Source of the DNA: a virus
DNA length: 59,258 bases
Direction: 5' to 3' (one strand)
IMG/VR virus record: IMGVR_UViG_3300033153_002543
Span: 1-59,258 of that record
In this document: positions 1 through 59,258 of the stretch, piece after piece
How positions within the stretch are numbered: position 1 is the first letter of the stretch
Layout of the letters: each line of letters opens with the position of its first letter
The notes under the pieces: model-generated
The model's input: only the letters and a program-made list of their open reading frames with translations
Databases searched by the model: none
Told to the model about the DNA's origin: nothing
Translations under genes and position numbers: made by a program

Positions 1-109
1 GGGTATTTTTTTGCTTAAATTTTATATTGGCATAATTCTTGCCGTAGCAAGAAACGTGCCAACTTTCTTCTCGGAAATTTTCGTGCCAACTCACAATATT
101 AGAATATTA

Positions 110-133
110 GCATATTAGAATATTCTAATATGC
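110..133. repeat. 24-bp perfect palindrome
   Basis: The 12 bases GCATATTAGAAT are followed directly by their exact reverse complement. Upstream, at 98-110, lie further ATATTAG repeats. It could be a dimeric protein-binding site or a cruciform/hairpin. Nothing next to it identifies the binder. Confidence 0.8.
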
Positions 134-251
134 GGGCGCCGATTTTATCATATCCAGAGGCACTTGTCAACTAGATTTTTTTAATAGGCACATAAGTTTT
201 ACTTATGGGGCGCCGAAAAACGCGCACACGCTACTCTAATTGTACCACATA

Positions 252-265
252 GCGGCCTTCGCCGC
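252..265. repeat. CTTC-loop mini-hairpin, copy 1
   Basis: GCGGC-CTTC-GCCGC forms a 5-bp stem with a CTTC loop, flanked by ATA and AATAGG. It matches the hairpin at 716-729 in flanks and loop while the stem bases differ with compensation. Similar hairpins recur inside genes of the window. Confidence 0.75.
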
Positions 266-343
266 AATAGGTTTATGCCCAAAAGTTTTTGATGACCCCA
301 TAGAAAAAACTTATATTAGGAAAAGCTTATATTGATTTTAGTT

Positions 344-362
344 GAGAATGATTCTCATTCAC
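344..362. promoter_or_regulatory. Fur-box-like palindrome
   Basis: GAGAATGATTCTCATTC matches the classic 19-bp Fur operator at about 14 of 19 positions and contains the perfect 13-nt palindrome GAGAATGATTCTC. Fur sites are known in host iron-regulated promoters. No promoter box is seen directly at this site, so an operator role is inferred. Confidence 0.4.
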
Positions 363-376
363 GCGCTCTGCGCCTA

Positions 377-434
377 AGTAGTAGAGTAACGACTTTTTTG
401 TGGTTGACGGTGGGCGCCAGTAGTAGAGTAACGA
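377..434. repeat. two direct repeats AGTAGTAGAGTAACGA
   Basis: The 16-mer AGTAGTAGAGTAACGA occurs at 377-392 and 419-434, each followed by a T-rich run. The 42-nt spacing is four helical turns, which would place bound proteins on one DNA face. The function is unknown. Confidence 0.7.
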
Positions 435-715
435 TTATTTTTGGGTCGTGGTGATTTTTGAAAAACGAATCAGATTTTCAAATTCTGTGCGTTCGAGTAG
501 TAAATAAATCAAGTTTTATTATATCAAATGTCACGAAGATGACTATTAGATCAAATAAACAAATGGGAACGTAAAATAAATAGAGAACCAATCTTGGAAA
601 TCGGTGGTATGATGATAACAGTCAAATTATGAGTTTGTCGGAGGCGCCGATTGTACCATGCGCGACCTAATCTTGTCAAGTGTTATTTTTTGTGTGCTAA
701 AGCTTAACCCGAATA

Positions 716-729
716 GCCACCTTCGTGGC
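716..729. repeat. CTTC-loop mini-hairpin, copy 2
   Basis: GCCAC-CTTC-GTGGC is followed by AATAGGGTTTAT. It shares flanks and loop with the hairpin at 252-265, but both stem strands have changed together. Confidence 0.75.
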
Positions 730-955
730 AATAGGGTTTATTATGAGTTCGCAGCACAAACTCGCTAAATTAGTCTAATTTAGTACTAAATCGAGCAATC
801 CAGAGCAATTAGGAGCAAACGCGGGTAATACCGGTAAAGATGTCGCTACGGCGACTAACTGCTAAATTTTACGTGGTGGCCCAAGACAACCTGCTATTTC
901 TGACACCCTAGTTTGAAATTGGTGTAATTTTTTGACCCAAAACTTTAAATAATTG

Positions 956-984
956 TTGACTTCGCAACGATAATTTGATATAAT
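956..984 (+). promoter_or_regulatory. sigma70-type promoter
   Basis: TTGACT at 956-961 and TATAAT at 979-984 are separated by 17 bp. The start of the spacer (TTCGCAAC) is shared with promoters at 7801, 22254 and 27432. It reads into the small membrane-protein gene at 1031. Confidence 0.9.
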
Positions 985-1030
985 TCTTTTAGAAATTTGA
1001 AAAGATAAATAATTTTAAGGATAAAAAAAT

Positions 1031-1177
1031 ATGAGTGCATTTTTAGTAATTGTAGGAATTATAGCTATTTTTGGTGCTGGTAGGAAGCAGGCTGAAAATA
1101 TAGATAATATGTATATATTAGACCTTATTTTAGGTATCTTTTTTATTATTGCTGCTATTGGAAGAGCAGCTTCTTAA
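1031..1177 (+). CDS. 48-aa membrane protein
   Basis: This short ORF follows a consensus promoter and an AAGGA ribosome-binding site. The product begins MSAFLVIVGIIAIFGAG and has two hydrophobic segments, roughly residues 3-17 and 28-44, with a short polar loop between them. It is probably a small inner-membrane protein. No family is recognised. As the first gene of the rightward set it is probably expressed early. Confidence 0.65.
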   Translation: MSAFLVIVGIIAIFGAGRKQAENIDNMYILDLILGIFFIIAAIGRAAS

Positions 1178-1195
1178 CCAAACAAAAAATAAGTG

Positions 1196-1224
1196 TTGAC
1201 ATTCGAGGCTTATTAATCTATAAT
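1196..1224 (+). promoter_or_regulatory. sigma70-type promoter
   Basis: TTGACA at 1196-1201 and TATAAT at 1219-1224, 17-bp spacer. It drives the small DNA-binding-protein gene at 1284. Confidence 0.9.
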
Positions 1225-1283
1225 GTTTATATTGATTAGGGAAACCCTAACAAATTTAACATTCAAATAACTTGGAGAAATTT

Positions 1284-1634
1284 ATGACAGACGCAGTATA
1301 CACTAAAGACACAGTTGCATCAATGGTAGAAGCATACAAAGCAGTAGTTGCTGAAGCATATGATATTCGTACAGAAGTAGTAGCTGACTTAGCTAAGAAC
1401 TTAGGCAAATCAGTACCTTCGGTACGATCTATGCTTGTTCGTGAAGGTGTTTATGTACCTAAGGAGACTGTTAAGTCTTCAGCTACTAAATCTAAAGAAG
1501 AGTATGTAAAAGCTCTTGAAGCAATCTCTGGCGAAGCGTTGCCTTCATTCACTAAAGCTACTAAGAAAGACTTGGAAGCATTCTGGGGTTACATCGTGAA
1601 AGCAACGGATCGTCATGACGCAAACCAAGCCTAA
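1284..1634 (+). CDS. small HTH (Myb/GcrA-like) DNA-binding protein, paralogue 1
   Basis: The start ATG at 1284 follows GGAGAAATTT. The 116-residue product contains a pattern of helix, LAKNLGKSVPSVRSMLVREG, then VYVPK, which recurs in the proteins at 1986, 30020 and 34089. This looks like a short helix-turn-helix of the Myb/SANT or GcrA type, judged by eye only. It is the first of four paralogues and is driven by its own strong promoter. A role as an abundant DNA-binding or regulatory protein is inferred. Confidence 0.6.
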   Translation: MTDAVYTKDTVASMVEAYKAVVAEAYDIRTEVVADLAKNLGKSVPSVRSMLVREGVYVPKETVKSSATKSKEEYVKALEAISGEALPSFTKATKKDLEAFWGYIVKATDRHDANQA

Positions 1635-1878
1635 TAATGCGAGGTTAACTCCTCACATTATATATATTGAATACCCTGTGCGAGTTAAAGCACGGGGATT
1701 TCTTAAGCAACGCAACGGCGCAGATGTGCATGAAGTACGAAAAGAGCTAACTTATGTAACTGAGCAAGTACACAAAGTACTAACTCAACATCATTTAATT
1801 AATGCTGATGGTAAGTGGGTTCAAGAACCACAGTTGTGGCCTATTTTAATGCAAGGTATTACTGATGGTAGAACTTAA
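1615..1878 (+). CDS. hypothetical protein (87 aa)
   Basis: It overlaps the end of the preceding gene by 20 bp, suggesting translational coupling. The product is 87 residues, soluble and mildly basic, with no recognised domain. Its last codons lie in the first copy of the 45-bp tandem repeat that follows. Confidence 0.6.
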   Translation: MTQTKPNNARLTPHIIYIEYPVRVKARGFLKQRNGADVHEVRKELTYVTEQVHKVLTQHHLINADGKWVQEPQLWPILMQGITDGRT

Positions 1879-1975
1879 AAATCAAGTTCTACTGCCGATT
1901 TTAGCAATCAAGGTAGAACTTAAAAATCAAGTTCTACTGCCGATTTTAGCAATCAAGGTAGAACTTAAAAATCAA
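1867..1975 (+). repeat. 45-bp tandem repeat with hairpins (2.4 copies)
   Basis: Two identical 45-bp units (1867-1911 and 1912-1956) and a 19-bp partial unit (1957-1975) run up to the ribosome-binding site of the next gene. Each complete unit contains GTAGAACTT and its complement AAGTTCTAC around a 6-nt loop, a perfect 9-bp hairpin. It probably affects mRNA stability or translation of the gene at 1986, or is a slippage-prone array. Confidence 0.9.
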
Positions 1976-1985
1976 AGGAGGACTA

Positions 1986-2306
1986 ATGGCAATTAAATAT
2001 ACAGCGGAACAAGAATCAGAGCTATATGATAAGTATAAAGAAGCTGTGGATTCTAGTCACCGTGAACAAATAGTGCTAGAGTTAGTTGAGAAGTGGGGTA
2101 AGCCTAAACGCAGCCTTATAGCGAAGCTATCGAAAATGGGAATCTATGTATCTAAAGTTAACCAAAGTAAGTTAACGGGTAAGAAACCTAAGACTAAAGA
2201 ACAATTGGTAACAGATATTGAAGCTCACTTCGATGAAGAAGTAGGCACGTATGCAGGGTTAGAGAAAGCCCCTAAGATGGTGTTGTTGAATTTGTTGGGA
2301 AAGTGA
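1986..2306 (+). CDS. small HTH (Myb/GcrA-like) DNA-binding protein, paralogue 2
   Basis: This 106-residue, lysine-rich protein contains EKWGKPKRSLIAKLSKMGIYV, the same block as the gene at 1284. AAAGGAGG precedes the ATG at an ideal distance. The gene sits between the hairpin repeats and a bidirectional terminator and ends this small transcription unit. A DNA-binding role is inferred from the paralogous family. Confidence 0.6.
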   Translation: MAIKYTAEQESELYDKYKEAVDSSHREQIVLELVEKWGKPKRSLIAKLSKMGIYVSKVNQSKLTGKKPKTKEQLVTDIEAHFDEEVGTYAGLEKAPKMVLLNLLGK

Positions 2307-2365
2307 AACATTTCCCAACGGCAGCATCTCTGATGCAATACTTACCAAATAGTAAAATAAAATTA

Positions 2366-2407
2366 ATAAAAAGCCCAATCAACTAAATATTGATTGGGCT
2401 TTTTTTA
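2366..2407. terminator. bidirectional intrinsic terminator
   Basis: AGCCCAATCAA and TTGATTGGGCT form an 11-bp stem with a 7-nt loop, flanked by an A-run on the left and a T-run on the right. It ends the rightward genes before it and the leftward gene at 2585. Confidence 0.9.
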
Positions 2408-2584
2408 TTTAGGTTTTGTGTGGAACTTTAAACCTGTTGATACTATTGGTTCATAAGATACATCTGTATTACCTACCTCAGCATCTAAATCAATTATCAA
2501 ATCTAATAGTGTGTATTTCTTTAGTACTAATATCAGACACCTTATCAATATTAGACTCTAATTCTGCGAGTATATACTTATCTA

Positions 2585-3385
2585 TCATAATATACTCCAC
2601 AAATCTTCTAAATCAGACTTCTCTGCTTGTAGTGCATCCGGAACAAATGTAGTCTTACAAGAGTCTAGCGCATCGGGGACGTTGCCCCAATTGTATAAAT
2701 CTAACAACATAGCTTCAGTATCTCTTAAGCTAACATTACAAATCCATAACTGTAAAAATGCCATAACTGCATATTTAGTATATTTCTTCTTTTCTATACT
2801 ACCATCCCTAGATTTTACATCTAAACTGATGACGTTGCATCTATGAGCAGTTATCTTATCCATAGTACCTGATTTAGCTCCTGACTTATATGTTAAAGCT
2901 TCTTTTCTAAGAGCTACTATATTTGCTAAATCAGGTTTTCCATTAGTCTTAGCTACCTTAAAAGCATTAAATAATGTAGTACCTAAGAAAGCTGTTAAGT
3001 AAGGGTTAATTTCTTGACTCCATCTTTCATACCCTATATTATTATAGAGTTTATGTGCATACATGGCTAGTGGGGTATATATACCATACTGTGGGTGTTT
3101 AGTTTGTGTAGTTTTAGGCAAAAGTACGCTCCTGCGTATGATAGCCGTAAATCCTAGTAGTGCCTTGACTTGATCTCCTGGGATTGTACCATTAGGTGTT
3201 TTAATAATATCAGGTATATGTTGGTATGTAAGCTTTGGACATATCTTTCCAGACTCATTTTTTACTAGTGGGATAGCTGCAAGTATTGGTAATATGTGAG
3301 GTATGAATTCTTGATCAATCGGAGGTTTCCAATCGGGGTTAGTTTTAATGTTCTGTTTCCATTCAATATAGTTTGTTTTTAGCAT
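2585..3385 (-). CDS. hypothetical protein (266 aa), lone leftward early gene
   Basis: The 266-residue soluble product starts MLKTNYIEWKQ and is preceded by a good ribosome-binding site (AAAGGAGAA, complement strand) and a minus-strand promoter at 3441-3469. The family is not recognised, and no enzyme motif stands out. It is the only leftward gene in the left half, with its own promoter and terminator, so it is probably expressed as a monocistronic unit. Confidence 0.75.
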   Translation of the reverse strand: MLKTNYIEWKQNIKTNPDWKPPIDQEFIPHILPILAAIPLVKNESGKICPKLTYQHIPDIIKTPNGTIPGDQVKALLGFTAIIRRSVLLPKTTQTKHPQYGIYTPLAMYAHKLYNNIGYERWSQEINPYLTAFLGTTLFNAFKVAKTNGKPDLANIVALRKEALTYKSGAKSGTMDKITAHRCNVISLDVKSRDGSIEKKKYTKYAVMAFLQLWICNVSLRDTEAMLLDLYNWGNVPDALDSCKTTFVPDALQAEKSDLEDLWSIL

Positions 3386-3440
3386 TTTTAGTTCTCCTTT
3401 GGTTTATTAACTACTTAGGATTAGTAGTATTGATTTTATA

Positions 3441-3469
3441 ATTATAGCAAAATTAAGTACAGATGTAAA
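3441..3469 (-). promoter_or_regulatory. minus-strand sigma70-type promoter
   Basis: On the complement, TTTACA (3464-3469) and TATAAT (3441-3446) are 17 bp apart. It reads left into the gene at 2585-3385. Confidence 0.75.
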
Positions 3470-3943
3470 GATTTATTATTTAGAAGGTTACGAAAAATGG
3501 GAGGGTTTAATATACACAAAATTTTCAGTAAGTTTAGTACATATTAAAATTTATAAGACCCCGTGCATTTTGATATAACCTGCTAGTTTGTGTTAGTTTA
3601 GAAAAGATTGCCGTGTCGTAGGAGAAATTTATAGAACCTGTGGGTTTGTCGTTATGCCACTCGACCACAGATTTGTAATTTCAACCTACTAGACAATTTT
3701 TTCAACAACACATTCTGTATCTACTAGATTATATATATTATTATACACTATTTTTTTCTAGATGTCAAGACCAACTCATTACTTTTAGGGTCAATGAAAT
3801 GTCTTTATTCTAGTAACTTTATTGTGATAGCATGGAAATTTAATTGTTTAGTTCGCGAATTTCTTACATTTATTTTTAGTTTGGTTGTCTTATTTATTTA
3901 GCTAATTTCCTGAGCAAATGCAATAACAATTATTTTTTAGTTG

Positions 3944-3972
3944 TTGACAATGATGGTTAAATCGCGTATAAT
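3944..3972 (+). promoter_or_regulatory. sigma70-type promoter
   Basis: TTGACA at 3944-3949 and TATAAT at 3967-3972, 17-bp spacer. It precedes the gene run starting at 3997. Confidence 0.9.
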
Positions 3973-3996
3973 ATGTTTATTGAATAGGAGAACTGT

Positions 3997-4221
3997 ATGT
4001 TGAATTTAAGACGAGCTGTAGATAAAGTAGCAAGTGCATTTGCATTGAAAGTTGTTGTATCTTTTAAAGATGGTAATGATGATCCTTACTCTGTTGTAAA
4101 TATCCGAGAAGCTGCTGAAATATTAAGTATTGTTTATGGTATTAATATTGACGCGATTTATACCGAGTTAGCACATACTGTTGAATTTTTAGTTAATAAG
4201 GAATTAGCAGATGGATTATAA
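3997..4221 (+). CDS. hypothetical protein (74 aa)
   Basis: The first gene after a consensus promoter, with AGGAGAA before the ATG. The product is 74 residues, mixed alpha/beta in appearance, with no recognised family. It starts a run of overlapping small genes. Confidence 0.65.
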   Translation: MLNLRRAVDKVASAFALKVVVSFKDGNDDPYSVVNIREAAEILSIVYGINIDAIYTELAHTVEFLVNKELADGL

Positions 4222-4387
4222 AGTTATTATGATTGACTCTACTGTTTTTAATGGTTCTTATGGAGAATGTAAGAACTATATTGTTACTAAGTTCTCTCCT
4301 GCTGAAGTAGATTCGCTAGGTGATTATTTAGATATTATTAATTGTGAATCAGGACGCTGCGCGTCCTATGTGCTGGAGTGGAAATGA
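4211..4387 (+). CDS. hypothetical protein (58 aa)
   Basis: It overlaps the previous gene by 11 bp and the next by 4 bp (ATGA). The product begins MDYKVIMIDSTVFNG and ends SYVLEWK, with three cysteines. The family is unknown. Coupled overlaps on both sides support it as a real gene. Confidence 0.6.
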   Translation: MDYKVIMIDSTVFNGSYGECKNYIVTKFSPAEVDSLGDYLDIINCESGRCASYVLEWK

Positions 4388-4536
4388 TGGGAATATTGGA
4401 ATATGCATTTATACTAGCTGCGATTGGTTGGGGTGTTAGCTTTAACCATATGTTAAAGACTAGTAAGAAATCACATTACTATTTTTATAGTATTATCTTA
4501 TTCATTATTTACTTAGTTAAGACAGGTGTGATATGA
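4384..4536 (+). CDS. 50-aa membrane protein
   Basis: It starts in an ATGA overlap with the previous stop and ends overlapping the next ATG. There are two hydrophobic stretches (about residues 3-20 and 33-48) with a basic loop between them. It is a probable small inner-membrane protein of unknown role. Confidence 0.55.
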   Translation: MMGILEYAFILAAIGWGVSFNHMLKTSKKSHYYFYSIILFIIYLVKTGVI

Positions 4537-4796
4537 TATATAATAAATTTGTTAGACGATTAGAACGCATTGGGGTGAACGTAGCGCTTCGCGCTAATTA
4601 CCCTTGGATTTACTTAGACACAGTTAACGGTAGTAAAGTAACGGGTGAATTTATGGCAGAACATGGATTTACTGCATTCTTTTCTTCTATAGATGGTATT
4701 AGATTCTCAAACAGACGTGCAGTATTTGCTAAGATTAGACAGATGCTAGCCTTCGAACAGTATGTGATCTTATCACAGGAGATAAGTAATGATTGA
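4533..4796 (+). CDS. hypothetical protein (87 aa)
   Basis: An 87-residue soluble, arginine-rich product (MIYNKFVRRLERIGVN) in the overlapping gene series. The DNA contains a GC-rich hairpin AGCGC-TTC-GCGCT at 4583-4595. No family is recognised. Confidence 0.65.
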   Translation: MIYNKFVRRLERIGVNVALRANYPWIYLDTVNGSKVTGEFMAEHGFTAFFSSIDGIRFSNRRAVFAKIRQMLAFEQYVILSQEISND

Positions 4797-5127
4797 TTTA
4801 ATCAAAGAATTGAATAACGAACTAGAAAAGTTTAAGAAAGAGTTTTACTACTACATCACAGATACTAATATACCATTAGATGAACGATGGAAAGCATTTT
4901 GTGAAGCTCCTATTAGTATTAAGAACACTAAAGGATGGATTGAAGATTTCAATTCTATTAATATTGACTGGTTTCATGATTATCATTATGATAGATACAC
5001 TACTATAGTTTTATCTAATGTTATTGATAGTATGCTAGAAGCTGAAGAACCTAATCTAGAGCTTATTAAAGTGTTTCAAGAAGAAATCTTAACTAAAAAC
5101 TTACACTCATTTGTAATGGATTGGTAA
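4789..5127 (+). CDS. hypothetical protein (112 aa)
   Basis: A 112-residue acidic, helical-looking protein (MIDLIKELNNELEKFKKEFYY), overlapping the upstream gene by 8 bp. It is rich in W, Y and D. No known family is recognised. Confidence 0.65.
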   Translation: MIDLIKELNNELEKFKKEFYYYITDTNIPLDERWKAFCEAPISIKNTKGWIEDFNSINIDWFHDYHYDRYTTIVLSNVIDSMLEAEEPNLELIKVFQEEILTKNLHSFVMDW

Positions 5128-5130
5128 TTT

Positions 5131-5277
5131 ATGAAAGACTTAGCATACTTAATAACTTGTTTGATCTGGGTAGCTGGATTTGTAATAGCTAAAGGCTTTT
5201 GGAGTACTGTATTCTGTATAGTACCATTCTGGTCTTTTTATGTAGTAATTGAATTTGTATTAGGATTTTTATTATAA
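5131..5277 (+). CDS. 48-aa membrane protein
   Basis: MKDLAYLITCLIWVAGFVIA is a hydrophobic segment, and a second one covers about residues 28-47. It is a probable two-pass small membrane protein. It lies 3 bp after the previous stop and abuts the next start codon. Confidence 0.6.
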   Translation: MKDLAYLITCLIWVAGFVIAKGFWSTVFCIVPFWSFYVVIEFVLGFLL

Positions 5278-5430
5278 ATGATTAAAAGAAAGAAATTCCT
5301 CTCTAGGTATAATCCTAGTTGTGAGGAATACCGAAAGAAAATGGAAGTATATGCTAATAAAGTAAGATTATTATTATATAATCGCAAATTAGATATACTT
5401 AGTGGTAAAACAATTGTGAGGGAGTTTTAA
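5278..5430 (+). CDS. 50-aa basic protein
   Basis: It starts immediately after the previous stop and ends immediately before the next ATG. The product is strongly basic (MIKRKKFLSRYNPSCEEYRK). The family is unknown. The perfect tiling supports it as a gene. Confidence 0.55.
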   Translation: MIKRKKFLSRYNPSCEEYRKKMEVYANKVRLLLYNRKLDILSGKTIVREF

Positions 5431-5793
5431 ATGACACAATTAGAAGAAGGTGATAAGATATTTCATGTATATGCTTTTCCAAATGAGGGCGCATATATAA
5501 CAGAATACACATTCGTGGCCTACGCCACAATGCAGGGTATTAATGTACCTAGTATTATAACTAAAGAGCGCGGTGAAATCTCACAGAGAGATTGTAATAT
5601 TATCCCAAATACCTACAATTGCCACAGATTGTTTGCTTCTATAGAAGAAGCAGATGCATATTTAGGCGATTCGTCGCAATGGCGACCATTGGGCGTTAGT
5701 GCTGAGGAATGGGAAGAATCCGGCCTAGAAGATTACTTAGAAGATCACTTAGAACGTAGAAACTTCTGGCGTGGTTTTGATTATGAAGTTTAA
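5431..5793 (+). CDS. hypothetical acidic protein (120 aa)
   Basis: Product of 120 residues with a strongly acidic C-terminal half (about residues 89-108). GTGAGGGAG is the likely ribosome-binding site. A 5-bp GC hairpin GTGGC-CTAC-GCCAC lies at 5515-5528. No family is recognised. Confidence 0.65.
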   Translation: MTQLEEGDKIFHVYAFPNEGAYITEYTFVAYATMQGINVPSIITKERGEISQRDCNIIPNTYNCHRLFASIEEADAYLGDSSQWRPLGVSAEEWEESGLEDYLEDHLERRNFWRGFDYEV

Positions 5794-6064
5794 AATTGGT
5801 GACAGAGCTAGAGTCAAGTATATTAGAAATGGTGGTAGTACTAGATGGTATGTTGGAGTTATAGTAACTATTGTAAATGCTACCCCTATCATAGACGAAG
5901 CTGATTGTACTGTTATAACAGAATCAGGACTAAGAGCATATCCTATATTTGACCAACTAGAACCTATTATTAAGTTAAGGGGAAGTTGGAAAATGATTGA
6001 ATTATATACAGGTTGGAATCCTTCTAAGGAGAAGTTAAATGAACAAACAAAATCAATTAAGTAA
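5783..6064 (+). CDS. hypothetical protein, SH3/KOW-like (93 aa)
   Basis: The ATG at 5783 overlaps the upstream stop. MKFKIGDRARVKYIRNGGS followed by beta-rich sequence looks like a small SH3/KOW-type barrel, as in several small phage proteins (compare 12609 and 50029). The role is unknown. Confidence 0.55.
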   Translation: MKFKIGDRARVKYIRNGGSTRWYVGVIVTIVNATPIIDEADCTVITESGLRAYPIFDQLEPIIKLRGSWKMIELYTGWNPSKEKLNEQTKSIK

Positions 6065-6506
6065 AGCTATTCTCATTGCTGCTCAAGCACATGATGGACA
6101 ATATGATAAAAGGGGTAAGCCTTACATCTTACATCCATTACATTTAATGAGTCAGTTGATGTTTGATATTCAATTGGCTACCATTGCAGTACTTCATGAC
6201 GTGGTTGAAGATAGTGAAGTTACTATAACAGATTTGTATGGATATGGATTTAGTTATAGAGTACTTTATGCTGTAGAATTACTAACTCATACATCAAATG
6301 AATCATATAAGGAATATATTGAAAAGATTGCAGGTAACTATGATGCAATTCGTGTGAAGCGTAAGGACTTAGAACATAACTCAGATATCACTCGACTTAA
6401 GGGTGTCACTGATAAAGACTTAAAGCGAATGGAAAAATATCATAAAGCATTTACTGATCTAGGTAAAGCTAAACTTGATTTTGAAAGAAATAATATGAAT
6501 AGCTAA
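6039..6506 (+). CDS. HD-domain (p)ppGpp hydrolase-like protein (SpoT/MESH1 type)
   Basis: The 155-residue protein matches small alarmone hydrolases. It has AHDGQYDKRGKPYILHP (His18-Asp19, His32), VLHDVVEDSE (His53-Asp54, Glu57-Asp58) and a later RKDLEHNSD block resembling the conserved metal-ligand segment of this fold. These enzymes use Mn2+ to remove the 3'-pyrophosphate of ppGpp. No synthetase domain is present, so a hydrolase-only protein is likely. Inference: it lowers host stringent-response signalling during infection. Nucleotide specificity could differ. GGAGAAG precedes the ATG. Confidence 0.8.
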   Translation: MNKQNQLSKAILIAAQAHDGQYDKRGKPYILHPLHLMSQLMFDIQLATIAVLHDVVEDSEVTITDLYGYGFSYRVLYAVELLTHTSNESYKEYIEKIAGNYDAIRVKRKDLEHNSDITRLKGVTDKDLKRMEKYHKAFTDLGKAKLDFERNNMNS

Positions 6507-6517
6507 GGAGAAGTTAA

Positions 6518-6745
6518 ATGAAAGATGATTTCAGTAACGCAGAGTGTGGTGCACTACTAGAGACCTATCTTGTAAGTTATGTTGAAGGTATAGAAAAAGA
6601 AAACGCTTTATTGCGTGAAGTTGTTGAGGCCGCTAAATTGATAGTTGAATATAAGCCAGACAGGACAATAAAATTACCAACTGAGTTTTTATCGTTGGTT
6701 TTTAGGCTGTCATGTAAAATAGATAAGGTGAATAAATGGGATTAA
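6518..6745 (+). CDS. hypothetical protein (75 aa)
   Basis: AAGGAGAAG precedes the ATG. The 75-residue helical protein begins MKDDFSNAECGALLETYLV. No known family. It overlaps the following gene by 10 bp. Confidence 0.6.
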   Translation: MKDDFSNAECGALLETYLVSYVEGIEKENALLREVVEAAKLIVEYKPDRTIKLPTEFLSLVFRLSCKIDKVNKWD

Positions 6746-7062
6746 TGCACACGCTACTAAAAAAAGAACCGTCCGAGGTGCTTCGGCATTACAAAGCCCT
6801 CGAATCCAAGCTATCCGAGGCTGAGAAAGAAATTGCCGAGCTGCACACTGTTCTTGACGCTAATCAAATACAAGAGTGTGATGAGATACGAGAAGCTAAT
6901 GTCACCATTAAAACTTTAGCATTAACGTTGAAGGAGGCTGCTGATGATATGGATAGCTGGGGCACTCATGTTCCTGAGTATTTTGCAGAAAAACATGGGT
7001 TAAAAGAAGACTTAAATAAATACCGCAATCTCGCACAACAATATTTAAAGGAGGGTGAGTGA
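6736..7062 (+). CDS. coiled-coil protein (108 aa)
   Basis: Residues 15-75 show heptad-like leucines and many E/K residues (LESKLSEAEKEIAELHTVL). Local GC content and codon use are higher than in neighbouring genes, suggesting separate acquisition. It resembles helper proteins often seen in phage accessory regions but has no assigned role. Confidence 0.6.
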   Translation: MGLMHTLLKKEPSEVLRHYKALESKLSEAEKEIAELHTVLDANQIQECDEIREANVTIKTLALTLKEAADDMDSWGTHVPEYFAEKHGLKEDLNKYRNLAQQYLKEGE

Positions 7063-7268
7063 TGGGATGGATAAGTGTTGACGATAGGCTGCCAAAAGAC
7101 ATGAGCCTTGGCTGTATTGTTTATTACGAAAACGATTGTGCTGATATGGTGAGTACCGCTGACGTTTTTTTAAGTTCCGACGGGTTTTGTATTATGCATA
7201 AAGGGGAATGGAAGCCTATTGTTGGCGTAACCCATTGGATGAAGTTACCTGAACCACCAACTAAATAA
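7059..7268 (+). CDS. DUF551-like hypothetical protein (69 aa)
   Basis: MGWISVDDRLPKDM at the N-terminus and VGVTHWMKLPEPPTK at the C-terminus match a common phage/prophage small domain of the form 'W-I-S-V-x-D-x-L-P ... V-T-H-W-M-P-L-P-E-P-P' (DUF551 type). The function is unknown. It overlaps the previous gene by 4 bp and shares its higher GC content. Confidence 0.7.
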   Translation: MMGWISVDDRLPKDMSLGCIVYYENDCADMVSTADVFLSSDGFCIMHKGEWKPIVGVTHWMKLPEPPTK

Positions 7269-7301
7269 CTACAGGACAATAACTATTAGGAGTGAGCAGA
7301 T

Positions 7302-7394
7302 ATGGCTGGAAATGACAACGATTGGTGGAGTAGTTATTACGACTTCAAAGCAGGAAAGACTAAAAATAACACCAATAACACCACATTAGAATAG
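7302..7394 (+). CDS. 30-aa small protein
   Basis: AGGAGTGAGCAGAT precedes ATG. The product MAGNDNDWWSSYYDFKAG is polar and ends in an Asn/Thr-rich tail. It is very short, and the call rests on the good ribosome-binding site and position. Confidence 0.4.
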   Translation: MAGNDNDWWSSYYDFKAGKTKNNTNNTTLE

Positions 7395-7404
7395 GGGTAA
7401 GAGA

Positions 7405-7572
7405 ATGATTATTTGTAGCAACTGTAAAAAAGATTACGGCACTTATACATACTTTAAGTGCGGTTATTTTATCAATTCTTTTGGTCAAATTCAAACATAT
7501 CAAGTTGAAATGTATAAATGCGTTTGCCCATATTGCAATCATGCCGACACAGATAAGCCCGTAAATGACTGA
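7405..7572 (+). CDS. zinc-ribbon protein (55 aa)
   Basis: Two Cys pairs, CSNC near residue 4 and CPYC near residue 41, plus other cysteines, suggest a small zinc ribbon. It lies 10 bp after the previous stop, and its last bases overlap the next small ORF. The role is unknown. Confidence 0.55.
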   Translation: MIICSNCKKDYGTYTYFKCGYFINSFGQIQTYQVEMYKCVCPYCNHADTDKPVND

Positions 7573-7681
7573 ATACATATCATCACTCTATTGGAGCGAC
7601 TACAAATACATAGTGACTATATTTGTGTGTTTTTATGTGGGGTACTTTGTGGGATATGCAAAAAGAGGGGAGAAGGAATGA
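7565..7681 (+). CDS. 38-aa single-pass membrane protein
   Basis: It overlaps the upstream stop by 8 bp. A polar N-terminus is followed by a hydrophobic segment (IVTIFVCFYVGYFVGYA) and a basic C-terminus, a possible single transmembrane peptide. It overlaps the next ATG by 4 bp. Confidence 0.45.
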   Translation: MTEYISSLYWSDYKYIVTIFVCFYVGYFVGYAKRGEKE

Positions 7682-7797
7682 AATTATTAATCGGTTTAAT
7701 ATGGCTTATTGCTCTACCTGTTAGCGCAAGTGAGATAAGCGTAGAGTTTACTCAATACCACAGATCAACTAATGAGGATTTCCAAAACAAAAAATAG
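7678..7797 (+). CDS. 39-aa secreted peptide, possibly truncated
   Basis: MKLLIGLIWLIALPVSASE is a clear signal peptide with an AxA-type site (SAS-E). It is followed by ISVEFTQYHRSTNEDF and an early stop, about 20 mature residues. The start of the mature part resembles the beta-strand and polar pattern of the secreted protein at 8328, so it may be a truncated copy. The ATG at 7678 follows AGAAGGA. Confidence 0.5.
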   Translation: MKLLIGLIWLIALPVSASEISVEFTQYHRSTNEDFQNKK

Positions 7798-7800
7798 TAG

Positions 7801-7829
7801 TTGACTTCGCAACTATAATTTGATATAAT
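7801..7829 (+). promoter_or_regulatory. sigma70-type promoter
   Basis: TTGACT at 7801-7806 and TATAAT at 7824-7829, 17-bp spacer. The segment GTTGACTTCGCAAC at 7800-7813 is shared with three other promoters. Confidence 0.9.
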
Positions 7830-7851
7830 ATATTTCAAATTGGAGAATATT

Positions 7852-8175
7852 ATGAATACACCAGACAACTGGATAATTTTAAAGATTAAAGAAGATACTG
7901 GATACTTCTACAAGATATTATGTGGATGGTCGGGCGGATATTTAGATGGTGATAGCTGGAAAATGAATTCAGGTATTAAAGATATTATTACTACTGAGCA
8001 TTACTATGATTTTATTGGTGAAAGTGGTTCAGTATACCGTTGCCACAAGGGTGGAGAACGTATTTCAGGTGCTTTCGCACATGTTTTAGGTAATTTAACA
8101 GATAAGCATCCTGATGTAGTTACTCATATATCATTAGACCAACTCATGAAGGAATTTGGCAATGAAGAAGTTTAG
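7852..8175 (+). CDS. hypothetical protein (107 aa)
   Basis: Driven by the promoter at 7801, with TGGAGAATATT before the ATG. The 107-residue product (MNTPDNWIILKIKEDTG) has several G/W/Y-rich beta-strands around residues 20-45 (YKILCGWSGGYLDGDSWKMN). The pattern recalls phage proteins of unknown function. No catalytic motif. Confidence 0.65.
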   Translation: MNTPDNWIILKIKEDTGYFYKILCGWSGGYLDGDSWKMNSGIKDIITTEHYYDFIGESGSVYRCHKGGERISGAFAHVLGNLTDKHPDVVTHISLDQLMKEFGNEEV

Positions 8176-8338
8176 TATAACACAAGAAGAATTAGATACA
8201 TTAGAGGCCATTCGCCTCAAATTGTATGATATGTTCGCAGACTGTGGAAATGTATCTGACATTATCAAAGTAGGGGCAGTTTCAGAACCATTATGGAAAA
8301 TTATTAATAAGAAGCGTGAGGAAGTTTATGAAGATTAA
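8162..8338 (+). CDS. hypothetical helical protein (58 aa)
   Basis: MKKFSITQEELDTLEAIRL starts a 58-residue mostly helical protein. The ATG overlaps the previous gene by 14 bp, and a TTG 6 bp upstream is an alternative start. No family recognised. Confidence 0.55.
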   Translation: MKKFSITQEELDTLEAIRLKLYDMFADCGNVSDIIKVGAVSEPLWKIINKKREEVYED

Positions 8339-8618
8339 ACAAGTAGCCATCTTCGTGGCAATATTTCTATTAGTAGCCGCTAGTATTAAATCGTGTGATG
8401 CCGAGGAAGGCCTACATGCTTATTTAGGTATGGCATACCACGATGAAAAGCTAGATACATTTAAGCAAGAGAATAGTACTATATCTACTTTAATTGGTGA
8501 AGCTGAATTAGAATATGAGTTTAGTAATGGTACTAAGATATTTTTTCGACATAATAGTAGTATGCAACAAAACGATACTGGTCTTAATATGATAGGGATA
8601 AAAGCGAGGTTATTCTAA
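8328..8618 (+). CDS. secreted beta-strand-rich protein (96 aa)
   Basis: Residues 1-29 form a signal peptide (AIFVAIFLLVAASIKSCDAEE); the Cys is not in a clean lipobox. The mature part ends in alternating strand residues with a C-terminal phenylalanine (GIKARLF), typical of outer-membrane beta-barrels or barrel-like periplasmic proteins. Inference: it acts in the envelope, perhaps modifying the host surface early in infection. A CTTC-loop hairpin lies at 8346-8359. Confidence 0.55.
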   Translation: MKIKQVAIFVAIFLLVAASIKSCDAEEGLHAYLGMAYHDEKLDTFKQENSTISTLIGEAELEYEFSNGTKIFFRHNSSMQQNDTGLNMIGIKARLF

Positions 8619-8816
8619 ATGCACAAAGATATCAGAGATTTTTTAGATACCATTGAAGATCCTGATAGACGATTACGCCTCGAACAATTACAATTTAGAA
8701 TTGAAGGACAATTAAGAAATTACAAAGACCCAGTAGCTAGAATGAATAAAATGGTAGAAATATTTTGGGAAGGTGTTAAAGAATTCCAAGATGTATTAAA
8801 TGGAGTAAAGAAATGA
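8619..8816 (+). CDS. hypothetical helical protein (65 aa)
   Basis: It abuts the previous stop and overlaps the next ATG by 4 bp. MHKDIRDFLDTIEDPDRRLRL starts a charged helical protein that resembles DUF3135-like small phage proteins only weakly. The role is unknown. Confidence 0.6.
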   Translation: MHKDIRDFLDTIEDPDRRLRLEQLQFRIEGQLRNYKDPVARMNKMVEIFWEGVKEFQDVLNGVKK

Positions 8817-9094
8817 AATATATAGAAATTAAAGCTATGCCAGCAGGTTTAAATGATAATAATAAGTTTATAGGTGATACCTATCCAGATATTGGTTTAT
8901 ACGCGGGTAATCTAGCAGACGAATTTATGGTAGTATATATTATGAATGGATTAACACTAGTTGCATCCGTATTTAACCTTACTAACTTAATTAGTAATCA
9001 TGAAACCCCTAGTATTACTGATACTGCTGCTGATAATACTTTAATGCTAAAAGCTATCGCAGTATCGTTAAAACCAGAATTAGCTTTCAAGTGA
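8813..9094 (+). CDS. hypothetical protein (93 aa)
   Basis: A 93-residue product with a mixed hydrophobic centre (about residues 38-60). It starts in an ATGA overlap. No family recognised. Confidence 0.6.
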   Translation: MKYIEIKAMPAGLNDNNKFIGDTYPDIGLYAGNLADEFMVVYIMNGLTLVASVFNLTNLISNHETPSITDTAADNTLMLKAIAVSLKPELAFK

Positions 9095-9249
9095 AAATCA
9101 TAGTACCTATAAGCAGGCTAAAAAGAGAATTAAATAAATGGATTAGATTTGTTAATACTGACATATCTAATGTAGTGTATATTACAAGAAATGGGGTGTA
9201 TGCAGGAGTACTGATATCACCTGAACGTATGGAGAACTTAAGTGGGTAG
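9091..9249 (+). CDS. solitary Phd/YefM-like antitoxin (52 aa)
   Basis: From a GTG start overlapping the previous stop, the protein reads ISRLKRELNKWIRFVN, then VYITRNGVYAGVLISPERME. This matches the Phd/YefM antitoxin core: an N-terminal DNA-binding/dimer segment, then the ITRNG-x-AGVLxS strand-turn-strand. The usual C-terminal toxin-binding tail is very short. No toxin gene is adjacent. Inference: an autoregulator, or an anti-toxin decoy that blocks a host YoeB/Doc-type toxin. Confidence 0.65.
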   Translation: MKIIVPISRLKRELNKWIRFVNTDISNVVYITRNGVYAGVLISPERMENLSG

Positions 9250-9781
9250 TAGAGTATTTATCACAAGCGACTTACACTTTGACCATCATAGTATTGTTGA
9301 TTGGCGTAAGCAGATTCATAGTGTAGACTTCATTAGTACACAACACATGAATGAATGGATTGTTGAAACACACAACGAAATCGTGCGTCCGAAAGATATC
9401 CTATGGATTCTAGGTGATGTTAGTTGGTCTGTGGATGGATTAAAATATTTAGCACAGATGAATGGTCATAAACGCTTAGTACTAGGTAACCATGATACAG
9501 AAGGCAGGGGCTTAAGTATTGAAGCTTTCCAACCTTATTTTGAAGAAATTCATGGATTGACTAAGAAGTATAAATGTGTACTTTCTCACGCCCCTATTCA
9601 CCCAGCTGAGCTTGAGTATAGAAGTTGGCGTGCAAACATTCATGGACACGTACATCATAAAGAAAGATGTGTTAAAGACCCTAGATATATCAATGTAAAT
9701 ATTGATGTTACTAGAGGATACCCAACTTCATTAGATGAAATACGTGGAGAATTAGGTTCAGATATATTAAATAGTGATTAG
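9242..9781 (+). CDS. calcineurin-like metallophosphoesterase (179 aa)
   Basis: The protein carries SDLHFDH (about residues 9-15), LGDVSW (57-62), GNHD (81-84), SHAPIHP and HGHVHHK, the five metal-binding blocks of the calcineurin-like phosphoesterase fold. At 179 residues it matches the small phage/bacterial subfamily. The substrate is unknown (nucleotides or phosphoproteins are possible). The GTG start overlaps the antitoxin gene by 8 bp, so the two are probably coupled. Confidence 0.85.
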   Translation: MGSRVFITSDLHFDHHSIVDWRKQIHSVDFISTQHMNEWIVETHNEIVRPKDILWILGDVSWSVDGLKYLAQMNGHKRLVLGNHDTEGRGLSIEAFQPYFEEIHGLTKKYKCVLSHAPIHPAELEYRSWRANIHGHVHHKERCVKDPRYINVNIDVTRGYPTSLDEIRGELGSDILNSD

Positions 9782-9802
9782 TAGCAAAGTCAAAAATATA
9801 TA

Positions 9803-9831
9803 TTGACTTTGCTAACTGCGCGTGTTATAAT
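9803..9831 (+). promoter_or_regulatory. sigma70-type promoter
   Basis: TTGACT at 9803-9808 and TATAAT at 9826-9831, 17-bp spacer. Confidence 0.9.
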
Positions 9832-9856
9832 ATGTTTTCAAAATCGGAGAAAAGAC

Positions 9857-10039
9857 ATGAGTAATGTAGTTATTAAAGTAGATACAGGGTTTGCTGGTGC
9901 TATTCACACTTATAAAACTAATATCACCCCTGAGGAATGGGATGTATTAACAAATGATGAGAAATTGGGTTGGCTAGTAGAAGCAACAGATAATTTCGTT
10001 GAAGTATACGCTGAAACAGAAGATGGAGAGTTACTGTAA
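9857..10039 (+). CDS. hypothetical acidic protein (60 aa)
   Basis: The ATG at 9857 follows CGGAGAAAAGAC. The product MSNVVIKVDTGFAGAIHTYK... resembles short phage proteins with a conserved WxVLTxDEKxxWLxEA segment (around residues 27-41), of unknown role. First gene after a promoter. Confidence 0.65.
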   Translation: MSNVVIKVDTGFAGAIHTYKTNITPEEWDVLTNDEKLGWLVEATDNFVEVYAETEDGELL

Positions 10040-10206
10040 TGCGTGTAATTGAATTAATAGAAACAGTAATTATCGTGGGATTGATAATGTTATTCTTAGG
10101 TCTTAAGATTCCTATGGTTAACGCACTAGGTGAATGTGAAGAAAAACTTCCTCGAAACCAACACTGTGAATTAGTAGCAGTACCAATTAAATGGATACCA
10201 AAATGA
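10039..10206 (+). CDS. 55-aa membrane protein
   Basis: It starts at the last base of the previous stop. The hydrophobic segment IETVIIVGLIMLFLGLKI (residues 7-24) is followed by a polar tail with two cysteines. Probable single-pass protein. Confidence 0.55.
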   Translation: MRVIELIETVIIVGLIMLFLGLKIPMVNALGECEEKLPRNQHCELVAVPIKWIPK

Positions 10207-10541
10207 TAACAAAATATTTAGGAAAGATAGATAGTATTAATTTTGGCCTTGGTGGATATCAAGAGTCAATGCTTGGGTTACATATATGTTTTAGTTTTGA
10301 CAAGTGTAGTTTTATTTGTACATCAAATAGCTATTGGGATACCACTATTGAATGTGGAGAACGCGCTAAATGGAAAGAGTCTGATAGATTCAATAAGTAT
10401 GCTTCTATTATATATAAGGTATCAGAGTTATTAAAGCAAGCGAAAGTAAGAGATATTAGTAAACTTAAAAATATTCCAGTAGAAATTAAAATGGATGGTA
10501 ATTCACTACACAGCTGGCGTATACTAGAGGAAGTGTTATGA
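10203..10541 (+). CDS. hypothetical protein (112 aa)
   Basis: The ATG in an ATGA overlap at 10203 is preferred; an ATG at 10191 would add four residues. The product is beta-rich, with CFSFDKCSFICTSNSYWD in the first third. No family recognised. Confidence 0.6.
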   Translation: MITKYLGKIDSINFGLGGYQESMLGLHICFSFDKCSFICTSNSYWDTTIECGERAKWKESDRFNKYASIIYKVSELLKQAKVRDISKLKNIPVEIKMDGNSLHSWRILEEVL

Positions 10542-10696
10542 CAGTATTCTATGTAGTAATAACATTATTAGGAATATTCTTAGCGTTTATAGATTATAAA
10601 AACTACTCACGCACTAAACAAAGTAGATACTTATTTATGGCATCATTAATGATAATCTGTAGTGCTATTAATGGTATAGTGGCATATACCTTATGA
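10538..10696 (+). CDS. 52-aa membrane protein
   Basis: Two hydrophobic segments (residues 2-18 and 33-51) with a basic loop. It overlaps both neighbours by 4 bp (ATGA). Confidence 0.55.
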   Translation: MTVFYVVITLLGIFLAFIDYKNYSRTKQSRYLFMASLMIICSAINGIVAYTL

Positions 10697-11121
10697 AACA
10701 AGTTATAATTCTACGTAAAGACTTAAACATGCGTAAGGGTAAGATGATTGCACAAGGTGCACATGCTAGTATGAAAGTATTGCTAGACTTAGCTTATAAA
10801 GCTAATCAAATCAATAGAGAACATCCTGTATACGAAAAAAGATATATACCTACAGAAGGTGAGTTCCTTTGTATGCCTTTATACTCTGACACTAAGGAAT
10901 GGTTAGAAGATACATTTACTAAAATCGTGGTAAGTGTAGATAGTAAAGATGAGCTGTTAGATGTATATAATAAAGCTACAGAAGCAAAGATAATCTGTAG
11001 TTTAATAGCTGATGTAGGTTTAACAGAATTTAAAGGTGAGACTACCTATACTGCTGTAGCAATCGGGCCTGCAGATGCTAAACTGATTGACAAAATAACT
11101 GGAGATTTAAAACTATTATGA
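10693..11121 (+). CDS. peptidyl-tRNA hydrolase, PTH2 family
   Basis: MKQVIILRKDLNMRKGKMIAQ followed by GAHAS is the hallmark N-terminus of Pth2 enzymes, which cleave peptidyl-tRNA and recycle tRNA. A central VVSVDSKDELLDVYNKA and a C-terminal TYTAVAIGPADAKLID match the family's strand-helix pattern, and 142 residues is near the usual ~120-140. PTH2 is common in archaea and eukaryotes and occurs in phages. With the tRNA array, tmRNA and a second PTH2-like gene at 20807 it suggests a translation-rescue role. Confidence 0.85.
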   Translation: MKQVIILRKDLNMRKGKMIAQGAHASMKVLLDLAYKANQINREHPVYEKRYIPTEGEFLCMPLYSDTKEWLEDTFTKIVVSVDSKDELLDVYNKATEAKIICSLIADVGLTEFKGETTYTAVAIGPADAKLIDKITGDLKLL

Positions 11122-11354
11122 TGGCCACAAGAGATTTAGACGTAGCAATAATGCTCCTATCTACAGCATCATGCCCTAATTGTGATGGGAGTGGTGGTAT
11201 ATCTATCCCTACTATTGAGTCTGCATGTTGTGGAGAACCCTTAGCCACCGGTGAATGCTGTGGTAACTCTATACCTGAAATGGGAGTGTCGTTCGAAGAA
11301 TGTCAGTGGTGTGCTGAAAAAGCAGAACTAATGGCTAAATATGACAATAAATAA
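11118..11354 (+). CDS. cysteine-rich zinc-finger protein, DnaJ-type motif (78 aa)
   Basis: CPNCDGSGG near residue 20 matches the CxxCxGxG zinc module of DnaJ. Further Cys pairs (CC, CC, CQWC) follow. It probably binds zinc; the partner is unknown. Overlaps PTH2 by 4 bp. Confidence 0.65.
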   Translation: MMATRDLDVAIMLLSTASCPNCDGSGGISIPTIESACCGEPLATGECCGNSIPEMGVSFEECQWCAEKAELMAKYDNK

Positions 11355-11499
11355 ATTGAAGTGTATTTTAGGAGTACATAAGTGGCGCAGTTCTACTACA
11401 TTTAGTAATGCTGTGCCTTTTTATGTGCGTCAAGAATTGAAGTCAGACTTTCTAGTATGTACTAGATGCTGTAAAGTAAAAAAGGTAAAATTAACATGA
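11341..11499 (+). CDS. small zinc-ribbon-like protein (52 aa)
   Basis: It overlaps the upstream gene by 14 bp and the downstream ATG by 4 bp. The C-terminal CTRCCK suggests a half zinc knuckle paired with the Cys near residue 8. Short and unrecognised, but perfectly tiled between its neighbours. Confidence 0.5.
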   Translation: MTINKLKCILGVHKWRSSTTFSNAVPFYVRQELKSDFLVCTRCCKVKKVKLT

Positions 11500-11714
11500 G
11501 TGAGACAGTAGAATTAGACTTAACTGAAGAAGAGTACAATAAAATAGTACAGTATTATATCGAAGATAACTTTAGTGCAGAATCTATAGAAGTATATAAC
11601 GAAAATAAAAATAAAGACGAACCATCAGCTGCCTTCGCAGCATTGTTAAATGAAGCATTAATTAATGCCATCAAATTAGGTATGGGATATGAGGCTAAAG
11701 ATGTTGTCAAATAA
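11496..11714 (+). CDS. hypothetical acidic protein (72 aa)
   Basis: MSETVELDLTEEEYNKIVQYY starts an acidic helical protein. A perfect CTTC hairpin lies at 11628-11641. The family is unknown. Confidence 0.6.
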   Translation: MSETVELDLTEEEYNKIVQYYIEDNFSAESIEVYNENKNKDEPSAAFAALLNEALINAIKLGMGYEAKDVVK

Positions 11715-11880
11715 CACAGTAGCTAAGTCAATTAAGTTAGTAAATGAAGCGTATGAAGCAGGCAAAAAGACTGGATACTCCGAAGGATTTAGAGCGGGTG
11801 TATTAGAAACTACATCATCTGAATTAGATACATATAAGGAAATATTAAAAGCATATGATTGTAAATATGGAAAGATTTAA
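11701..11880 (+). CDS. hypothetical helical protein (59 aa)
   Basis: The ATG at 11701, with AGG 8 bp upstream, is preferred over one at 11689. The product is a helical, charged protein overlapping both neighbours. No family. Confidence 0.5.
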   Translation: MLSNNTVAKSIKLVNEAYEAGKKTGYSEGFRAGVLETTSSELDTYKEILKAYDCKYGKI

Positions 11881-12064
11881 GAAAGTGGCAGCATTTATAC
11901 CAGCATGGGGATTTTATATATTAGGTGATCTAGTATCTAGACCAATACAGTGGTCAGATATGTTTGGGTTTTTACTTCCATATTATGGTACCTTCATGGA
12001 CTGGTCTGTATTTTTCAATGACTGGGGTGGATTGGATGTTTGGTTAGAACATAAAGATGAGTGA
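11867..12064 (+). CDS. tryptophan-rich membrane-associated protein (65 aa)
   Basis: MERFKKVAAFIPAWGFYILG then several W/F-rich segments (about eight aromatic residues between 30 and 60). It may associate with the membrane. It overlaps the next ATG by 8 bp. Confidence 0.5.
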   Translation: MERFKKVAAFIPAWGFYILGDLVSRPIQWSDMFGFLLPYYGTFMDWSVFFNDWGGLDVWLEHKDE

Positions 12065-12278
12065 AGAACACTTCAATATTAGTCTACATGTAGTAGATTG
12101 GCGATGTGATAAATGTGGCCACTATTGTAAAACTACAGGTAAAATTGAACAACAATTTATTGGTGTACAAGTAGAACATATGTGTATGAGTGAGACATGT
12201 GGCCATAGAGTATGGTTAGACACTAACTACCCTAAATGGGATAATTTGCTAACTGCAATAACAAAAGGAAGACCTTAA
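12057..12278 (+). CDS. zinc-binding protein (73 aa)
   Basis: CDKCGHYC near residue 18 and CMSETCGH near residue 45 form a four-cysteine zinc ribbon. Unknown role. Starts inside the previous gene and ends at the next ATG. Confidence 0.6.
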   Translation: MSEEHFNISLHVVDWRCDKCGHYCKTTGKIEQQFIGVQVEHMCMSETCGHRVWLDTNYPKWDNLLTAITKGRP

Positions 12279-12616
12279 TGAACAAGTTTAAAAAATGGTT
12301 AATTATGAAATTAGCTGGAGACACAGTAGTAATTCTAAATACTGCAATACTATATAAATATTATCCTATCTTTGCTAACACAGATTTTAAACCTATTGTG
12401 GAGAATAACTTAATAATTCCTAGCAATGCTAGTACACCTTTTACTATATATGATAAACGTACATTTGAAATTATAGGTGATGAACTAAATATTCATGAAG
12501 ATAGTAAGAAGGCATATGATGAAGTAGTTGATGCAATTAATAAAGCAGAATCCCCACTAGAAAAACAAGATGCTATTGCTAATGAAGCTTCGTCTAAGGA
12601 TGAAATAGTTGTATAA
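12278..12616 (+). CDS. hypothetical protein (112 aa)
   Basis: A basic N-terminus (MNKFKKWLIMKL) leads into a hydrophobic stretch (residues 12-28), then an acidic helical C-terminus. It may be membrane-anchored. No family. Confidence 0.55.
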   Translation: MNKFKKWLIMKLAGDTVVILNTAILYKYYPIFANTDFKPIVENNLIIPSNASTPFTIYDKRTFEIIGDELNIHEDSKKAYDEVVDAINKAESPLEKQDAIANEASSKDEIVV

Positions 12617-12761
12617 TATACTTTATAATGATAAAGTTAAATATAAAGATAAAATTGGCTTTGTAAAAGAAGTACAAGGTTCTTTTGCACGAGTATTATT
12701 TGAAGGTGATAAAAAACCAACAATATTACCCACAGACGCTTTGGAGAAAATAGATGATTGA
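12609..12761 (+). CDS. SH3/KOW-like small protein (50 aa)
   Basis: A TTG start overlaps the upstream gene by 8 bp. The product has DKVKYKDKIGFVKEVQGSF then VLFEGD, a pattern of a small SH3-like barrel. It resembles the protein at 50029. Start choice is uncertain. Confidence 0.45.
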   Translation: MYNILYNDKVKYKDKIGFVKEVQGSFARVLFEGDKKPTILPTDALEKIDD

Positions 12762-12873
12762 AGCAAACACAGCATTAGAAATATCTAATATGTTACATGT
12801 ATGTTGGGCATACTGTCATATTAATATAGACTATATAGAATATAAGTTATTAAATTGGTTGGAGAAATTATGA
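12754..12873 (+). CDS. 39-aa small protein
   Basis: It starts in an overlap with the previous stop and ends overlapping the next ATG (ATGA). MIEANTALEISNMLHVCWAY is helical. Supported only by tiling. Confidence 0.4.
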   Translation: MIEANTALEISNMLHVCWAYCHINIDYIEYKLLNWLEKL

Positions 12874-13151
12874 TAGAATATGCAATAGCAGCAATTGCCT
12901 TCGCAATAATGATGCAAGTAAATTACATATTTGAGATAACAAAAATAGTACAAGATATAAGAGTCTTACTAAATATTGAGGATGAACCTAATCCGTTCAA
13001 TCCCATAGGTTTCTCTTTAGTTTTCTTTTTGTACAGTACAGTATTTATGCCTTTCGTGGCAGTATATATACTAATGTGTAGTAAAGAACGAGTACTTAGA
13101 GATATCTCAGGTGCTATTATGAAGAGCTATTTTAGACTTGAAGAAAAATAA
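12870..13151 (+). CDS. two-pass membrane protein (93 aa)
   Basis: Hydrophobic segments at about residues 3-22 and 49-72 flank a polar loop. GGAGAAATT precedes the ATG. A perfect CTTC hairpin at 12894-12907 encodes part of the first segment. Function unknown. Confidence 0.6.
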   Translation: MIEYAIAAIAFAIMMQVNYIFEITKIVQDIRVLLNIEDEPNPFNPIGFSLVFFLYSTVFMPFVAVYILMCSKERVLRDISGAIMKSYFRLEEK

Positions 13152-13154
13152 TTG

Positions 13155-13183
13155 TTGACTTTGCAACTATGATTTGATATAAT
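13155..13183 (+). promoter_or_regulatory. sigma70-type promoter
   Basis: TTGACT at 13155-13160 and TATAAT at 13178-13183, 17-bp spacer. The spacer is a one-base variant of the TTCGCAAC type. Confidence 0.9.
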
Positions 13184-13210
13184 ATATTCTTAAATTAATG
13201 GAGAACTATT

Positions 13211-13450
13211 ATGTTAAAAACATTTAAGTATACAAAACCTAGTGGTGATACGTCTATTCGACAGGTGTATCCATTAAATGTGGTTGGTAATGATAAGCTC
13301 TTATGTGTTGACTTGACTCAGTTTGATACTGATGATAAGCAAGACTATGAGAATCTATTGAACCAAATTCACAATGACTATATACAAGCTATTAAAGACG
13401 CAGGTTTAGGTAGTACGTTTAGGACATTCTTTTTGGAGAAAATGAGCTAA
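13211..13450 (+). CDS. hypothetical protein (79 aa), weakly WYL-like
   Basis: YTKPSGDTSIRQVYPLNVV... LLCVDLTQFD loosely recalls the central strands of WYL domains (nucleotide-sensing), but at 79 residues it would be a fragment. TGGAGAACTATT precedes the ATG. Its stop overlaps the HNH gene start. Confidence 0.5.
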   Translation: MLKTFKYTKPSGDTSIRQVYPLNVVGNDKLLCVDLTQFDTDDKQDYENLLNQIHNDYIQAIKDAGLGSTFRTFFLEKMS

Positions 13451-13974
13451 TGGAAGATTATAAGGTATTAACACTTAACGCAGATTTCATGCCACTAAAC
13501 TTAGTACCTTTATCTACTATTAGCTGGCAAAAAGCTTTTAAGCTAATCGTGGAAGAAATTGCAGTACCAATTAAATTTTATGAAGATAAGTATGTAAATA
13601 CTCCCACCACCAGATATCCTATACCTTCAGTAATATTGATGAAGGATTATAAGCGTTTCAATAAAAGGGCTAAATGGTCTAAGTTCAATATTAAACTTAG
13701 AGATAATTTTACATGCCAATACTGTGGACACAAATTTTCTAGTAGAAGTCTTACCATTGACCATGTAAAGGCGAAAGCTCATGGTGGCAAACATAGTTGG
13801 CTTAATTCAGTTGCGGCATGTAAACCCTGTAATCAATGGAAAAAAGATCATAAGAATATTAAGCCTATGACTAAGCCGTATCACCCAACGTACTTCGACT
13901 TAGCTAAGAAAATGATGAAGTACAAAGAAATTAAGAACAAAGAGTGGTCAGATTACCTACAGCATTTAAATTAG
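13450..13974 (+). CDS. HNH endonuclease (174 aa)
   Basis: The C-terminal half has CQYCG (about residue 89), then LTIDHVKAKAHGG, WLNSVAACKPCNQWK. This is the classical HNH nuclease with a CxxC...CxxC zinc site and catalytic DH. The N-terminal VLTLNADFMPLNLVPLSTIS is the conserved lead of bacterial and phage HNH proteins. It could be a homing endonuclease or a phage DNA-processing nuclease. It is not adjacent to terminase here. Confidence 0.85.
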   Translation: MEDYKVLTLNADFMPLNLVPLSTISWQKAFKLIVEEIAVPIKFYEDKYVNTPTTRYPIPSVILMKDYKRFNKRAKWSKFNIKLRDNFTCQYCGHKFSSRSLTIDHVKAKAHGGKHSWLNSVAACKPCNQWKKDHKNIKPMTKPYHPTYFDLAKKMMKYKEIKNKEWSDYLQHLN

Positions 13975-13991
13975 TAAAAGAAAAATATATG

Positions 13992-14021
13992 TTGACATAT
14001 TAGTTAAAAGTTTGTTATAAT
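13992..14021 (+). promoter_or_regulatory. sigma70-type promoter
   Basis: TTGACA at 13992-13997 and TATAAT at 14016-14021, 18-bp spacer. It reads through the gene at 14046 and into the tRNA array. Confidence 0.85.
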
Positions 14022-14045
14022 ATGTTTTCAAATTTGGAGAAATTA

Positions 14046-14360
14046 ATGAGTGAAGAAAAGCAAAAAGCCAATAAATTAGTAAAAGATAAAGAAGCTGAGT
14101 TAGATGTAGCCATGAAACACCTAGCCAAAGTCAAGCAGTCTAGAGGTGATATTAGTACTGCCAAAGCAACTGTTAGTACAGTAAAAAAAGAATTATATGC
14201 TGCTATTACTGCTGAAAACCAAGTCACTTTAAACGAAACCGACGCATTTGATGAATCTGAGTTATATGTTGAGAAGCCTACTGAAAACGTAGGTGTTATA
14301 AAATTAATTGTAGTTTGTGCAGTAATATTTACAGGAGCAGTAGTATGGATAAATCTATAG
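14046..14360 (+). CDS. C-tail-anchored coiled-coil protein (104 aa)
   Basis: The ATG at 14046 follows TTGGAGAAATTA. Residues 1-60 are a charged coiled coil; the C-terminus (IKLIVVCAVIFTGAVVWI) is a single transmembrane anchor. Unknown role; the topology resembles small membrane-tethered scaffolds. Confidence 0.6.
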   Translation: MSEEKQKANKLVKDKEAELDVAMKHLAKVKQSRGDISTAKATVSTVKKELYAAITAENQVTLNETDAFDESELYVEKPTENVGVIKLIVVCAVIFTGAVVWINL

Positions 14361-14482
14361 AATTTTACACAGGCTTTAATGATTTTATGTGGTATCGTAC
14401 CAAACCCTCAGTATGGGTTAAAACTAAAGAACAGCGCGCAGACTGGAACAGAGGCCAGAAGTTAGCAAGAGAAGCAGTATAA
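14345..14482 (+). CDS. hypothetical protein (45 aa)
   Basis: It overlaps the previous gene by 16 bp. MDKSIEFYTGFNDFMWYRTK... ends in the basic segment RADWNRGQKLAREAV. Last coding gene before the first tRNA. Unknown. Confidence 0.5.
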   Translation: MDKSIEFYTGFNDFMWYRTKPSVWVKTKEQRADWNRGQKLAREAV

Positions 14483-14489
14483 TTATAAT

Positions 14490-14564
14490 GCCCTCGTAGT
14501 CTAACGGATAGGCAACAGTCTTCTAAACTGTCTCATGTGAGTTCGAGTCTCGCCGAGGGTACCA
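14490..14564 (+). tRNA. tRNA-Arg(UCU)
   Basis: Acceptor GCCCTCG/CGAGGGT (G1-U72), D arm with GG, anticodon loop CTTCTAA (UCU), T arm GTGAG-TTCGAGT-CTCGC, encoded CCA. First tRNA of the array. It reads AGA, a codon favoured by this AT-rich genome. Confidence 0.9.
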
Positions 14565-14568
14565 AATA

Positions 14569-14644
14569 CGGGCTGTAGCATAATGGTCAATGCACTCGGC
14601 TCATAACCGACCGATTGTAGGTTCAAATCCTACCAGTCCGACCA
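14569..14644 (+). tRNA. tRNA with CAU anticodon (Met, or Ile2)
   Basis: Acceptor CGGGCTG/CAGTCCG, loop CTCATAA (CAU), T arm GTAGG-TTCAAAT-CCTAC, CCA encoded. The normal C1-G72 pair argues against an initiator. Elongator Met or a lysidine-modified Ile2 are both possible. Confidence 0.85.
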
Positions 14645-14659
14645 ATTAATAGGAAATTT

Positions 14660-14863
14660 ATGGAGCATAATAAAGCTACTGCTAGTAGAGCATTAGATAC
14701 TCTTTTTAGTAGTGTAACAGCCTTCAGTGATGAAACTAAATTTATCTTAGTTAAAGCAGAAGATTGTACCCTTTATATACCGGTAAATAATTTAGATATA
14801 TCTAAGATACATGAATTTAGAAATAAATTTAAGGTTATATATGACCTAACTCAAGGATTATAG
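14660..14863 (+). CDS. hypothetical protein (67 aa)
   Basis: MEHNKATASRALDTLFSSV... 67 residues, mixed helix and strand, between the first tRNAs and the vWA gene, which it nearly abuts (1-bp gap). No family; coupling with the vWA protein is possible. Confidence 0.6.
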   Translation: MEHNKATASRALDTLFSSVTAFSDETKFILVKAEDCTLYIPVNNLDISKIHEFRNKFKVIYDLTQGL

Positions 14864-14864
14864 T

Positions 14865-15443
14865 ATGAAAACAGAAATAGTATATATACTAGATCGTTCT
14901 GCTTCAATGTCAAGCAATTGGAACGAATCTATGGGAAGTTTAAAGACTTTCATTACAGAACAACAAAAAAACGATGCACCATGTAAGTTCACTTTAGTCG
15001 GTTTTGACGACCATTATGATATATTTATTGATGCTAAAGATTTACAAGATGTAGATACTGAAAATTTACCCGATTTTAAACCTAGAGGGATGACTGCCTT
15101 ATACGATTCAATAGGTAAGACAGTAACACTAATCAAGGAAAGATTAAAGAATACACCAGTACTAGAACGACCAGATAAAGTATTATTTGTTATTATGACT
15201 GACGGGCATGAGAATTGCTCTCAAGAATATAATAAGTCTATAATTACAGAAATGGTTACTAAACAAGAAAGTAAATATTCTTGGGAGTTCATGTATATCG
15301 GGGCAGGTTTAGATGTTATGGGCGAAGCCTTATCATTAGGTATGAAAGGTGCAAATTCCTTTAGTACATTAGATAAGTCTCAAAGAAGTATAAATGATAT
15401 TACTAACTATGCCTCTAGCACTATAGCATCATATAGAACTTAA
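14865..15443 (+). CDS. von Willebrand factor A domain protein (192 aa)
   Basis: VYILDRSASM (Asp10-x-Ser12-x-Ser14), PRGMTALYDS (Thr77) and VIMTDGHEN (Asp113) make an intact MIDAS metal site. The whole protein is one vWA domain, most like stand-alone TerY/YfbK-type proteins. It lies 1.2 kb upstream of Ro60, which has its own vWA domain. They may act in the same complex, but that is inference. It ends exactly where tRNA-Thr begins. Confidence 0.85.
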   Translation: MKTEIVYILDRSASMSSNWNESMGSLKTFITEQQKNDAPCKFTLVGFDDHYDIFIDAKDLQDVDTENLPDFKPRGMTALYDSIGKTVTLIKERLKNTPVLERPDKVLFVIMTDGHENCSQEYNKSIITEMVTKQESKYSWEFMYIGAGLDVMGEALSLGMKGANSFSTLDKSQRSINDITNYASSTIASYRT

Positions 15444-15518
15444 GCCGGATTAGCTGAGTTGGCTTAGCAGCTGCCTTGTAAGCAGCAGACGGGGGTTCGA
15501 GACCCTCATCCGGCACCA
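15444..15518 (+). tRNA. tRNA-Thr(UGU)
   Basis: Acceptor GCCGGAT/ATCCGGC, anticodon stem GCTGC/GCAGC with loop CTTGTAA (UGU), canonical T arm GGG-TTCGAGA-CCC, CCA encoded. Begins one base after the stop codon of the vWA gene. Confidence 0.93.
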
Positions 15519-15520
15519 CA

Positions 15521-15598
15521 TTTAAGTAGAGTTAAGGAAAACACACTTGAAGCCTTTTGTGTCCTTGTAAAGTTTCAAAGCTAACTTCTCTACTTAAA
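15521..15598 (+). ncRNA. structured RNA, Y-RNA-like candidate (a)
   Basis: The ends pair perfectly over 11 bp (TTTAAGTAGAG with CTCTACTTAAA). The stem continues as TTA/TAA past a bulge, then an inner hairpin of AAGG/CCTT and ACACA/TGTGT with an AAA bulge. This is the general plan of Y RNAs: long end-stem, bulge, variable interior. It sits 1.1 kb upstream of the Ro60 gene. Expression is unproven. Confidence 0.55.
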
Positions 15599-15606
15599 CC
15601 AAATTC

Positions 15607-15675
15607 AGGATTGCATTAAAGAATAAGATTACATCATGCAGAGATAAACACATCTTATTCGATTTCATCAGTCCT
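15607..15675 (+). ncRNA. structured RNA, hairpin candidate (a2)
   Basis: Outer stem AGGATTG/CAGTCCT (7 bp with one G-U) encloses a perfect 9-bp stem GAATAAGAT/ATCTTATTC whose loop starts with TACATCAT. It ends in TTTTT, which also begins the Y RNA stem that follows, so it could be a terminator-like element or part of a longer Y RNA precursor. Confidence 0.45.
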
Positions 15676-15834
15676 TTTTAATAAATACTAAGCATTATAG
15701 TACGAGATTACATCATCTTATAAATGAAAGGTATAGGTTCGAATCCTATGCTCCCGAATATCAGACGGGAGTTAGCTCAATTGGTAGAGCGTTAAAATTC
15801 TCTTATACGTTTTTATCTTAGTATTTATTAAAAA
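15675..15834 (+). ncRNA. yrlA: Y RNA (YrlA type) with permuted tRNA-like domain
   Basis: A perfect 18-bp stem joins 15675-15692 to 15817-15834. Inside it, GTA-GAGA (15708 on) can pair with TCTC...TAC near 15801-15810, giving a bulged helix. The centre is a tRNA fold in permuted order: T arm ATAGG-TTCGAAT-CCTAT (15733-15749), acceptor strand GCTCCCG, a 9-nt loop, acceptor strand CGGGAGT, TA, then D arm GCTC-AATTGGTA-GAGC (15775-15790). The long stem takes the place of the anticodon arm. This is the published design of bacterial YrlA RNAs, partners of Ro60, which is encoded at 16681. Confidence 0.88.
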
Positions 15835-15854
15835 TTAATTAAAGGATATATGTA

Positions 15855-16088
15855 ATGAAATTTGAAATATGGAAGGAAGGTTATTTAGTATCAGGAATGG
15901 AAGGTATTCCAGCTTCTGCTACATTTTTAGGTACGTATTCTGCGGAGAATTTCAGAAATGCTTGTATTATATGGGACTCTATACATAATAGAGATAAAGG
16001 TTATGGTGATTTTAATGCACAAGGATTAAGTGTATGGGGTTGCAGATTATTTGATAATGAAGCAGACGCTAGAGCGAGCTTTGGTTAG
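15855..16088 (+). CDS. hypothetical protein (77 aa)
   Basis: MKFEIWKEGYLVSGMEGIPASATFLGTYSAENF... 77 residues, strand-rich, resembling small phage proteins with a W-x-x-R-L-F-D-x-E segment at the end. It lies between the Y RNA and Ro60. No assigned role. AAAGGATATATGTA precedes the ATG. Confidence 0.6.
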   Translation: MKFEIWKEGYLVSGMEGIPASATFLGTYSAENFRNACIIWDSIHNRDKGYGDFNAQGLSVWGCRLFDNEADARASFG

Positions 16089-16098
16089 GAGTAATAAC

Positions 16099-16131
16099 AT
16101 GAATTATTGGGAAATAGATATTCGATCGTAA
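16099..16131 (+). CDS. 10-aa possible leader peptide
   Basis: AGGAGTAATAAC precedes ATG, and the ORF reads MNYWEIDIRS then stops. It is 18 bp before the next gene. It may be a translated leader or a decayed gene. Weak call. Confidence 0.2.
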   Translation: MNYWEIDIRS

Positions 16132-16149
16132 TTATACGGGAGAATAAAA

Positions 16150-16470
16150 ATGTCAAGAACATATAGAAATAAAGGATCTAGTGGATACTATACAGGTCGT
16201 AGAGAGTTTGATGGCAGAAATAAACACTGGGATACCCTTGGGTATACTTCCCAGCTATTTACTGAAAGCTACGAAGAATATACACTAGAAATACATAGAG
16301 ATGGTGCAAACTGGAATATGTCCACACCTTCGTGGTGGGTTCATGATACGTCAACTATCAAAGAAAGAGGTATGACACGAAAGGTTATACAACAAGTTTA
16401 TAAACTAATAGATTATGAGGATGTAGAGGAATTCCCTTTAGATAAGAAACCTTATGAATACTATTGGTAA
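16150..16470 (+). CDS. hypothetical basic protein (106 aa)
   Basis: MSRTYRNKGSSGYYTGRREFD starts an Arg/Tyr/Trp-rich protein with many aromatic residues throughout. This composition fits RNA binding, but no known domain is recognised. It is the nearest gene upstream of Ro60. Confidence 0.55.
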   Translation: MSRTYRNKGSSGYYTGRREFDGRNKHWDTLGYTSQLFTESYEEYTLEIHRDGANWNMSTPSWWVHDTSTIKERGMTRKVIQQVYKLIDYEDVEEFPLDKKPYEYYW

Positions 16471-16680
16471 CAAGTTTAAGTGTACTACAGTCTATTGATT
16501 ACATCATACTTTAAGCAGGTACTGACTTCGGTCTAAATTGCTTACCAAGAAGTCGGCGGACATTAATCGCATCAATAACGATTTCGTCACTTATTTAATT
16601 TTTTCGCATTACAGTATAAGATTACATCTACTTGAAATAGAACCAAAAATATCTTAGACGCTTTTATCGGAGAACCTATT
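16471..16680 (+). ncRNA. putative structured leader or small RNA before Ro60
   Basis: 210 bases without an ORF. GATTACATCAT at 16497 and GATTACATCTA at 16620 repeat the motif found in the Y RNA region (15627 and 15706). Short complements (TGAC-TTCG-GTC, ACGA/TCGT, GACTTC/GAAGTC) suggest folding. It may be a further Y RNA or a regulatory 5' leader of the Ro60 gene. No complete fold was established. Confidence 0.4.
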
Positions 16681-18153
16681 ATGGGAAAGTTTAACAAAAC
16701 AGCCACACTAAATAAAACAAATACAACTAATGTTGCAGGTGGCGCAGCATATGAAATTAATGATGGTAGAAAAGAATTAGCTGGTGTAGTATTAAATTCT
16801 ATGCTAAAGAATGATTCATTCTACGAGTCAGAAGAAGATAGAATTAATAAAATCTTTGCCCTTGCAAAAATGAACCCAGAGTTCGCAGCTAAGGCAATGA
16901 TATACGCTAGACAAGAGGGGAACTTACGCTCTGTTTCTCATGTATTAGCTAACGCAGTAGTAGAAGCTGCATCAGGAACTGACTACCTTCGTAGTGCTAT
17001 CACTAAAACAGTGGTACGCCCTGATGATATGATTGAAATGGCAGCTTTATGGTTTAGTAATCACAAAGGTAAAATGTTACCTAACTCTATGCGTAGAGCA
17101 TTTAAAGATGTATTAGAGTCTAATAAATGGAATGACTTCCAGTTAAAGCGTTACTCAAAAACACGCTCTAGCCTTAAGTTAAAAGATATAATTAAGATCG
17201 TTCACCCTAAGGGTCGTAACGATGTGTTTAAAGCAATCATTGAAGATTCTTTAGAAGCACCTCAAAGTTTAGAAACTAAATTAGCTACAGGTACTAAAGC
17301 ATCAGTAGCATTTGAAGAATTATTAAGTACGGGTAAGTTAGGCTACATGGCAGCTATGAAGAATATTCGTAATGCTTTGAATACTGGACTATCCGATGAT
17401 GCTTTAGATATGTGGTGTGAATTAGTCTCTAATAGAGAAAAAGTACTAAAGTCAAGAATGTTACCATTCAGATTTTATGACGCTTGGTACGCTATTAAAG
17501 ACTCTAAAGTGGATCACTTTAAATTACAAAAGATTAAAAAAGCTATCAATGCAGCTATGATTCATAGTGCACATAATTTAGACCTCGCTAAGGCAGGTGA
17601 GAAGGTAGCATTAATTGTTGACCAATCTGGTAGCATGGGAGGGTGGACAGATAATAATGATACACCTTGGAAACATGCATTAACTTTAGCTGCTGTAATG
17701 TATCACGCATTTGGAAAAGACAACGTAGTTGTTTATTTCTTTGATAGTACAGCTAAGAAAGTAGATTTTGGTAACAAAGAACCTCTAGACATTCTAGATA
17801 CATATATGCCTCAAGGTGGTGCTACATATTTCCATACACCAATGCAGTTACTAACTGAAACTTCTACTAAGGTAGATAAAGTAGTTATGTTATCTGATAT
17901 GCAATTATATGGTGGATGGATGAATAAGGCAGAAACTTTTGATAAGTACTGGATGGAATATAAAACTAAAGTAGCTCCAAATGTCAAGATGTTATTCTGG
18001 AACCTAGAAGGATATGCAGGTGGAACACCATTAGAACTTAAAGATAATATCTTATTTGCAAATGGATTTTCAGATAAGTTATTAGCTATCATTCCTAGAA
18101 TGTGGTCAAATAAAGATGCGCTTGTGGACGAAATTGAAGCAATTAAATTATAA
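16681..18153 (+). CDS. rsr: Ro60/Rsr TROVE-domain RNA-binding protein
   Basis: The 490-residue protein has the TROVE module (about residues 20-290, with LRSVSHVLANAV near 82 and LPNSMRRAFKDVL near 133) followed by a vWA domain. Its MIDAS is intact: VDQSGSMGG (Asp314, Ser316, Ser318), GGATYF (Thr382) and LSD (Asp406). Full length and intact motifs match bacterial Ro60 orthologues. Those form a ring that holds single-stranded ends of defective RNAs and, through Y RNA, docks with the exonuclease PNPase. TCGGAGAACCTATT precedes the ATG. Flanking Y RNA and tRNA genes indicate a linked RNA-handling unit. No phage PNPase is seen, so a host enzyme would be the partner (inference). Confidence 0.95.
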   Translation: MGKFNKTATLNKTNTTNVAGGAAYEINDGRKELAGVVLNSMLKNDSFYESEEDRINKIFALAKMNPEFAAKAMIYARQEGNLRSVSHVLANAVVEAASGTDYLRSAITKTVVRPDDMIEMAALWFSNHKGKMLPNSMRRAFKDVLESNKWNDFQLKRYSKTRSSLKLKDIIKIVHPKGRNDVFKAIIEDSLEAPQSLETKLATGTKASVAFEELLSTGKLGYMAAMKNIRNALNTGLSDDALDMWCELVSNREKVLKSRMLPFRFYDAWYAIKDSKVDHFKLQKIKKAINAAMIHSAHNLDLAKAGEKVALIVDQSGSMGGWTDNNDTPWKHALTLAAVMYHAFGKDNVVVYFFDSTAKKVDFGNKEPLDILDTYMPQGGATYFHTPMQLLTETSTKVDKVVMLSDMQLYGGWMNKAETFDKYWMEYKTKVAPNVKMLFWNLEGYAGGTPLELKDNILFANGFSDKLLAIIPRMWSNKDALVDEIEAIKL

Positions 18154-18156
18154 TTG

Positions 18157-18185
18157 TTGACTTGTTTCCCGTTTCTTGATATAAT
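18157..18185 (+). promoter_or_regulatory. sigma70-type promoter
   Basis: TTGACT at 18157-18162 and TATAAT at 18180-18185, 17-bp spacer, directly after the Ro60 stop codon. Confidence 0.9.
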
Positions 18186-18217
18186 ATATTTTAAGAAATC
18201 GGGGAAAGATAATTATT

Positions 18218-18412
18218 ATGAGTTGTTTATATAGTGATAATGAGGGTGTTTGTTATTTTTATGATAAGGATGAATATGGACTTATCAAGAATGTGATTGA
18301 CACTGATTATGGTTTTGTAGAAGCAGGTATCTGTGTAGTTGATGAAGATCCAGACCCTATGCTTACTTGTAGTTCTTATGAACCAGTAGATCCAAGTGAA
18401 GACGAAGAATAA
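18218..18412 (+). CDS. hypothetical acidic protein (64 aa)
   Basis: MSCLYSDNEGVCYFYDKDEYG... a very acidic protein with five cysteines, ending DPSEDEE. CGGGGAAAG precedes the ATG. tRNA-Leu begins 2 bp after its stop. Function unknown. Confidence 0.65.
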   Translation: MSCLYSDNEGVCYFYDKDEYGLIKNVIDTDYGFVEAGICVVDEDPDPMLTCSSYEPVDPSEDEE

Positions 18413-18413
18413 T

Positions 18414-18498
18414 GGGGTTGTGGTGAAATAGGCAAACACACCTGACTTAAAATCAGACGGGGAAACCCTTGCGGGTTCGATTCCCGCCTTCCCTACCA
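18414..18498 (+). tRNA. tRNA-Leu(UAA)
   Basis: Type II tRNA with loop CTTAAAA (UAA), variable arm CGGGGAAACCCTTG, T arm GCGGG-TTCGATT-CCCGC and encoded CCA. The acceptor (GGGGTTG with CTTCCCT) has a G-U and two T-T mismatches, weaker than usual. Confidence 0.85.
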
Positions 18499-18524
18499 AA
18501 CAATTAAATTAAAGAGAGATTAAA

Positions 18525-18734
18525 ATGCCAAAGATGCGTAAACGTACTAAGAAAGGTCAAGTAGTAAAGAAAGAAAATGTTAAGCGTAAGTTCCGTATCG
18601 GTACACGTAAGAGTGGTTTAGCAGCTGAACAGATGTCTACAACTGATTTAATTGCGGTTTTGGCAAATGAAAGTAAGACTAAATACCATAAAAATGCGGC
18701 AATCGTATTACGAACTCGACCTATCAGCATTTAA
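18525..18734 (+). CDS. small basic protein (69 aa)
   Basis: MPKMRKRTKKGQVVKKENVK is extremely basic. The remainder has a helix-rich STTDLIAVLANESKTKYHKN. It may bind RNA or DNA. AGAGAGAT precedes the ATG. No family recognised. Confidence 0.6.
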   Translation: MPKMRKRTKKGQVVKKENVKRKFRIGTRKSGLAAEQMSTTDLIAVLANESKTKYHKNAAIVLRTRPISI

Positions 18735-18744
18735 AAAATAAATG

Positions 18745-18773
18745 TTGACAATTTGAATAAACATTGATATAAT
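18745..18773 (+). promoter_or_regulatory. sigma70-type promoter for a non-coding RNA
   Basis: TTGACA at 18745-18750 and TATAAT at 18768-18773, 17-bp spacer. No coding gene follows for 1.7 kb, so it must drive the structured RNAs and tRNAs downstream. Confidence 0.9.
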
Positions 18774-18803
18774 ATCATTTCAAATTGAGAAATAAAAGAA
18801 TTT

Positions 18804-18901
18804 GAGAAATAACTAAATATATGGATTGCAGTTAACCCTTATCAGGCTGTAAAGGGTCGAGATACCTAGGATACCAAATCTCGTTTATTTAGTAGTTTCT
18901 C
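18804..18901 (+). ncRNA. structured RNA, second Y-RNA-like candidate (c)
   Basis: The first RNA after the promoter at 18745. The ends pair over 16 bp with one mismatch (GAGAAATAACTAAATA with TATTTAGTAGTTTCTC). Two inner hairpins follow, ACCCTT/AAGGGT and CGAGAT/ATCTCG. Long end-stem and separate inner arms resemble Y RNAs. No clear tRNA-like domain is seen. It lies 0.65 kb downstream of Ro60. Confidence 0.6.
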
Positions 18902-19414
18902 TAAAAGAGGCAAGAATCTTTGTATGAAGATTCAGTAGGTCAGCGGAGAGTGGGGCTGGGCGTACAAATGTATTAAAAAATGTTATCTCATTCAGGCGAA
19001 AATGGTTCGACTAGACAAATTAGTAAACTGAATTGTAAACCAAATAACAAGTTGAAGTTAGCACATAAGCCGAGCTAGTCCTTAAGTTAAAGCAACTTTC
19101 AACCACTGTTCCTAAAACATCCTCGGATAGGGGTGACAACAATATCCTAATGTAGTAGGAGTGTCGACGCAAATACTAATAAACTTGAGATAATATTTTT
19201 TAATACATTGTAATTCGTATAGAGGATAAAATACTAAACTGTATATGAAGTTAGTAAACGAAAGGTTTCTACCTGAACCGGTAAGTTTGTTTTAGTATAC
19301 TAAACTGAAAGTCGGACGTAGAGAATCATCAGGTATTGATGAATATAATACCCGTTTAATGTTACGCTTTGCAAGGTGTGGTTAAATGTACTTATCAATG
19401 TATTTCCAAATTAA
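18902..19414 (+). ncRNA. structured non-coding region after Y-like RNA (c)
   Basis: About 500 bases with no ORF. Visible pairings include GAATCTT/AAGATTC (18915 on), ATTCAG/CTGAAT, GACTAG with CTAGTC about 70 nt apart, AAGTT/AACTT, ATACTAAA/TTTAGTAT (19231-19238 with 19291-19298) and CATCA/TGATG. It continues the transcript from 18745 into tRNA-Tyr. It may hold one or more further Y-like RNAs. No known RNA family could be assigned. Confidence 0.4.
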
Positions 19415-19499
19415 GGTTGTGTAGTTATCTATGGATGATTCGCAGATTGTAATCCTGTTCCGAAAGGCAGCGTAGGTTCGATTCCTACCACAACCACCA
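19415..19499 (+). tRNA. tRNA-Tyr(GUA)
   Basis: Acceptor GGTTGTG/CACAACC, anticodon loop TTGTAAT (GUA), long variable arm as expected for Tyr, T arm GTAGG-TTCGATT-CCTAC, encoded CCA. The pair closing the anticodon loop is A-C. Confidence 0.88.
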
Positions 19500-19589
19500 A
19501 GTTCTCCTTTAGTTAGGAAAAACGTAAATACTACCTCCGTAATATTTACAGGGTGCTTTCCCACTACTCCACCTTAACAGAGTTTGGGG

Positions 19590-19787
19590 CTTTTAAATAT
19601 AAGTATAAGAGACGATTCTTTTTTCAAGAAGGATATATTAATAGCAAGTATATAAACGACTCTAGAGGAAGTTTAGTGAGCTTATATTATACATATAAAT
19701 AGCGCAAATTAAAGTATAGTAACCCGTGTTCGGATGTGGGTGATGATTGGGTGTGAATCCCGTTAATTTTATGCTTATATTTAAAAG
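19590..19787 (+). ncRNA. structured RNA with 14-bp end-stem (d)
   Basis: CTTTTAAATATAAG at 19590-19603 is the exact reverse complement of 19774-19787. The 170-nt interior includes a tRNA-like arm set: AAATTAA/TTAATTT, ACCCGTG/TGTGGGT and GGG-TGTGAAT-CCC. A further member of the long-stem RNA set around Ro60 is likely. Confidence 0.5.
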
Positions 19788-19873
19788 TAAAGTAGTATCA
19801 TTGCCCGGTGCCGTACACATCTAATGAAATCGAAGTGGTATTATGAAGCAGATACTGACTACTTTATTTTTAG

Positions 19874-19976
19874 CTTTTAATTATATATTTAGTATCCTTG
19901 TATGCGCGCGCATTATGGAACATCGAAGTGAAAGAAACATGGGATTGCATCTTTTGACTAAGTATATAATTAAAAG
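19874..19976 (+). ncRNA. structured RNA with 20-bp end-stem (e)
   Basis: A 20-nt strand at 19874-19893 pairs with 19957-19976 throughout, with one G-U. The 63-nt interior has the 12-nt palindrome ATGCGCGCGCAT and ATCC/GGAT complements. It ends just 6 bp before tRNA-Gly, so processing together with that tRNA is possible. Y-RNA-like in outline. Confidence 0.55.
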
Positions 19977-19982
19977 TTTTAA

Positions 19983-20056
19983 GCGGGTAAGCTGAAAGGA
20001 CAGACCACAGGCTTCCAACCTGTTGTGCGGGATTTCGAGCATCCCTATCCGCTCCA
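19983..20056 (+). tRNA. tRNA-Gly(UCC)
   Basis: Acceptor GCGGGTA/TATCCGC, anticodon stem ACAGG/CCTGT with loop CTTCCAA (UCC), T arm GGGAT-TTCGAGC-ATCCC, encoded CCA. Confidence 0.9.
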
Positions 20057-20062
20057 ATTTAT

Positions 20063-20137
20063 ATAAGTCTCGACTAGTACGAAGTCACTTCCCAATAGGG
20101 ATAGAAACGGTGTGTGGAAATCCACCGACTTATGCCA
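20063..20137 (+). ncRNA. CCA-ended tRNA-like element 1
   Basis: A perfect 7-bp acceptor (ATAAGTC/GACTTAT), discriminator G and CCA, and a D-like arm GACT/AGTC are present. The middle arm closes as TCCC-AATA-GGGA with only a tetraloop, so no anticodon loop is evident. The T-like arm lacks TTCGA. It is tRNA-sized at 75 nt. Either a decayed tRNA or a tRNA mimic. Confidence 0.5.
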
Positions 20138-20143
20138 ATTTAT

Positions 20144-20215
20144 TGTCGTGTTTAGCCCACTTCGCGAATGGGTCAATAGTATAAAATGCAGGTGAGACGC
20201 CTGCCACGACAGCCA
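20144..20215 (+). ncRNA. CCA-ended tRNA-like element 2
   Basis: Acceptor TGTCGTG/CACGACA, discriminator G, encoded CCA, T-like arm GCAGG-TGAGACG-CCTGC. The only other arm is GCCCA/TGGGT with a 9-nt loop CTTCGCGAA, and no D arm is seen. The T loop keeps T54 and A58 but lacks the usual T55-C56. Confidence 0.5.
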
Positions 20216-20221
20216 ATTTAT

Positions 20222-20292
20222 GATTATAATGTGAGTTACTTATAGTAGCGAGATAGACGGGTAATCTGGTTCGATTCCAGTTATAATCACCA
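20222..20292 (+). tRNA. tRNA-like element 3, possibly Ile(UAU)
   Basis: Acceptor GATTATA/TATAATC, A discriminator, encoded CCA and a canonical T loop TTCGATT. A GTTA/TAGC arm with loop CTTATAG would give anticodon UAU, but no D arm is visible and the variable region is long. Isotype is tentative. Confidence 0.45.
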
Positions 20293-20298
20293 AACAAT

Positions 20299-20374
20299 GG
20301 TTAGTAAGCTTAGATGGTCGAAGCGTCTGCCTCTAAAACAGAATAGCTGGGCTCGTTTCCCAGACTAACCACCA
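20299..20374 (+). tRNA. tRNA with CUA anticodon (amber-suppressor type)
   Basis: Acceptor GGTTAGT/ACTAACC with A73 and CCA. D arm GCTT-AGATGGTCG-AAGC has the GG pair. Anticodon arm TCTGC-CTCTAAA-ACAGA gives CUA, which reads UAG. T arm CTGGG-CTCGTTT-CCCAG, where position 58 is T rather than A. The C31-A39 mismatch is also in the phage tRNA-Trp at 24626. All arms have normal lengths, so a functional suppressor is plausible. The amino acid it carries cannot be read from the sequence. Confidence 0.75.
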
Positions 20375-20398
20375 TCACCATATTTAAGGAGAAACAAA

Positions 20399-20491
20399 AT
20401 GAAGAGTACTGAAACAATATAGACTCATGATCCACCTTGGGATATTGTATTAACTATAACAATTAAATCAATATACTACAAGGAGAATTAA
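20399..20491 (+). CDS. 30-codon ORF with in-frame amber codon
   Basis: AAGGAGAAACAAA precedes ATG at 20399. The reading frame MKSTETI meets TAG at 20420-20422, then stays open for 22 more codons (THDPPWDIVL...) to TAA at 20489-20491, just before the next gene. It starts 25 bp after the CUA tRNA. If UAG is read through, a 30-residue peptide results. Otherwise it is a 7-residue leader. It may report suppression level; coincidence is possible. Confidence 0.35.
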
Positions 20492-20492
20492 A

Positions 20493-20810
20493 ATGAAAAC
20501 AGAACAAGAAAAGAAGTTGTACAGAGATATTAAAGGTGCATGGGCACGCTCAGTAAACAACAAAGATAACATGCCATATAAAGATACATATGGTACAAAA
20601 TATGATGGAAAGCTAAATGCTTCGCATTTTCTAGTATATAATATTATTAGAGGCTTTCCAACATCACGCGGGTTTGAACCGTTAGGAATAGGATATGAAG
20701 AAGCTTGCAAAAAATTAGACTTTTGCTTAAAATTCGGTAGAGAAGAAAAGCTTTTATTTCCATTTGATAATTTAGTGACCGGAAACATGTTAAAGGAGTT
20801 AATAAAATGA
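20493..20810 (+). CDS. hypothetical protein (105 aa)
   Basis: MKTEQEKKLYRDIKGAWARSV... with HFLVYNIIRGFP and GYEEACKKLDF segments; helical and basic. AAGGAGAATTAAA precedes the ATG. Coupled by a 4-bp overlap to the PTH2-like gene. No family recognised. Confidence 0.65.
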   Translation: MKTEQEKKLYRDIKGAWARSVNNKDNMPYKDTYGTKYDGKLNASHFLVYNIIRGFPTSRGFEPLGIGYEEACKKLDFCLKFGREEKLLFPFDNLVTGNMLKELIK

Positions 20811-21118
20811 CCCCGTACATGTATATAGTTGTTAGAACCGACATAAAAAAAGAATTCCAATTAGTTCAAGCTTGTCACGCTGCTGTAGAGGCAGGGTTCA
20901 CGTTTGATAGACCAGATGATATCGTACATTTAGTAGTATTACAAGTAGCTAGTAAGCAGGAACTTTCCGAGGTTTCCCTTCAATTATATAACGAGTCAAT
21001 TCCCTATGAGGAATTTACCGAATCTTGGGGAAACATGGGAGTAACGGCTCTAGCAACTAAACCAATTACTAAACGTCAAGAAGGGATACTGCGAAAGCTA
21101 TCCCTTCTTACTTATTAA
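20807..21118 (+). CDS. PTH2-like peptidyl-tRNA hydrolase family protein (103 aa)
   Basis: MYIVVRTDIKKEFQLVQACH with AAVEAG, then IVHLVVLQVASKQELSEV... match the Pth2 fold (the QACHA block and the central strand-helix). It is shorter and diverged from the enzyme at 10693. The final TALATKPITKRQEG aligns with the family's C-terminal strand. Activity is probable but not certain. tRNA-Glu begins immediately after its stop. Confidence 0.7.
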   Translation: MTPYMYIVVRTDIKKEFQLVQACHAAVEAGFTFDRPDDIVHLVVLQVASKQELSEVSLQLYNESIPYEEFTESWGNMGVTALATKPITKRQEGILRKLSLLTY

Positions 21119-21192
21119 GTCTCGTTCATCTAATGGTAGGATATCAGGTTTTCAACCTGAGTACAGGGGATCAATACCCCTACGAGACACCA
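21119..21192 (+). tRNA. tRNA-Glu(UUC)
   Basis: Acceptor GTCTCGT/ACGAGAC, stem TCAGG/CCTGA with loop TTTTCAA (UUC), T arm AGGGG-ATCAATA-CCCCT, encoded CCA. Confidence 0.9.
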
Positions 21193-21230
21193 ATTTCCGC
21201 ACTTATGGGCATCAGCTCCATAAGTATGAA

Positions 21231-21256
21231 GCCTCACGTAAAACTGAGGCTTTTTT
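21231..21256 (+). terminator. intrinsic terminator inside tRNA array
   Basis: GCCTCA/TGAGGC with an 8-nt loop and six T. A preceding hairpin ACTTATGG/CCATAAGT (21201-21225) may be a processing site. The T-run directly abuts tRNA-Gln, so read-through or processing is needed for that tRNA. Confidence 0.8.
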
Positions 21257-21335
21257 AGCTCTGTGGCGCAGAATGGTAATGCACCTGACTTTGAATCAGG
21301 GTATTTTGTTGGTTCGAATCCAACCAGAGCTTCCA
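21257..21335 (+). tRNA. tRNA-Gln(UUG)
   Basis: Acceptor AGCTCTG/CAGAGCT, loop CTTTGAA (UUG) on stem CCTGA/TCAGG, T arm GTTGG-TTCGAAT-CCAAC, encoded CCA. Confidence 0.9.
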
Positions 21336-21343
21336 AATTATAT

Positions 21344-21415
21344 GTCCCACGCAACTGGATGCAATCTTGACTACGAATTAGGATGTTCTAGGTTCGAATC
21401 CTAGGTGGGGCTCCA
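21344..21415 (+). tRNA. tRNA-Arg(ACG), reduced D arm
   Basis: Acceptor GTCCCAC/GTGGGGC, anticodon arm CTTGA-CTACGAA-TTAGG (ACG), canonical T arm CTAGG-TTCGAAT-CCTAG, encoded CCA. The D region is only GCA-ACTGGA-TGC. It retains GG, but the arm is shorter than normal. Confidence 0.65.
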
Positions 21416-21422
21416 AACAATG

Positions 21423-21500
21423 ATGTGGTATCTGTCTGCAGCAGGGGATTGGCTGGTTGCCTATGTATACCCCTAGGTTCAATTCCTATACCGTGTCCCA
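21423..21500 (+). tRNA. tRNA-like gene, possibly Thr(GGU)
   Basis: Acceptor ATGTGGT/ACCGTGT (several G-U), T loop TTCAATT and encoded CCA are present. The best anticodon loop is CTGGTTG (GGU), with T at position 37 and a T-T mismatch in the stem. D region CTG-TCTGCAG-CAG. Isotype uncertain; may be decaying. Confidence 0.45.
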
Positions 21501-21506
21501 AACAAT

Positions 21507-21592
21507 GGAAGGTGCTGCTAAAAGGATGGCGACTAGGTTTGAACCCTAGAGTGACGGCAACGTTAGGGGTTCGACTCCTCCACCTTCTTCCA
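21507..21592 (+). tRNA. tRNA-Ser(UGA)
   Basis: Acceptor GGAAGGT/ACCTTCT, stem CTAGG/CCTAG with loop TTTGAAC (UGA), long variable arm, T loop TTCGACT, encoded CCA. Confidence 0.85.
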
Positions 21593-21643
21593 AATTGTAA
21601 CTAAAAAATTTTAACTCGGCGCCAAACCACCGAGAAATATTAT

Positions 21644-21718
21644 GGTATAGTAGCTAACAGGTAAAGCAACATCTTCATAAGGTGCGAAATGAGAGTTCAA
21701 TTCTCTCCTATACTACCA
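21644..21718 (+). tRNA. tRNA with CAU anticodon (Met or Ile2)
   Basis: Acceptor GGTATAG/CTATACT (G1-U72), loop TTCATAA (CAU), T arm GAGAG-TTCAATT-CTCTC, encoded CCA. A second class I CAU tRNA. Confidence 0.83.
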
Positions 21719-21731
21719 AATAGGAAAATGT

Positions 21732-21893
21732 ATGATATGTCCCGTATGTGACATGGGGATATTAGAACCCTTACTAGATGAAAATGGCTATAGGTATAAT
21801 ATTTGTGATAGCTGTGGTTCAGAGCTAATAACACCTAAAGATTCAAGATATAATAAAGCGAGAAGAGCAGTAAATATAAATAAGGAAGATTGA
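21732..21893 (+). CDS. zinc-ribbon protein overlapping a tRNA (53 aa)
   Basis: MICPVCDMGILEPLLDENG... NICDSCGSEL carries two CxxC pairs, a classic small zinc ribbon. TAGGAAAATGT precedes the ATG. Its last 10 bases lie inside tRNA-Ser(GCU), so processing of the tRNA would cut the mRNA. Confidence 0.6.
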   Translation: MICPVCDMGILEPLLDENGYRYNICDSCGSELITPKDSRYNKARRAVNINKED

Positions 21894-21970
21894 CTGAATG
21901 GTAAAGTGCTGGGTTGCTAACCCAAGGCCACCGAAAGGTGAAATAGGTTCAATTCCTATATCTTCCACCA
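21884..21970 (+). tRNA. tRNA-Ser(GCU)
   Basis: Acceptor GGAAGAT/ATCTTCC, loop TTGCTAA (GCU), variable arm with CACC/GGTG stem, T loop TTCAATT, encoded CCA. Confidence 0.9.
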
Positions 21971-21983
21971 AACAAGGATAAGT

Positions 21984-22250
21984 ATGTTAGAAAAAATCAA
22001 ATCAAATCTAGGCTTCACACTAAACTTAGTAAGTCTAATAGCAACTGCCTTCGCAGTACTGATCTATTTGCAAACTACATTTGTACAGGCATCTGAGTTC
22101 ACTAAGTTTAAGGTAGATGCATGGGAAGATGAAGTATACAAACTAGCTATTAAAGAAAACAGACTTGCAAATGTTGGTAAAAAATTAAAGCCAGAAGAAA
22201 AAGCATATTTAGAATTATTAAAAGCCAGACTACAAGCAATTAAAAAATAG
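21984..22250 (+). CDS. hypothetical protein with N-terminal membrane segment (88 aa)
   Basis: Residues 10-34 are hydrophobic (LNLVSLIATAFAVLIYLQTT); the rest is a charged helix resembling phage spanin-like or small periplasmic proteins. A perfect CTTC hairpin (22044-22057) lies in the membrane segment. AAGGATAAGT precedes the ATG. Confidence 0.6.
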   Translation: MLEKIKSNLGFTLNLVSLIATAFAVLIYLQTTFVQASEFTKFKVDAWEDEVYKLAIKENRLANVGKKLKPEEKAYLELLKARLQAIKK

Positions 22251-22253
22251 TAG

Positions 22254-22282
22254 TTGACTTCGCAACAATAATTGGGTATAAT
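22254..22282 (+). promoter_or_regulatory. sigma70-type promoter
   Basis: TTGACT at 22254-22259 and TATAAT at 22277-22282, 17-bp spacer of the TTCGCAAC type. The expected start of transcription coincides with the next ATG. Confidence 0.9.
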
Positions 22283-22288
22283 ACGTTT

Positions 22289-22495
22289 ATGAAATCAGAA
22301 AAGCCAAAGATTATAGAAATGTTTGATAAGTTACCAAAGGTAATTACTAGTTGCGAAAATATCTTCCAACTTATTGTAGCACAGAAATATGCACACTTAG
22401 CATATAAAAAGTTTAACCAATCTAAAGTATTACGTGGATTTGGTAATCAATTATTAAGAGATAAACACGAGAAATTAAAGAATGGTAATAGATAA
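22289..22495 (+). CDS. hypothetical protein, probably leaderless mRNA (68 aa)
   Basis: The ATG lies 7 bp after the -10 box, leaving no room for a ribosome-binding site, so the mRNA may be leaderless. An internal ATG at 22319 is an alternative. The product is a basic, helical 68-residue protein. No family. Confidence 0.5.
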   Translation: MKSEKPKIIEMFDKLPKVITSCENIFQLIVAQKYAHLAYKKFNQSKVLRGFGNQLLRDKHEKLKNGNR

Positions 22496-22658
22496 GTTGA
22501 TATTAATGGAAAAAACCATTAAAGTAATTGCTACCAGCACAACAAAAGAGCAAAGAAATGTAGCTATTAGATATTACTTCAGAGCTGCACGCCTAGCAAA
22601 TTTTACAGAACTAGACTTTTCATATATACTACAAAGAGTAAAAGATAGTGACCAATAA
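22482..22658 (+). CDS. hypothetical helical protein (58 aa)
   Basis: Starts 14 bp inside the previous gene. MVIDKLILMEKTIKVIATST... then YYFRAARLANFTELD. The family is unknown. Overlaps the next ORF by 11 bp. Confidence 0.5.
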   Translation: MVIDKLILMEKTIKVIATSTTKEQRNVAIRYYFRAARLANFTELDFSYILQRVKDSDQ

Positions 22659-22821
22659 AAAAGAAAGAAAAGAATATATAGGTAATGATACCGAATTACT
22701 ATTGAGACTCGCTGATTTAGCGGTTTCAAAGATAGAGCTAATGTTAGATTGGCAAGATTATAACAGAAAGAATAATAATGAATTATCATGGAAAAAATAT
22801 AATGCTCCTGTGGTGAAATAG
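22648..22821 (+). CDS. hypothetical protein overlapping tRNA-Leu (57 aa)
   Basis: A GTG start in overlap with the previous gene. The frame runs LLLRLADLAVSKIELMLDWQ and ends inside tRNA-Leu(UAG). The overlap with a tRNA makes the C-terminus uncertain. Confidence 0.4.
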   Translation: MTNKKERKEYIGNDTELLLRLADLAVSKIELMLDWQDYNRKNNNELSWKKYNAPVVK

Positions 22822-22888
22822 GTAGACACGCTAGATTTAGAATCTAGTGCAGAGATGCGTGAAGGTTCGATTCCTTTCAGGAGTACCA
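22804..22888 (+). tRNA. tRNA-Leu(UAG)
   Basis: Acceptor GCTCCTG/CAGGAGT, stem CTAGA/TCTAG with loop TTTAGAA (UAG), variable arm, T loop TTCGATT, encoded CCA. Confidence 0.9.
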
Positions 22889-22896
22889 AACAATTT

Positions 22897-22971
22897 GGGG
22901 ATATAGTGCTAACGGGAACACACCGCGCTTGCAACGCGGAAATCTGAGTTCGATTCTCAGTTTCTCCACCA
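22897..22971 (+). tRNA. tRNA-Ala(UGC)
   Basis: Acceptor GGGGATA/TTTCTCC, stem CCGCG/CGCGG with loop CTTGCAA (UGC), T arm CTGAG-TTCGATT-CTCAG, encoded CCA. The acceptor's third pair is G-U, the AlaRS identity position. Confidence 0.9.
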
Positions 22972-23190
22972 AATATTAATACACAGCGAAACTAGGTAAA
23001 CCAGACCAAAGCTAGGAACAGTTGCAGTAAGTCGCTGGGGATTTTCGAAAGGTTAGGTAGCTCAAATTACGTAAGAGTCTAATCAAGATTTCCCTAATAC
23101 CAAGGATGGTCTTGTGTTATTTGATATGTATTTAAGTTAAAAAGCCACACCTTGCGGTAGGTTCTTAAGTACATATCAAATTTCAACAAT
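22972..23190 (+). ncRNA. structured RNA region with 17-bp hairpin (h)
   Basis: Bases 23120-23136 pair with 23164-23180 over 17 bp (one G-U), enclosing an inner helix around CTTGC. Upstream, CAGCGA/TCGCTG and CTAG complements suggest a second fold at 22982-23038. No ORF fits. It resembles the long-stem RNAs near Ro60, but lies 5 kb from it. Confidence 0.5.
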
Positions 23191-23265
23191 GCTGGGTAGG
23201 CCGATTGGCGAGGCGTTAGTTTTACATACTAATAGTACACGGTTCGATTCCGTGATCCAGTACCA
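23191..23265 (+). tRNA. tRNA-Val(UAC)
   Basis: Acceptor GCTGGGT/ATCCAGT, D arm GCC...GGC, stem TTAGT/ACTAA with loop TTTACAT (UAC), T arm CACGG-TTCGATT-CCGTG, encoded CCA. Confidence 0.9.
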
Positions 23266-23283
23266 ACTTAAGAGAATAGTACA

Positions 23284-24078
23284 ATGTTAATCAGACCAGT
23301 ATCAGACCTCCATTTAGAATTTAGTTATGGAAATATGCGTCTGAATGAATTACCTACAGATAAAGACACAGTTCTTATCTTAGCAGGTGATATTGGCTTA
23401 GCTAGTAAGCCACATACTTATATGGATTTTTTTCATGACAAAGCTAATAGATTCCGTGATGTTATTTATATTATGGGTAATCATGAACATTATAAAGGTA
23501 GTTTTTCTTGCTCTAAAGGTAGAGTTAAAGACAATCTTGCTGAGTTTGTTAATGTTCATGTAATGGAAAAAGAATCCTTAGTTATAGATGATACTGTATT
23601 TATTGCAGCAACTCTATGGACAAGTATGAATAACCATGATATTTTGTGTATGGAACAGTCTAGACTTACTATGAATGATTATACAACTATTAGACACGGA
23701 ACATCTGCAGAACCTTGGAAACGCAAATTAAAACCAATAGATACTGTAGAAGATCATTTAAATGCGAAACACTATATTTTTGAAGAAATTAAAAAACATA
23801 AAGATAAAAAAGTAGTAGTTATTAGTCATCATGCTCCTAGTTTTAAATCTGTACCTGAAGAATTTAAAGGGGATACTATTAATGGTGCTTATGCTTCAGA
23901 ATTATTTGAGGACATTATGGAACATAATCCTGATATCTGGATTCACGGCCATACGCATAATAGCTTTAATTATATGGTTGGGGATACTAATATTATCTGC
24001 AATCCTAGAGGCTATCACACAGAAAGTGGACAATACTTAAACTTAACCTTTAATGAGGAGCTTGTAATAAATGTCTAA
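23284..24078 (+). CDS. calcineurin-like metallophosphoesterase (264 aa)
   Basis: SDLHLEF (residues 7-13), LAGDIGL (34-40), MGNHEHY (61-67), SHHAP and HGHTHNSFNY are the conserved metal-ligand blocks of the calcineurin-type fold. At 264 residues it is the longer of the two such genes and is closest to Icc/MJ0936-like enzymes. The substrate is not deducible. AGAGAATAGTACA precedes the ATG. Confidence 0.88.
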   Translation: MLIRPVSDLHLEFSYGNMRLNELPTDKDTVLILAGDIGLASKPHTYMDFFHDKANRFRDVIYIMGNHEHYKGSFSCSKGRVKDNLAEFVNVHVMEKESLVIDDTVFIAATLWTSMNNHDILCMEQSRLTMNDYTTIRHGTSAEPWKRKLKPIDTVEDHLNAKHYIFEEIKKHKDKKVVVISHHAPSFKSVPEEFKGDTINGAYASELFEDIMEHNPDIWIHGHTHNSFNYMVGDTNIICNPRGYHTESGQYLNLTFNEELVINV

Positions 24079-24238
24079 ATTATTATATATTGTTAAATTT
24101 TGTACTAAGAATCAGCTTTTTGAATCTAAGACTGAAGAATATTTTTATAGTAAAGATAAAGCAGATGCATTAGTTGATAAGTATAGATCTGATGATTATC
24201 ATTGGGCAATTTTACATACAATACAACCTGAGGAATAA
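24071..24238 (+). CDS. hypothetical protein (55 aa)
   Basis: Overlaps the phosphoesterase by 8 bp. MSKLLYIVKFCTKNQLFESK... DKADALVDKYR, a small strand-helix protein of unknown role. Confidence 0.5.
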   Translation: MSKLLYIVKFCTKNQLFESKTEEYFYSKDKADALVDKYRSDDYHWAILHTIQPEE

Positions 24239-24240
24239 AA

Positions 24241-24384
24241 ATGAAAGAACGTAAAGATTATATGACAAATACACAAAAGGTTGCAATGGGCAACTTACCG
24301 AGAACTCATGCAAATTGTAAATTACATACAAAAGTAATGAGACCGGGAAAAACAGCTAAAGATAGAGCTAATGGCGGTCATTAA
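24241..24384 (+). CDS. small basic protein (47 aa)
   Basis: GAGGAATAAAA precedes the ATG. MKERKDYMTNTQKVAMGNLP... ends KDRANGGH. Very basic; possible nucleic-acid binder. Supported by position only. Confidence 0.45.
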   Translation: MKERKDYMTNTQKVAMGNLPRTHANCKLHTKVMRPGKTAKDRANGGH

Positions 24385-24392
24385 AGAACTAT

Positions 24393-24482
24393 AGCAAGGT
24401 CGAGAAGTCTGGTCATCTCATGGGGCTCATAACCCTAATCGCCTAACAGCGTTCGCAGGTTCGAATCCTGCCTTTGCTTCCA
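24393..24482 (+). tRNA. type II tRNA with CAU anticodon
   Basis: Acceptor AGCAAGG/CTTTGCT, D arm GAGA-AGTCTGGTCA-TCTC, stem TGGGG/CCCTA with loop CTCATAA (CAU), a 17-nt variable arm with CGC/GCG stem, T arm GCAGG-TTCGAAT-CCTGC, encoded CCA. Long variable arms belong to Leu, Ser and Tyr tRNAs, so a CAU anticodon here is unusual. Isotype unclear. Confidence 0.8.
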
Positions 24483-24542
24483 GTTAAAGAAGTCACTCAC
24501 ACCACGCAATTAGAGCGGAAATGTCAAACTTCTATAAATTAT

Positions 24543-24619
24543 TCCTTACGGGCCCTCTTGGTGGGGGCATACGGCTGTTAACCGTAACGCGTCCTGTTCG
24601 AATCGGGAGTAAGGAGCCA
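24543..24619 (+). tRNA. tRNA-Asn(GUU)
   Basis: Acceptor TCCTTAC/GTAAGGA with G73, stem TACGG/CCGTA and loop CTGTTAA (GUU), T loop TTCGAAT, encoded CCA. Confidence 0.92.
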
Positions 24620-24625
24620 ATCAAT

Positions 24626-24697
24626 GCCATGTGTTCTGGGAACTAGAGAGCCTCCAAAACTCTTCATCGCAGGGTTCGACTCCCTGTCGTGGTGCCA
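24626..24697 (+). tRNA. tRNA-Trp(CCA)
   Basis: Acceptor GCCATGT/TCGTGGT with G73, stem AGAGC/ACTCT (C31-A39 mismatch) with loop CTCCAAA (CCA), T arm CAGGG-TTCGACT-CCCTG, encoded CCA. The D arm is short (TCT/AGA). Confidence 0.85.
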
Positions 24698-24715
24698 ACT
24701 TAAATAGTACTAAGT

Positions 24716-24904
24716 ATGTCTAACATTAAAGAAACAATAGAATATTTAAAAGGTACTTGTAATACACTAGATGATGAAGATTTCACTATAGAAGAATTAA
24801 CATTATTAGATGATGAAATTTTTCTTTGTGATATTTGTAACTGGTGGTGTGAAGTATGTGAAATGTCTGAAACAGACCATGCAGTCTGTACAGACTGTGA
24901 ATAA
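24716..24904 (+). CDS. cysteine-rich zinc-binding protein (62 aa)
   Basis: An acidic N-terminal half is followed by CDIC, CEVC and CTDC pairs (residues 38-61), a probable zinc-finger. Stop codon 2 bp before tRNA-Pro. Function unknown. Confidence 0.6.
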   Translation: MSNIKETIEYLKGTCNTLDDEDFTIEELTLLDDEIFLCDICNWWCEVCEMSETDHAVCTDCE

Positions 24905-24905
24905 T

Positions 24906-24979
24906 CTGGATGTAATGTACTGGCTGCATCCGAGCCTTGGAAGCTCGTAGAGTGAGTTCGATTCTCACCTTCCAGACCA
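24906..24979 (+). tRNA. tRNA-Pro(UGG)
   Basis: Acceptor CTGGATG/CTTCCAG, stem CGAGC/GCTCG with loop CTTGGAA (UGG), T arm GTGAG-TTCGATT-CTCAC, encoded CCA. Confidence 0.9.
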
Positions 24980-24985
24980 AACAAT

Positions 24986-25065
24986 AGTTAGTTATGGTAG
25001 TATGGGCTTCATGAGCCCAGCCAAGTGCACTTGGTTTGTAGGTTCGAATCCTACGCTAACGACCA
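24986..25065 (+). tRNA. type II tRNA with CAU anticodon, minimal D arm
   Basis: Stem TGGGC/GCCCA with loop TTCATGA (CAU); variable arm CCAAG-TGCA-CTTGG is a perfect hairpin; T arm GTAGG-TTCGAAT-CCTAC; encoded CCA. The D region is only TAT-GGTA-GTA. The first acceptor pair is A-G. A second class II CAU tRNA. Confidence 0.7.
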
Positions 25066-25071
25066 ATTTAA

Positions 25072-25147
25072 GGGATTGTAGCACAACTGGTAGTGCAGTG
25101 GATTGTCTATCCGAAGGTTGCGAGTTCGAATCTCGTCATTCCCGCCA
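25072..25147 (+). tRNA. tRNA-Asp(GUC)
   Basis: Acceptor GGGATTG/CATTCCC with G73, D arm GCAC...GTGC, loop TTGTCTA (GUC), T arm GCGAG-TTCGAAT-CTCGT, encoded CCA. Confidence 0.88.
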
Positions 25148-25153
25148 AATAAT

Positions 25154-25228
25154 GTACCTGTGGCTGAATGATTAGGCGGCGGATTGCAAATGCGCACAAT
25201 GCAGGTTTGAATCCTGTCAGGTATTCCA
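25154..25228 (+). tRNA. tRNA-Cys(GCA)
   Basis: Acceptor GTACCTG/CAGGTAT, D arm GCTG...GGC, loop TTGCAAA (GCA), T loop TTTGAAT, encoded CCA with U73, the Cys discriminator. Confidence 0.88.
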
Positions 25229-25230
25229 CT

Positions 25231-25587
25231 ATGAAAATATTACTTATAAGCTTTATTTTATTAATTAGTTGTTCAGATAGCAATGTTGAACATACAGTAT
25301 CTCAGCAATGCGGCGATGCTAGCCTTAATACCTACACCTTATCTTGGGACAATGTTTTAGATAGTGACTTAAAAGCATACAAAGTATATTATAAACTAAA
25401 AGACAATACACAATTAACTAAAACTAATAGTAATTACTCTAGCGAACTAACAACAAATACATGGTTTATAGACCCAATAGAATTGAGTTTATCAATCTGT
25501 GATAAAGTAGAGTTTGGTGTAGTTGCTATAGGTAACACTAAAAGTGAATCCATACTATCTAGTACACTAGTAATAATAATAGATTAA
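25231..25587 (+). CDS. lipoprotein with fibronectin-III-like domain (118 aa)
   Basis: The ATG at 25231 lies 2 bp after the tRNA-Cys end, and an upstream extension through the tRNA is rejected. MKILLISFILLISCSDS is a lipoprotein signal with the cysteine at residue 14. The mature part shows a beta-sandwich pattern (LSWDNVLDSDLKAYKVYYKL... VEFGVVAI) typical of FN3 folds. It is probably anchored in the host outer membrane; superinfection blocking would be one possibility, not shown. Confidence 0.65.
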   Translation: MKILLISFILLISCSDSNVEHTVSQQCGDASLNTYTLSWDNVLDSDLKAYKVYYKLKDNTQLTKTNSNYSSELTTNTWFIDPIELSLSICDKVEFGVVAIGNTKSESILSSTLVIIID

Positions 25588-25603
25588 AACAAAGGACTGT
25601 AAT

Positions 25604-25864
25604 ATGAAAGATTTAGAACAACTAGAAAGAGACGCTATTAAGGAAAAAGAAACATTAGAGAATAAAGCATTAGAATTATTTATTAAAGACTTTATAGTTC
25701 AAGATTTAGAACAAATAGAACAAGCTGAAAATAAGTTAGATAGCTTAAAGAAGAAAAAAGATGCTAAAGATTTAGATTTTTATAAGCGCGAATTTAATAA
25801 AAGTGATATGCGCTCGGGTAGTTGTAGTACATATAAAGAGAACTATATAACTAAAGTTAAATAA
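25604..25864 (+). CDS. coiled-coil protein (86 aa)
   Basis: Nearly the whole length is charged helix with heptad leucines (QLERDAIKEKETLENKALEL). AAAGGACTGTAAT precedes the ATG. Role unknown. Confidence 0.6.
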   Translation: MKDLEQLERDAIKEKETLENKALELFIKDFIVQDLEQIEQAENKLDSLKKKKDAKDLDFYKREFNKSDMRSGSCSTYKENYITKVK

Positions 25865-25868
25865 TAAT

Positions 25869-25941
25869 GTGGCGATGGCTCAATGGTAGAGCGTCGAGTT
25901 GTGACCTCGAAGGCAAGGGTTCGATTCCCTACGTCACCCCA
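25869..25941 (+). tRNA. tRNA-His(GUG)
   Basis: Stem TCGAG/CTCGA with loop TTGTGAC (GUG), D arm GCTC...GAGC, T arm AGGG-TTCGATT-CCCT, C73, encoded CCA. Bacterial tRNA-His normally has an encoded G at -1 opposite C73. Here the base before G1 is T. Confidence 0.88.
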
Positions 25942-25966
25942 AATACAGCGAAACGGCTTAGCGGCC

Positions 25967-25993
25967 TTGTTAGGGCTCACTCCCTAACTAGCT
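25967..25993 (+). other. hairpin before HNH gene
   Basis: GTTAGGG-CTCACT-CCCTAAC is a 7-bp stem without a T-run. It lies between tRNA-His and the HNH gene and may be an RNA-processing or stabilising hairpin. Confidence 0.5.
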
Positions 25994-26014
25994 ATTAATA
26001 TTAGTGAGGATATA

Positions 26015-26605
26015 ATGAATATAGAAGAAGATAAGCTAGAAAAAATAAATGAGTATTTGAAAATATTTGTAGATATAGAAGTATTAAATAAATGTTCAAA
26101 ATTAGAAGAGTATAAGAAAGCATTAGTATTAGGCACGTATAGAAAAGCAAATATAAGTACAGTAACGTATGCAAAGTATAATAGATTACTATGCCCTGAT
26201 AAAGGAAAGAATGATCACCCACTGGGGTATATCCTAGATGTTTTAGGGTACAAGTACTGTGCTCAATGTAAAGAAATAAAGCGTGTACCTAAATTTAGTA
26301 AAAATAAAACAAGGAATTATGGGTTACACCCGCAATGTAAACCTTGCGATTATGCTAATACTTTGAGAACTCAAAAACATAGGCAAGCTAAATATAAAGC
26401 AGCCAAGCTTAAAAGAACACCTAAATGGGCTGATTTGTTAAAAATAAAAGACATATATAATAAATGTCCTAAAGGCTATCACGTAGATCATGAAATACCT
26501 CTACAAGGTAAGCTAGTTAGTGGTTTGCATGTTGAAAGTAATCTGCAATATTTAACAGCTACAGAAAATATAAAGAAAGGTAATAGATATACCCCGGTAA
26601 CTTAA
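26015..26605 (+). CDS. HNH endonuclease with zinc finger (196 aa)
   Basis: A zinc site CAQCKEIKRVPKFSKN ... CKPC (about residues 87-114) is followed by GYHVDHEIPLQGKLVSGLHV and ESNLQYLTATEN, the HNH core (His, Asp-His, Asn). This arrangement matches group I-type free-standing homing endonucleases of phages. Its 3' end overlaps tRNA-Ile by 15 bp. It may be mobile and use the tRNA locus as target (inference). Confidence 0.85.
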   Translation: MNIEEDKLEKINEYLKIFVDIEVLNKCSKLEEYKKALVLGTYRKANISTVTYAKYNRLLCPDKGKNDHPLGYILDVLGYKYCAQCKEIKRVPKFSKNKTRNYGLHPQCKPCDYANTLRTQKHRQAKYKAAKLKRTPKWADLLKIKDIYNKCPKGYHVDHEIPLQGKLVSGLHVESNLQYLTATENIKKGNRYTPVT

Positions 26606-26666
26606 AGGCTAAGTGCTGAGCTGATAACTCAGTGTCATGCTGGTTCGAATCCAGCTCGGGGTACCA
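26591..26666 (+). tRNA. tRNA-Ile(GAU)
   Basis: Acceptor ACCCCGG/TCGGGGT, stem CTGAG/CTCAG with loop CTGATAA (GAU), T arm GCTGG-TTCGAAT-CCAGC, encoded CCA. Its first 15 bases are also the last codons of the HNH gene. Confidence 0.9.
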
Positions 26667-26682
26667 AATAAAAAGGAAACAT

Positions 26683-26886
26683 ATGTCTACAGAAATACAA
26701 GATAGAGTCATGGATATATGTGTTGCGTATGAAGAAGGCTACGCAGTAGGAGAACAAAACATGAGTTCCACTTTTAATATTTACCCGCATGAAACGGAGA
26801 AGTATTATGCTTGGTATTATGGACACACAAATTCATTAACAAACCAGATGTTAGCTCCTAAAGAAATAACATTCGAATTAGAATAA
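26683..26886 (+). CDS. hypothetical protein (67 aa)
   Basis: The ATG at 26683 follows AAAAGGAAACAT; an extension into tRNA-Ile is rejected. MSTEIQDRVMDICVAYEEGY... contains YYAWYYGH. No family. The stop is immediately before tRNA-Phe. Confidence 0.6.
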   Translation: MSTEIQDRVMDICVAYEEGYAVGEQNMSSTFNIYPHETEKYYAWYYGHTNSLTNQMLAPKEITFELE

Positions 26887-26962
26887 GGAAATGTAGCTCC
26901 AATGGTAGAGCGATTGGTTGAAGCCCAGTGCGTTGTAGGTTCGAGTCCTACCATTTCCACCA
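26887..26962 (+). tRNA. tRNA-Phe(GAA)
   Basis: Acceptor GGAAATG/CATTTCC, D arm GCTC...GAGC, loop TTGAAGC (GAA) on ATTGG/CCAGT, T arm GTAGG-TTCGAGT-CCTAC, encoded CCA. Confidence 0.9.
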
Positions 26963-26975
26963 AATTAGAGGTTAT

Positions 26976-27428
26976 ATGATTAAATATTTATTAGTATTTT
27001 TAGCACTAACAAGCAACGCAGTTGCATTAGAGTACATTGAAGAAGAGATCAAATGTTTAGCAGATAATATATATTTTGAAGCTAGAAATGAATCCATCAA
27101 AGGCCAAGTAGCTGTAGCCTTAGTAACCATTAATAGAGTTAAATCTAAACATTACCCAGATAATATCTGTGATGTAGTATGGGAACACAAGCAATTTTCA
27201 TGGACATTAGATGGTAAATCAGATACACCTAGAGAAGGTAAGGCATATAATAGGTCTGTATTAGTAGCTACTATATTACTTAATTCTATGTATATAAATG
27301 ATGATTTTCATGATTTCACAGAAGGTGCAACACATTACCATGCAAATTATGTTAGACCTTATTGGGCACACAATATGAAATATATTGCATCTATTGATAA
27401 CCATATATTTTATAAATTTAAAAAATAG
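26976..27428 (+). CDS. SleB-type cell-wall hydrolase, secreted (150 aa)
   Basis: The ATG at 26976 gives a signal peptide MIKYLLVFLALTSNAVA. The mature part has CLADNIYFEARNESIKGQVA, then VALVTINRVKS, the hallmark of the SleB/CwlJ hydrolase family (Glu in YFEARNE as catalytic residue). TEGATHYHANYVRPYW is the second family block. It would cut peptidoglycan in the periplasm. Because it is among early-type genes far from the lysis cassette, a role other than final lysis is possible. Confidence 0.85.
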   Translation: MIKYLLVFLALTSNAVALEYIEEEIKCLADNIYFEARNESIKGQVAVALVTINRVKSKHYPDNICDVVWEHKQFSWTLDGKSDTPREGKAYNRSVLVATILLNSMYINDDFHDFTEGATHYHANYVRPYWAHNMKYIASIDNHIFYKFKK

Positions 27429-27431
27429 TTG

Positions 27432-27460
27432 TTGACTTCGCAACTATGATTTGATATAAT
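27432..27460 (+). promoter_or_regulatory. sigma70-type promoter before tRNA-Lys
   Basis: TTGACT at 27432-27437 and TATAAT at 27455-27460, 17-bp spacer of the TTCGCAAC type. Confidence 0.9.
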
Positions 27461-27491
27461 ATATTTTCAAATCGAGAAACAAAACATTTTC

Positions 27492-27567
27492 GGAACACTA
27501 ACTCAATTGGCAGAGTACTCGGCTTTTAACCGATAGGTTCCCAGTTCAAATCTGGGGTGTTCCACCA
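27492..27567 (+). tRNA. tRNA-Lys(UUU)
   Basis: Acceptor GGAACAC/GTGTTCC, stem CTCGG/CCGAT with loop CTTTTAA (UUU), T arm CCCAG-TTCAAAT-CTGGG, encoded CCA. It has its own promoter 32 bp upstream. Confidence 0.93.
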
Positions 27568-27589
27568 AACAACTTAAGAGTAAATACTT

Positions 27590-27886
27590 ATGATAGAAAC
27601 GATAGGCTGGCTAGGTAGCTTCTTCTTTGCAATTTGTGGTTTTCCACAAGCATGGACAAGTTACAAAGCTAAGAACTCAGATGGGATTTCCCAAGGGTTC
27701 TTATGGTTATGGATTCTAGGTGAGGTATTTACTCTTTTTTACGTTATGGCTCAGGATACTATTTTAGTACCCCTCATTGCAAATTATTTGGTTAATTTGT
27801 TATCTTTGGTAGTAATAGTATATTATAAGTATAACGCAACACCTCAATTAATTAATGGAAAAAACCACTGGATAACTAATGACTGA
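27590..27886 (+). CDS. SemiSWEET / PQ-loop membrane protein (98 aa)
   Basis: Three hydrophobic helices (about 3-22, 38-56, 60-79). The first ends in the PQ motif (GFPQ, Pro19-Gln20) followed by AWTSYKAKNSDGIS, a close match to bacterial SemiSWEETs, small dimeric sugar transporters. Length (98 aa) fits. The substrate cannot be inferred. A transporter of this type is unusual in a phage. Confidence 0.8.
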   Translation: MIETIGWLGSFFFAICGFPQAWTSYKAKNSDGISQGFLWLWILGEVFTLFYVMAQDTILVPLIANYLVNLLSLVVIVYYKYNATPQLINGKNHWITND

Positions 27887-28043
27887 AGAAAGATATAAAG
27901 AATGTCAGAAAGGGATGTTACAACTAACTCAAGAAGAAATTGATGAAGGTTGGCATTATTGTATTAGTGAGTGGGATGGTATGCTTTGCCTACCCACATG
28001 GGAAGAAGCTAAAGTATGTGGCTGTGAGGTAAAAATTAAATGA
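27879..28043 (+). CDS. hypothetical Cys/Trp-rich protein (54 aa)
   Basis: Overlaps the SemiSWEET gene by 8 bp and the next ATG by 4 bp. MTEERYKECQKGMLQLTQEE... WHYCISEWDGMLC ... VCGC. It may bind metal. Unknown. Confidence 0.5.
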   Translation: MTEERYKECQKGMLQLTQEEIDEGWHYCISEWDGMLCLPTWEEAKVCGCEVKIK

Positions 28044-28825
28044 TTAGTAAGAATAGTGTAATGAGTAAACCTTATTCAAAAGGCATTAAAGAAGATTTAG
28101 CCCCTTATTTAGTTAATGTAGTAGAAACCAACGAACCAAAAAATAAATTTAGGTATGTATTTAATATAAGTTGTGCTTCAGCTTCTATAATTACTCAATT
28201 TGATAACCTAACAAGAAATTTAAAATGCTGGAGGAAATTATCTAAATATGAAATTGTTTGGTTAACAAATTCAACATTTTTAAAAGAAATGTATGAAAAA
28301 AGGGTTGTAGGTGGTTCACGTAGAAGTGCACAAATAGACTTATCAAACCCCTGTATGGAAATACACAATAGAGAAACACCTGAAGATATTCATTACCAAG
28401 GGATACATTCATTATCATTTAGTGTATCGAGTTTAGATACAAAAGATAAAATACAGAATGGTGGTTGGAGTAATACCAATATGCTATCTAATAAAGATGA
28501 TACAATAACTTTCAGTTATGATTATGACACAAACAATAAGGAAAAAGAAATGAACGATAAATTTAAAGTAGTATTTAGTATTGATATTAATGTTAATGGT
28601 AAGGATTATAAATTAACAGACCCTATTAAGTCTGAAGATGCATTACCTGTAATATTACAACTTGGTAAACGAGCTAAAGTTCTAAATGAACGAAAAGAAC
28701 TATTAGTAGATGCTGTTGAGAACTTAGGAAGTATTTCAAGTGTAACTGAAGTACTAGATAATGAATTAGAAGAACTTCAAGAGCTTTTAAAGCATATTAA
28801 TGATAATATCGAAGATATTGATTAA
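28040..28825 (+). CDS. hypothetical protein, possibly with internal start (261 aa)
   Basis: The N-terminal ~170 residues and C-terminal ~90 residues look like separate units. At 28551 an internal ATG preceded by AAGGAAAAAGAA begins MNDKFKVVFSIDINVNGKDY, so a shorter second product is possible. The C-terminus is a coiled coil. Neither part is recognised. It ends right at the tmRNA gene. Confidence 0.6.
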   Translation: MISKNSVMSKPYSKGIKEDLAPYLVNVVETNEPKNKFRYVFNISCASASIITQFDNLTRNLKCWRKLSKYEIVWLTNSTFLKEMYEKRVVGGSRRSAQIDLSNPCMEIHNRETPEDIHYQGIHSLSFSVSSLDTKDKIQNGGWSNTNMLSNKDDTITFSYDYDTNNKEKEMNDKFKVVFSIDINVNGKDYKLTDPIKSEDALPVILQLGKRAKVLNERKELLVDAVENLGSISSVTEVLDNELEELQELLKHINDNIEDID

Positions 28826-28829
28826 TATT

Positions 28830-29046
28830 ATTGTATGAAATTAATGATAGAATTATAAGACGGCGGTTCGATTCCGCCCTCTTCCAATACGACGGGAGAG
28901 TACTGGCTTCGATTGTAGTTGGATAATTAATGGACAATACGTTATCAGACGTAATCTGGTAAAATATAATTGCAAACGATGAAACTTTCGCAATAGCTGC
29001 TTAGTAGTAGCTGGGGTATGGGTTACCTTGCAACAGAACAACCCAC
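28830..29046 (+). ncRNA. ssrA: circularly permuted (two-piece) tmRNA
   Basis: The acceptor piece comes first: P2 strand, T arm GGCGG-TTCGATT-CCGCC (28862-28878), acceptor strand CTCTTCC and A73 (28886). After a 7-nt spacer the coding piece starts GGGAGAG (28894-28900), pairing with CTCTTCC over 7 bp with G3-U70, the alanine identity. P2 forms from ACAAT/ATTGT and ATTAAT/ATTAAT. The tag GCA AAC GAT GAA ACT TTC ... reads ANDETFAIAA and is followed by TAG TAG TAG (from 29002). A GGGTT/AACCC hairpin closes the 3' part. CCA is not encoded. tmRNA with SmpB rescues stalled ribosomes and tags the product for proteolysis. Exact ends are approximate. Confidence 0.93.
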
Positions 29047-29064
29047 TAATTAAAAGGAGATTAT

Positions 29065-29304
29065 ATGAAATATTTACTATTATCAGGATTATTACTATTA
29101 ACAGGGTGTAGTGATGGAATATTTACAACTACTACTACCAATACATTAATTACACCTGACCACAACTATGAAATTGATACATGGGGCAGTAATTCAGAGG
29201 TATATGAATTTACACCTAAAAGCAATTTGCAAAAGTCATGTATTTTTGTAATGCTAGACTCAGGCAAAGCTATGGGACTACAATGCTTTGATAAGCAGAA
29301 ATGA
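29065..29304 (+). CDS. small lipoprotein (79 aa)
   Basis: MKYLLLSGLLLLTGCSDG is a textbook lipoprotein signal (LTGC). The mature part starts with a Thr-rich segment and has two later cysteines. AAAAGGAGATTAT precedes the ATG. An outer-membrane anchored phage protein, perhaps an exclusion or receptor-masking factor (inference). Confidence 0.7.
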   Translation: MKYLLLSGLLLLTGCSDGIFTTTTTNTLITPDHNYEIDTWGSNSEVYEFTPKSNLQKSCIFVMLDSGKAMGLQCFDKQK

Positions 29305-29675
29305 GTAAAATAACACTACTAAGAGCAAAAGAAATATTAGAGAGTATTACACTAATAGATGTCTTCGCATCATTAGTTTCTAATACATTATTAGAAGATA
29401 AAGTTATCTTACAAACACAACTTAACTTAACTAATAAAATATATCAAGCTGAGAATCATTTTTGTATTAATGATATTAAAAATCAAGTTAATTTGTTAAG
29501 GTTAAAACAAGAATATTACCATCCAGCTAATATATTATTCTACTATAAAGATGATATAACTCAAGAAGTTAAAGATAGTAATAAAGATATATATAATGAA
29601 ATTACAATTAATATAGATTTATTAGAGAGTAAAATTAAAGATATGTCTAAAGATATATACATAGAGGCAGATTAG
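29301..29675 (+). CDS. hypothetical helical protein (124 aa)
   Basis: Overlaps the lipoprotein gene by 4 bp and the GroES gene by 1 bp. MSKITLLRAKEILESITLID... predicted mostly helical, ending in a coiled coil. No family. Confidence 0.6.
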   Translation: MSKITLLRAKEILESITLIDVFASLVSNTLLEDKVILQTQLNLTNKIYQAENHFCINDIKNQVNLLRLKQEYYHPANILFYYKDDITQEVKDSNKDIYNEITINIDLLESKIKDMSKDIYIEAD

Positions 29676-29950
29676 TGAAAATAAGACCAATGAGAAATAG
29701 ATTATTAGTTAAACTTAGTGAAATGATTACTAAGACGCAGGGAGGAATCTTGCTCCCAGAAGAAAAGAGGCCAACCACTGGAACAGTAATTGAAGCTGGA
29801 ATAGATGATTTAGGTGAAATTTTAAATAAAGGTGATGTAATATTATTTGGTAAATATGCAGGAACACCTATTAAGTTAGAAAATGAAGATTTTGTGATGA
29901 TGTCCTACACAGACATTATAGCAGTTGTTGAAACAACAGATGAAAAATAG
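29675..29950 (+). CDS. GroES-like co-chaperonin (91 aa)
   Basis: IRPMRNRLLVKLSEMITKTQGGILLPE (in two parts) carries the Cpn10 N-terminal strand and mobile loop (GGILLP). TGTVIEAG, GDVILFGKYAGT and DFVMMSYTDIIAVV complete the fold; length 91 is near the usual 94-97. It would cap host GroEL. Phages such as T4 (gp31) use their own co-chaperonin for capsid protein folding. Confidence 0.92.
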   Translation: MKIRPMRNRLLVKLSEMITKTQGGILLPEEKRPTTGTVIEAGIDDLGEILNKGDVILFGKYAGTPIKLENEDFVMMSYTDIIAVVETTDEK

Positions 29951-29953
29951 ATG

Positions 29954-29982
29954 TTGACTTTATAAGTTAACATTGATATAAT
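29954..29982 (+). promoter_or_regulatory. sigma70-type promoter
   Basis: TTGACT at 29954-29959 and TATAAT at 29977-29982, 17-bp spacer. Confidence 0.9.
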
Positions 29983-30019
29983 ATGTTTTTAAAAATTAAT
30001 ATAAGAAGGAGAAATATTT

Positions 30020-30391
30020 ATGGCTAGTGAATGGACAGATGAATTAAAACAACAAGTAGTGGAAGATTACGAAGCAGCTAATCCTACACCTGATACAAGT
30101 ACAGAGATAGTGAAGAAAATTGCAGAAAATATTGACATGACTGTAAATGGAGTTCGCTCAGTTCTAGTACGTGCTAAAGTTTATATTAAAAAGACACCTG
30201 CAACGGGTAAGTCAAGTGATACTAAGTCTACAAGTACACGAGTAAACAAAGCAGATGCTATTGCAGCATTGAAAGAAATCATATCAAACAACAGTCTGGA
30301 TGTACAAGACGACATTCTAGATAAACTTACTGGTAAAGCAGCAGTTTATTTTACAGGACTTTTCGAGGGCTTAACTTCTAAGGAATCCTAA
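30020..30391 (+). CDS. small HTH (Myb/GcrA-like) DNA-binding protein, paralogue 3
   Basis: WTDELKQQVVEDYEAANPT then IAENIDMTVNGVRSVLVRAK, VYIKK repeat the block seen at 1284, 1986 and 34089. AGAAGGAGAAATATTT precedes the ATG. It is 123 residues with a separate C-terminal helical part resembling that of 1284. DNA binding inferred. Confidence 0.65.
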   Translation: MASEWTDELKQQVVEDYEAANPTPDTSTEIVKKIAENIDMTVNGVRSVLVRAKVYIKKTPATGKSSDTKSTSTRVNKADAIAALKEIISNNSLDVQDDILDKLTGKAAVYFTGLFEGLTSKES

Positions 30392-30392
30392 A

Positions 30393-31058
30393 ATGGCTCG
30401 TATCCGCAAAAAATCTACAGAACAACTTTCCGAACAAAATTTAGAAAAAGTAATTGCTTTATTAGAGCAAGAAAAACCAATAACTAAAAAAGATGCTTGT
30501 GCAATGTTAAGTATAGCGTATAATACCACTAGACTTAATAAAATAGTACTAGAACATAAAGCTAACCTTAAGCAAAGGGCAGAGTTACGAAAGAAATTCC
30601 GAAACAAACCACTAGATAAATCTGATTTAAATTTAATTGTGTCTTCTTACTTAGAGGGCGTAAGTTTAACAGATATTGCGGATAATATCTTTAGAAGTAT
30701 AGCACTAATTAAACGTGTACTAATTAAGTACAATATTCCATTACGTGATTCTAATATAGATTACTGGCATCCTGCAGAAATTTCTGAGGATGCCATGATG
30801 GATGATTATATCAAGGATGATTTAGTCTTCTCTGCTAGGTACAACCAACCGGCTTGTATTATGAAAAAGATTAAAGATGAAGTATATAGAATCTGGTTAT
30901 ATAAAGATCAGCAATTTGCAATTCAACCATTTTATGAGTTAGCAGATTTACGACATGTACAAAATGAATTGGATGTACATATAGAAGACTTCCCCGCAGA
31001 AGAGATTAAGCAATTAATTTACACTGCACTTACAAATGCAAAGAGAAAGAAAAAATGA
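30393..31058 (+). CDS. HTH transcription-regulator-like protein (221 aa)
   Basis: Two helix-turn-helix-like blocks are visible: ITKKDACAMLSIAYNTTRLN (about 30-49) and LTDIADNIFRSIALIKRVL (about 88-106). The latter fits a sigma-region-4 or resolvase-type HTH. The C-terminal half is of a different type (FSARYNQPACIMKKI). It may regulate phage transcription. It starts 1 bp after the HTH paralogue. Confidence 0.6.
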   Translation: MARIRKKSTEQLSEQNLEKVIALLEQEKPITKKDACAMLSIAYNTTRLNKIVLEHKANLKQRAELRKKFRNKPLDKSDLNLIVSSYLEGVSLTDIADNIFRSIALIKRVLIKYNIPLRDSNIDYWHPAEISEDAMMDDYIKDDLVFSARYNQPACIMKKIKDEVYRIWLYKDQQFAIQPFYELADLRHVQNELDVHIEDFPAEEIKQLIYTALTNAKRKKK

Positions 31059-31546
31059 ATATAATTAGAAACACATGGCACTACAAATTATTTGAATTTG
31101 CTATGAAACATGAAAAACTCCAAGAAACAGTATGTTCCTATTTACGTGGAGTAACCTTTGGAGTATTAAAAGTATTATTAATAGCATTAGCTGTATCTAC
31201 AGTTATATTTAGTATGATTAATATATTAGTACATGTATTAACAGGAGCACTACTTGTAATTGCTATGTTCCCTGAAGTAATAGCAGTAGTTATCACATTA
31301 GTAGGAATACTTAGTTGGTTTGCTGCATTAATCTTTGGGATTATATTTTTTGTTAAGTATTTAAATACTAAAGAACCAGTAGTATTAGCTTTTAATAGCA
31401 CTACACATAGTGTTGCTTCAGGTATTATTAATACCTATAATAAAATCCCTAAAGTTAAAGAGGGGTCTTTCTTAGATATTTTATGGGTTAGAATTAAAAA
31501 TCAACACGACAAAATCTGTACACTTGTAACATTTACAAAGGACTAA
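31055..31546 (+). CDS. membrane protein (163 aa)
   Basis: Three or four hydrophobic helices cover residues 28-110 (VLKVLLIALAVSTVIFSMIN, then VLTGALLVIAMF and LVGILSWFAALIFGIIFF). Termini are soluble and basic. Overlaps its upstream gene by 4 bp. Function unknown. Confidence 0.65.
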   Translation: MNIIRNTWHYKLFEFAMKHEKLQETVCSYLRGVTFGVLKVLLIALAVSTVIFSMINILVHVLTGALLVIAMFPEVIAVVITLVGILSWFAALIFGIIFFVKYLNTKEPVVLAFNSTTHSVASGIINTYNKIPKVKEGSFLDILWVRIKNQHDKICTLVTFTKD

Positions 31547-31551
31547 AAGAA

Positions 31552-31815
31552 ATGAACAAATTTCATATCTTAAACTTCATGAGAAAAAATGGTGATAGTG
31601 TTGTTATGCTACCCGATAATGAAGGAATTTTAGCAACTACAGACTTCTCCACTAAGTATATTAGAGATAAGAAGTATGGTAGATTTGTTATTAAGAAAAA
31701 TCAAGTTTTAGTATTTTCTTGGACTGATGATAAGTTTAGAAACTTAGAAGTCGAGGATATTAAAAACATTAAATCACTTAATTCAATTTTAAGGAATGTA
31801 AGAGATGAAGGGTAA
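31552..31815 (+). CDS. hypothetical protein (87 aa)
   Basis: MNKFHILNFMRKNGDSVVML... beta-rich with basic patches. AAAGGACTAAAAGAA precedes the ATG. Overlaps the next gene by 11 bp. No family. Confidence 0.6.
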   Translation: MNKFHILNFMRKNGDSVVMLPDNEGILATTDFSTKYIRDKKYGRFVIKKNQVLVFSWTDDKFRNLEVEDIKNIKSLNSILRNVRDEG

Positions 31816-32140
31816 GCGCACAGGAAAAGCTTTTAAAGCGTATTATAAAAATTATGACTGGGATTTTAATGTTGCACAACGACTAGAAAGGCACATCAAA
31901 AATCAACCAGAGGATGAAGTAGCCAAGCAAGCATTAAACCGTTTAAAGAGTGGCAAAAAGAAATATACTAGAAATAGGAAATCAGATGGCCATATCTGTA
32001 AGGTAGCACCTAGTATAGCAATCACCACCTCTCGTGGTGATGATAGACCTACAATCATAGACCAAATGGTAAATATAGGATTCAAATATCGTGGAAGAAA
32101 TAAGAAAACTACTAGACAGGGCAAATCACGCGTACGATAA
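31805..32140 (+). CDS. hypothetical very basic protein (111 aa)
   Basis: K/R content is very high throughout (MKGKRTGKAFKAYYKNYDWD ... KKYTRNRKSDGH). A nucleic-acid-binding role is plausible. Overlaps the ligase A start by 50 bp. Confidence 0.6.
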   Translation: MKGKRTGKAFKAYYKNYDWDFNVAQRLERHIKNQPEDEVAKQALNRLKSGKKKYTRNRKSDGHICKVAPSIAITTSRGDDRPTIIDQMVNIGFKYRGRNKKTTRQGKSRVR

Positions 32141-33038
32141 TGGAAACCCATTTATGTCCGATGCAGTATTTGATTCTTTATGTGAGAAGTACAACTACAA
32201 TGATTTTGGTTCTGAACCAGAGGTGAAGGCGAAGCATCTATTTAAGATGTATAGCCTTCAAAAAGTGTTTGATAGCGACCCAGAACCTTCAACAATGCAA
32301 GGAATAGCAATAGTTACCCCCAAGCTAGATGGAGCAGCCATTAGTCTAACTTACGTTGAAGGAACTCTAGTGAAAGGAATCACTAGGGGTAGGGACGGTA
32401 TCGAAGGTGAGAATATTACAGAAAATATTTATCATCTAGTACCTAATACTGTGAGTATTAAAGGTACAGTACAGATTACTGGCGAAGTAGTCTGTGACAA
32501 GAATATTGAAAATGCTCGTAATTATGCAGCAGGATCTTTAAGATTAAAAAATCCAAATGAATTCAAAGAAAGAGTAAAACAATTAAACTTTATAGCTTAT
32601 GGGCTTCAACCCTATTGCCGTGATACATTTACTAAGGACATGCAATTATTAGAGGATAATAGATTTTTTACAGTATTTGCAAATGATCTAGAAGACCAAT
32701 ATAGGACTGATGGTGAAGTATATAGGTTAGATAATAATGACTTATTTAGTTCTTTAGGTTATACTGCGAAACACCCTAGAGGTGCGTATGCTAGGAAACA
32801 GAAATCAGATGTAGCTATTGAAGAAACAGTATTACTAGAGGTTATTTGGCAAGTGGGTAGAACAGGACAAGTAACTCCTGTAGCTATTTTTGAAGAGATA
32901 GTTATAGATGATGCTAAGATAACTAGAGCAACATTGCATAATGTTGGGTTTATAGAAGAAATGGGATTAGAGCTTGGAGATACAATTCTAGTTACTAGAG
33001 CTGGTGGTATAATACCAAAAGTATTAGGGAGAGCATAA
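32091..33038 (+). CDS. ligA: NAD-dependent DNA ligase, subunit A (adenylation and OB domains)
   Basis: A partial Ia domain (YDNGNPFMSDAVFDSL) leads to the adenylation motif TPKLDGAA (nucleophile Lys78), GRDGIEGENITENI, the NYAAGSLR block and an OB fold ending HNVGFIEEMGLELGDTI, TRAGGIIPKV. The protein stops where zinc, HhH and BRCT domains would follow; these are encoded at 33331. T5 splits its ligase in the same way. The GTG start lies inside the previous gene. It seals nicks using NAD+. Confidence 0.93.
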   Translation: MEEIRKLLDRANHAYDNGNPFMSDAVFDSLCEKYNYNDFGSEPEVKAKHLFKMYSLQKVFDSDPEPSTMQGIAIVTPKLDGAAISLTYVEGTLVKGITRGRDGIEGENITENIYHLVPNTVSIKGTVQITGEVVCDKNIENARNYAAGSLRLKNPNEFKERVKQLNFIAYGLQPYCRDTFTKDMQLLEDNRFFTVFANDLEDQYRTDGEVYRLDNNDLFSSLGYTAKHPRGAYARKQKSDVAIEETVLLEVIWQVGRTGQVTPVAIFEEIVIDDAKITRATLHNVGFIEEMGLELGDTILVTRAGGIIPKVLGRA

Positions 33039-33220
33039 TGGAAGGGTTACAAATGAAATATTTTGTGTTAAGTCCCAACAAGGATGATGCTTATGGACAA
33101 GCAAGCAGGGAAGCACTATTATCTTATGCTAGTGCTATTGAAGGAACTAATCCCACGTTAACATCAGATTTAAGGCGATGGGTACATATAGCAGCCTCAG
33201 ATATTGAAAAGAGTAAATAA
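33038..33220 (+). CDS. hypothetical protein between ligase halves (60 aa)
   Basis: MEGLQMKYFVLSPNKDDAYG, then QASREALLSYASAIEG and WVHIAASDIEKSK. It begins on the last base of ligA. A small phage protein of unknown function. Confidence 0.6.
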   Translation: MEGLQMKYFVLSPNKDDAYGQASREALLSYASAIEGTNPTLTSDLRRWVHIAASDIEKSK

Positions 33221-33292
33221 ATTTAACCTCGCGCCAACCACACCAACATTTACATAAATTAATATTACGTGTTAGCATACGAAAAATATTAC

Positions 33293-33321
33293 TTGACATT
33301 TTAGTTAAAAGTGAGTATAAT
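33293..33321 (+). promoter_or_regulatory. sigma70-type promoter
   Basis: TTGACA at 33293-33298 and TATAAT at 33316-33321, 17-bp spacer. The ligB ATG is only 9 bp from the -10 box. Confidence 0.9.
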
Positions 33322-33330
33322 ACATATCAA

Positions 33331-34077
33331 ATGAAAATAGAAATTATAAAAGAATGTCCCGTATGTAGTTCAAAACTAATAAGGGTTAATGACCAATTAT
33401 TTTGTAAAAATACTCTATGTGATGCAAAAGTATTTAAAAGTATTATACATTTTGTAAAGGCATTAAAGATTAAAGGATTGGGCGAAAAAACTATTGAAAA
33501 ATTGGATTTAGATAGTATCAATTCAATTTATAATTTATCAAATGAATTAATAAAATCCACTCTTGGTGACAAAGTAGGAACTAAATTAATTTCCGAGATA
33601 GAAAAAAGTAAGAATACCACAGTTGATAAATATATAACTGGTTTTGGTATACCCCTAGTGGGAAAAACTGCCTCTGAGAAACTTGCACAGCATACGTCAG
33701 ATATTTGGAATATTGACGCTAATGTTTGTAGTTTAGCAGGATTAGGCGAAAAAGCAACTAATAATCTATTAGATTGGATATTGCACAATGAAGATAGATA
33801 TAAAAACTTACCTATTAAAACATTGGAAGTATCACCTCAAACTCAAACTGAAACTACACTTAAAATATGTGTAACAGGGAAGTTAAATGATTTTACCTCT
33901 AGGGAAAAGGCAAAGACATATCTTAAAGATTATGGAATACAAGTAGTAAGTAGTGTAAGTAGTAATATTGATTATTTAGTTTGTGATGTAGAAGGCAGTA
34001 GTTCATCTAGTGTCAAGAAAGCAAAGAAACTAGATATTGAAGTGATTACTATGAATAATTTATTAAAATTAATTTAA
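33331..34077 (+). CDS. ligB: NAD-dependent DNA ligase, subunit B (Zn, HhH, BRCT)
   Basis: A four-cysteine zinc finger (CPVC ... CKNTLC, residues 9-31) is followed by helix-hairpin-helix repeats (IKGLGEKTIEKL, LAGLGEKATNNLL) and a C-terminal BRCT domain (KICVTGKLNDFTSREKAKTY). These are exactly the DNA-binding parts missing from subunit A. The ATG is 2-3 bases from the expected transcription start, so this mRNA looks leaderless. Confidence 0.92.
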   Translation: MKIEIIKECPVCSSKLIRVNDQLFCKNTLCDAKVFKSIIHFVKALKIKGLGEKTIEKLDLDSINSIYNLSNELIKSTLGDKVGTKLISEIEKSKNTTVDKYITGFGIPLVGKTASEKLAQHTSDIWNIDANVCSLAGLGEKATNNLLDWILHNEDRYKNLPIKTLEVSPQTQTETTLKICVTGKLNDFTSREKAKTYLKDYGIQVVSSVSSNIDYLVCDVEGSSSSSVKKAKKLDIEVITMNNLLKLI

Positions 34078-34088
34078 AGGAGATTTAA

Positions 34089-34835
34089 ATGAGTAATAAC
34101 GTACCTAAGTGGAACGAAGAAAGAGAAGCAACATTAACAGCAATCGTTGGTTCAACAAGCCCAGTAACAGCAGAAGTAGTAACTTCAGCAGCAGAAAAAT
34201 TAGAAACTACTACACGTTCAGTAGCATCTAAACTACGTAAAATGGGTTTTGAAGTAGACTCTATGAGTAAAAATAGTTCTAAGAACTATACAGAAGCTCA
34301 AGAAGCTGAATTAAGTGACTTCTTAAACAAGCATGATGGTCAATATACCTATGCAGAAGTTGCAGCAGCAGTATTTAGTGGAGCTTTCTCTACTAAGCAA
34401 ATCCAAGGAAAAATTCTTTCTATGGAATTAACTTCTAAAGTTAAACCAACTCCTAAAGCAGAAGTTGTTAAGACTTATTCTGATGCAGAAGAAGCTAAGC
34501 TATTAGCATTGCTTTCATCTGGTGACATGTTCATCGAAGACATCGCAGAAAAGATGGATCGTGCTGTAAATTCTGTACGTGGTAAAATTCTTTCTATGAG
34601 TCGTACTAATGATAGCATCTCTATCCCTAAGCAAAAGAACTACAAGTCTAAAGACGCTGTAGATCCTATTGAAGCTTTAGGTGATATTTCAGATACAACT
34701 GTTGAAGATATTGCAGAAGCAATTGAAAAGACTGTACGTGGTGTAAAAACTATGTTAACACATCGTGGTTTAACTTGTAAGAACTATGATGGTGCTAAGC
34801 GCGCTGAGAAATTAGCAACTGCTAAAGCAGGCTAA
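34089..34835 (+). CDS. three-repeat HTH DNA-binding protein (248 aa), paralogue 4
   Basis: The HTH block occurs three times: AEKLETTTRSVASKLRKMGF, AEKMDRAVNSVRGKILSMSR and AEAIEKTVRGVKTMLTHRGL, plus a more diverged copy near residue 90. It sits where T5 has its abundant D5 DNA-binding protein, just before the helicase. AAAGGAGATTTAA precedes the ATG and an intrinsic terminator follows, suggesting strong expression. Position and repeats suggest a D5-like role (inference). Confidence 0.75.
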   Translation: MSNNVPKWNEEREATLTAIVGSTSPVTAEVVTSAAEKLETTTRSVASKLRKMGFEVDSMSKNSSKNYTEAQEAELSDFLNKHDGQYTYAEVAAAVFSGAFSTKQIQGKILSMELTSKVKPTPKAEVVKTYSDAEEAKLLALLSSGDMFIEDIAEKMDRAVNSVRGKILSMSRTNDSISIPKQKNYKSKDAVDPIEALGDISDTTVEDIAEAIEKTVRGVKTMLTHRGLTCKNYDGAKRAEKLATAKAG

Positions 34836-34849
34836 TTAGCCCCTTATTA

Positions 34850-34880
34850 AACACTAGGTATTAAGTTGCCTAGTGTTTTT
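34850..34880 (+). terminator. intrinsic terminator / attenuator before helicase
   Basis: ACACTAGG/CCTAGTGT with a 10-nt loop and a T-run. It separates the DNA-binding protein gene from the helicase gene, which has no promoter of its own in sight, so partial read-through is likely. Confidence 0.85.
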
Positions 34881-34919
34881 TATTCTTTAAATTTAATCAA
34901 AAATAAAAGGTGCATTAAT

Positions 34920-36245
34920 GTGTCAGATGTTGCAGGAATTGTATTACACAATGTTTTAAAAAATCCTGAAAGCTCTATTGAAATCTGGCCTAGACTTAAA
35001 ATTCACTTTTTCAACTCAGACTATGAAGAAATCTTTAGGTCTATAAATAAATATTATAATAAATATAATAACCTACCAACCTTTGAGGATCTAAAAGTAA
35101 CTCTTAGGGAACAATCTATTATTCAAAAGATAGTAGCACTTGAACTTTTAGATGTTTCAGATGATATAGATAATATTATTGCTACAGAAGCATTAACCGA
35201 TCAATATACACAAGACGAAACATTAAACCAATTATCTAAATTTATAGATAATATACCATCATATGATACTGTGGAAGTTAAAGAAGAATTAGCTAACATT
35301 TTATTAGATTTAGAACAAAAGACAGAGACCTCTGAAGAGATTTTCCTAATGAATGATATATTCGTTATAGATAACGAGGAAAAACACAGCAGAGTACCTT
35401 TAGGATTAAACAACACGTTTGATGCATTAACAGGAGGCCTATCTTTAACTGAATTAATAATGATAGGTGGTCATAGAGGCTCAGGAAAGACAGTTGCCGC
35501 ATGTAACATTGCAGTTAATCAGTATAACCAAGGTAACGTAGGTCTATTCTTCTCGATAGAAATGAGATATAGAGAAATATTTAATAGATTTATCTCAATA
35601 TTATCAGATGTTGATAATAACAAATTAAGGAATACGCGGTGTGATCCTAATGATTACATGAAAATAGCTAATTCCAGAAGTGATATGTTCACTGATAGTG
35701 AAGAAGTATTACAAGATTTCATACAACATAGAGATTATGAAAAATTTGAAAAGGACTTAGTTAAGTCCAAAAAGTTAAAACCAGACAACCAACTTATAAT
35801 TGTAGATAATCAATCATTAACAATGGCAGATATAGACTTAAATATAACTAAGTTTAAAATGCAATTTGGTGATAAGCTGAAAGTAGTTGTAGTAGACTAT
35901 GTAAACCAAATACAAACACCAGATATATTTGACTGGAAAAATCAAATCTCAATGTCAAAGGGTCTTAAGACCTTAGCTAGAAAGCATGATATTGTAATGA
36001 TTACACCATATCAAACCGATACTACTGGAGAAGCTAGATTTGCTAAAGGTCTACTAGATGCCGCCGACGTTGCGGCAAACTTAGAAGCTAATGATGATTT
36101 TATTACATTTACAAGTACTAAAACTAGAAATATAGCCCCATTTCAATTCAATTCACCTATCAACTGGGATACGTTTTCATTATCACCAACAGATGCAGTA
36201 ATTGAATCAGATGATGGAGAGGGTGTAAGTGATACACCCGTATAA
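34920..36245 (+). CDS. DnaB-like replicative helicase
   Basis: The GTG at 34920 follows AAAAGG; an upstream extension would run into the terminator and is rejected. The 441-residue protein has an N-terminal primase-interaction-like helical domain and a RecA-type core with Walker A GGHRGSGKT (about 183-191), LFFSIEM, a Walker B-like VVVVDYVNQI and TPYQTD. Order after the ligase genes matches T5 D6. It unwinds DNA at the fork. Confidence 0.88.
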   Translation: MSDVAGIVLHNVLKNPESSIEIWPRLKIHFFNSDYEEIFRSINKYYNKYNNLPTFEDLKVTLREQSIIQKIVALELLDVSDDIDNIIATEALTDQYTQDETLNQLSKFIDNIPSYDTVEVKEELANILLDLEQKTETSEEIFLMNDIFVIDNEEKHSRVPLGLNNTFDALTGGLSLTELIMIGGHRGSGKTVAACNIAVNQYNQGNVGLFFSIEMRYREIFNRFISILSDVDNNKLRNTRCDPNDYMKIANSRSDMFTDSEEVLQDFIQHRDYEKFEKDLVKSKKLKPDNQLIIVDNQSLTMADIDLNITKFKMQFGDKLKVVVVDYVNQIQTPDIFDWKNQISMSKGLKTLARKHDIVMITPYQTDTTGEARFAKGLLDAADVAANLEANDDFITFTSTKTRNIAPFQFNSPINWDTFSLSPTDAVIESDDGEGVSDTPV

Positions 36246-36257
36246 AGGAATATAAAA

Positions 36258-36728
36258 ATGTTTAATACCGAAAAGAAATTAAGAGAACGCATTGCAGTTC
36301 TTGAGAATCAAGTAGAGATACTAATTACAGAAAAAGATCAGGAACGCAATAAAAAGTTAAAAGAGTTAAAGACAGTTACTGAAAAACTAGAGTCTTTAGA
36401 AAAAGAAAAGAAAAATTTAAGAAACACCAATGAAGACTTAAAAGCTAGTAATACTAGAGAAGAAGAAAATATTCAGCATAAAGTTAAGATTGTTATGGAA
36501 AAGAATGAGTTTAATTTAGCAAAGAAAATACAAGAAGCTGAAAAAGCTAAAGATGTTGAAGTTGGCAAAATTAAAGATGAATATAGAAATAAACGTGAGA
36601 AACAACTAGAAGATCAAAGTGCAAATATGAAAGAAATGTACACTGACGTATTAGATAAGTTAACAAAAGTAACTGGTACACTCAGCCAACCACAACAGGT
36701 CGCAAATAATGGCAATCTCAATAAATAA
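36258..36728 (+). CDS. coiled-coil protein (156 aa)
   Basis: Almost the entire protein is E/K/L-rich coiled coil (residues 5-125), ending in a short Gln-rich tail. It lies between helicase and primase and may be a scaffold for the replication complex. Not recognised. Confidence 0.65.
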   Translation: MFNTEKKLRERIAVLENQVEILITEKDQERNKKLKELKTVTEKLESLEKEKKNLRNTNEDLKASNTREEENIQHKVKIVMEKNEFNLAKKIQEAEKAKDVEVGKIKDEYRNKREKQLEDQSANMKEMYTDVLDKLTKVTGTLSQPQQVANNGNLNK

Positions 36729-36945
36729 TTCATTCGGTTTTTCTAGTGTGGGCACTATTAGTGGTACTACTACTGCTACTACGTATATTATTAATGATCC
36801 CTATAATGATCTCTATAGTAATTATAATACTATGGCCTATCCTACTACTGCCCCATTAAACGAAAGTGTGGGTAGAGTTTTAACCTTTGAAGAGAAATTG
36901 CAGAAAGAAATTGATGATTGGCTACTTATATTTAAAGAGAATTAG
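36709..36945 (+). CDS. hypothetical Ser/Thr-rich protein (78 aa)
   Basis: Low-complexity N-terminus (SGTTTATTYIINDPYNDLYS) and an acidic helix at the end. Overlaps the coiled-coil gene by 20 bp, with 2 bp to the primase gene. Unknown. Confidence 0.55.
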   Translation: MAISINNSFGFSSVGTISGTTTATTYIINDPYNDLYSNYNTMAYPTTAPLNESVGRVLTFEEKLQKEIDDWLLIFKEN

Positions 36946-36947
36946 AA

Positions 36948-37823
36948 ATGGATGTTAGAAAGTTATTAGAGAGTAAGAATATTGAGTTTAGGTCTCAAGG
37001 AAGAGACTATATTACTAAATGCCTAAACCCTGAACATGAAGATAGTAACCCCTCTATGAGAATAGATAAGATATCAGGATTATATGGATGTTTTAGTTGT
37101 GGTTTTGGTGGTGATATATATGATTACTTTAGTATCAATAAAGAAAAGATAATTGATATTAAGATAAATGAAATCAAGGAAAAAATACAGAATTTGTTAG
37201 CACAGAAATCTATACCAATGCCACTAGATGCGATACCCTTTAAATCTGAGTTTAGAAACATAAAGGGTTCAACATTCGAGCAATTCGGTGCTTTCACCAC
37301 GGAAAGCTTAAGAGGTATGGAAGGTAGAATTATATTCCCTATAAAAGATATACAGGGTGATATAATTGCTTTCCAAGGTAGATATATGTATTCGGACTTA
37401 GATCCTAAGTATAAATTCTACCCCGAACATACTACAGTACAGTTTCACCCATTAATACCTAAACCTATAAATAATAGTATTATTGTTGTTGAGGGTATAT
37501 TTGATATGATTAATCTGTGGGATAAAGGATTACAAAATGTAGTAACATCCTTTGGAATCAATCTAGGTACTGTCAAAAACCACACAAAGCGTAGTAAAGT
37601 AGTAGATAAATTCTTACCTTTCAAATTGCAGGGCATTGATACTATATGGATTATGTATGATGGTGATGAAAGGGGTAAGATAGCAGCAGAGGGATTAAAA
37701 GAAACATTATCCAAATCTCAAAAATTTTTAGTTGATACCATTGACTTAAGTGATGGTTCTGACCCAGGTGAATTTACATTAGAAGAAGTTAAAAGCTTAA
37801 AGGAATATTTATATGGCGAATAA
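36948..37823 (+). CDS. DNA primase (CHC2-type zinc finger and TOPRIM)
   Basis: A zinc finger with Cys25, His30, Cys48 and Cys51 (CLNPEHED ... GCFSCG) is followed by a TOPRIM core: VVEGIFDMI (catalytic Glu near 180), then IWIMYDGDERG (DxD). At 291 residues it is a compact DnaG-like primase lacking the helicase-binding C-terminus. Overlaps the polymerase start by 11 bp. It makes primers for lagging-strand synthesis; counterpart of T5 D8. Confidence 0.9.
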   Translation: MDVRKLLESKNIEFRSQGRDYITKCLNPEHEDSNPSMRIDKISGLYGCFSCGFGGDIYDYFSINKEKIIDIKINEIKEKIQNLLAQKSIPMPLDAIPFKSEFRNIKGSTFEQFGAFTTESLRGMEGRIIFPIKDIQGDIIAFQGRYMYSDLDPKYKFYPEHTTVQFHPLIPKPINNSIIVVEGIFDMINLWDKGLQNVVTSFGINLGTVKNHTKRSKVVDKFLPFKLQGIDTIWIMYDGDERGKIAAEGLKETLSKSQKFLVDTIDLSDGSDPGEFTLEEVKSLKEYLYGE

Positions 37824-39987
37824 TATTTGCATCGTTGAAAAGTACCCAACAAATTATAACTATGAGGCATTATTACCTTTTAGTTTTGATAGGTTATCTT
37901 TAGTAGATGAAAAAATGGATAAAGTACTAAAGAAAGATGTAACTTTAGATATTGATCTAGTTAGAGAAGAATATGAATATATTATTCTTATAGGTAAAGA
38001 ACCTAGTAAAATGGTTGGAAAAATAACCTCCGTTATGGAGTACCAAGGATATTTACTAGATGATAAATTTTTAGCTTTAATGAACCCAGTTGCAGTATCA
38101 CTAAGACCTTCATTAAAATCAGAATTTGATAAAGCTGTTAATGATATTATAATAACTATAAATGGTTTAGGCTCGGAAGTCGGAAATGATATAGAAATAT
38201 TGGCATTAGAAGATGAAAGGAGTATACTAAAGTACTTGGATGAATTAATTAGCGACAACCCTGAATTCATCACAATGGATACGGAAACATCAGCATTATA
38301 CCCTAGAGACGGTTATGTGCTAGGTATTTCTATATCCCATAAAGACGATCAGGGTGTTTATATGGATAGTCTTTATGTTACTGATATAGTAGCGGAAAAG
38401 TTACAGTACATATGTAATAAGTTTAAAGTTGTATTCCATAACGCTAAGTTTGATATTAAAATGTTATCTTACCATTTTGGATTAACCTTTCCAGATTGGG
38501 AAGATACTATGTTACTACACTTTAACTTAGATGAGAATAATCCACATGGTTTAAAATATTTAGCTATTAAGTATACTGATTTAGGTGACTATGATGCTGA
38601 ACTAGAAAAATTTAAAACACAGTATTGTAAAGACCATAAGATTAAAAAAGCAGATTTTACTTATGACTTAATACCTTTTGAAGTTATGTACCCTTATGCA
38701 GCTAAAGATACTGCAGCTACATTTGCGTTATACAAAAAGTTTATACCTGCAGTAACAAAGAACCCTAGATTGTTAAAAGTATATAATGAGTTACTAATCA
38801 GAGGAACTAAATTCCTAATTGATGTGGAAGAGACAGGTATACCTGTAAATAAAAACCTAATAACACACCATATTTTTAGAATAAGTGACGAAATAAAAAT
38901 ATTAACAGAATCATTATATAAGCATGATGAGGTTAAAAAAGTAGAAGAAGCTAAAAAGGCTTTATTCAACGTTAATAGTACACATCATTTAAGAATGTTA
39001 TTCTTTGATATACTTCAAATGCCTTGTTCTAAATTAACGGATACGGGTCAACCTAGTACAGATGCTGAAGTATTAGAAGAATTATCTGAAGCCCATCCCA
39101 TTGCTAGCACAATAAATACAATTAAAAAACTAAAGAAAATAAAAGCTACATACCTTGAAAAAATGCTAGTAGGGTGTGATATGGATGGCAGATTAAGAAC
39201 AGGATTCAACTTACATATTACAACGTCTGGAAGACTTAGTTCATCTGGTAAAATAAACGCACAGCAATTACCAAGAAAAGATAAAACTCCTAAGTTATGT
39301 ATTGAAGCTAAGGAAGGATTCAGTATAGTAAGTCAAGATTTACGTACTGCTGAAATGTATATTGCTAGTATTTTATCTGGTGATAAAGTACTACAGAAGA
39401 TATTTATAGATGGGGTTGATTATCACGGCTCAATGGCAGTAATGAAATTTGGTCTAACATGTACACCTAATGAGGTTGCTAAGTTATTTCCAGATTTGAG
39501 ACAGGCTGCAAAGACAGTTTCATTTGAGATATTATATAAGTTAAACTACAGAGAACCTGCACTTGAAAAGTTCAAAAGACTAAAAAGATGGCTACAAGAG
39601 CAAGAAGAATGGATTAAAGCTAAAGGCTATATTTATTCAGGTTTTGGTAGAAAACGCAGAGTACCAGATGTATTCTCTCCAAATAGGAAAGAAGCACAAC
39701 ATCAAGTACGTAGTGCTATTAACTTTCTAGTTCAGAGTGTATCTAGTGACGTTAATCTACTGGCAGGTATTGATATGCAAGATTGGATCGTTGCAAATAA
39801 TCACACTGAAAATATGAAGATATTTGGTTTAGTACATGACTCAATATTATCAGAAGTGAAAGATGAACATATAGATTTATACTTGGAAAAGTTAGCTTAC
39901 TTTACACAAATGGATAGAGGTGTTTCAATACCAGGCCACCCTATAGGTTTAGATGTAGAAGTAGGTAAGAATTATGCTTTCCAATAG
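37813..39987 (+). CDS. DNA polymerase, family A (PolI-like, T5 type)
   Basis: A non-catalytic N-terminus of ~145 residues is followed by 3'-5' exonuclease motifs MDTETSALYP (Asp156, Glu158), HNAKFD (Asp214) and YAAKDTAA (Asp299). Polymerase motif A is VSQDLRTAEMY (Asp509), motif B RQAAKTVSFEILY and motif C LVHDSI (His675-Asp676). All catalytic residues are present, so it is a proofreading replicase, 724 residues. Motif B has SFE where most PolI enzymes have NFG. It corresponds to T5 D9. Confidence 0.95.
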   Translation: MANNICIVEKYPTNYNYEALLPFSFDRLSLVDEKMDKVLKKDVTLDIDLVREEYEYIILIGKEPSKMVGKITSVMEYQGYLLDDKFLALMNPVAVSLRPSLKSEFDKAVNDIIITINGLGSEVGNDIEILALEDERSILKYLDELISDNPEFITMDTETSALYPRDGYVLGISISHKDDQGVYMDSLYVTDIVAEKLQYICNKFKVVFHNAKFDIKMLSYHFGLTFPDWEDTMLLHFNLDENNPHGLKYLAIKYTDLGDYDAELEKFKTQYCKDHKIKKADFTYDLIPFEVMYPYAAKDTAATFALYKKFIPAVTKNPRLLKVYNELLIRGTKFLIDVEETGIPVNKNLITHHIFRISDEIKILTESLYKHDEVKKVEEAKKALFNVNSTHHLRMLFFDILQMPCSKLTDTGQPSTDAEVLEELSEAHPIASTINTIKKLKKIKATYLEKMLVGCDMDGRLRTGFNLHITTSGRLSSSGKINAQQLPRKDKTPKLCIEAKEGFSIVSQDLRTAEMYIASILSGDKVLQKIFIDGVDYHGSMAVMKFGLTCTPNEVAKLFPDLRQAAKTVSFEILYKLNYREPALEKFKRLKRWLQEQEEWIKAKGYIYSGFGRKRRVPDVFSPNRKEAQHQVRSAINFLVQSVSSDVNLLAGIDMQDWIVANNHTENMKIFGLVHDSILSEVKDEHIDLYLEKLAYFTQMDRGVSIPGHPIGLDVEVGKNYAFQ

Positions 39988-40480
39988 AGATTTTTCGGAT
40001 ATAGAGTTTCCCATATTCTCTATAACTTCAAGTTATAAACGAATATGGGACGAATTAAATGTCAAGTATATACAAACCGAAAGTGGTACATATATACTTG
40101 ACAATATGAATCTACCTGGTGAAACATTAGGTGAACGTAGATTACATATAAAAACAGGTTTGCGGTACATTCCTCGAAAAGCATACTATAATATTACGCA
40201 GCTCATAAAAAGTAATAACAAGACGTATATCGACAGCACAGGATGTGTTTTTACTTACAAGAAAACAAGGATGGTTCCTTTAAAGTATTACAAAGTCATG
40301 GATGTAGTTAGCACGGAGGAGGGATGTACCCTTTTAATTAAAGGTATTAATTTTAAAATAAGAATGAATTGTAGAGAAGCTTACAATATTAATTATGTTG
40401 GTGTACTTGAGACAGATATGGGATATATCCTATATGATACAAGTGAAACTAAACTCAAGGACACACGTAGGAAAATATGA
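39974..40480 (+). CDS. hypothetical protein in replication block (168 aa)
   Basis: MLSNRDFSDIEFPIFSITSS... a mixed alpha/beta, Lys/Thr-rich protein overlapping the polymerase by 14 bp and the helicase by 4 bp. T5-like phages have a small gene at this place; no domain is recognised. Confidence 0.65.
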   Translation: MLSNRDFSDIEFPIFSITSSYKRIWDELNVKYIQTESGTYILDNMNLPGETLGERRLHIKTGLRYIPRKAYYNITQLIKSNNKTYIDSTGCVFTYKKTRMVPLKYYKVMDVVSTEEGCTLLIKGINFKIRMNCREAYNINYVGVLETDMGYILYDTSETKLKDTRRKI

Positions 40481-41739
40481 AAAAAGCCGTTATCAGTAAC
40501 AGAATATATCTTAGCAGGACTAAAGAATTACACTTAGATCTTATGGAAGAGCTAACATATAGATTACCCCCTAAGAGACCTGGTGGTGAGTACGAGATAG
40601 TTACAGATGTTACTAGGATTAATAAAGATATATTAACAATTCCTTCTGGCAGGGTGGATTTAATACCAAAAGATTATGAAGTAGTAGATAAACGAGTTAA
40701 AGTACCTGCATTATTCCCTAAGTTTAAATTTACCTTAAGGGAGTCGCAGCAGGAGATATATGAAGATATTGATGATAATTGCATTATAGTAGCCAACCCT
40801 AGTTGGGGTAAAACTTTTATGGGTGTTGCTATAGCTACTAAACTAAAGCAGAAGACTTTAGTTATTGTACACACTAAATTCTTATTGGATCAGTGGGTTG
40901 AAGAAATAAAGAAAACATTAGGTATTGATGCAGGTATTATAGGTGGTGGTAAGTACAAAATTAACTCACCTATAGTAGTAGGCTTAATACAAACACTAAG
41001 AAATAAAGGTAAAGACTTAGTTTCTGAGTTTGGACTACTATTAGTAGATGAAGCACACCATCAACCTGCAAAAGTATTCAAATCAATTATTGATGCATCT
41101 AAAGCTAGATACAAGATAGGGCTAACGGCGACACCTTGGCGCAAAGATGGCCGGCATATTATGTTACCAGATTACTTTAGTAAGGCTGAATATAAACCTA
41201 AAGATGAAAATGAAATGCAACCCACCATAATTATGGTAAATACTGACATTAAATTGGATTCTTCATCTAATGTGCCTTGGGGTAAGAAGATAAGTGACTT
41301 AGTTGGTAAAACAGAATATCTTGAGTTAGTATTAAATCTATCTCAAGCACAGGCAGAGAGAGGATTTAAAGTACTCGCTGTTGCTGATCGTACCGAATTT
41401 CTTGAAACTTGCGCCGAAGTCCTCGATAATTCTATGTGCATAATAGGCACAACTGAAGATAGAGACTTTCTAGCAAGCGGAAAAGACATATGTTTTGGTT
41501 CTATAAAGATATTCTCAGAGGGTGTTAATATGCCACCACTTAGTTGTTTAATTTTAGCAACTCCAACAAATAACAGCGGACTATTAAAGCAATTAATAGG
41601 TCGTGTTACTAGACCTTACGAAGGTAAGGCAACACCCGAAATAATAGATATTATATTGAGTGGAAGAACTGGAAAGAATCAGGCTTCTCAAAGAATAAAA
41701 TATTATATGGAACAGGGTTATAATATAAGGTATATATGA
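40477..41739 (+). CDS. SF2 DNA helicase (T5 D10 / UvsW-like)
   Basis: Motif I ANPSWGKTF (Gly-Lys-Thr at 111-113), Ia VIVHTKFLLDQW, II VDEAHH (191-196), III GLTATPWRK and VI QLIGRVTRPY are all present in the normal order over 420 residues. It resembles T5 D10 and T4 UvsW, which act in branch migration and replication restart. Confidence 0.93.
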   Translation: MKKAVISNRIYLSRTKELHLDLMEELTYRLPPKRPGGEYEIVTDVTRINKDILTIPSGRVDLIPKDYEVVDKRVKVPALFPKFKFTLRESQQEIYEDIDDNCIIVANPSWGKTFMGVAIATKLKQKTLVIVHTKFLLDQWVEEIKKTLGIDAGIIGGGKYKINSPIVVGLIQTLRNKGKDLVSEFGLLLVDEAHHQPAKVFKSIIDASKARYKIGLTATPWRKDGRHIMLPDYFSKAEYKPKDENEMQPTIIMVNTDIKLDSSSNVPWGKKISDLVGKTEYLELVLNLSQAQAERGFKVLAVADRTEFLETCAEVLDNSMCIIGTTEDRDFLASGKDICFGSIKIFSEGVNMPPLSCLILATPTNNSGLLKQLIGRVTRPYEGKATPEIIDIILSGRTGKNQASQRIKYYMEQGYNIRYI

Positions 41740-42164
41740 TAAAATATAACTGGGATGATATTAGAAAATATACAAAGGATAAGCCTGAATTAATATTAGA
41801 TTATTTTAGAAATATCTATGTATTAAAAGGTGAAATGTATACATATATGCAAGCAAATAAATTTGCTAGGGATATAATAAATAAAAAAGGGATTAAATCA
41901 AGTTATATATTAAATATAGATGATTTGATAATTAATAGAGAGAGGGCTTCGGAAATGGAGCAATTCGTTTACTTGGATTTAGCAAGTAAGAGGGATGCCT
42001 TTTCTCTGTTTAATAGTAAAGGTCGTAAACGTTACCTCCATGAGTGGGAACTCGGTAATGACTACGATATTGATAAATTAAAGATAAACAAATTGTTAAT
42101 AATAAGTGACAAAAAAATTTATTTTATATATGAAGAAGGAGATGAAGATGGGATTAGCATTTAA
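41736..42164 (+). CDS. hypothetical protein (142 aa)
   Basis: MIKYNWDDIRKYTKDKPELI... a charged mixed protein with an acidic C-terminus, coupled by 4-bp overlap to the helicase gene. Not recognised; a replication accessory by position. Confidence 0.6.
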   Translation: MIKYNWDDIRKYTKDKPELILDYFRNIYVLKGEMYTYMQANKFARDIINKKGIKSSYILNIDDLIINRERASEMEQFVYLDLASKRDAFSLFNSKGRKRYLHEWELGNDYDIDKLKINKLLIISDKKIYFIYEEGDEDGISI

Positions 42165-42828
42165 CACAGCTAATGGTTCAGCTAAGAAAAGTGGGCTAGA
42201 GTATATTAAATTAGACTTAGGTGAAACTAAATTTAGAATGGTAGGTGAATTATTACCTAGATACTGTTATTGGAAAAAATTAGGGGATCATAATATCCCT
42301 GTAGAATGTATTTCATTCGATAGAAATAAAGAAAGATTTACTAATGTTGAAAAAGATTGGTTCAAACATTATTTCCCAGATGAGAAGTGTGTATGGTCTT
42401 ATGTTATTCAAGTAATTGATAGCAAAGATGGTAAACTAAAATTAATGGGTCTTAAGAAGAAATTATTTGATCAAATTCAAGATTTAGCAGGTGAATTAGG
42501 AGATCCTACAGATATTGTCAAAGGTTGGGACGTTGTAGTAGAGAAGAAGAAGACCGGACCACATATCTTTAACATTGAATATAAGTTAAAAGAACGTGCT
42601 ATTAATGTACGTGAATTAACAGACGATGAAAAAGATGCTATCAAAGATATGAAACCTATTGATGAATTAATTCCTAGACAAGATGCTGATGAACAACAAG
42701 CATTTATTGAGCAAAATTGGGTTAATAAAACAGAAGAAAATGCTGATAATGAAGCTATTGACGAGTTTGCATCTGATGATTCAGAAGTTAAACCTAACAA
42801 TGACTTTGATGACGACATAAAATTCTAA
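42148..42828 (+). CDS. single-stranded DNA-binding protein-like (226 aa)
   Basis: The ATG at 42148 follows GAAGGAGATGAAG. The central part (KFRMVGELLPRYCYWKKLG ... VWSYVIQVIDS) looks like an OB-fold core, as in phage ssDNA-binding proteins. The C-terminal 40 residues are acidic and end DDDIKF, close to the DDDIPF tip by which bacterial SSBs dock partners. An intrinsic terminator directly follows, fitting high expression. Confidence 0.75.
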   Translation: MGLAFNTANGSAKKSGLEYIKLDLGETKFRMVGELLPRYCYWKKLGDHNIPVECISFDRNKERFTNVEKDWFKHYFPDEKCVWSYVIQVIDSKDGKLKLMGLKKKLFDQIQDLAGELGDPTDIVKGWDVVVEKKKTGPHIFNIEYKLKERAINVRELTDDEKDAIKDMKPIDELIPRQDADEQQAFIEQNWVNKTEENADNEAIDEFASDDSEVKPNNDFDDDIKF

Positions 42829-42835
42829 GTTATAA

Positions 42836-42866
42836 TGAGAGAGGTTAATAGCTTCTCTCATTTTTT
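42836..42866 (+). terminator. intrinsic terminator after SSB gene
   Basis: TGAGAGA/TCTCTCA stem with an 11-nt loop and six T. It lies only 4 bp before the sbcD start, so it acts as an attenuator that lowers expression of the nuclease genes relative to SSB. Confidence 0.85.
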
Positions 42867-42870
42867 ATTT

Positions 42871-43821
42871 ATGAAAATACTATTTAGTGCGGATCATCAC
42901 ATAAAACTAGGTCAGAAGAATGTGCCAAAAGATTGGCAGAAAAATAGATATAGTATGCTATGGGAAAAATTACATAATCTTGAAGAAGATTGTGGTATTC
43001 ACATAATGGGTGGTGATATTTTTGATAAAATACCTACCCCTGAAGAGTTAGCTATGTACTTTGAATTTATAGCAGGATGTAAAATACCTACCTTTATATA
43101 TGATGGTAACCATGAAGCCTTAAAGAAAGGACAAACATTTCTAAAATATTTAGAGAGAGTTAGTAATGATATAAATAGTAATGTACATGTAATCAATGGA
43201 ATTAATGAAATTGGTGAGGTTGACATTATACCTTATACACACTTAAAAACGTTTAAACCTGAAGATTTTGATAATAAAATTCTATGTACTCATGTAAGAG
43301 GTAATATACCTCCCTATGTTATAGAAGAAATTGATTTAACTAAATTTGAAGGTTGGGAAGTGGTATTAGCTGGTGATTTACATTCTTATGAAAATAGTCA
43401 AGGTAATATATTATATCCAGGCAGCCCATTATCAATTACATTCCATAGGAATAAGGTAGATAATGGTGTAATTGTGTTTGATACTGAAACAATGAAGCAT
43501 GAATTCATTAAATTAGGGTTACCACAATTAATTAGAAAAACAGTAAGTAGTAAGGATGAAATTATTCCTACGGAATATGATCATACTATTTATGAAATTA
43601 CAGGTAACCTATTAGAGTTATCTGATATAGATACAACATCTGAATTTATAGATAAGAAAATAGTAAATAAACAATCTGAAAGTATCCTTGACTTGAAAGG
43701 TAAAACTTTAAGTGAAGAACTAGGTGAGTATTTATCTACTATTCTAAGTATAGAAGAAGATGATGTTCTAGATATATTGAAGGTTTTTAATGATTATAGT
43801 AAAGAGTTTGAGATGGAGTAA
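42871..43821 (+). CDS. SbcD/Mre11-like nuclease subunit
   Basis: The ATG at 42871 (MKILFSADHHI) is chosen; the longer frame would start inside the terminator. Phosphodiesterase motifs: FSADHH, MGGDIFD, YDGNHE, CTHV and GDLHSYE. The 316 residues and adjacency to SbcC match T5 D12/D13. The complex cleaves hairpin and blocked DNA ends and takes part in recombination. Confidence 0.9.
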   Translation: MKILFSADHHIKLGQKNVPKDWQKNRYSMLWEKLHNLEEDCGIHIMGGDIFDKIPTPEELAMYFEFIAGCKIPTFIYDGNHEALKKGQTFLKYLERVSNDINSNVHVINGINEIGEVDIIPYTHLKTFKPEDFDNKILCTHVRGNIPPYVIEEIDLTKFEGWEVVLAGDLHSYENSQGNILYPGSPLSITFHRNKVDNGVIVFDTETMKHEFIKLGLPQLIRKTVSSKDEIIPTEYDHTIYEITGNLLELSDIDTTSEFIDKKIVNKQSESILDLKGKTLSEELGEYLSTILSIEEDDVLDILKVFNDYSKEFEME

Positions 43822-45634
43822 TTGGTTCTCTTACGGAGAAGATAATTATATAAATCTAGAAGAGACCCCATTAATGCAGATCGCAGGTATTAATGGTAGT
43901 GGTAAGAGTTCTATACCTCTAATTATAGAAGAAGTTCTCTATGGAAAAAACCACATTGGAAAGAAGAAACAAACATTAGTTAATAGGTATTTAGATAATC
44001 CTCTGCTTACAGCAGAATTAATCTTTTCTAAAGATAATGTAGAGTATAAAATAAAGATTTCTCGTAAAAGCACAATTAAAATTCAATTTTTAAAAGGGAA
44101 AGAGGATCTATCCTCACATACAGCAACTAATACTTACAAAGCAATTCAGGACGTATTAGGTATTGATTTTAAGGTATTTGTGCAATTAATCTATCAAAGT
44201 TCTAAAATTAACTTAGAGTTTCTTGAGGCAACAGATACTAATAGGAAGAAGTTTCTAATTAGCTTGTTTAAATTAGATAAATATTTGGAAATACATAATG
44301 TATTTAAGAAAGCAGAATCTAAAGTAAACACTCAATTAGCTACCTTACATGGTAACTTAGCTACTATAGAGAAATGGATTGATAATTATATTAATAAGAA
44401 GTTAGTTATATTAGAGAAAAAAGAAATTGTTGCTGTAAATAAAGAAGATATAGATAAATTAGTAAAGTATAAATCCGAACTTCTAAACATTAAGGAAACA
44501 AATAGTAAGATTAATAAAAATAATCAGTATAAAGAACTATTAAGTAATTTAGACCTTTCTGTTTTATCTTATGACGAAGTACTGCCTAAAGATAAACAAG
44601 ATAACCTAGCTAAGCGTAAAAAGTATCAGCACAAGGTGACGGAGTATAAAACTAAAATTAATGGACATTCATCAGTATTAACTAAATTGAATATGTTAAC
44701 TGCGGAATGTCCTGCGTGTTTCCAGCAAATAAACAGCGACATAAAAGAAAGTATGATCAAAGATAAAGAGTCTAGTATTAAAGAACTTAAAGACTTGTCT
44801 AATAAAGCTTCCACTATTATATCTGATATTGAAAGTATGCTAACTAATTATGCTATTATAGAAGATAAGATAGCTAAGAAAGATAAAGTATCTGATGAGT
44901 TTTCAAAGCTGCAAATAATGATAAGTAAGGATACACCTTCCGAAACAATAGTAGCAGAAGATATTATAAAAGATATCAATATACTAGAAAATGAGATAGA
45001 AAGTGTATCTAATAACATAAAGAAAATATCTGAATACAACTCAAAGGTTGAGGGTAATAATACTAAAGTACAAGTAATCAAAGAACAACTTGTAGATTAT
45101 AAGAAGCAAGCTGAAGATGTCAGAGAAGAAGTATTTAATATAGAAGAGCAACAGGGTAAGTTAAATATATTAAAGAAAGCTTTTAGTACTAATGGATTAT
45201 TAAACTATAAACTTGAGTATTTGATAAAAGACTTAGAAGAACAAATAAATAATTACTTGCAAGAACTTTCTTCAGGTAAGTTTCAAATAGTATTTGTATT
45301 ACAAGAAGAAAAGTTAAATATTGAAATACTAGACGAAGGTATCTCAGTGACTATAGCAGAGCTATCGGCTGGTGAGCTTGCAAGAATTAATGCAGCAACG
45401 CTCTTAGCTATTAGAAAGCTTATGGCAGCTATTTCATCAACAAATCTAAATATATTATTCTTAGATGAAATATTAGGCGTTTTAGATGATAATGGTAAAG
45501 AAAAGCTAATAGAAGTACTACATGCTGAAAAGGGTTTAAATACCTTTCTAGTAAGTCATGAGTATAGCCACCCATTAATACCAAAGATAAATGTTATTAA
45601 AGAGGGTAAGATAAGTAGGTTAGAGAATGGTTGA
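43790..45634 (+). CDS. SbcC/Rad50-like ATPase subunit
   Basis: Walker A GINGSGKS (33-40), long coiled coils with a zinc hook CPAC (Cys307, Cys310) in the middle, and a C-terminal signature ELSAGELARINAATLL followed by Walker B LNILFLDEIL. At 614 residues it is a compact Rad50/SbcC. Overlaps SbcD by 32 bp. Drives the SbcD nuclease by ATP hydrolysis. Confidence 0.93.
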   Translation: MIIVKSLRWSNWFSYGEDNYINLEETPLMQIAGINGSGKSSIPLIIEEVLYGKNHIGKKKQTLVNRYLDNPLLTAELIFSKDNVEYKIKISRKSTIKIQFLKGKEDLSSHTATNTYKAIQDVLGIDFKVFVQLIYQSSKINLEFLEATDTNRKKFLISLFKLDKYLEIHNVFKKAESKVNTQLATLHGNLATIEKWIDNYINKKLVILEKKEIVAVNKEDIDKLVKYKSELLNIKETNSKINKNNQYKELLSNLDLSVLSYDEVLPKDKQDNLAKRKKYQHKVTEYKTKINGHSSVLTKLNMLTAECPACFQQINSDIKESMIKDKESSIKELKDLSNKASTIISDIESMLTNYAIIEDKIAKKDKVSDEFSKLQIMISKDTPSETIVAEDIIKDINILENEIESVSNNIKKISEYNSKVEGNNTKVQVIKEQLVDYKKQAEDVREEVFNIEEQQGKLNILKKAFSTNGLLNYKLEYLIKDLEEQINNYLQELSSGKFQIVFVLQEEKLNIEILDEGISVTIAELSAGELARINAATLLAIRKLMAAISSTNLNILFLDEILGVLDDNGKEKLIEVLHAEKGLNTFLVSHEYSHPLIPKINVIKEGKISRLENG

Positions 45635-46295
45635 TAATTTAATACATTGCTGTTATTTATTAAAAAATAGTGTAACTAATGAGACATATATTGGGGTTAC
45701 TAGTAACTTTAAGAAACGTATGGTAAGGCATAGCTCAGGAAATAATAAACTATTAAAATTAGCTATCCAACTAGATACATGGGATGTTTTTAGTAGTACT
45801 ATTTTATTTTATGGTAGTAAAAACTACTGCTATTTTATGGAACCTATTTTAATAAAGTACTATAAACCTTATTATAATATCTCAAAAGGTGGTGTTCTAG
45901 GGGGTGGTTGTTCTGGTGAGAGTATTTGGAATTCAAAACTTACTAATAGTATTGTTAAGGAACTACGATTTGAGTATTATAAAGGCAATATTTCTCAAAG
46001 AAATTTAGCTACTAAATATAACGTTAAACAAAGTACTTTATGGGATGCTTTACAGGGTAATACATGGAGAGATGCAGAAGGCCCTATAGCTAAATATGTT
46101 AAACCAGGCTCCAGTAAATTAGATGAAAAATCAGTTATAGAAATAAGAGAAACATATATGAACGAAAAAATAACATTAATAAAATTAGGTACTAGATATA
46201 ATGTATCATATGGCACTATAAGTAATATTATAAATGGTAAGGTTTACAAAAACTTTGGTGGCCCTATAAAAGGTATAAACTATGGTAGACAGTAG
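45627..46295 (+). CDS. GIY-YIG homing endonuclease (222 aa)
   Basis: CCYLLKNSVTNETYIGVTSNF (split as CYLL ... YIGVT) is a GIY-YIG core start, with Arg in FKKRMVRH and Glu in CYFMEPILIKY as catalytic residues. The C-terminal half has two repeated NUMOD-like DNA-binding units, WDALQGNTWRDAEGPI and ISNIINGKVYKNFGGPI. It sits between sbcC and the resolvase gene, overlapping both, as free-standing homing genes often do. Confidence 0.88.
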   Translation: MVDNLIHCCYLLKNSVTNETYIGVTSNFKKRMVRHSSGNNKLLKLAIQLDTWDVFSSTILFYGSKNYCYFMEPILIKYYKPYYNISKGGVLGGGCSGESIWNSKLTNSIVKELRFEYYKGNISQRNLATKYNVKQSTLWDALQGNTWRDAEGPIAKYVKPGSSKLDEKSVIEIRETYMNEKITLIKLGTRYNVSYGTISNIINGKVYKNFGGPIKGINYGRQ

Positions 46296-46737
46296 AGCTA
46301 AAGGTGCAAGAGCTGAAAGTAAGCTAAAGGAAGTTCTTACAAAATATACAAAATTAAATTGGCAAAGAATACCTGCTTCTGGTGCTTTAGATGAGGTTCA
46401 CGGGCTAAAAGGAGATGTATACATCCCCAATGAGAATAATAAATACTGCGTAGAAGTAAAATCCTATAAAGATTCTGCTATAAATCATCTATTAGTAAGT
46501 GGTGTTGGTAAACCTCTAGTAGAATGGATTGAACAAACTATAAGACAAGGAATACAGGTAAATAAAAACCCTCTTCTTATATTTAAACACGATAAAAGTA
46601 AGTTCTATGTATGTAGTTGGGATGAACCCTTAGAATGTTCTAAGTATATAATGTATGTATATGATACTGAAGAAATGCCAGTATATATAACCAATCTAGA
46701 AGAATGGTTAAAAAAGGAAAAGGTAGATTTTATATAA
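46282..46737 (+). CDS. resolvase-type PD-(D/E)XK nuclease (151 aa)
   Basis: AKGARAESKLKEVLTKY (conserved Glu), GALDEVHGLKGDVYIP (Asp) and YCVEVKSYKD (ExK) are the acid and lysine positions of the PD-(D/E)XK fold used by Holliday-junction resolvases. It lies between SbcC and the flap endonuclease, like T5 D14. DNA-junction cleavage is probable, not proven. Confidence 0.75.
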   Translation: MVDSRAKGARAESKLKEVLTKYTKLNWQRIPASGALDEVHGLKGDVYIPNENNKYCVEVKSYKDSAINHLLVSGVGKPLVEWIEQTIRQGIQVNKNPLLIFKHDKSKFYVCSWDEPLECSKYIMYVYDTEEMPVYITNLEEWLKKEKVDFI

Positions 46738-47558
46738 TGGAATTTATGGATACAATGAAAGGTAGGGATAACCTACTAATAATAGACTTATTAAACCTGA
46801 GCTTTAGGTTTAAATATGCAAATAAGAAGAACTTTGCCGCTGAACTAATCTCAACAATACAATCCTTTGCTAGATCATATAAAGCTAGTCAAGTTATTAT
46901 AGCTTGTGATTGGGGTAGTGCTTGGAGAAAGGAAATATACCCAGACTACAAAGCTAATAGAGTTGCGCTGAGAGAAAAGCAAACAGAGGCTGAAGCAGAT
47001 GAATTTAAGGAATTCCTTGATGAAGTTGGAGTTGCTACAGAATTAATGCAAGATATGTATACTGTATTTAAGTTTAAAGGTGTTGAAGCTGATGATATAG
47101 CAGCATATATTATAAAACATTATAAAGATAGATATGCACATAGTTGGCTTATTTCAACAGATAAAGATTGGGACTTACTAATTGCAGATAATGTATCTAG
47201 GTTTGCATATACAAGTAGAAAAGAAATTACTCTTAATACTTGGGATCAGTTTTACGACTATGCACCAGAGCAGCATATAAGTATAAAAGTAATAATGGGT
47301 GATAAAGGAGATAACGTCCCTGGTGTTGATGGTATTGGTGAGAAAAGAGCTAATACAATACTAAGGGACTATGAAACAGCGTATGATGTATATGCGAGTT
47401 TACCAATAGAAAGTAAATATAAGTATATTCAGAATTTGAATGGGTTTGGTGAACAATTATTACTAAACTACGAGCTTATGGACTTGCTCACTTACTGTGA
47501 GGATGCCATAGGAAAAGACAATATAATAGAAATAGACGAGGTACTAAATGACAGTTAA
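46737..47558 (+). CDS. 5'-3' flap exonuclease/endonuclease (T5 D15-like)
   Basis: The ATG at 46737 overlaps the upstream stop. LLIIDLLNLSFRFKYA, VIIACDWGSAWRKEIYPDYK, VEADDIAAYIIKHY and STDKDWDLLI give the metal-binding acids of the FEN family. VIMGDKGDNVPGVDGIGEKR is the H3TH DNA-binding segment. 273 residues is close to T5 FEN (291). It removes RNA primers and flaps. Confidence 0.95.
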   Translation: MEFMDTMKGRDNLLIIDLLNLSFRFKYANKKNFAAELISTIQSFARSYKASQVIIACDWGSAWRKEIYPDYKANRVALREKQTEAEADEFKEFLDEVGVATELMQDMYTVFKFKGVEADDIAAYIIKHYKDRYAHSWLISTDKDWDLLIADNVSRFAYTSRKEITLNTWDQFYDYAPEQHISIKVIMGDKGDNVPGVDGIGEKRANTILRDYETAYDVYASLPIESKYKYIQNLNGFGEQLLLNYELMDLLTYCEDAIGKDNIIEIDEVLNDS

Positions 47559-47979
47559 AATAGTTTTAGATAATCCAGAGTGTGAACCCTATAAAGGTAA
47601 TCGTTGGGATGGGGGTTGGGACTTACGTTCTAATAATCCTGATATAACAATAGAGCCAGGGCAGAAAGTAAAAGTATACACAGGTGTATCTATGGAAATA
47701 CCTGTGAGACATGTAGGTATGGTAGTACCGCGTAGTGGTTTAGGTTCTAAATATAGACTAACATTGGCTAACACCGTAGGTGTAATTGACTCTGATTACC
47801 GTGGTGAGATTATAGTTAACCTAGTTAATGATGGTGATGAAAGTGTAGAGATTAAACAGTTTGATAGATTTTGTCAGATTATGCTAGTACCTATTAGAAT
47901 AGATACTTTTAGAATAGTTGATAGATTACAAGAAACTAAACGGGGGCATGATGGGTTCGGAAGCAGTGGTGTTAAATAA
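47548..47979 (+). CDS. dut: dUTP diphosphatase
   Basis: All five trimeric dUTPase motifs are present: GGWDLRS, VPRSGLG, NTVGVIDSDYRGEI, FDRFCQIML and GHDGFGSSG; 143 residues is typical. It converts dUTP to dUMP, preventing uracil incorporation and feeding dTMP synthesis. Overlaps FEN by 11 bp; its stop overlaps the RNR start. Confidence 0.96.
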   Translation: MTVKIVLDNPECEPYKGNRWDGGWDLRSNNPDITIEPGQKVKVYTGVSMEIPVRHVGMVVPRSGLGSKYRLTLANTVGVIDSDYRGEIIVNLVNDGDESVEIKQFDRFCQIMLVPIRIDTFRIVDRLQETKRGHDGFGSSGVK

Positions 47980-50018
47980 TGATTAGTACTAGAGCCGATA
48001 TTGTTACTAGAAGAACATATAATAGACCTATAGATTTTGAAGAAACAAGATTTGAAACTTGGGATGATACTATAGATAGAGTTATTGGGCATCAAAAGTG
48101 GTTATGGGAAAGAGCTCTAACACATAATGTGCTAATTGATATGCCTTTACATGATGTAACACAAGACTTATTAGAGTGGGTACACCTATCTGATGCACAA
48201 ACATTAGAACTCGAAGAGTTACGTGAGGTTATGCTAGATAGAAAAGCACTACCTAGTGGTAGAACTTTATGGTTAGGTGGTACAGACGTAGCTAAACGAC
48301 GTGAAGCTAGTCAATTTAATTGTGCACATTTAAATGTGGAAACAGTATATGACGTAGTAGATGCACTGTGGTTATTACTACAAGGTACTGGCATTGGTGG
48401 TACACCTAAAGTAGGAACTCTAACAGGATTCAGACAACCTATTAATAATATTAAAGTTATTAGGTCTGAAAGAGTATCTAAAGGTGGAAGAGATAAAAAT
48501 GAGGAAAGCTTTATAGACGGAGTATGGACTATTTCAGTTGGTGATAGTGCTGAAGCCTGGGCTAAATCAATAGGTAAACTATTGGCAGGAAAATACCCAG
48601 CTCATACTCTAGTCTTAGATTTTAGTCAAGTTAGACCTGCAGGACAACGTCTAACAGGTTATGGTTGGATATCTTCAGGTGATGGTCCTATATCTAGAGC
48701 ATATCCTAAAATTGCTGAGATACTTAATAAAAGAGCTGGTGGGTTACTAACCAAACTAGATATTATTGAAGTATTAAATCACTTAGGAACTGTATTAAGT
48801 TCTAGAAGATCAGCTGAAATAATGTTGATGGAGTACGGAAGTGATGAATGGTTAGAGTTTGCAAAATTCAAAGAAAAGTGTTATGAAGAAGGTTATCAAC
48901 ATAGACAACAATCTAATAACTCTTTAGTATTCTACCAGAAGCCTACGCAAGAGCAACTTACAGAGATATTTGATAAGATGATTGCAGCTGGTGGTAGTGA
49001 ACCTGGATTTATTAATGGTCAAACTGCAAAGCGTAGAGCACCGTGGTTTAGTGGTATCAATCCATGTGCAGAAATATTACTAGGTAATAAGTCATTCTGT
49101 AATCTTGTTGAAATTGATGTAGCAAAATTCATTGGTAATAGTTCTGGACTACATAAAGTGGCAACCCTTGTTGCGAGGGCCAACTACAGACAAACTGTAG
49201 TAGATTTTAGAGATGGTGTATTACAAGAAGCTTGGCATCTTAATAATGAGTTCTTAAGACTATGTGGTACAGGTGTCACAGGTATCGCGCAGCGCGATGA
49301 TATGACAGAGTATGAGTGGAAAGACTTACGATATTCTGCTGTAACTGCTGCTAGAGGCATGGCTCATGAATTAGGTTTGCAACACCCTAAAAATGTAACC
49401 ACAGTTAAGCCTAGTGGAACACTAAGTAAAATAATGGATACTACTGAGGGAATACACAAGCCTGCAGGTAAGTACTTATTCAATTGGATTAACTTCAATG
49501 AGCTAGATCCTTTAGTACAAAAATTAAAGGACGCAAAATATCGATGGATGACAAATCCGACTGATTCGACTGGTACACTTGTATGCCTTCCAGTAAAATT
49601 TGAAAATGTAGATTTTACAACGAAAGAAGTGACTAGAAAAACCGGTGAAATTGATATATTAGAAGTTACAGATGAATGTGCGATAACACAACTAGAGAGA
49701 TATCGTAAGATTCAAACTCATTATTGTGACCAAAACGTCAGTAATACAATATACTACACTCCAGACGAGAAAAATAAAATTGTTTCTTGGCTCTTAGAGC
49801 ATTGGGACGTATATGTAGGTGTATCATTCTTGTTTAAGAATGACCCAACTGTAAGTGCTGCGGATTTAGGTTTTAACTATTTACCACAAGAATATGTAAC
49901 TAAGGTTGCATATGAAGAATATATGTTGGAAATACAAGAAGTGAATTTTGATAATACCGATTCTTTTGAAGAGTTAGAAGAAGATGAATGTGCTGGTGGA
50001 GTTTGCCCAGTTAAATAA
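47979..50018 (+). CDS. class II (B12-dependent) ribonucleotide reductase
   Basis: The 679-residue protein has the RNR fingerprints FNCAHLNVE (Cys115), NPCAEILLGN (Asn361, Cys363, Glu365) and DQNVSNTIYY, and a C-terminal redox pair ECAGGVCPVK. A single chain without a small subunit, and similarity to the Lactobacillus-type monomeric adenosylcobalamin enzyme, place it in class II. T5 itself uses a class I pair, so this is a replacement. It depends on host cobalamin. Confidence 0.9.
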   Translation: MISTRADIVTRRTYNRPIDFEETRFETWDDTIDRVIGHQKWLWERALTHNVLIDMPLHDVTQDLLEWVHLSDAQTLELEELREVMLDRKALPSGRTLWLGGTDVAKRREASQFNCAHLNVETVYDVVDALWLLLQGTGIGGTPKVGTLTGFRQPINNIKVIRSERVSKGGRDKNEESFIDGVWTISVGDSAEAWAKSIGKLLAGKYPAHTLVLDFSQVRPAGQRLTGYGWISSGDGPISRAYPKIAEILNKRAGGLLTKLDIIEVLNHLGTVLSSRRSAEIMLMEYGSDEWLEFAKFKEKCYEEGYQHRQQSNNSLVFYQKPTQEQLTEIFDKMIAAGGSEPGFINGQTAKRRAPWFSGINPCAEILLGNKSFCNLVEIDVAKFIGNSSGLHKVATLVARANYRQTVVDFRDGVLQEAWHLNNEFLRLCGTGVTGIAQRDDMTEYEWKDLRYSAVTAARGMAHELGLQHPKNVTTVKPSGTLSKIMDTTEGIHKPAGKYLFNWINFNELDPLVQKLKDAKYRWMTNPTDSTGTLVCLPVKFENVDFTTKEVTRKTGEIDILEVTDECAITQLERYRKIQTHYCDQNVSNTIYYTPDEKNKIVSWLLEHWDVYVGVSFLFKNDPTVSAADLGFNYLPQEYVTKVAYEEYMLEIQEVNFDNTDSFEELEEDECAGGVCPVK

Positions 50019-50028
50019 GGAGAAAACA

Positions 50029-50202
50029 ATGAAAGTAGAGTATAAATATAATGTTTATGATAGAGTTAAAACACCTTTAGTAGATAACGGTATTGTAACT
50101 ATGCTAGGCTACCAAGATGGTATAGTTAAATATTTTGTTGAGAGTAATACAGAAGGTGCAGAAAATTGCTGGTGGATTGAAAGTAACGTAAGTAAGGTAT
50201 AA
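50029..50202 (+). CDS. SH3/KOW-like small protein (57 aa)
   Basis: MKVEYKYNVYDRVKTPLVDN, GIVTMLGYQDGIVKYFV: a small beta-barrel-like protein similar in pattern to those at 5783 and 12609. AAGGAGAAAACA precedes the ATG. Last rightward gene. Confidence 0.6.
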   Translation: MKVEYKYNVYDRVKTPLVDNGIVTMLGYQDGIVKYFVESNTEGAENCWWIESNVSKV

Positions 50203-50204
50203 AG

Positions 50205-50229
50205 AAAAGGGGCGCAAGCCCCTTTTTTA
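50205..50229. terminator. bidirectional terminator between convergent gene blocks
   Basis: AAAAGGGGC-GCAA-GCCCCTTTT with a T-run right and A-run left. It ends both the rightward replication transcripts and the leftward late transcripts. Confidence 0.93.
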
Positions 50230-50652
50230 TTGTTTTACAACTTCGTCTGCATATTTATAACATATATCTAACCCTAATCGGATTTTATCTGCTCGGGCAG
50301 CTTCCCTTGTAAGAAATTCCGCATCTGGTCTTGAAAGCTCTTTCCCAGTGGCTCCCTGACAGATAGACTTGGTATTTTCTGGTTTGTTTCTGCGACTTTC
50401 ACGCTGGTGCAACCGTTTAATAGCACTAGAAAGCTTAACATTAATAGTATTTGCTTCAGTGTATTGTTTTTTAAGAAACTCATTTATTTTCTCCTGTTTT
50501 ACCTGTTCCGCTTTACGCGTTTTTTCAATTGCAGATATTGTAGCCTTATTTACAGAATCTGCTAAAGATTTCTTCCCATGGCTGTTACCATATAAAAATA
50601 CAGCACCAGTCCACATAGCAAACAGTACAATTCCTACAAGTATCTTATTCAT
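50227..50652 (-). CDS. Rz-like inner-membrane spanin (i-spanin)
   Basis: MNKILVGIVLFAMWTGAVFL is an N-terminal membrane anchor, followed by a long periplasmic coiled coil (residues 30-95), the classic Rz layout, 141 residues. An o-spanin gene lies inside it in another frame. Together they fuse inner and outer membranes at the last step of lysis in Gram-negative hosts. Confidence 0.9.
   Translation of the reverse strand: MNKILVGIVLFAMWTGAVFLYGNSHGKKSLADSVNKATISAIEKTRKAEQVKQEKINEFLKKQYTEANTINVKLSSAIKRLHQRESRRNKPENTKSICQGATGKELSRPDAEFLTREAARADKIRLGLDICYKYADEVVKQ
50274..50483 (-). CDS. Rz1-like outer-membrane lipoprotein (o-spanin), nested in Rz
   Basis: MSFLKNNTLKQILLMLSFLV followed by LLNGCTS gives a lipoprotein signal with the cysteine at about residue 25. 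The mature part is short, about 45 residues. The ORF is entirely inside the Rz gene in another frame, the well-known embedded Rz/Rz1 arrangement. Overlap plus lipobox makes it real rather than a shadow. Confidence 0.88.
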   Translation of the reverse strand: MSFLKNNTLKQILLMLSFLVLLNGCTSVKVAETNQKIPSLSVREPLGKSFQDQMRNFLQGKLPEQIKSD

Positions 50653-50815
50653 TTTTCTTTTCCATTACATTAGCAGCACTATAAAGTCCTAAGCTAAAGA
50701 TGCAAATAGTTACCCATTCACTACCTGCTAGTAGACCAAGCCCTAGAAATATTGAAGCTAAGCTAAGTACAGTAAGTGTTAGAGCAAACTTTCTTGATCT
50801 AAATGTTTCATCCAT
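50645..50815 (-). CDS. holin candidate (56 aa)
   Basis: MDETFRSRKFALTLTVLSLA, a charged N-terminus and two hydrophobic helices (about 10-30 and 34-50) with a short turn, ending in KKNE. Its place between the endolysin and the spanins, overlapping Rz by 8 bp, fits a small class II holin that lets the endolysin reach the wall. Confidence 0.65.
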   Translation of the reverse strand: MDETFRSRKFALTLTVLSLASIFLGLGLLAGSEWVTICIFSLGLYSAANVMEKKNE

Positions 50816-50816
50816 A

Positions 50817-51233
50817 TTAATCCCCTATTATTTCGAAATGAACTAAATCATCGAACTTATTATCCGTATAATCATAGTCTCTATCCCAATCCCCACCAAA
50901 TCGAATATTAACACCTTGTTTTGCTGCAACAAAGAATATTATAGCCTTTAGTTCGTAGAACTTAACTCTATCTTTCCATTCTTTATCACCCCAATTCGTT
51001 GGGATTGGCCAAGGTGCCACGTCAACGGCCATAGATGGCATTGAATTATGCTTACTATTTGGCCATTTAACCTCTGAAGATCTTTCATCATACTTAGCAT
51101 TTTGTGTTTCTTTATCCCGATGTCCTGTTAATACTGTGCAATCATAGTACTTAACTACTTCATTAAGTATATTCTCCCATCTAGTATCACAAGTATCTAA
51201 TAATCTTCTTGATTTACCACCAAAACTTGGCAT
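50817..51233 (-). CDS. endolysin, M15 L-alanyl-D-glutamate peptidase
   Basis: The ATG giving MPSFGGKSRRLLDTC is preferred because GGAGG precedes it (complement). SKHNSMPSMAVDVAPW and DLVHFEI supply the zinc ligands His, Asp and His of the M15/VanY fold. At 138 residues it almost equals T5 endolysin Lys (137). It cuts the peptide crosslink of peptidoglycan. Confidence 0.93.
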   Translation of the reverse strand: MPSFGGKSRRLLDTCDTRWENILNEVVKYYDCTVLTGHRDKETQNAKYDERSSEVKWPNSKHNSMPSMAVDVAPWPIPTNWGDKEWKDRVKFYELKAIIFFVAAKQGVNIRFGGDWDRDYDYTDNKFDDLVHFEIIGD

Positions 51234-51484
51234 TATCTTACCCCTCCGTGGTGTTCTTCTACGTGACCTTCCGTTCCATCTTGACAACTACACTGGCAGA
51301 CTACTGTTATAGGGTCTAGCTTTGTAGTTGGTTGCATAGTAGTAGACACAGTAATATCTTTAGTTTTAGTACCTGCATCATTCATATACGCTTGCATGCC
51401 ATTACTTCCAAATAAAGCAACTAGAAATATCCACATCTTATAGGTATCATACATCATTTTTAACTTACCAAATAGTTTCTTCAT
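51233..51484 (-). CDS. membrane protein next to endolysin (83 aa)
   Basis: MKKLFGKLKMMYDTYKMWIF then LVALFGSNGMQAYM forms one membrane segment; the rest is polar with CQCSC and a His-rich end (HVEEHHGG). It overlaps the endolysin start by 1 bp. A holin or antiholin is possible; not recognised. Confidence 0.55.
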   Translation of the reverse strand: MKKLFGKLKMMYDTYKMWIFLVALFGSNGMQAYMNDAGTKTKDITVSTTMQPTTKLDPITVVCQCSCQDGTEGHVEEHHGGVR

Positions 51485-51864
51485 TAATAACTCCACGTGT
51501 AGCCTATACCAAACCCCACAGTATTTATTGTTGTTGCTGATACTGAGCCACTAAACATACCACAATCTTTACAATCTCTATGTGCCATTGCAAATGAAAA
51601 TGCTTCTATATTATTTAGTGTTGCTGCGGCAACTGACTTTTGATACGCGTATGTACCATAATTAAAGTGATGCTGCGCCATTGCCATAGATAGTACTGAA
51701 GTGGTATCTTCAACTATTGTTGTATTGTTACGTTCTATAGTTACAGTTTCTTCTATAACTATAGTTTCTTCTATAACTATAGTTTCTTCAATAACATGAT
51801 GTGGATCTTCTGCTAGTACTATTGTTGATACTAACAGTATACTTAATATTAAAAATTTATGCAC
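51484..51864 (-). CDS. secreted protein with VIEETI repeats (126 aa)
   Basis: MHKFLILSILLVSTIVLAED is a signal peptide. Residues 24-43 contain a tandem IEETIV repeat, coded by an 18-bp tandem repeat near 51738-51785. The C-terminus (VGFGIGYTWSY) looks like a final outer-membrane beta strand. Possibly an envelope protein carried with the late genes; function unknown. Confidence 0.6.
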   Translation of the reverse strand: MHKFLILSILLVSTIVLAEDPHHVIEETIVIEETIVIEETVTIERNNTTIVEDTTSVLSMAMAQHHFNYGTYAYQKSVAAATLNNIEAFSFAMAHRDCKDCGMFSGSVSATTINTVGFGIGYTWSY

Positions 51865-52237
51865 AGTGTCCTCCTATATCAAAAGGATCTAAAAACGTTT
51901 TACAGAAATATCTAGCTGTAGCACCTTTCCACCCTTTATCATCATTCCATCTAGATACTCTTCCAGTGAATAATACTTCTTTTATATCATATCTAGGTAA
52001 TTCTAGGAATATTATAGTTCCTACTGTGGCATTTAAAAATACATCAATACCAAAGCCTAAAAATAACATTGGATATATAAATATCTTTTGTGGCCAAGTA
52101 AAGTCCTTACCTTGTTCTTTAAGTTTAAGATGCTCTTTTTTAATACTCATTATTGCTAAGTAAAATGTCCAAGTAGCACTCATTGTGATGTAGCAAAAAG
52201 CTACTATTAATATATTCGATATTATTAATTCTATCAT
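51857..52237 (-). CDS. membrane protein (126 aa)
   Basis: Hydrophobic segments at about 3-30 and 53-77, then LELPRYDIKEVLFTGRVSRW, a pattern seen in late-region proteins of large phages such as small predicted structural or holin-associated proteins. Unknown role. Overlaps the previous gene by 8 bp. Confidence 0.6.
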   Translation of the reverse strand: MIELIISNILIVAFCYITMSATWTFYLAIMSIKKEHLKLKEQGKDFTWPQKIFIYPMLFLGFGIDVFLNATVGTIIFLELPRYDIKEVLFTGRVSRWNDDKGWKGATARYFCKTFLDPFDIGGHCA

Positions 52238-52251
52238 TGTTTATTCTCCTA

Positions 52252-53534
52252 TTAAGGTATATACGGACCTTCTCCTATTCCAAAACCAAAACGATAAGTT
52301 CTTATTTCATCATTAGTATCATCTATAAATGCAATATCTGTACTATTTATTGCTACTATCGCTGAATCCCCCATAGTGGCTATAAGTAAACTATTCCCCA
52401 CTGAAGACCAAGTTGATCCATTGAAACGGTAAGTCTTAAGGATATCTGTACTAACATCAATAAAGGCAACATCTGTACCATTCATAGTTGATATCTCCCC
52501 TGAAGCTGAAGGTATTGATAAACCACTACCTACTAAAGACCAAGCTGATCCACTCCAAGTATAAGTTCTTAATTCACTATTACTTCCATCTGTATATGCT
52601 ATATCTGTACTATTTAAGGCAGATATTGATGGAAAAGATACCGTAGATATTGACAAACCAGTACCCACTAAAGACCAAGCTGATCCACTGAATCGATAAG
52701 TTCTTAATTCATCATTAGATTCATCTATATAGGCAATATCTGTACTGTTTAAAGCTGTTATTGCGGGGAATGATATTCCTGATATAGTTAAACCACTTCC
52801 CACTAAAGACCAAGCTGATCCACTCCAAGTATAAGTTCTTAATTCACTATTATTTCCATCTATAAATGCAACATCTGTACTATTTAGAGCTGTTATCGCA
52901 GGGGATGACGTTGCTGATATAGAAAAACCACTCCCTACTAAAGACCAAGTTGCTCCATCGAAACGATAAGTCCTTAACTCATTATTACCACTATCTATAA
53001 AAGCAACATCTGTATCAGTTAAATATGCTAACGAGGGGGATGCTACTGTTGCTATAGAAAATCCACTCCCTACTAAAGTTGCCGAAGTCCAATTTATTGT
53101 ACTAGCTGATTCAACATAAGCAGTTGTAGCTATTTTAGTGCTATTATCTCCACTTGTTTGTGTAGTTGCTGCAGTACTAGATTGTAAAGAGGTTATATCC
53201 GTATTGGCCCCTGATGCTGCTGCACTTATAGTAGTACGTACTGCACTAGCATCAGCATCATCTACAACCGTTGCGCCAAAGGCGCTAATTGTAGTACTAG
53301 CCGGTACTGAGATAGTACTTAAATCAGCATCTAATCCTAGTGTAGCTAATGCAGTGCTTGCATCTGTATCATCAACAAGACTTGCACCAAAGGTGCTAAT
53401 TGTTGTGCTCGCTGGTATTGTTAGTGTTTTAATATTAGTATCTACTTCACTATCCATTAAAGCACCTGCAGCTGTTACATTAGTTACATCTGTTACATCC
53501 GCTAGAGCTTCTCTGTTACATCCGCTAGAGCTTC
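52252..53534 (-). pseudogene. fibre gene, C-terminal part with six-blade propeller-like repeats
   Basis: This is the downstream part of a fibre gene broken at 53489-53534. From an internal ATG at 53457 (MDSEVDTNIKTLTIPASTT) it would still give 401 residues. Residues ~130-400 hold six repeats of ~45 aa with the core STDIAFID...ELRTYRFSGSAWSLV, resembling a six-bladed beta-propeller that could bind a receptor. Without the 23-bp duplication the frame joins smoothly to the N-terminal part at 53828. Confidence 0.7.
53489..53534. repeat. 23-bp tandem duplication that shifts the fibre frame
   Basis: Two exact 23-bp copies, 53489-53511 and 53512-53534, each ending GCTAGAGCTTC. 23 is not a multiple of three, so the copy number decides the reading frame. 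With one copy the translation runs ALADVTDVTNVTAAGALMD, as in the paralogue at 53846. Confidence 0.95.
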
Positions 53535-53828
53535 TATAGCATCTAGCTTACTCCCGTCTGTTGAGATGTCTCTACCATCTACTGTACCAGATACTACTAT
53601 ATTTCCTGCACTTAGTGTTATATTTCCGGAACTTAATGTTAAGTTCCCCGTAATAGTTCCACCTACTAAATCTAGTTTCAAATTTATGTGGTTTAATAGA
53701 TTAGTTTCACCATTTCTAGCATTTTCAACTTCAGTATCTATAGCTTCACTAATAGTAATGAAGTTAGATAGTTGTGTAGGATAATCTATAGAACCTACTG
53801 CTGGTATATAAGCTGTATAATTAGCCAT
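53502..53828 (-). pseudogene. fibre gene, N-terminal part (frameshifted)
   Basis: MANYTAYIPAVGSIDYPTQL matches the N-terminus of the fibre gene at 53846 (MANYIQYIPQVN). The middle has NLTLSSGNITLSAGN strand repeats and VDGRD. The frame ends in an abnormal EKL-stop created by the 23-bp duplication. As is, it would make a 108-residue virion-binding stub without the propeller. Confidence 0.75.
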
Positions 53829-53845
53829 TTATTCTCCTAGTTATT

Positions 53846-55246
53846 TTAGAATTCATATTTAACATTTATTGTTCCCGCATCAAATGTACCTGTTGTCACT
53901 TGTAAACTGACTTGAGTCATTATACTACTAAGTGTTTTTGAACCTGAAAAGGTATAAGCTGCAATAGTACCTAGGAAAGTTGACTGATTAATGTTCCCAC
54001 TAGCTACCCAAAGATTTGTTGCTGGGTCCATTAATTCAATATGTATTACTCCTGAAAGTAAGTCATCCGCTGCAACATTAATACCTATTTGGAAATAACT
54101 TGTTGCTGATATATTCACAGTACCAACACCATCTTTAACACCATTAGTATACCCACCAGATTCTAAACCTCCTGAATCACCTATACGTATAAATGGATTA
54201 GCTGTAGTGGATAAACTAACTTCATTTAACATTAAGGTTACTCTTGTACAACCTGTTGGAACATCAGTATACGTTTGAGCTGATCCAGACACTGTTGATT
54301 TTGGTACACTATATTGTGTACCCCCCGCAAATGGGTTAACTAATATCCAAAAGTTACCTAAAGAGTCCCATTGGAATATATGTATAGCATCATCACCTTG
54401 AATAGCCCCTATTCGAGGAAAGGATGCATCCCATAAACGCACAGTATTAACACCAGTACTATTAAGATTCAAAGTAACTGCCGTAGAAGTATTGGCATAT
54501 GCACAACGACAAATTAAAAAAGTACCTTCAGAAAGAGAACTAGGTAATCCGTCTGGTATATTTACTGTTAATGCATTAGCTGAGCCTAGTGCAATATAAT
54601 TATATACTTTACTATTCGAAATACCTAAAGTAGTTCTAGCTATTGCTGCTGATGTATCATCCACAAGACTTGCACCGAAGGTGCTGATTGTTGTGCTCGC
54701 TGGTATTGTTAGTGTTTTAATATTAGTATCTACTTCACTATCCATTAAAGCACCTGCAGCTGTTACATTAGTTACATCTGTTACATCCGCTAGAGCTTCT
54801 GTATCTCTACCATCTACTGTACCCGATACTACTATATTTCCTGTAACATTAAAGTTACCAGAAGATAAAGTTAAGTCACCTGATGTTAACAATAAATTAC
54901 CTGTACTAAGTGTTAACGAGTTATCAAAAAACCAATTATTAGTTGAATAGTTCCAACCAAATGAGCTATCTAATGTGACATCATCATAAACTCTTATCTT
55001 AGCTTCAGAATTGACACCTGCATTTGGTCTAATCCAATCAAATAAAATACCATCGTTTTGTAATACTAAATCATAATCTTTAATTTTAATATCTGATTCT
55101 ATTATTTGTTCAGTTGCATTTATTAAATCTACTTTATCATCTTCTAAAGCTGTTACATCCGCCGTTAATGCTGTAAAAGCGTCATTAATACTTACAGGAT
55201 ATGTTGTAGAATTTACTTGGGGTATATATTGTATATAATTAGCCAT
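53846..55246 (-). CDS. tail fibre protein (466 aa)
   Basis: The N-terminus MANYIQYIPQVNSTTYPVSI is shared with the neighbouring broken fibre and is probably the virion-attachment part. The middle contains LTLSTGNLLLTSGDLTLSSG repeats typical of trimeric fibre shafts. The C-terminal 200 residues are unrelated to the propeller of the neighbour and look like a beta-sandwich tip. The two genes thus share a base and carry different tips. Confidence 0.75.
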   Translation of the reverse strand: MANYIQYIPQVNSTTYPVSINDAFTALTADVTALEDDKVDLINATEQIIESDIKIKDYDLVLQNDGILFDWIRPNAGVNSEAKIRVYDDVTLDSSFGWNYSTNNWFFDNSLTLSTGNLLLTSGDLTLSSGNFNVTGNIVVSGTVDGRDTEALADVTDVTNVTAAGALMDSEVDTNIKTLTIPASTTISTFGASLVDDTSAAIARTTLGISNSKVYNYIALGSANALTVNIPDGLPSSLSEGTFLICRCAYANTSTAVTLNLNSTGVNTVRLWDASFPRIGAIQGDDAIHIFQWDSLGNFWILVNPFAGGTQYSVPKSTVSGSAQTYTDVPTGCTRVTLMLNEVSLSTTANPFIRIGDSGGLESGGYTNGVKDGVGTVNISATSYFQIGINVAADDLLSGVIHIELMDPATNLWVASGNINQSTFLGTIAAYTFSGSKTLSSIMTQVSLQVTTGTFDAGTINVKYEF

Positions 55247-55249
55247 GTA

Positions 55250-56827
55250 TTATACCTCTTCCATTGTATATTTTGATTTATAATAATTTTGTGCAAATTC
55301 TGTAAACTTTGGTACTTTTGTCATTTTTACTATCCCACTATAATCTAATTTCTTTTCGTTTGAAGAATCTTCTGGAAATAAACTAACAAATAAATCCTTA
55401 CGTAAACCTACGTTTCTCAGTTCATGTTGTAGTAGAACTCTATCATCTTCAGTAATAGTTCCAAGATTAAATTCAAATTTTCTATAAGGTATAGAAATAT
55501 CGGATCTTAAACTCCCAGCATCTGTTCTATATTGCTTAGTAGTTTCTTCCCAAGTTAAAGAATGTCCATAACCTATATTATAAGTAGGTTGTATATATTT
55601 ACCTATAATTAACCTTCCTAATTCAAAATAAGATACGTTACTACCTGCACTAAATAATTCTATTTTAAACCCCCTAATTCCAGTTTGTACTGTTGGTATC
55701 CATTCTACTATATTTGCAGGGGGTGAAAATTCAGTTTCTACTTTATCAACACCCCAAGCTTCTACACCCCATAAAAAAGAACCCCATTCCCATAAATCAC
55801 TACCTACTGTTTCTTCTGTTACGTTTAATATACCACTATCCCACGCTAAAAAATCTGGTAATAATTCCCCATCAAAATTAGGTGTTCCAATAACATTTGT
55901 AACAACAGGTATTATAGTATATATAGGTAATAGATCCCCATCAAAATTATGCCCTGTTATATCATCTGCAACTGTTATCTCTGTTTGTGTGGTATATGTA
56001 ACACTTACTATAGTGTATGTAATATTACTGATAGAATTTGTATCTCCTGTACAAGTAACAGAAGTAGCTCTATCAAATATAGAGGTTTGGTCACCCGCAA
56101 TATAGAAAATATCATCAGTAGGTTCTGTATTGTCTACACCGCCAGTTACAGCATATGTTGTAGAGTTTTCAGTTGCTCCACCAGTATTGACCGTATACCT
56201 AGCATATAGTGCTAGAGTACCATCGAAAGTTGCACCACCGGTTTCTTCCTCAACTGTAATATCTGTATTTGGTGTATTAAACACAGAACTAACTACTGTA
56301 TATACTTTATTAGATGTTGAGGTAGTATCTCCAGTATAATCAAATTTAACCCCTACTATATAATCAGAAGATTTATCAGTTAATACTTGAAATATATCTT
56401 GAGTTGGGGATGTACTATCGGTACCACCCACACAAGCATCTGTATACGCAGTATCCCCTGCAATATCAAAATTAACAGCTTCAGCAAAAATACTGGCATA
56501 ACTACCAGCAATATAGAAATCATCATTTGCTCCTTCTGTACCTCCAGTATTTGTATATTCTGTGTCTATACTACTATTATTATATAAAGATATTTTATAT
56601 TGTGTATCAATAACGAAATTATGTCTTCCTAACACAATAGCGGATACTTCTTTTACACTTGAAAAGAAACCTCTAATTATTTGATTAGTATTATCTACAC
56701 TTCTAGTTACTTTAGATCTAGCTGTTTCTTTTATATTTTCAACAGGTAGATTAGTATCCATTGTTGGATCTGCGGATATTGAAGCAGTATCTACATAGTT
56801 ATCTATAATAAATCTTATTTTACTCAT
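55250..56827 (-). CDS. tail protein (525 aa)
   Basis: MSKIRFIIDNYVDTASISAD... Middle residues ~130-320 contain three related beta-rich repeats (TGDTTSTSNKVYTVVSSV, TGDTNSISNITYTIVSVTYT). The end (KFEFNLGTITEDDRVLLQHE) resembles distal-tail or baseplate proteins of siphophages. Between the tape-measure-side genes and the fibres, it is likely part of the tail tip. Confidence 0.65.
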   Translation of the reverse strand: MSKIRFIIDNYVDTASISADPTMDTNLPVENIKETARSKVTRSVDNTNQIIRGFFSSVKEVSAIVLGRHNFVIDTQYKISLYNNSSIDTEYTNTGGTEGANDDFYIAGSYASIFAEAVNFDIAGDTAYTDACVGGTDSTSPTQDIFQVLTDKSSDYIVGVKFDYTGDTTSTSNKVYTVVSSVFNTPNTDITVEEETGGATFDGTLALYARYTVNTGGATENSTTYAVTGGVDNTEPTDDIFYIAGDQTSIFDRATSVTCTGDTNSISNITYTIVSVTYTTQTEITVADDITGHNFDGDLLPIYTIIPVVTNVIGTPNFDGELLPDFLAWDSGILNVTEETVGSDLWEWGSFLWGVEAWGVDKVETEFSPPANIVEWIPTVQTGIRGFKIELFSAGSNVSYFELGRLIIGKYIQPTYNIGYGHSLTWEETTKQYRTDAGSLRSDISIPYRKFEFNLGTITEDDRVLLQHELRNVGLRKDLFVSLFPEDSSNEKKLDYSGIVKMTKVPKFTEFAQNYYKSKYTMEEV

Positions 56828-58849
56828 TTAACCCCAAACCTCCAAAATTACTCTTTTATCTGTAGGATACTCTTCCAGCCCTATTATTACTACTCGGTTT
56901 CCAGGGTATGTAAAACCATACCTAGAATGCTGTACTGTTATCACATCACCAATATTTAATGTAAATGGTGATGTAACTGTATCTATTTTATATATATATC
57001 TTTTCTGACTTCTTATCGTCGCTCTTCTAATAGCTTCTGTCTCAGCATCTGTGCTGGAATTTATTAATGTAGATACTTGTTCTGTATCAGTAATTAATGG
57101 GTATTCTGTATTTGTCAACCCTGTATACTCTATTATAGTGCTAAACTCAGTTGTAATTTTGTCTAAAAATTCTAAGTTGTCACTTTCTAATACAGATGCC
57201 GCTACGGCGGCTTTATCCTGTACTGTCCAATTCTTATTATACCCTAAATTAATAGACTTTTCAGGTAATTCAATATTTATAAGACTAAAACCTTTTTCTA
57301 TTATTGAATCTTCATCTATAGTTAACTCGGAAGTTTCAAGTAAGGGATCCACAAATCTAAATATTTGTAATACACATAGACGTTCAAATCTTAAATATCC
57401 TCCAACTGAGGAAATAATTTCTGTAACTAAATTTAGTATCGTACTTTCATTTTTAATATATAAACCTAAACTATCAGTATTAGTGAAAGCATTAGATCCA
57501 TTAGGATTAAATGTAGCTGGACATATATCAGTATCTGTAGAACTGTTAACTTCTAAACTAGTTTTCTCTAATATTAAATACTCCATCATAAAAGCTGCAC
57601 TATGTAATACTATATCTGGGATAACTATACTACTTGTATATTGAGTTCTTGTGGCTTGACCAGTTATGTCACAAGTAATTTGTGTACTTTGATCATGCAC
57701 TAATAGTCTAATGCAACCAGCAGCTAAATTTTCTTCATATTGTAATACATATATAGTAGGTGCACTTGTTGGGTACCATATGTCATAACTATGGCCAGTA
57801 ATCCATCCAGCTGTTTGTGCACTTTCATCAGAAGCATTAGTATTAACAGTTACTATTGTAGCTGATGCAGAACTAATTATATATCTAGCTTCATCTAATG
57901 TTGTATTATGTATTACGGCTCTTGAATATCCGTTAGTTGTAAAATCTGCACCTGTTACAGTAATAGTATCATTAGTTATATCAGATACTGTTAAACCTAC
58001 CTCAGCGGTACCACCAGTAGCTGATATTAATGTATCTATATAAGAATCATTAATACCTGTTAATTTAACACCATTAGACCTAATTTCAGTTACTTCTGTA
58101 ATACCATAATTTGTAATATCAGGACATTCATGTATTTGATATACATGATTATAGGTATCTATAAGTAAAGGTTCGATATTAAATACTTTACCTAAACAAA
58201 TAGGTATTAGTGAATTTTCTGTGCCTGTAGGTATACTTCCTAAAGATGTATCAAAATCTAAATAAGTACCTGTTGTATCATATAATCTTTTAGAAAATAT
58301 TGCAGGAAACTTATCATATAGTCCTGTACTACTTATACTATCATTTAAATAATTTAATACATTACTAGTATTCCATAAAGTTTTTTCTTGTGCAGTTACA
58401 TTCAGCACTTCTTTTTTATCTCTTAAACTAATAGATAATAAATGTGGTTGTGGTGCAGTTAATGAATCTATAACACCTTCTAGTATTAATATAAATTGGG
58501 CACGTGTCCAGCTTGGGTCACCAATATATATATTAATAGTATGGCCTTCCCAAGCATTTTCTATACTTAATAAATCATCATACTCACCTTCTGTATTGAG
58601 TAATGTAACATTACCTAATGATTTTGTAGAATTAATTTTAGTACTTATTTTAGATACATCAAATACTATATCATCATATGAAATACTATTAACTGTATTA
58701 CCTAAAATGTTAACAAAGTTTTCCCCATACCTTTGAATGTATGGGTAATCACTAAAGTATTTAGTGTTTAAACTAGTTCCATCATGGTAGGAAATGTCTA
58801 CTAAGATAATCTTATGACTATCTGAATCTAACCATTCTTGCTCTGTCAT
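56828..58849 (-). CDS. tail tip/baseplate protein (673 aa)
   Basis: MTEQEWLDSDSHKIILVDIS, then INIYIGDPSWTRAQFILILE and LSISLRDKKEVLNV are patterns seen in large structural tail proteins next to the tape measure of siphophages. The C-terminus NIGDVITVQHSRYGF ... is a small barrel. It abuts the tape-measure stop and the next tail gene. Probable tail hub or tip; exact role not assigned. Confidence 0.65.
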   Translation of the reverse strand: MTEQEWLDSDSHKIILVDISYHDGTSLNTKYFSDYPYIQRYGENFVNILGNTVNSISYDDIVFDVSKISTKINSTKSLGNVTLLNTEGEYDDLLSIENAWEGHTINIYIGDPSWTRAQFILILEGVIDSLTAPQPHLLSISLRDKKEVLNVTAQEKTLWNTSNVLNYLNDSISSTGLYDKFPAIFSKRLYDTTGTYLDFDTSLGSIPTGTENSLIPICLGKVFNIEPLLIDTYNHVYQIHECPDITNYGITEVTEIRSNGVKLTGINDSYIDTLISATGGTAEVGLTVSDITNDTITVTGADFTTNGYSRAVIHNTTLDEARYIISSASATIVTVNTNASDESAQTAGWITGHSYDIWYPTSAPTIYVLQYEENLAAGCIRLLVHDQSTQITCDITGQATRTQYTSSIVIPDIVLHSAAFMMEYLILEKTSLEVNSSTDTDICPATFNPNGSNAFTNTDSLGLYIKNESTILNLVTEIISSVGGYLRFERLCVLQIFRFVDPLLETSELTIDEDSIIEKGFSLINIELPEKSINLGYNKNWTVQDKAAVAASVLESDNLEFLDKITTEFSTIIEYTGLTNTEYPLITDTEQVSTLINSSTDAETEAIRRATIRSQKRYIYKIDTVTSPFTLNIGDVITVQHSRYGFTYPGNRVVIIGLEEYPTDKRVILEVWG

Positions 58850-59258
58850 TTATACTATACCTTTTGTGCTTGCTGTTTGTGAATAACCTAAGTTAACTCC
58901 TACATTATTAGTTGCAACTCTAAGTTCTTCGTTTTTATCAAGCATATCCTCATTCCCAGAAGCTACTACTTGAGTTAATATTCTAATAGCATCTACTACT
59001 TCGCTAGAGTCTCCAGAACCAGAGAAATTCTCTGCCGCCCCATAGATTGAGTCACCACTACGAATAGCTTTAGAAGTATCTGCTGTTAATATTGTTTCAC
59101 CTTTATGTATCATTGCTACTTGATCGTAATTAATTTCTTCAGACCCTTTAGCAAATGAACCCATAGTTGTAAAGAAACCTGTTAGGGATGTATTTAAGTT
59201 GGTTAATTCAGATAATATCGGATCCCAAGAATCGTTATTAATCTCTTGTAATTTATCT
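58850..59258 (-). CDS. tape-measure protein, C-terminal end (partial)
   Basis: The frame is open to the window edge on the minus strand, so the visible ~135 residues are the 3' end of a longer gene. VAMIHKGETILTADTSKAIR is the short block typical of tape-measure C-termini. Late-block gene order supports it. The rest of the gene lies beyond position 59258. Confidence 0.7.
   Translation of the reverse strand, partial: DKLQEINNDSWDPILSELTNLNTSLTGFFTTMGSFAKGSEEINYDQVAMIHKGETILTADTSKAIRSGDSIYGAAENFSGSGDSSEVVDAIRILTQVVASGNEDMLDKNEELRVATNNVGVNLGYSQTASTKGIV

Follow-up and report, generated by a model that had tools for sequence, protein, structure and literature searches.

The window, meaning the whole stretch of DNA that was analysed, is a viral record of 59,258 bases, linear and probably partial. 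Its + strand carries 21 tRNA genes identified by ARAGORN (14490–27567), all ending in an encoded CCA, and further to the right a replication block (32091–47558; PHROGs) with genes for a split NAD ligase, D5 regulator, DnaB helicase, primase, PolA, helicase, SbcD/SbcC, and exonuclease in the T5 order. The same replication gene order is shared with Vibrio phage VCPH, Pectobacterium phage My1, Vibrio phage 70E35-1, and VPT02, and the T5-like order runs from ligase A/B through the exonuclease and then into opposite-strand genes, with the tail region identified by position only. This core gene order assigns the window to a T5-like (Demerecviridae-like) phage; the polymerase encoded in this 59-kb partial record is ~42% identical to those of the isolates. 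Beside the tRNA array there is a gene for a TROVE/Ro60-like RNA-binding protein (16681–18153; PF05731, 1.9e-22; PHROG 850), accompanied by one for a VWA-domain protein (14865–15443).

A permuted tmRNA gene (28829–29052, + strand, outer ends approximate) is located downstream of the tRNA region, with an unknown ORF on one side, a small lipoprotein-like ORF on the other, and a GroES-like gene beyond the latter. The small ORF lies directly after the tmRNA (29065–29304), starts MKYLLLSGLLLLTGCSDG, and has a lipoprotein-like signal. The GroES/Cpn10-like co-chaperonin gene (29675–29950, + strand; PF00166, 4.1e-19, and tblastn to phage groS) is two genes after this first ORF 3′ of the tmRNA. On the other side, a PQ-loop repeat membrane protein (PF04193) is encoded at 27590–27886, between tRNA-Lys and the tmRNA, and a cell wall hydrolase (PF07486) at 26928–27428, with a similar stretch near a related permuted tmRNA in the viral contig L100. 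A sigma70-like promoter, TTGACT-17-TATAAT (27432–27460, + strand), is positioned upstream of tRNA-Lys and the gene run that holds the tmRNA. This near-consensus promoter occurs five times in the window in nearly identical form, versus 0 expected (956–984, 7801–7829, 13155–13183, 22254–22282, and 27432–27460), and also in the relative L002 described below; the copies have an inverted repeat, AGTTG-acttcg-CAACT, over the −35 region that is conserved in L002 and is possibly an operator. The tmRNA gene and the 24 kb around it have no DNA similarity match among 50,697 phage records.

In the tmRNA gene the acceptor half comes first and the coding half second, and all of its parts are on the + strand. 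The acceptor piece (28829–28886) includes the P2 5′ strands, the T arm (GGCGG TTCGATT CCGCC; 28862–28878), and the acceptor 3′ strand CTCTTCC plus the discriminator A73 (28879–28886), but no CCA. A 7-nt intervening segment, ATACGAC (28887–28893), is expected to be excised. The coding piece begins with the acceptor 5′ strand GGGAGAG (28894–28900), which together with the D-like region that follows reads TACTGGCTTCGA (28894–28912), and continues with the P2 3′ strands TTGTAGT, ATTAAT, and ACAATA (28913–28939). The resume codon and tag frame, taken from ARAGORN and the sequence, specify ANDETFAIAA (28972–29001) and are followed by TAG TAG TAG, ending at 29010, and a 3′ hairpin, TGGGTT/AACCCA, lies at 29019–29045. 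The acceptor stem GGGAGAG/CTCTTCC has 7/7 pairs, including G3-U70, the pair read by AlaRS, and P2 contributes 19 more (28829–28834/28934–28939, 28840–28845/28926–28931, and 28852–28858/28913–28919). A preliminary description of this DNA had placed the gene at 28830–29046, correct within a few bases, and the order of the halves, the 7-bp acceptor stem with G3-U70, the P2 pairing between the halves, and the tag with its three stops are all present as it had described them.

Rfam covariance models, the Infernal check that had been proposed there, gave matches above the curated cut-offs for two families. The beta_tmRNA model (RF01850) matches end to end at 28783–29052 (111.3 bits, E=4.7e-33; cut-off 84 bits), and tmRNA_permuted (RF04321) at 28829–29004 (102.7 bits, E=6.2e-19; cut-off 47 bits), and with these E-values chance is ruled out. 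ARAGORN also reports a permuted tmRNA (tmRNA*) at 28797–29095 with the tag ANDETFAIAA and three stops. Single-strand folding gave a modest z of −2.5 and missed P2, and is therefore not counted as evidence.

The nearest relative found is an 81-kb phage contig (IMGVR_UViG_3300033143_001219; L002) that has a tmRNA gene of the same structure at the same place. Outside the intervening segment the two tmRNAs are ~83% identical, and the flanking genes are 72–77% identical. Six pairs differ on both sides with pairing kept (3/7 in the acceptor stem, 2/5 in the T stem, and one in the 3′ hairpin), and three P2 pairs are altered on one side only; none is broken in any helix, and all 19 P2 pairs are intact. 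Because the double-sided changes keep the pairing between the two genes, they are strong evidence that the RNA structure is under selection. The L002 tmRNA differs in its tag (ANDNDFAMAA), in having an extra hairpin after the tag that is missing in the window gene, and in having a 183-nt intervening segment and an encoded CCA. The curated models, the synteny, and the compensatory changes bear out the permuted phage tmRNA of the preliminary description and, as judged from sequence, confirm an intact and complete permuted (two-piece) tmRNA gene in a T5-like phage.

The junction between the two halves is unusual. The window gene has AT after A73, where 80 of the 81 beta-like permuted genes compared have CC, and it is the only one of them without it; the phage's own tRNA genes encode CCA in every case (21/21). 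Segments of 7 nt are common in Accumulibacter-type bacterial genes, all reading CCA plus four bases, and the cyano-type viral permuted genes have 5–6 nt segments that are also without an encoded CCA, such that a short segment lacking CCA is not unprecedented. Both features would be explained if an L002-like segment had undergone a deletion that also removed the CCA. We rejected a CCA supplied through a shifted acceptor stem, in which only four acceptor pairs remain and G3-U70 is lost. The orthologous pair, with segments differing 26-fold (7 versus 183 nt), offers a natural test of the minimal sequence for a split tmRNA.

The window tmRNA scores 111 bits with the beta model, 49 with cyano, and 45 with alpha, and its L002 orthologue scores 56 with beta and 61 with alpha. 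The top-scoring model is thus that of the betaproteobacterial permuted ssrA genes (RF01850; Rhodocyclaceae, Accumulibacter, Gallionellaceae), which share an ANDExFAxAA-type tag and among which a 7-nt intervening segment is also found, but which keep CC after A73. The window gene is ~60% identical to these and to every other bacterial gene compared, versus 83% to the phage orthologue, which gives no support to a recent capture from any of the sampled hosts; the earlier suggestion that a host with permuted ssrA was the source of the gene could hold only if the transfer happened long ago. A tree of about 175 positions resolves only the grouping of the window with L002 (support 0.99) and perhaps L100 (0.93). 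A second T5-like contig (IMGVR_UViG_3300005611_002069; L155), with a 38% identical DNA polymerase, also has a permuted tmRNA (L155:1461–1954; RF01849, 111 bits) that was overlooked by ARAGORN and that differs in being alpha-type with a long intervening segment. The presence of an alpha-type gene in this distant T5-like phage suggests that permuted tmRNAs were gained by T5-like phages more than once, in separate acquisitions.

The sequence shows a complete tRNA-like domain that includes G3-U70, along with P2, a tag frame closed by three stops, and a 3′ hairpin. We consider it highly probable that this permuted ssrA gene carried by the phage is functional, and that host enzymes would process its RNA, give it a CCA tail, and charge it for action with host SmpB. 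Transcription would presumably start from the phage promoter at 27432–27460, host RNase P would cut before G28894, and the acceptor piece would be trimmed after A28886, with CCA added by the host nucleotidyltransferase, as the gene itself encodes none. The two pieces would be held together by the acceptor stem and P2, and the two-piece RNA could be charged by AlaRS and, with SmpB, free ribosomes stalled on broken messages and add ANDETFAIAA for proteolysis. SmpB would be supplied by the host; none was found in the window or L002, both of which may be partial records. If the proposed rescue holds, translation in infected cells would continue as host RNA is destroyed. The picture of trans-translation is unchanged by the window gene.

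The missing CCA is the reason for retaining a different role, in which the RNA is processed but, uncharged without CCA, sequesters SmpB or inhibits the host tmRNA. The lack of CC after A73 in only this one of the 81 beta-like genes compared would fit such a decoy, as would the precedent of mycobacteriophage DS6A, for whose short tRNA-like tmRNA a decoy role has been proposed (PMC4131195, PMC11915505). However, the tag frame is intact with its three stops, the G3-U70 identity pair is kept, the host CCA-adding enzyme would repair the 3′ end, and the cyano-type viral genes likewise do without an encoded CCA; we regard the decoy role as improbable. We give correspondingly little credence to the version in which the tmRNA shed its intervening segment and CCA and is either an uncharged decoy inhibiting host trans-translation or charged only when the host CCA-adding enzyme is free.

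The loss of the CCA and most of the intervening segment (7 nt in the window versus 183 nt in L002) could also mark a gene that is being lost in the phage lineage, as could the missing post-tag hairpin of L002, but with no helix pair broken and the tag, stops, and 3′ hairpin intact, a decaying copy seems quite unlikely. There is only the slightest chance that the locus is nonfunctional and was left behind by integration at a host ssrA gene. Integrating elements often use ssrA genes as their target site, as noted in PMC9004378, but the window gene is complete and not a 3′ fragment, it adjoins the tRNA genes in a T5-like phage, it is syntenic in L002, and no integrase is present among the proteins searched.

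The preliminary description knew of no phage with the permuted form, a view contradicted by a 2022 report that describes a two-piece tmRNA in Methylophilales phage Melnitz and lists 53 two-piece tmRNAs predicted by ARAGORN in isolate phages, with marine or aquatic samples as the source of 50 (PMC9004378). A tmRNA database contains 79 phage tmRNA sequences (PMC11915505). The Melnitz tmRNA is similarly phage-encoded, permuted, and complete with a tag, but it belongs to a myophage, and its gene is alpha-type and lies under a glutamine riboswitch (PMC9004378). The window derives from a T5-like phage whose tmRNA gene is beta-like, has a 7-nt intervening segment, and encodes no CCA, and no riboswitch scored above the Rfam cut-offs. 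Four T5-like isolates gave nothing above cut-off for a permuted tmRNA, and our literature search found no report of one in a T5-like phage. What is new here is therefore narrow, namely a permuted tmRNA in a T5-like phage with an intervening segment of only 7 nt and no encoded 3′ CCA, and it extends phage-encoded two-piece tmRNAs to the T5-like phages.

Permuted genes above cut-off are present in further IMG/VR viral contigs (L003, L006, L014, L032, L099, L100, L102, L104, and L105), some of the short ones among which could be bacterial fragments. Pattern hits in L008, L010, L017, L031, and L034 were discarded as one-piece tmRNAs of the ordinary kind preceded by a tRNA, and because many pattern-scan hits are of this kind, the first viral scan is not a count of permuted genes. 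In L102, a 176-kb phage contig with a permuted tmRNA (L161:2500–2790), the 96-nt intervening segment resembles a degenerate tRNA, with a T arm and closing stem.
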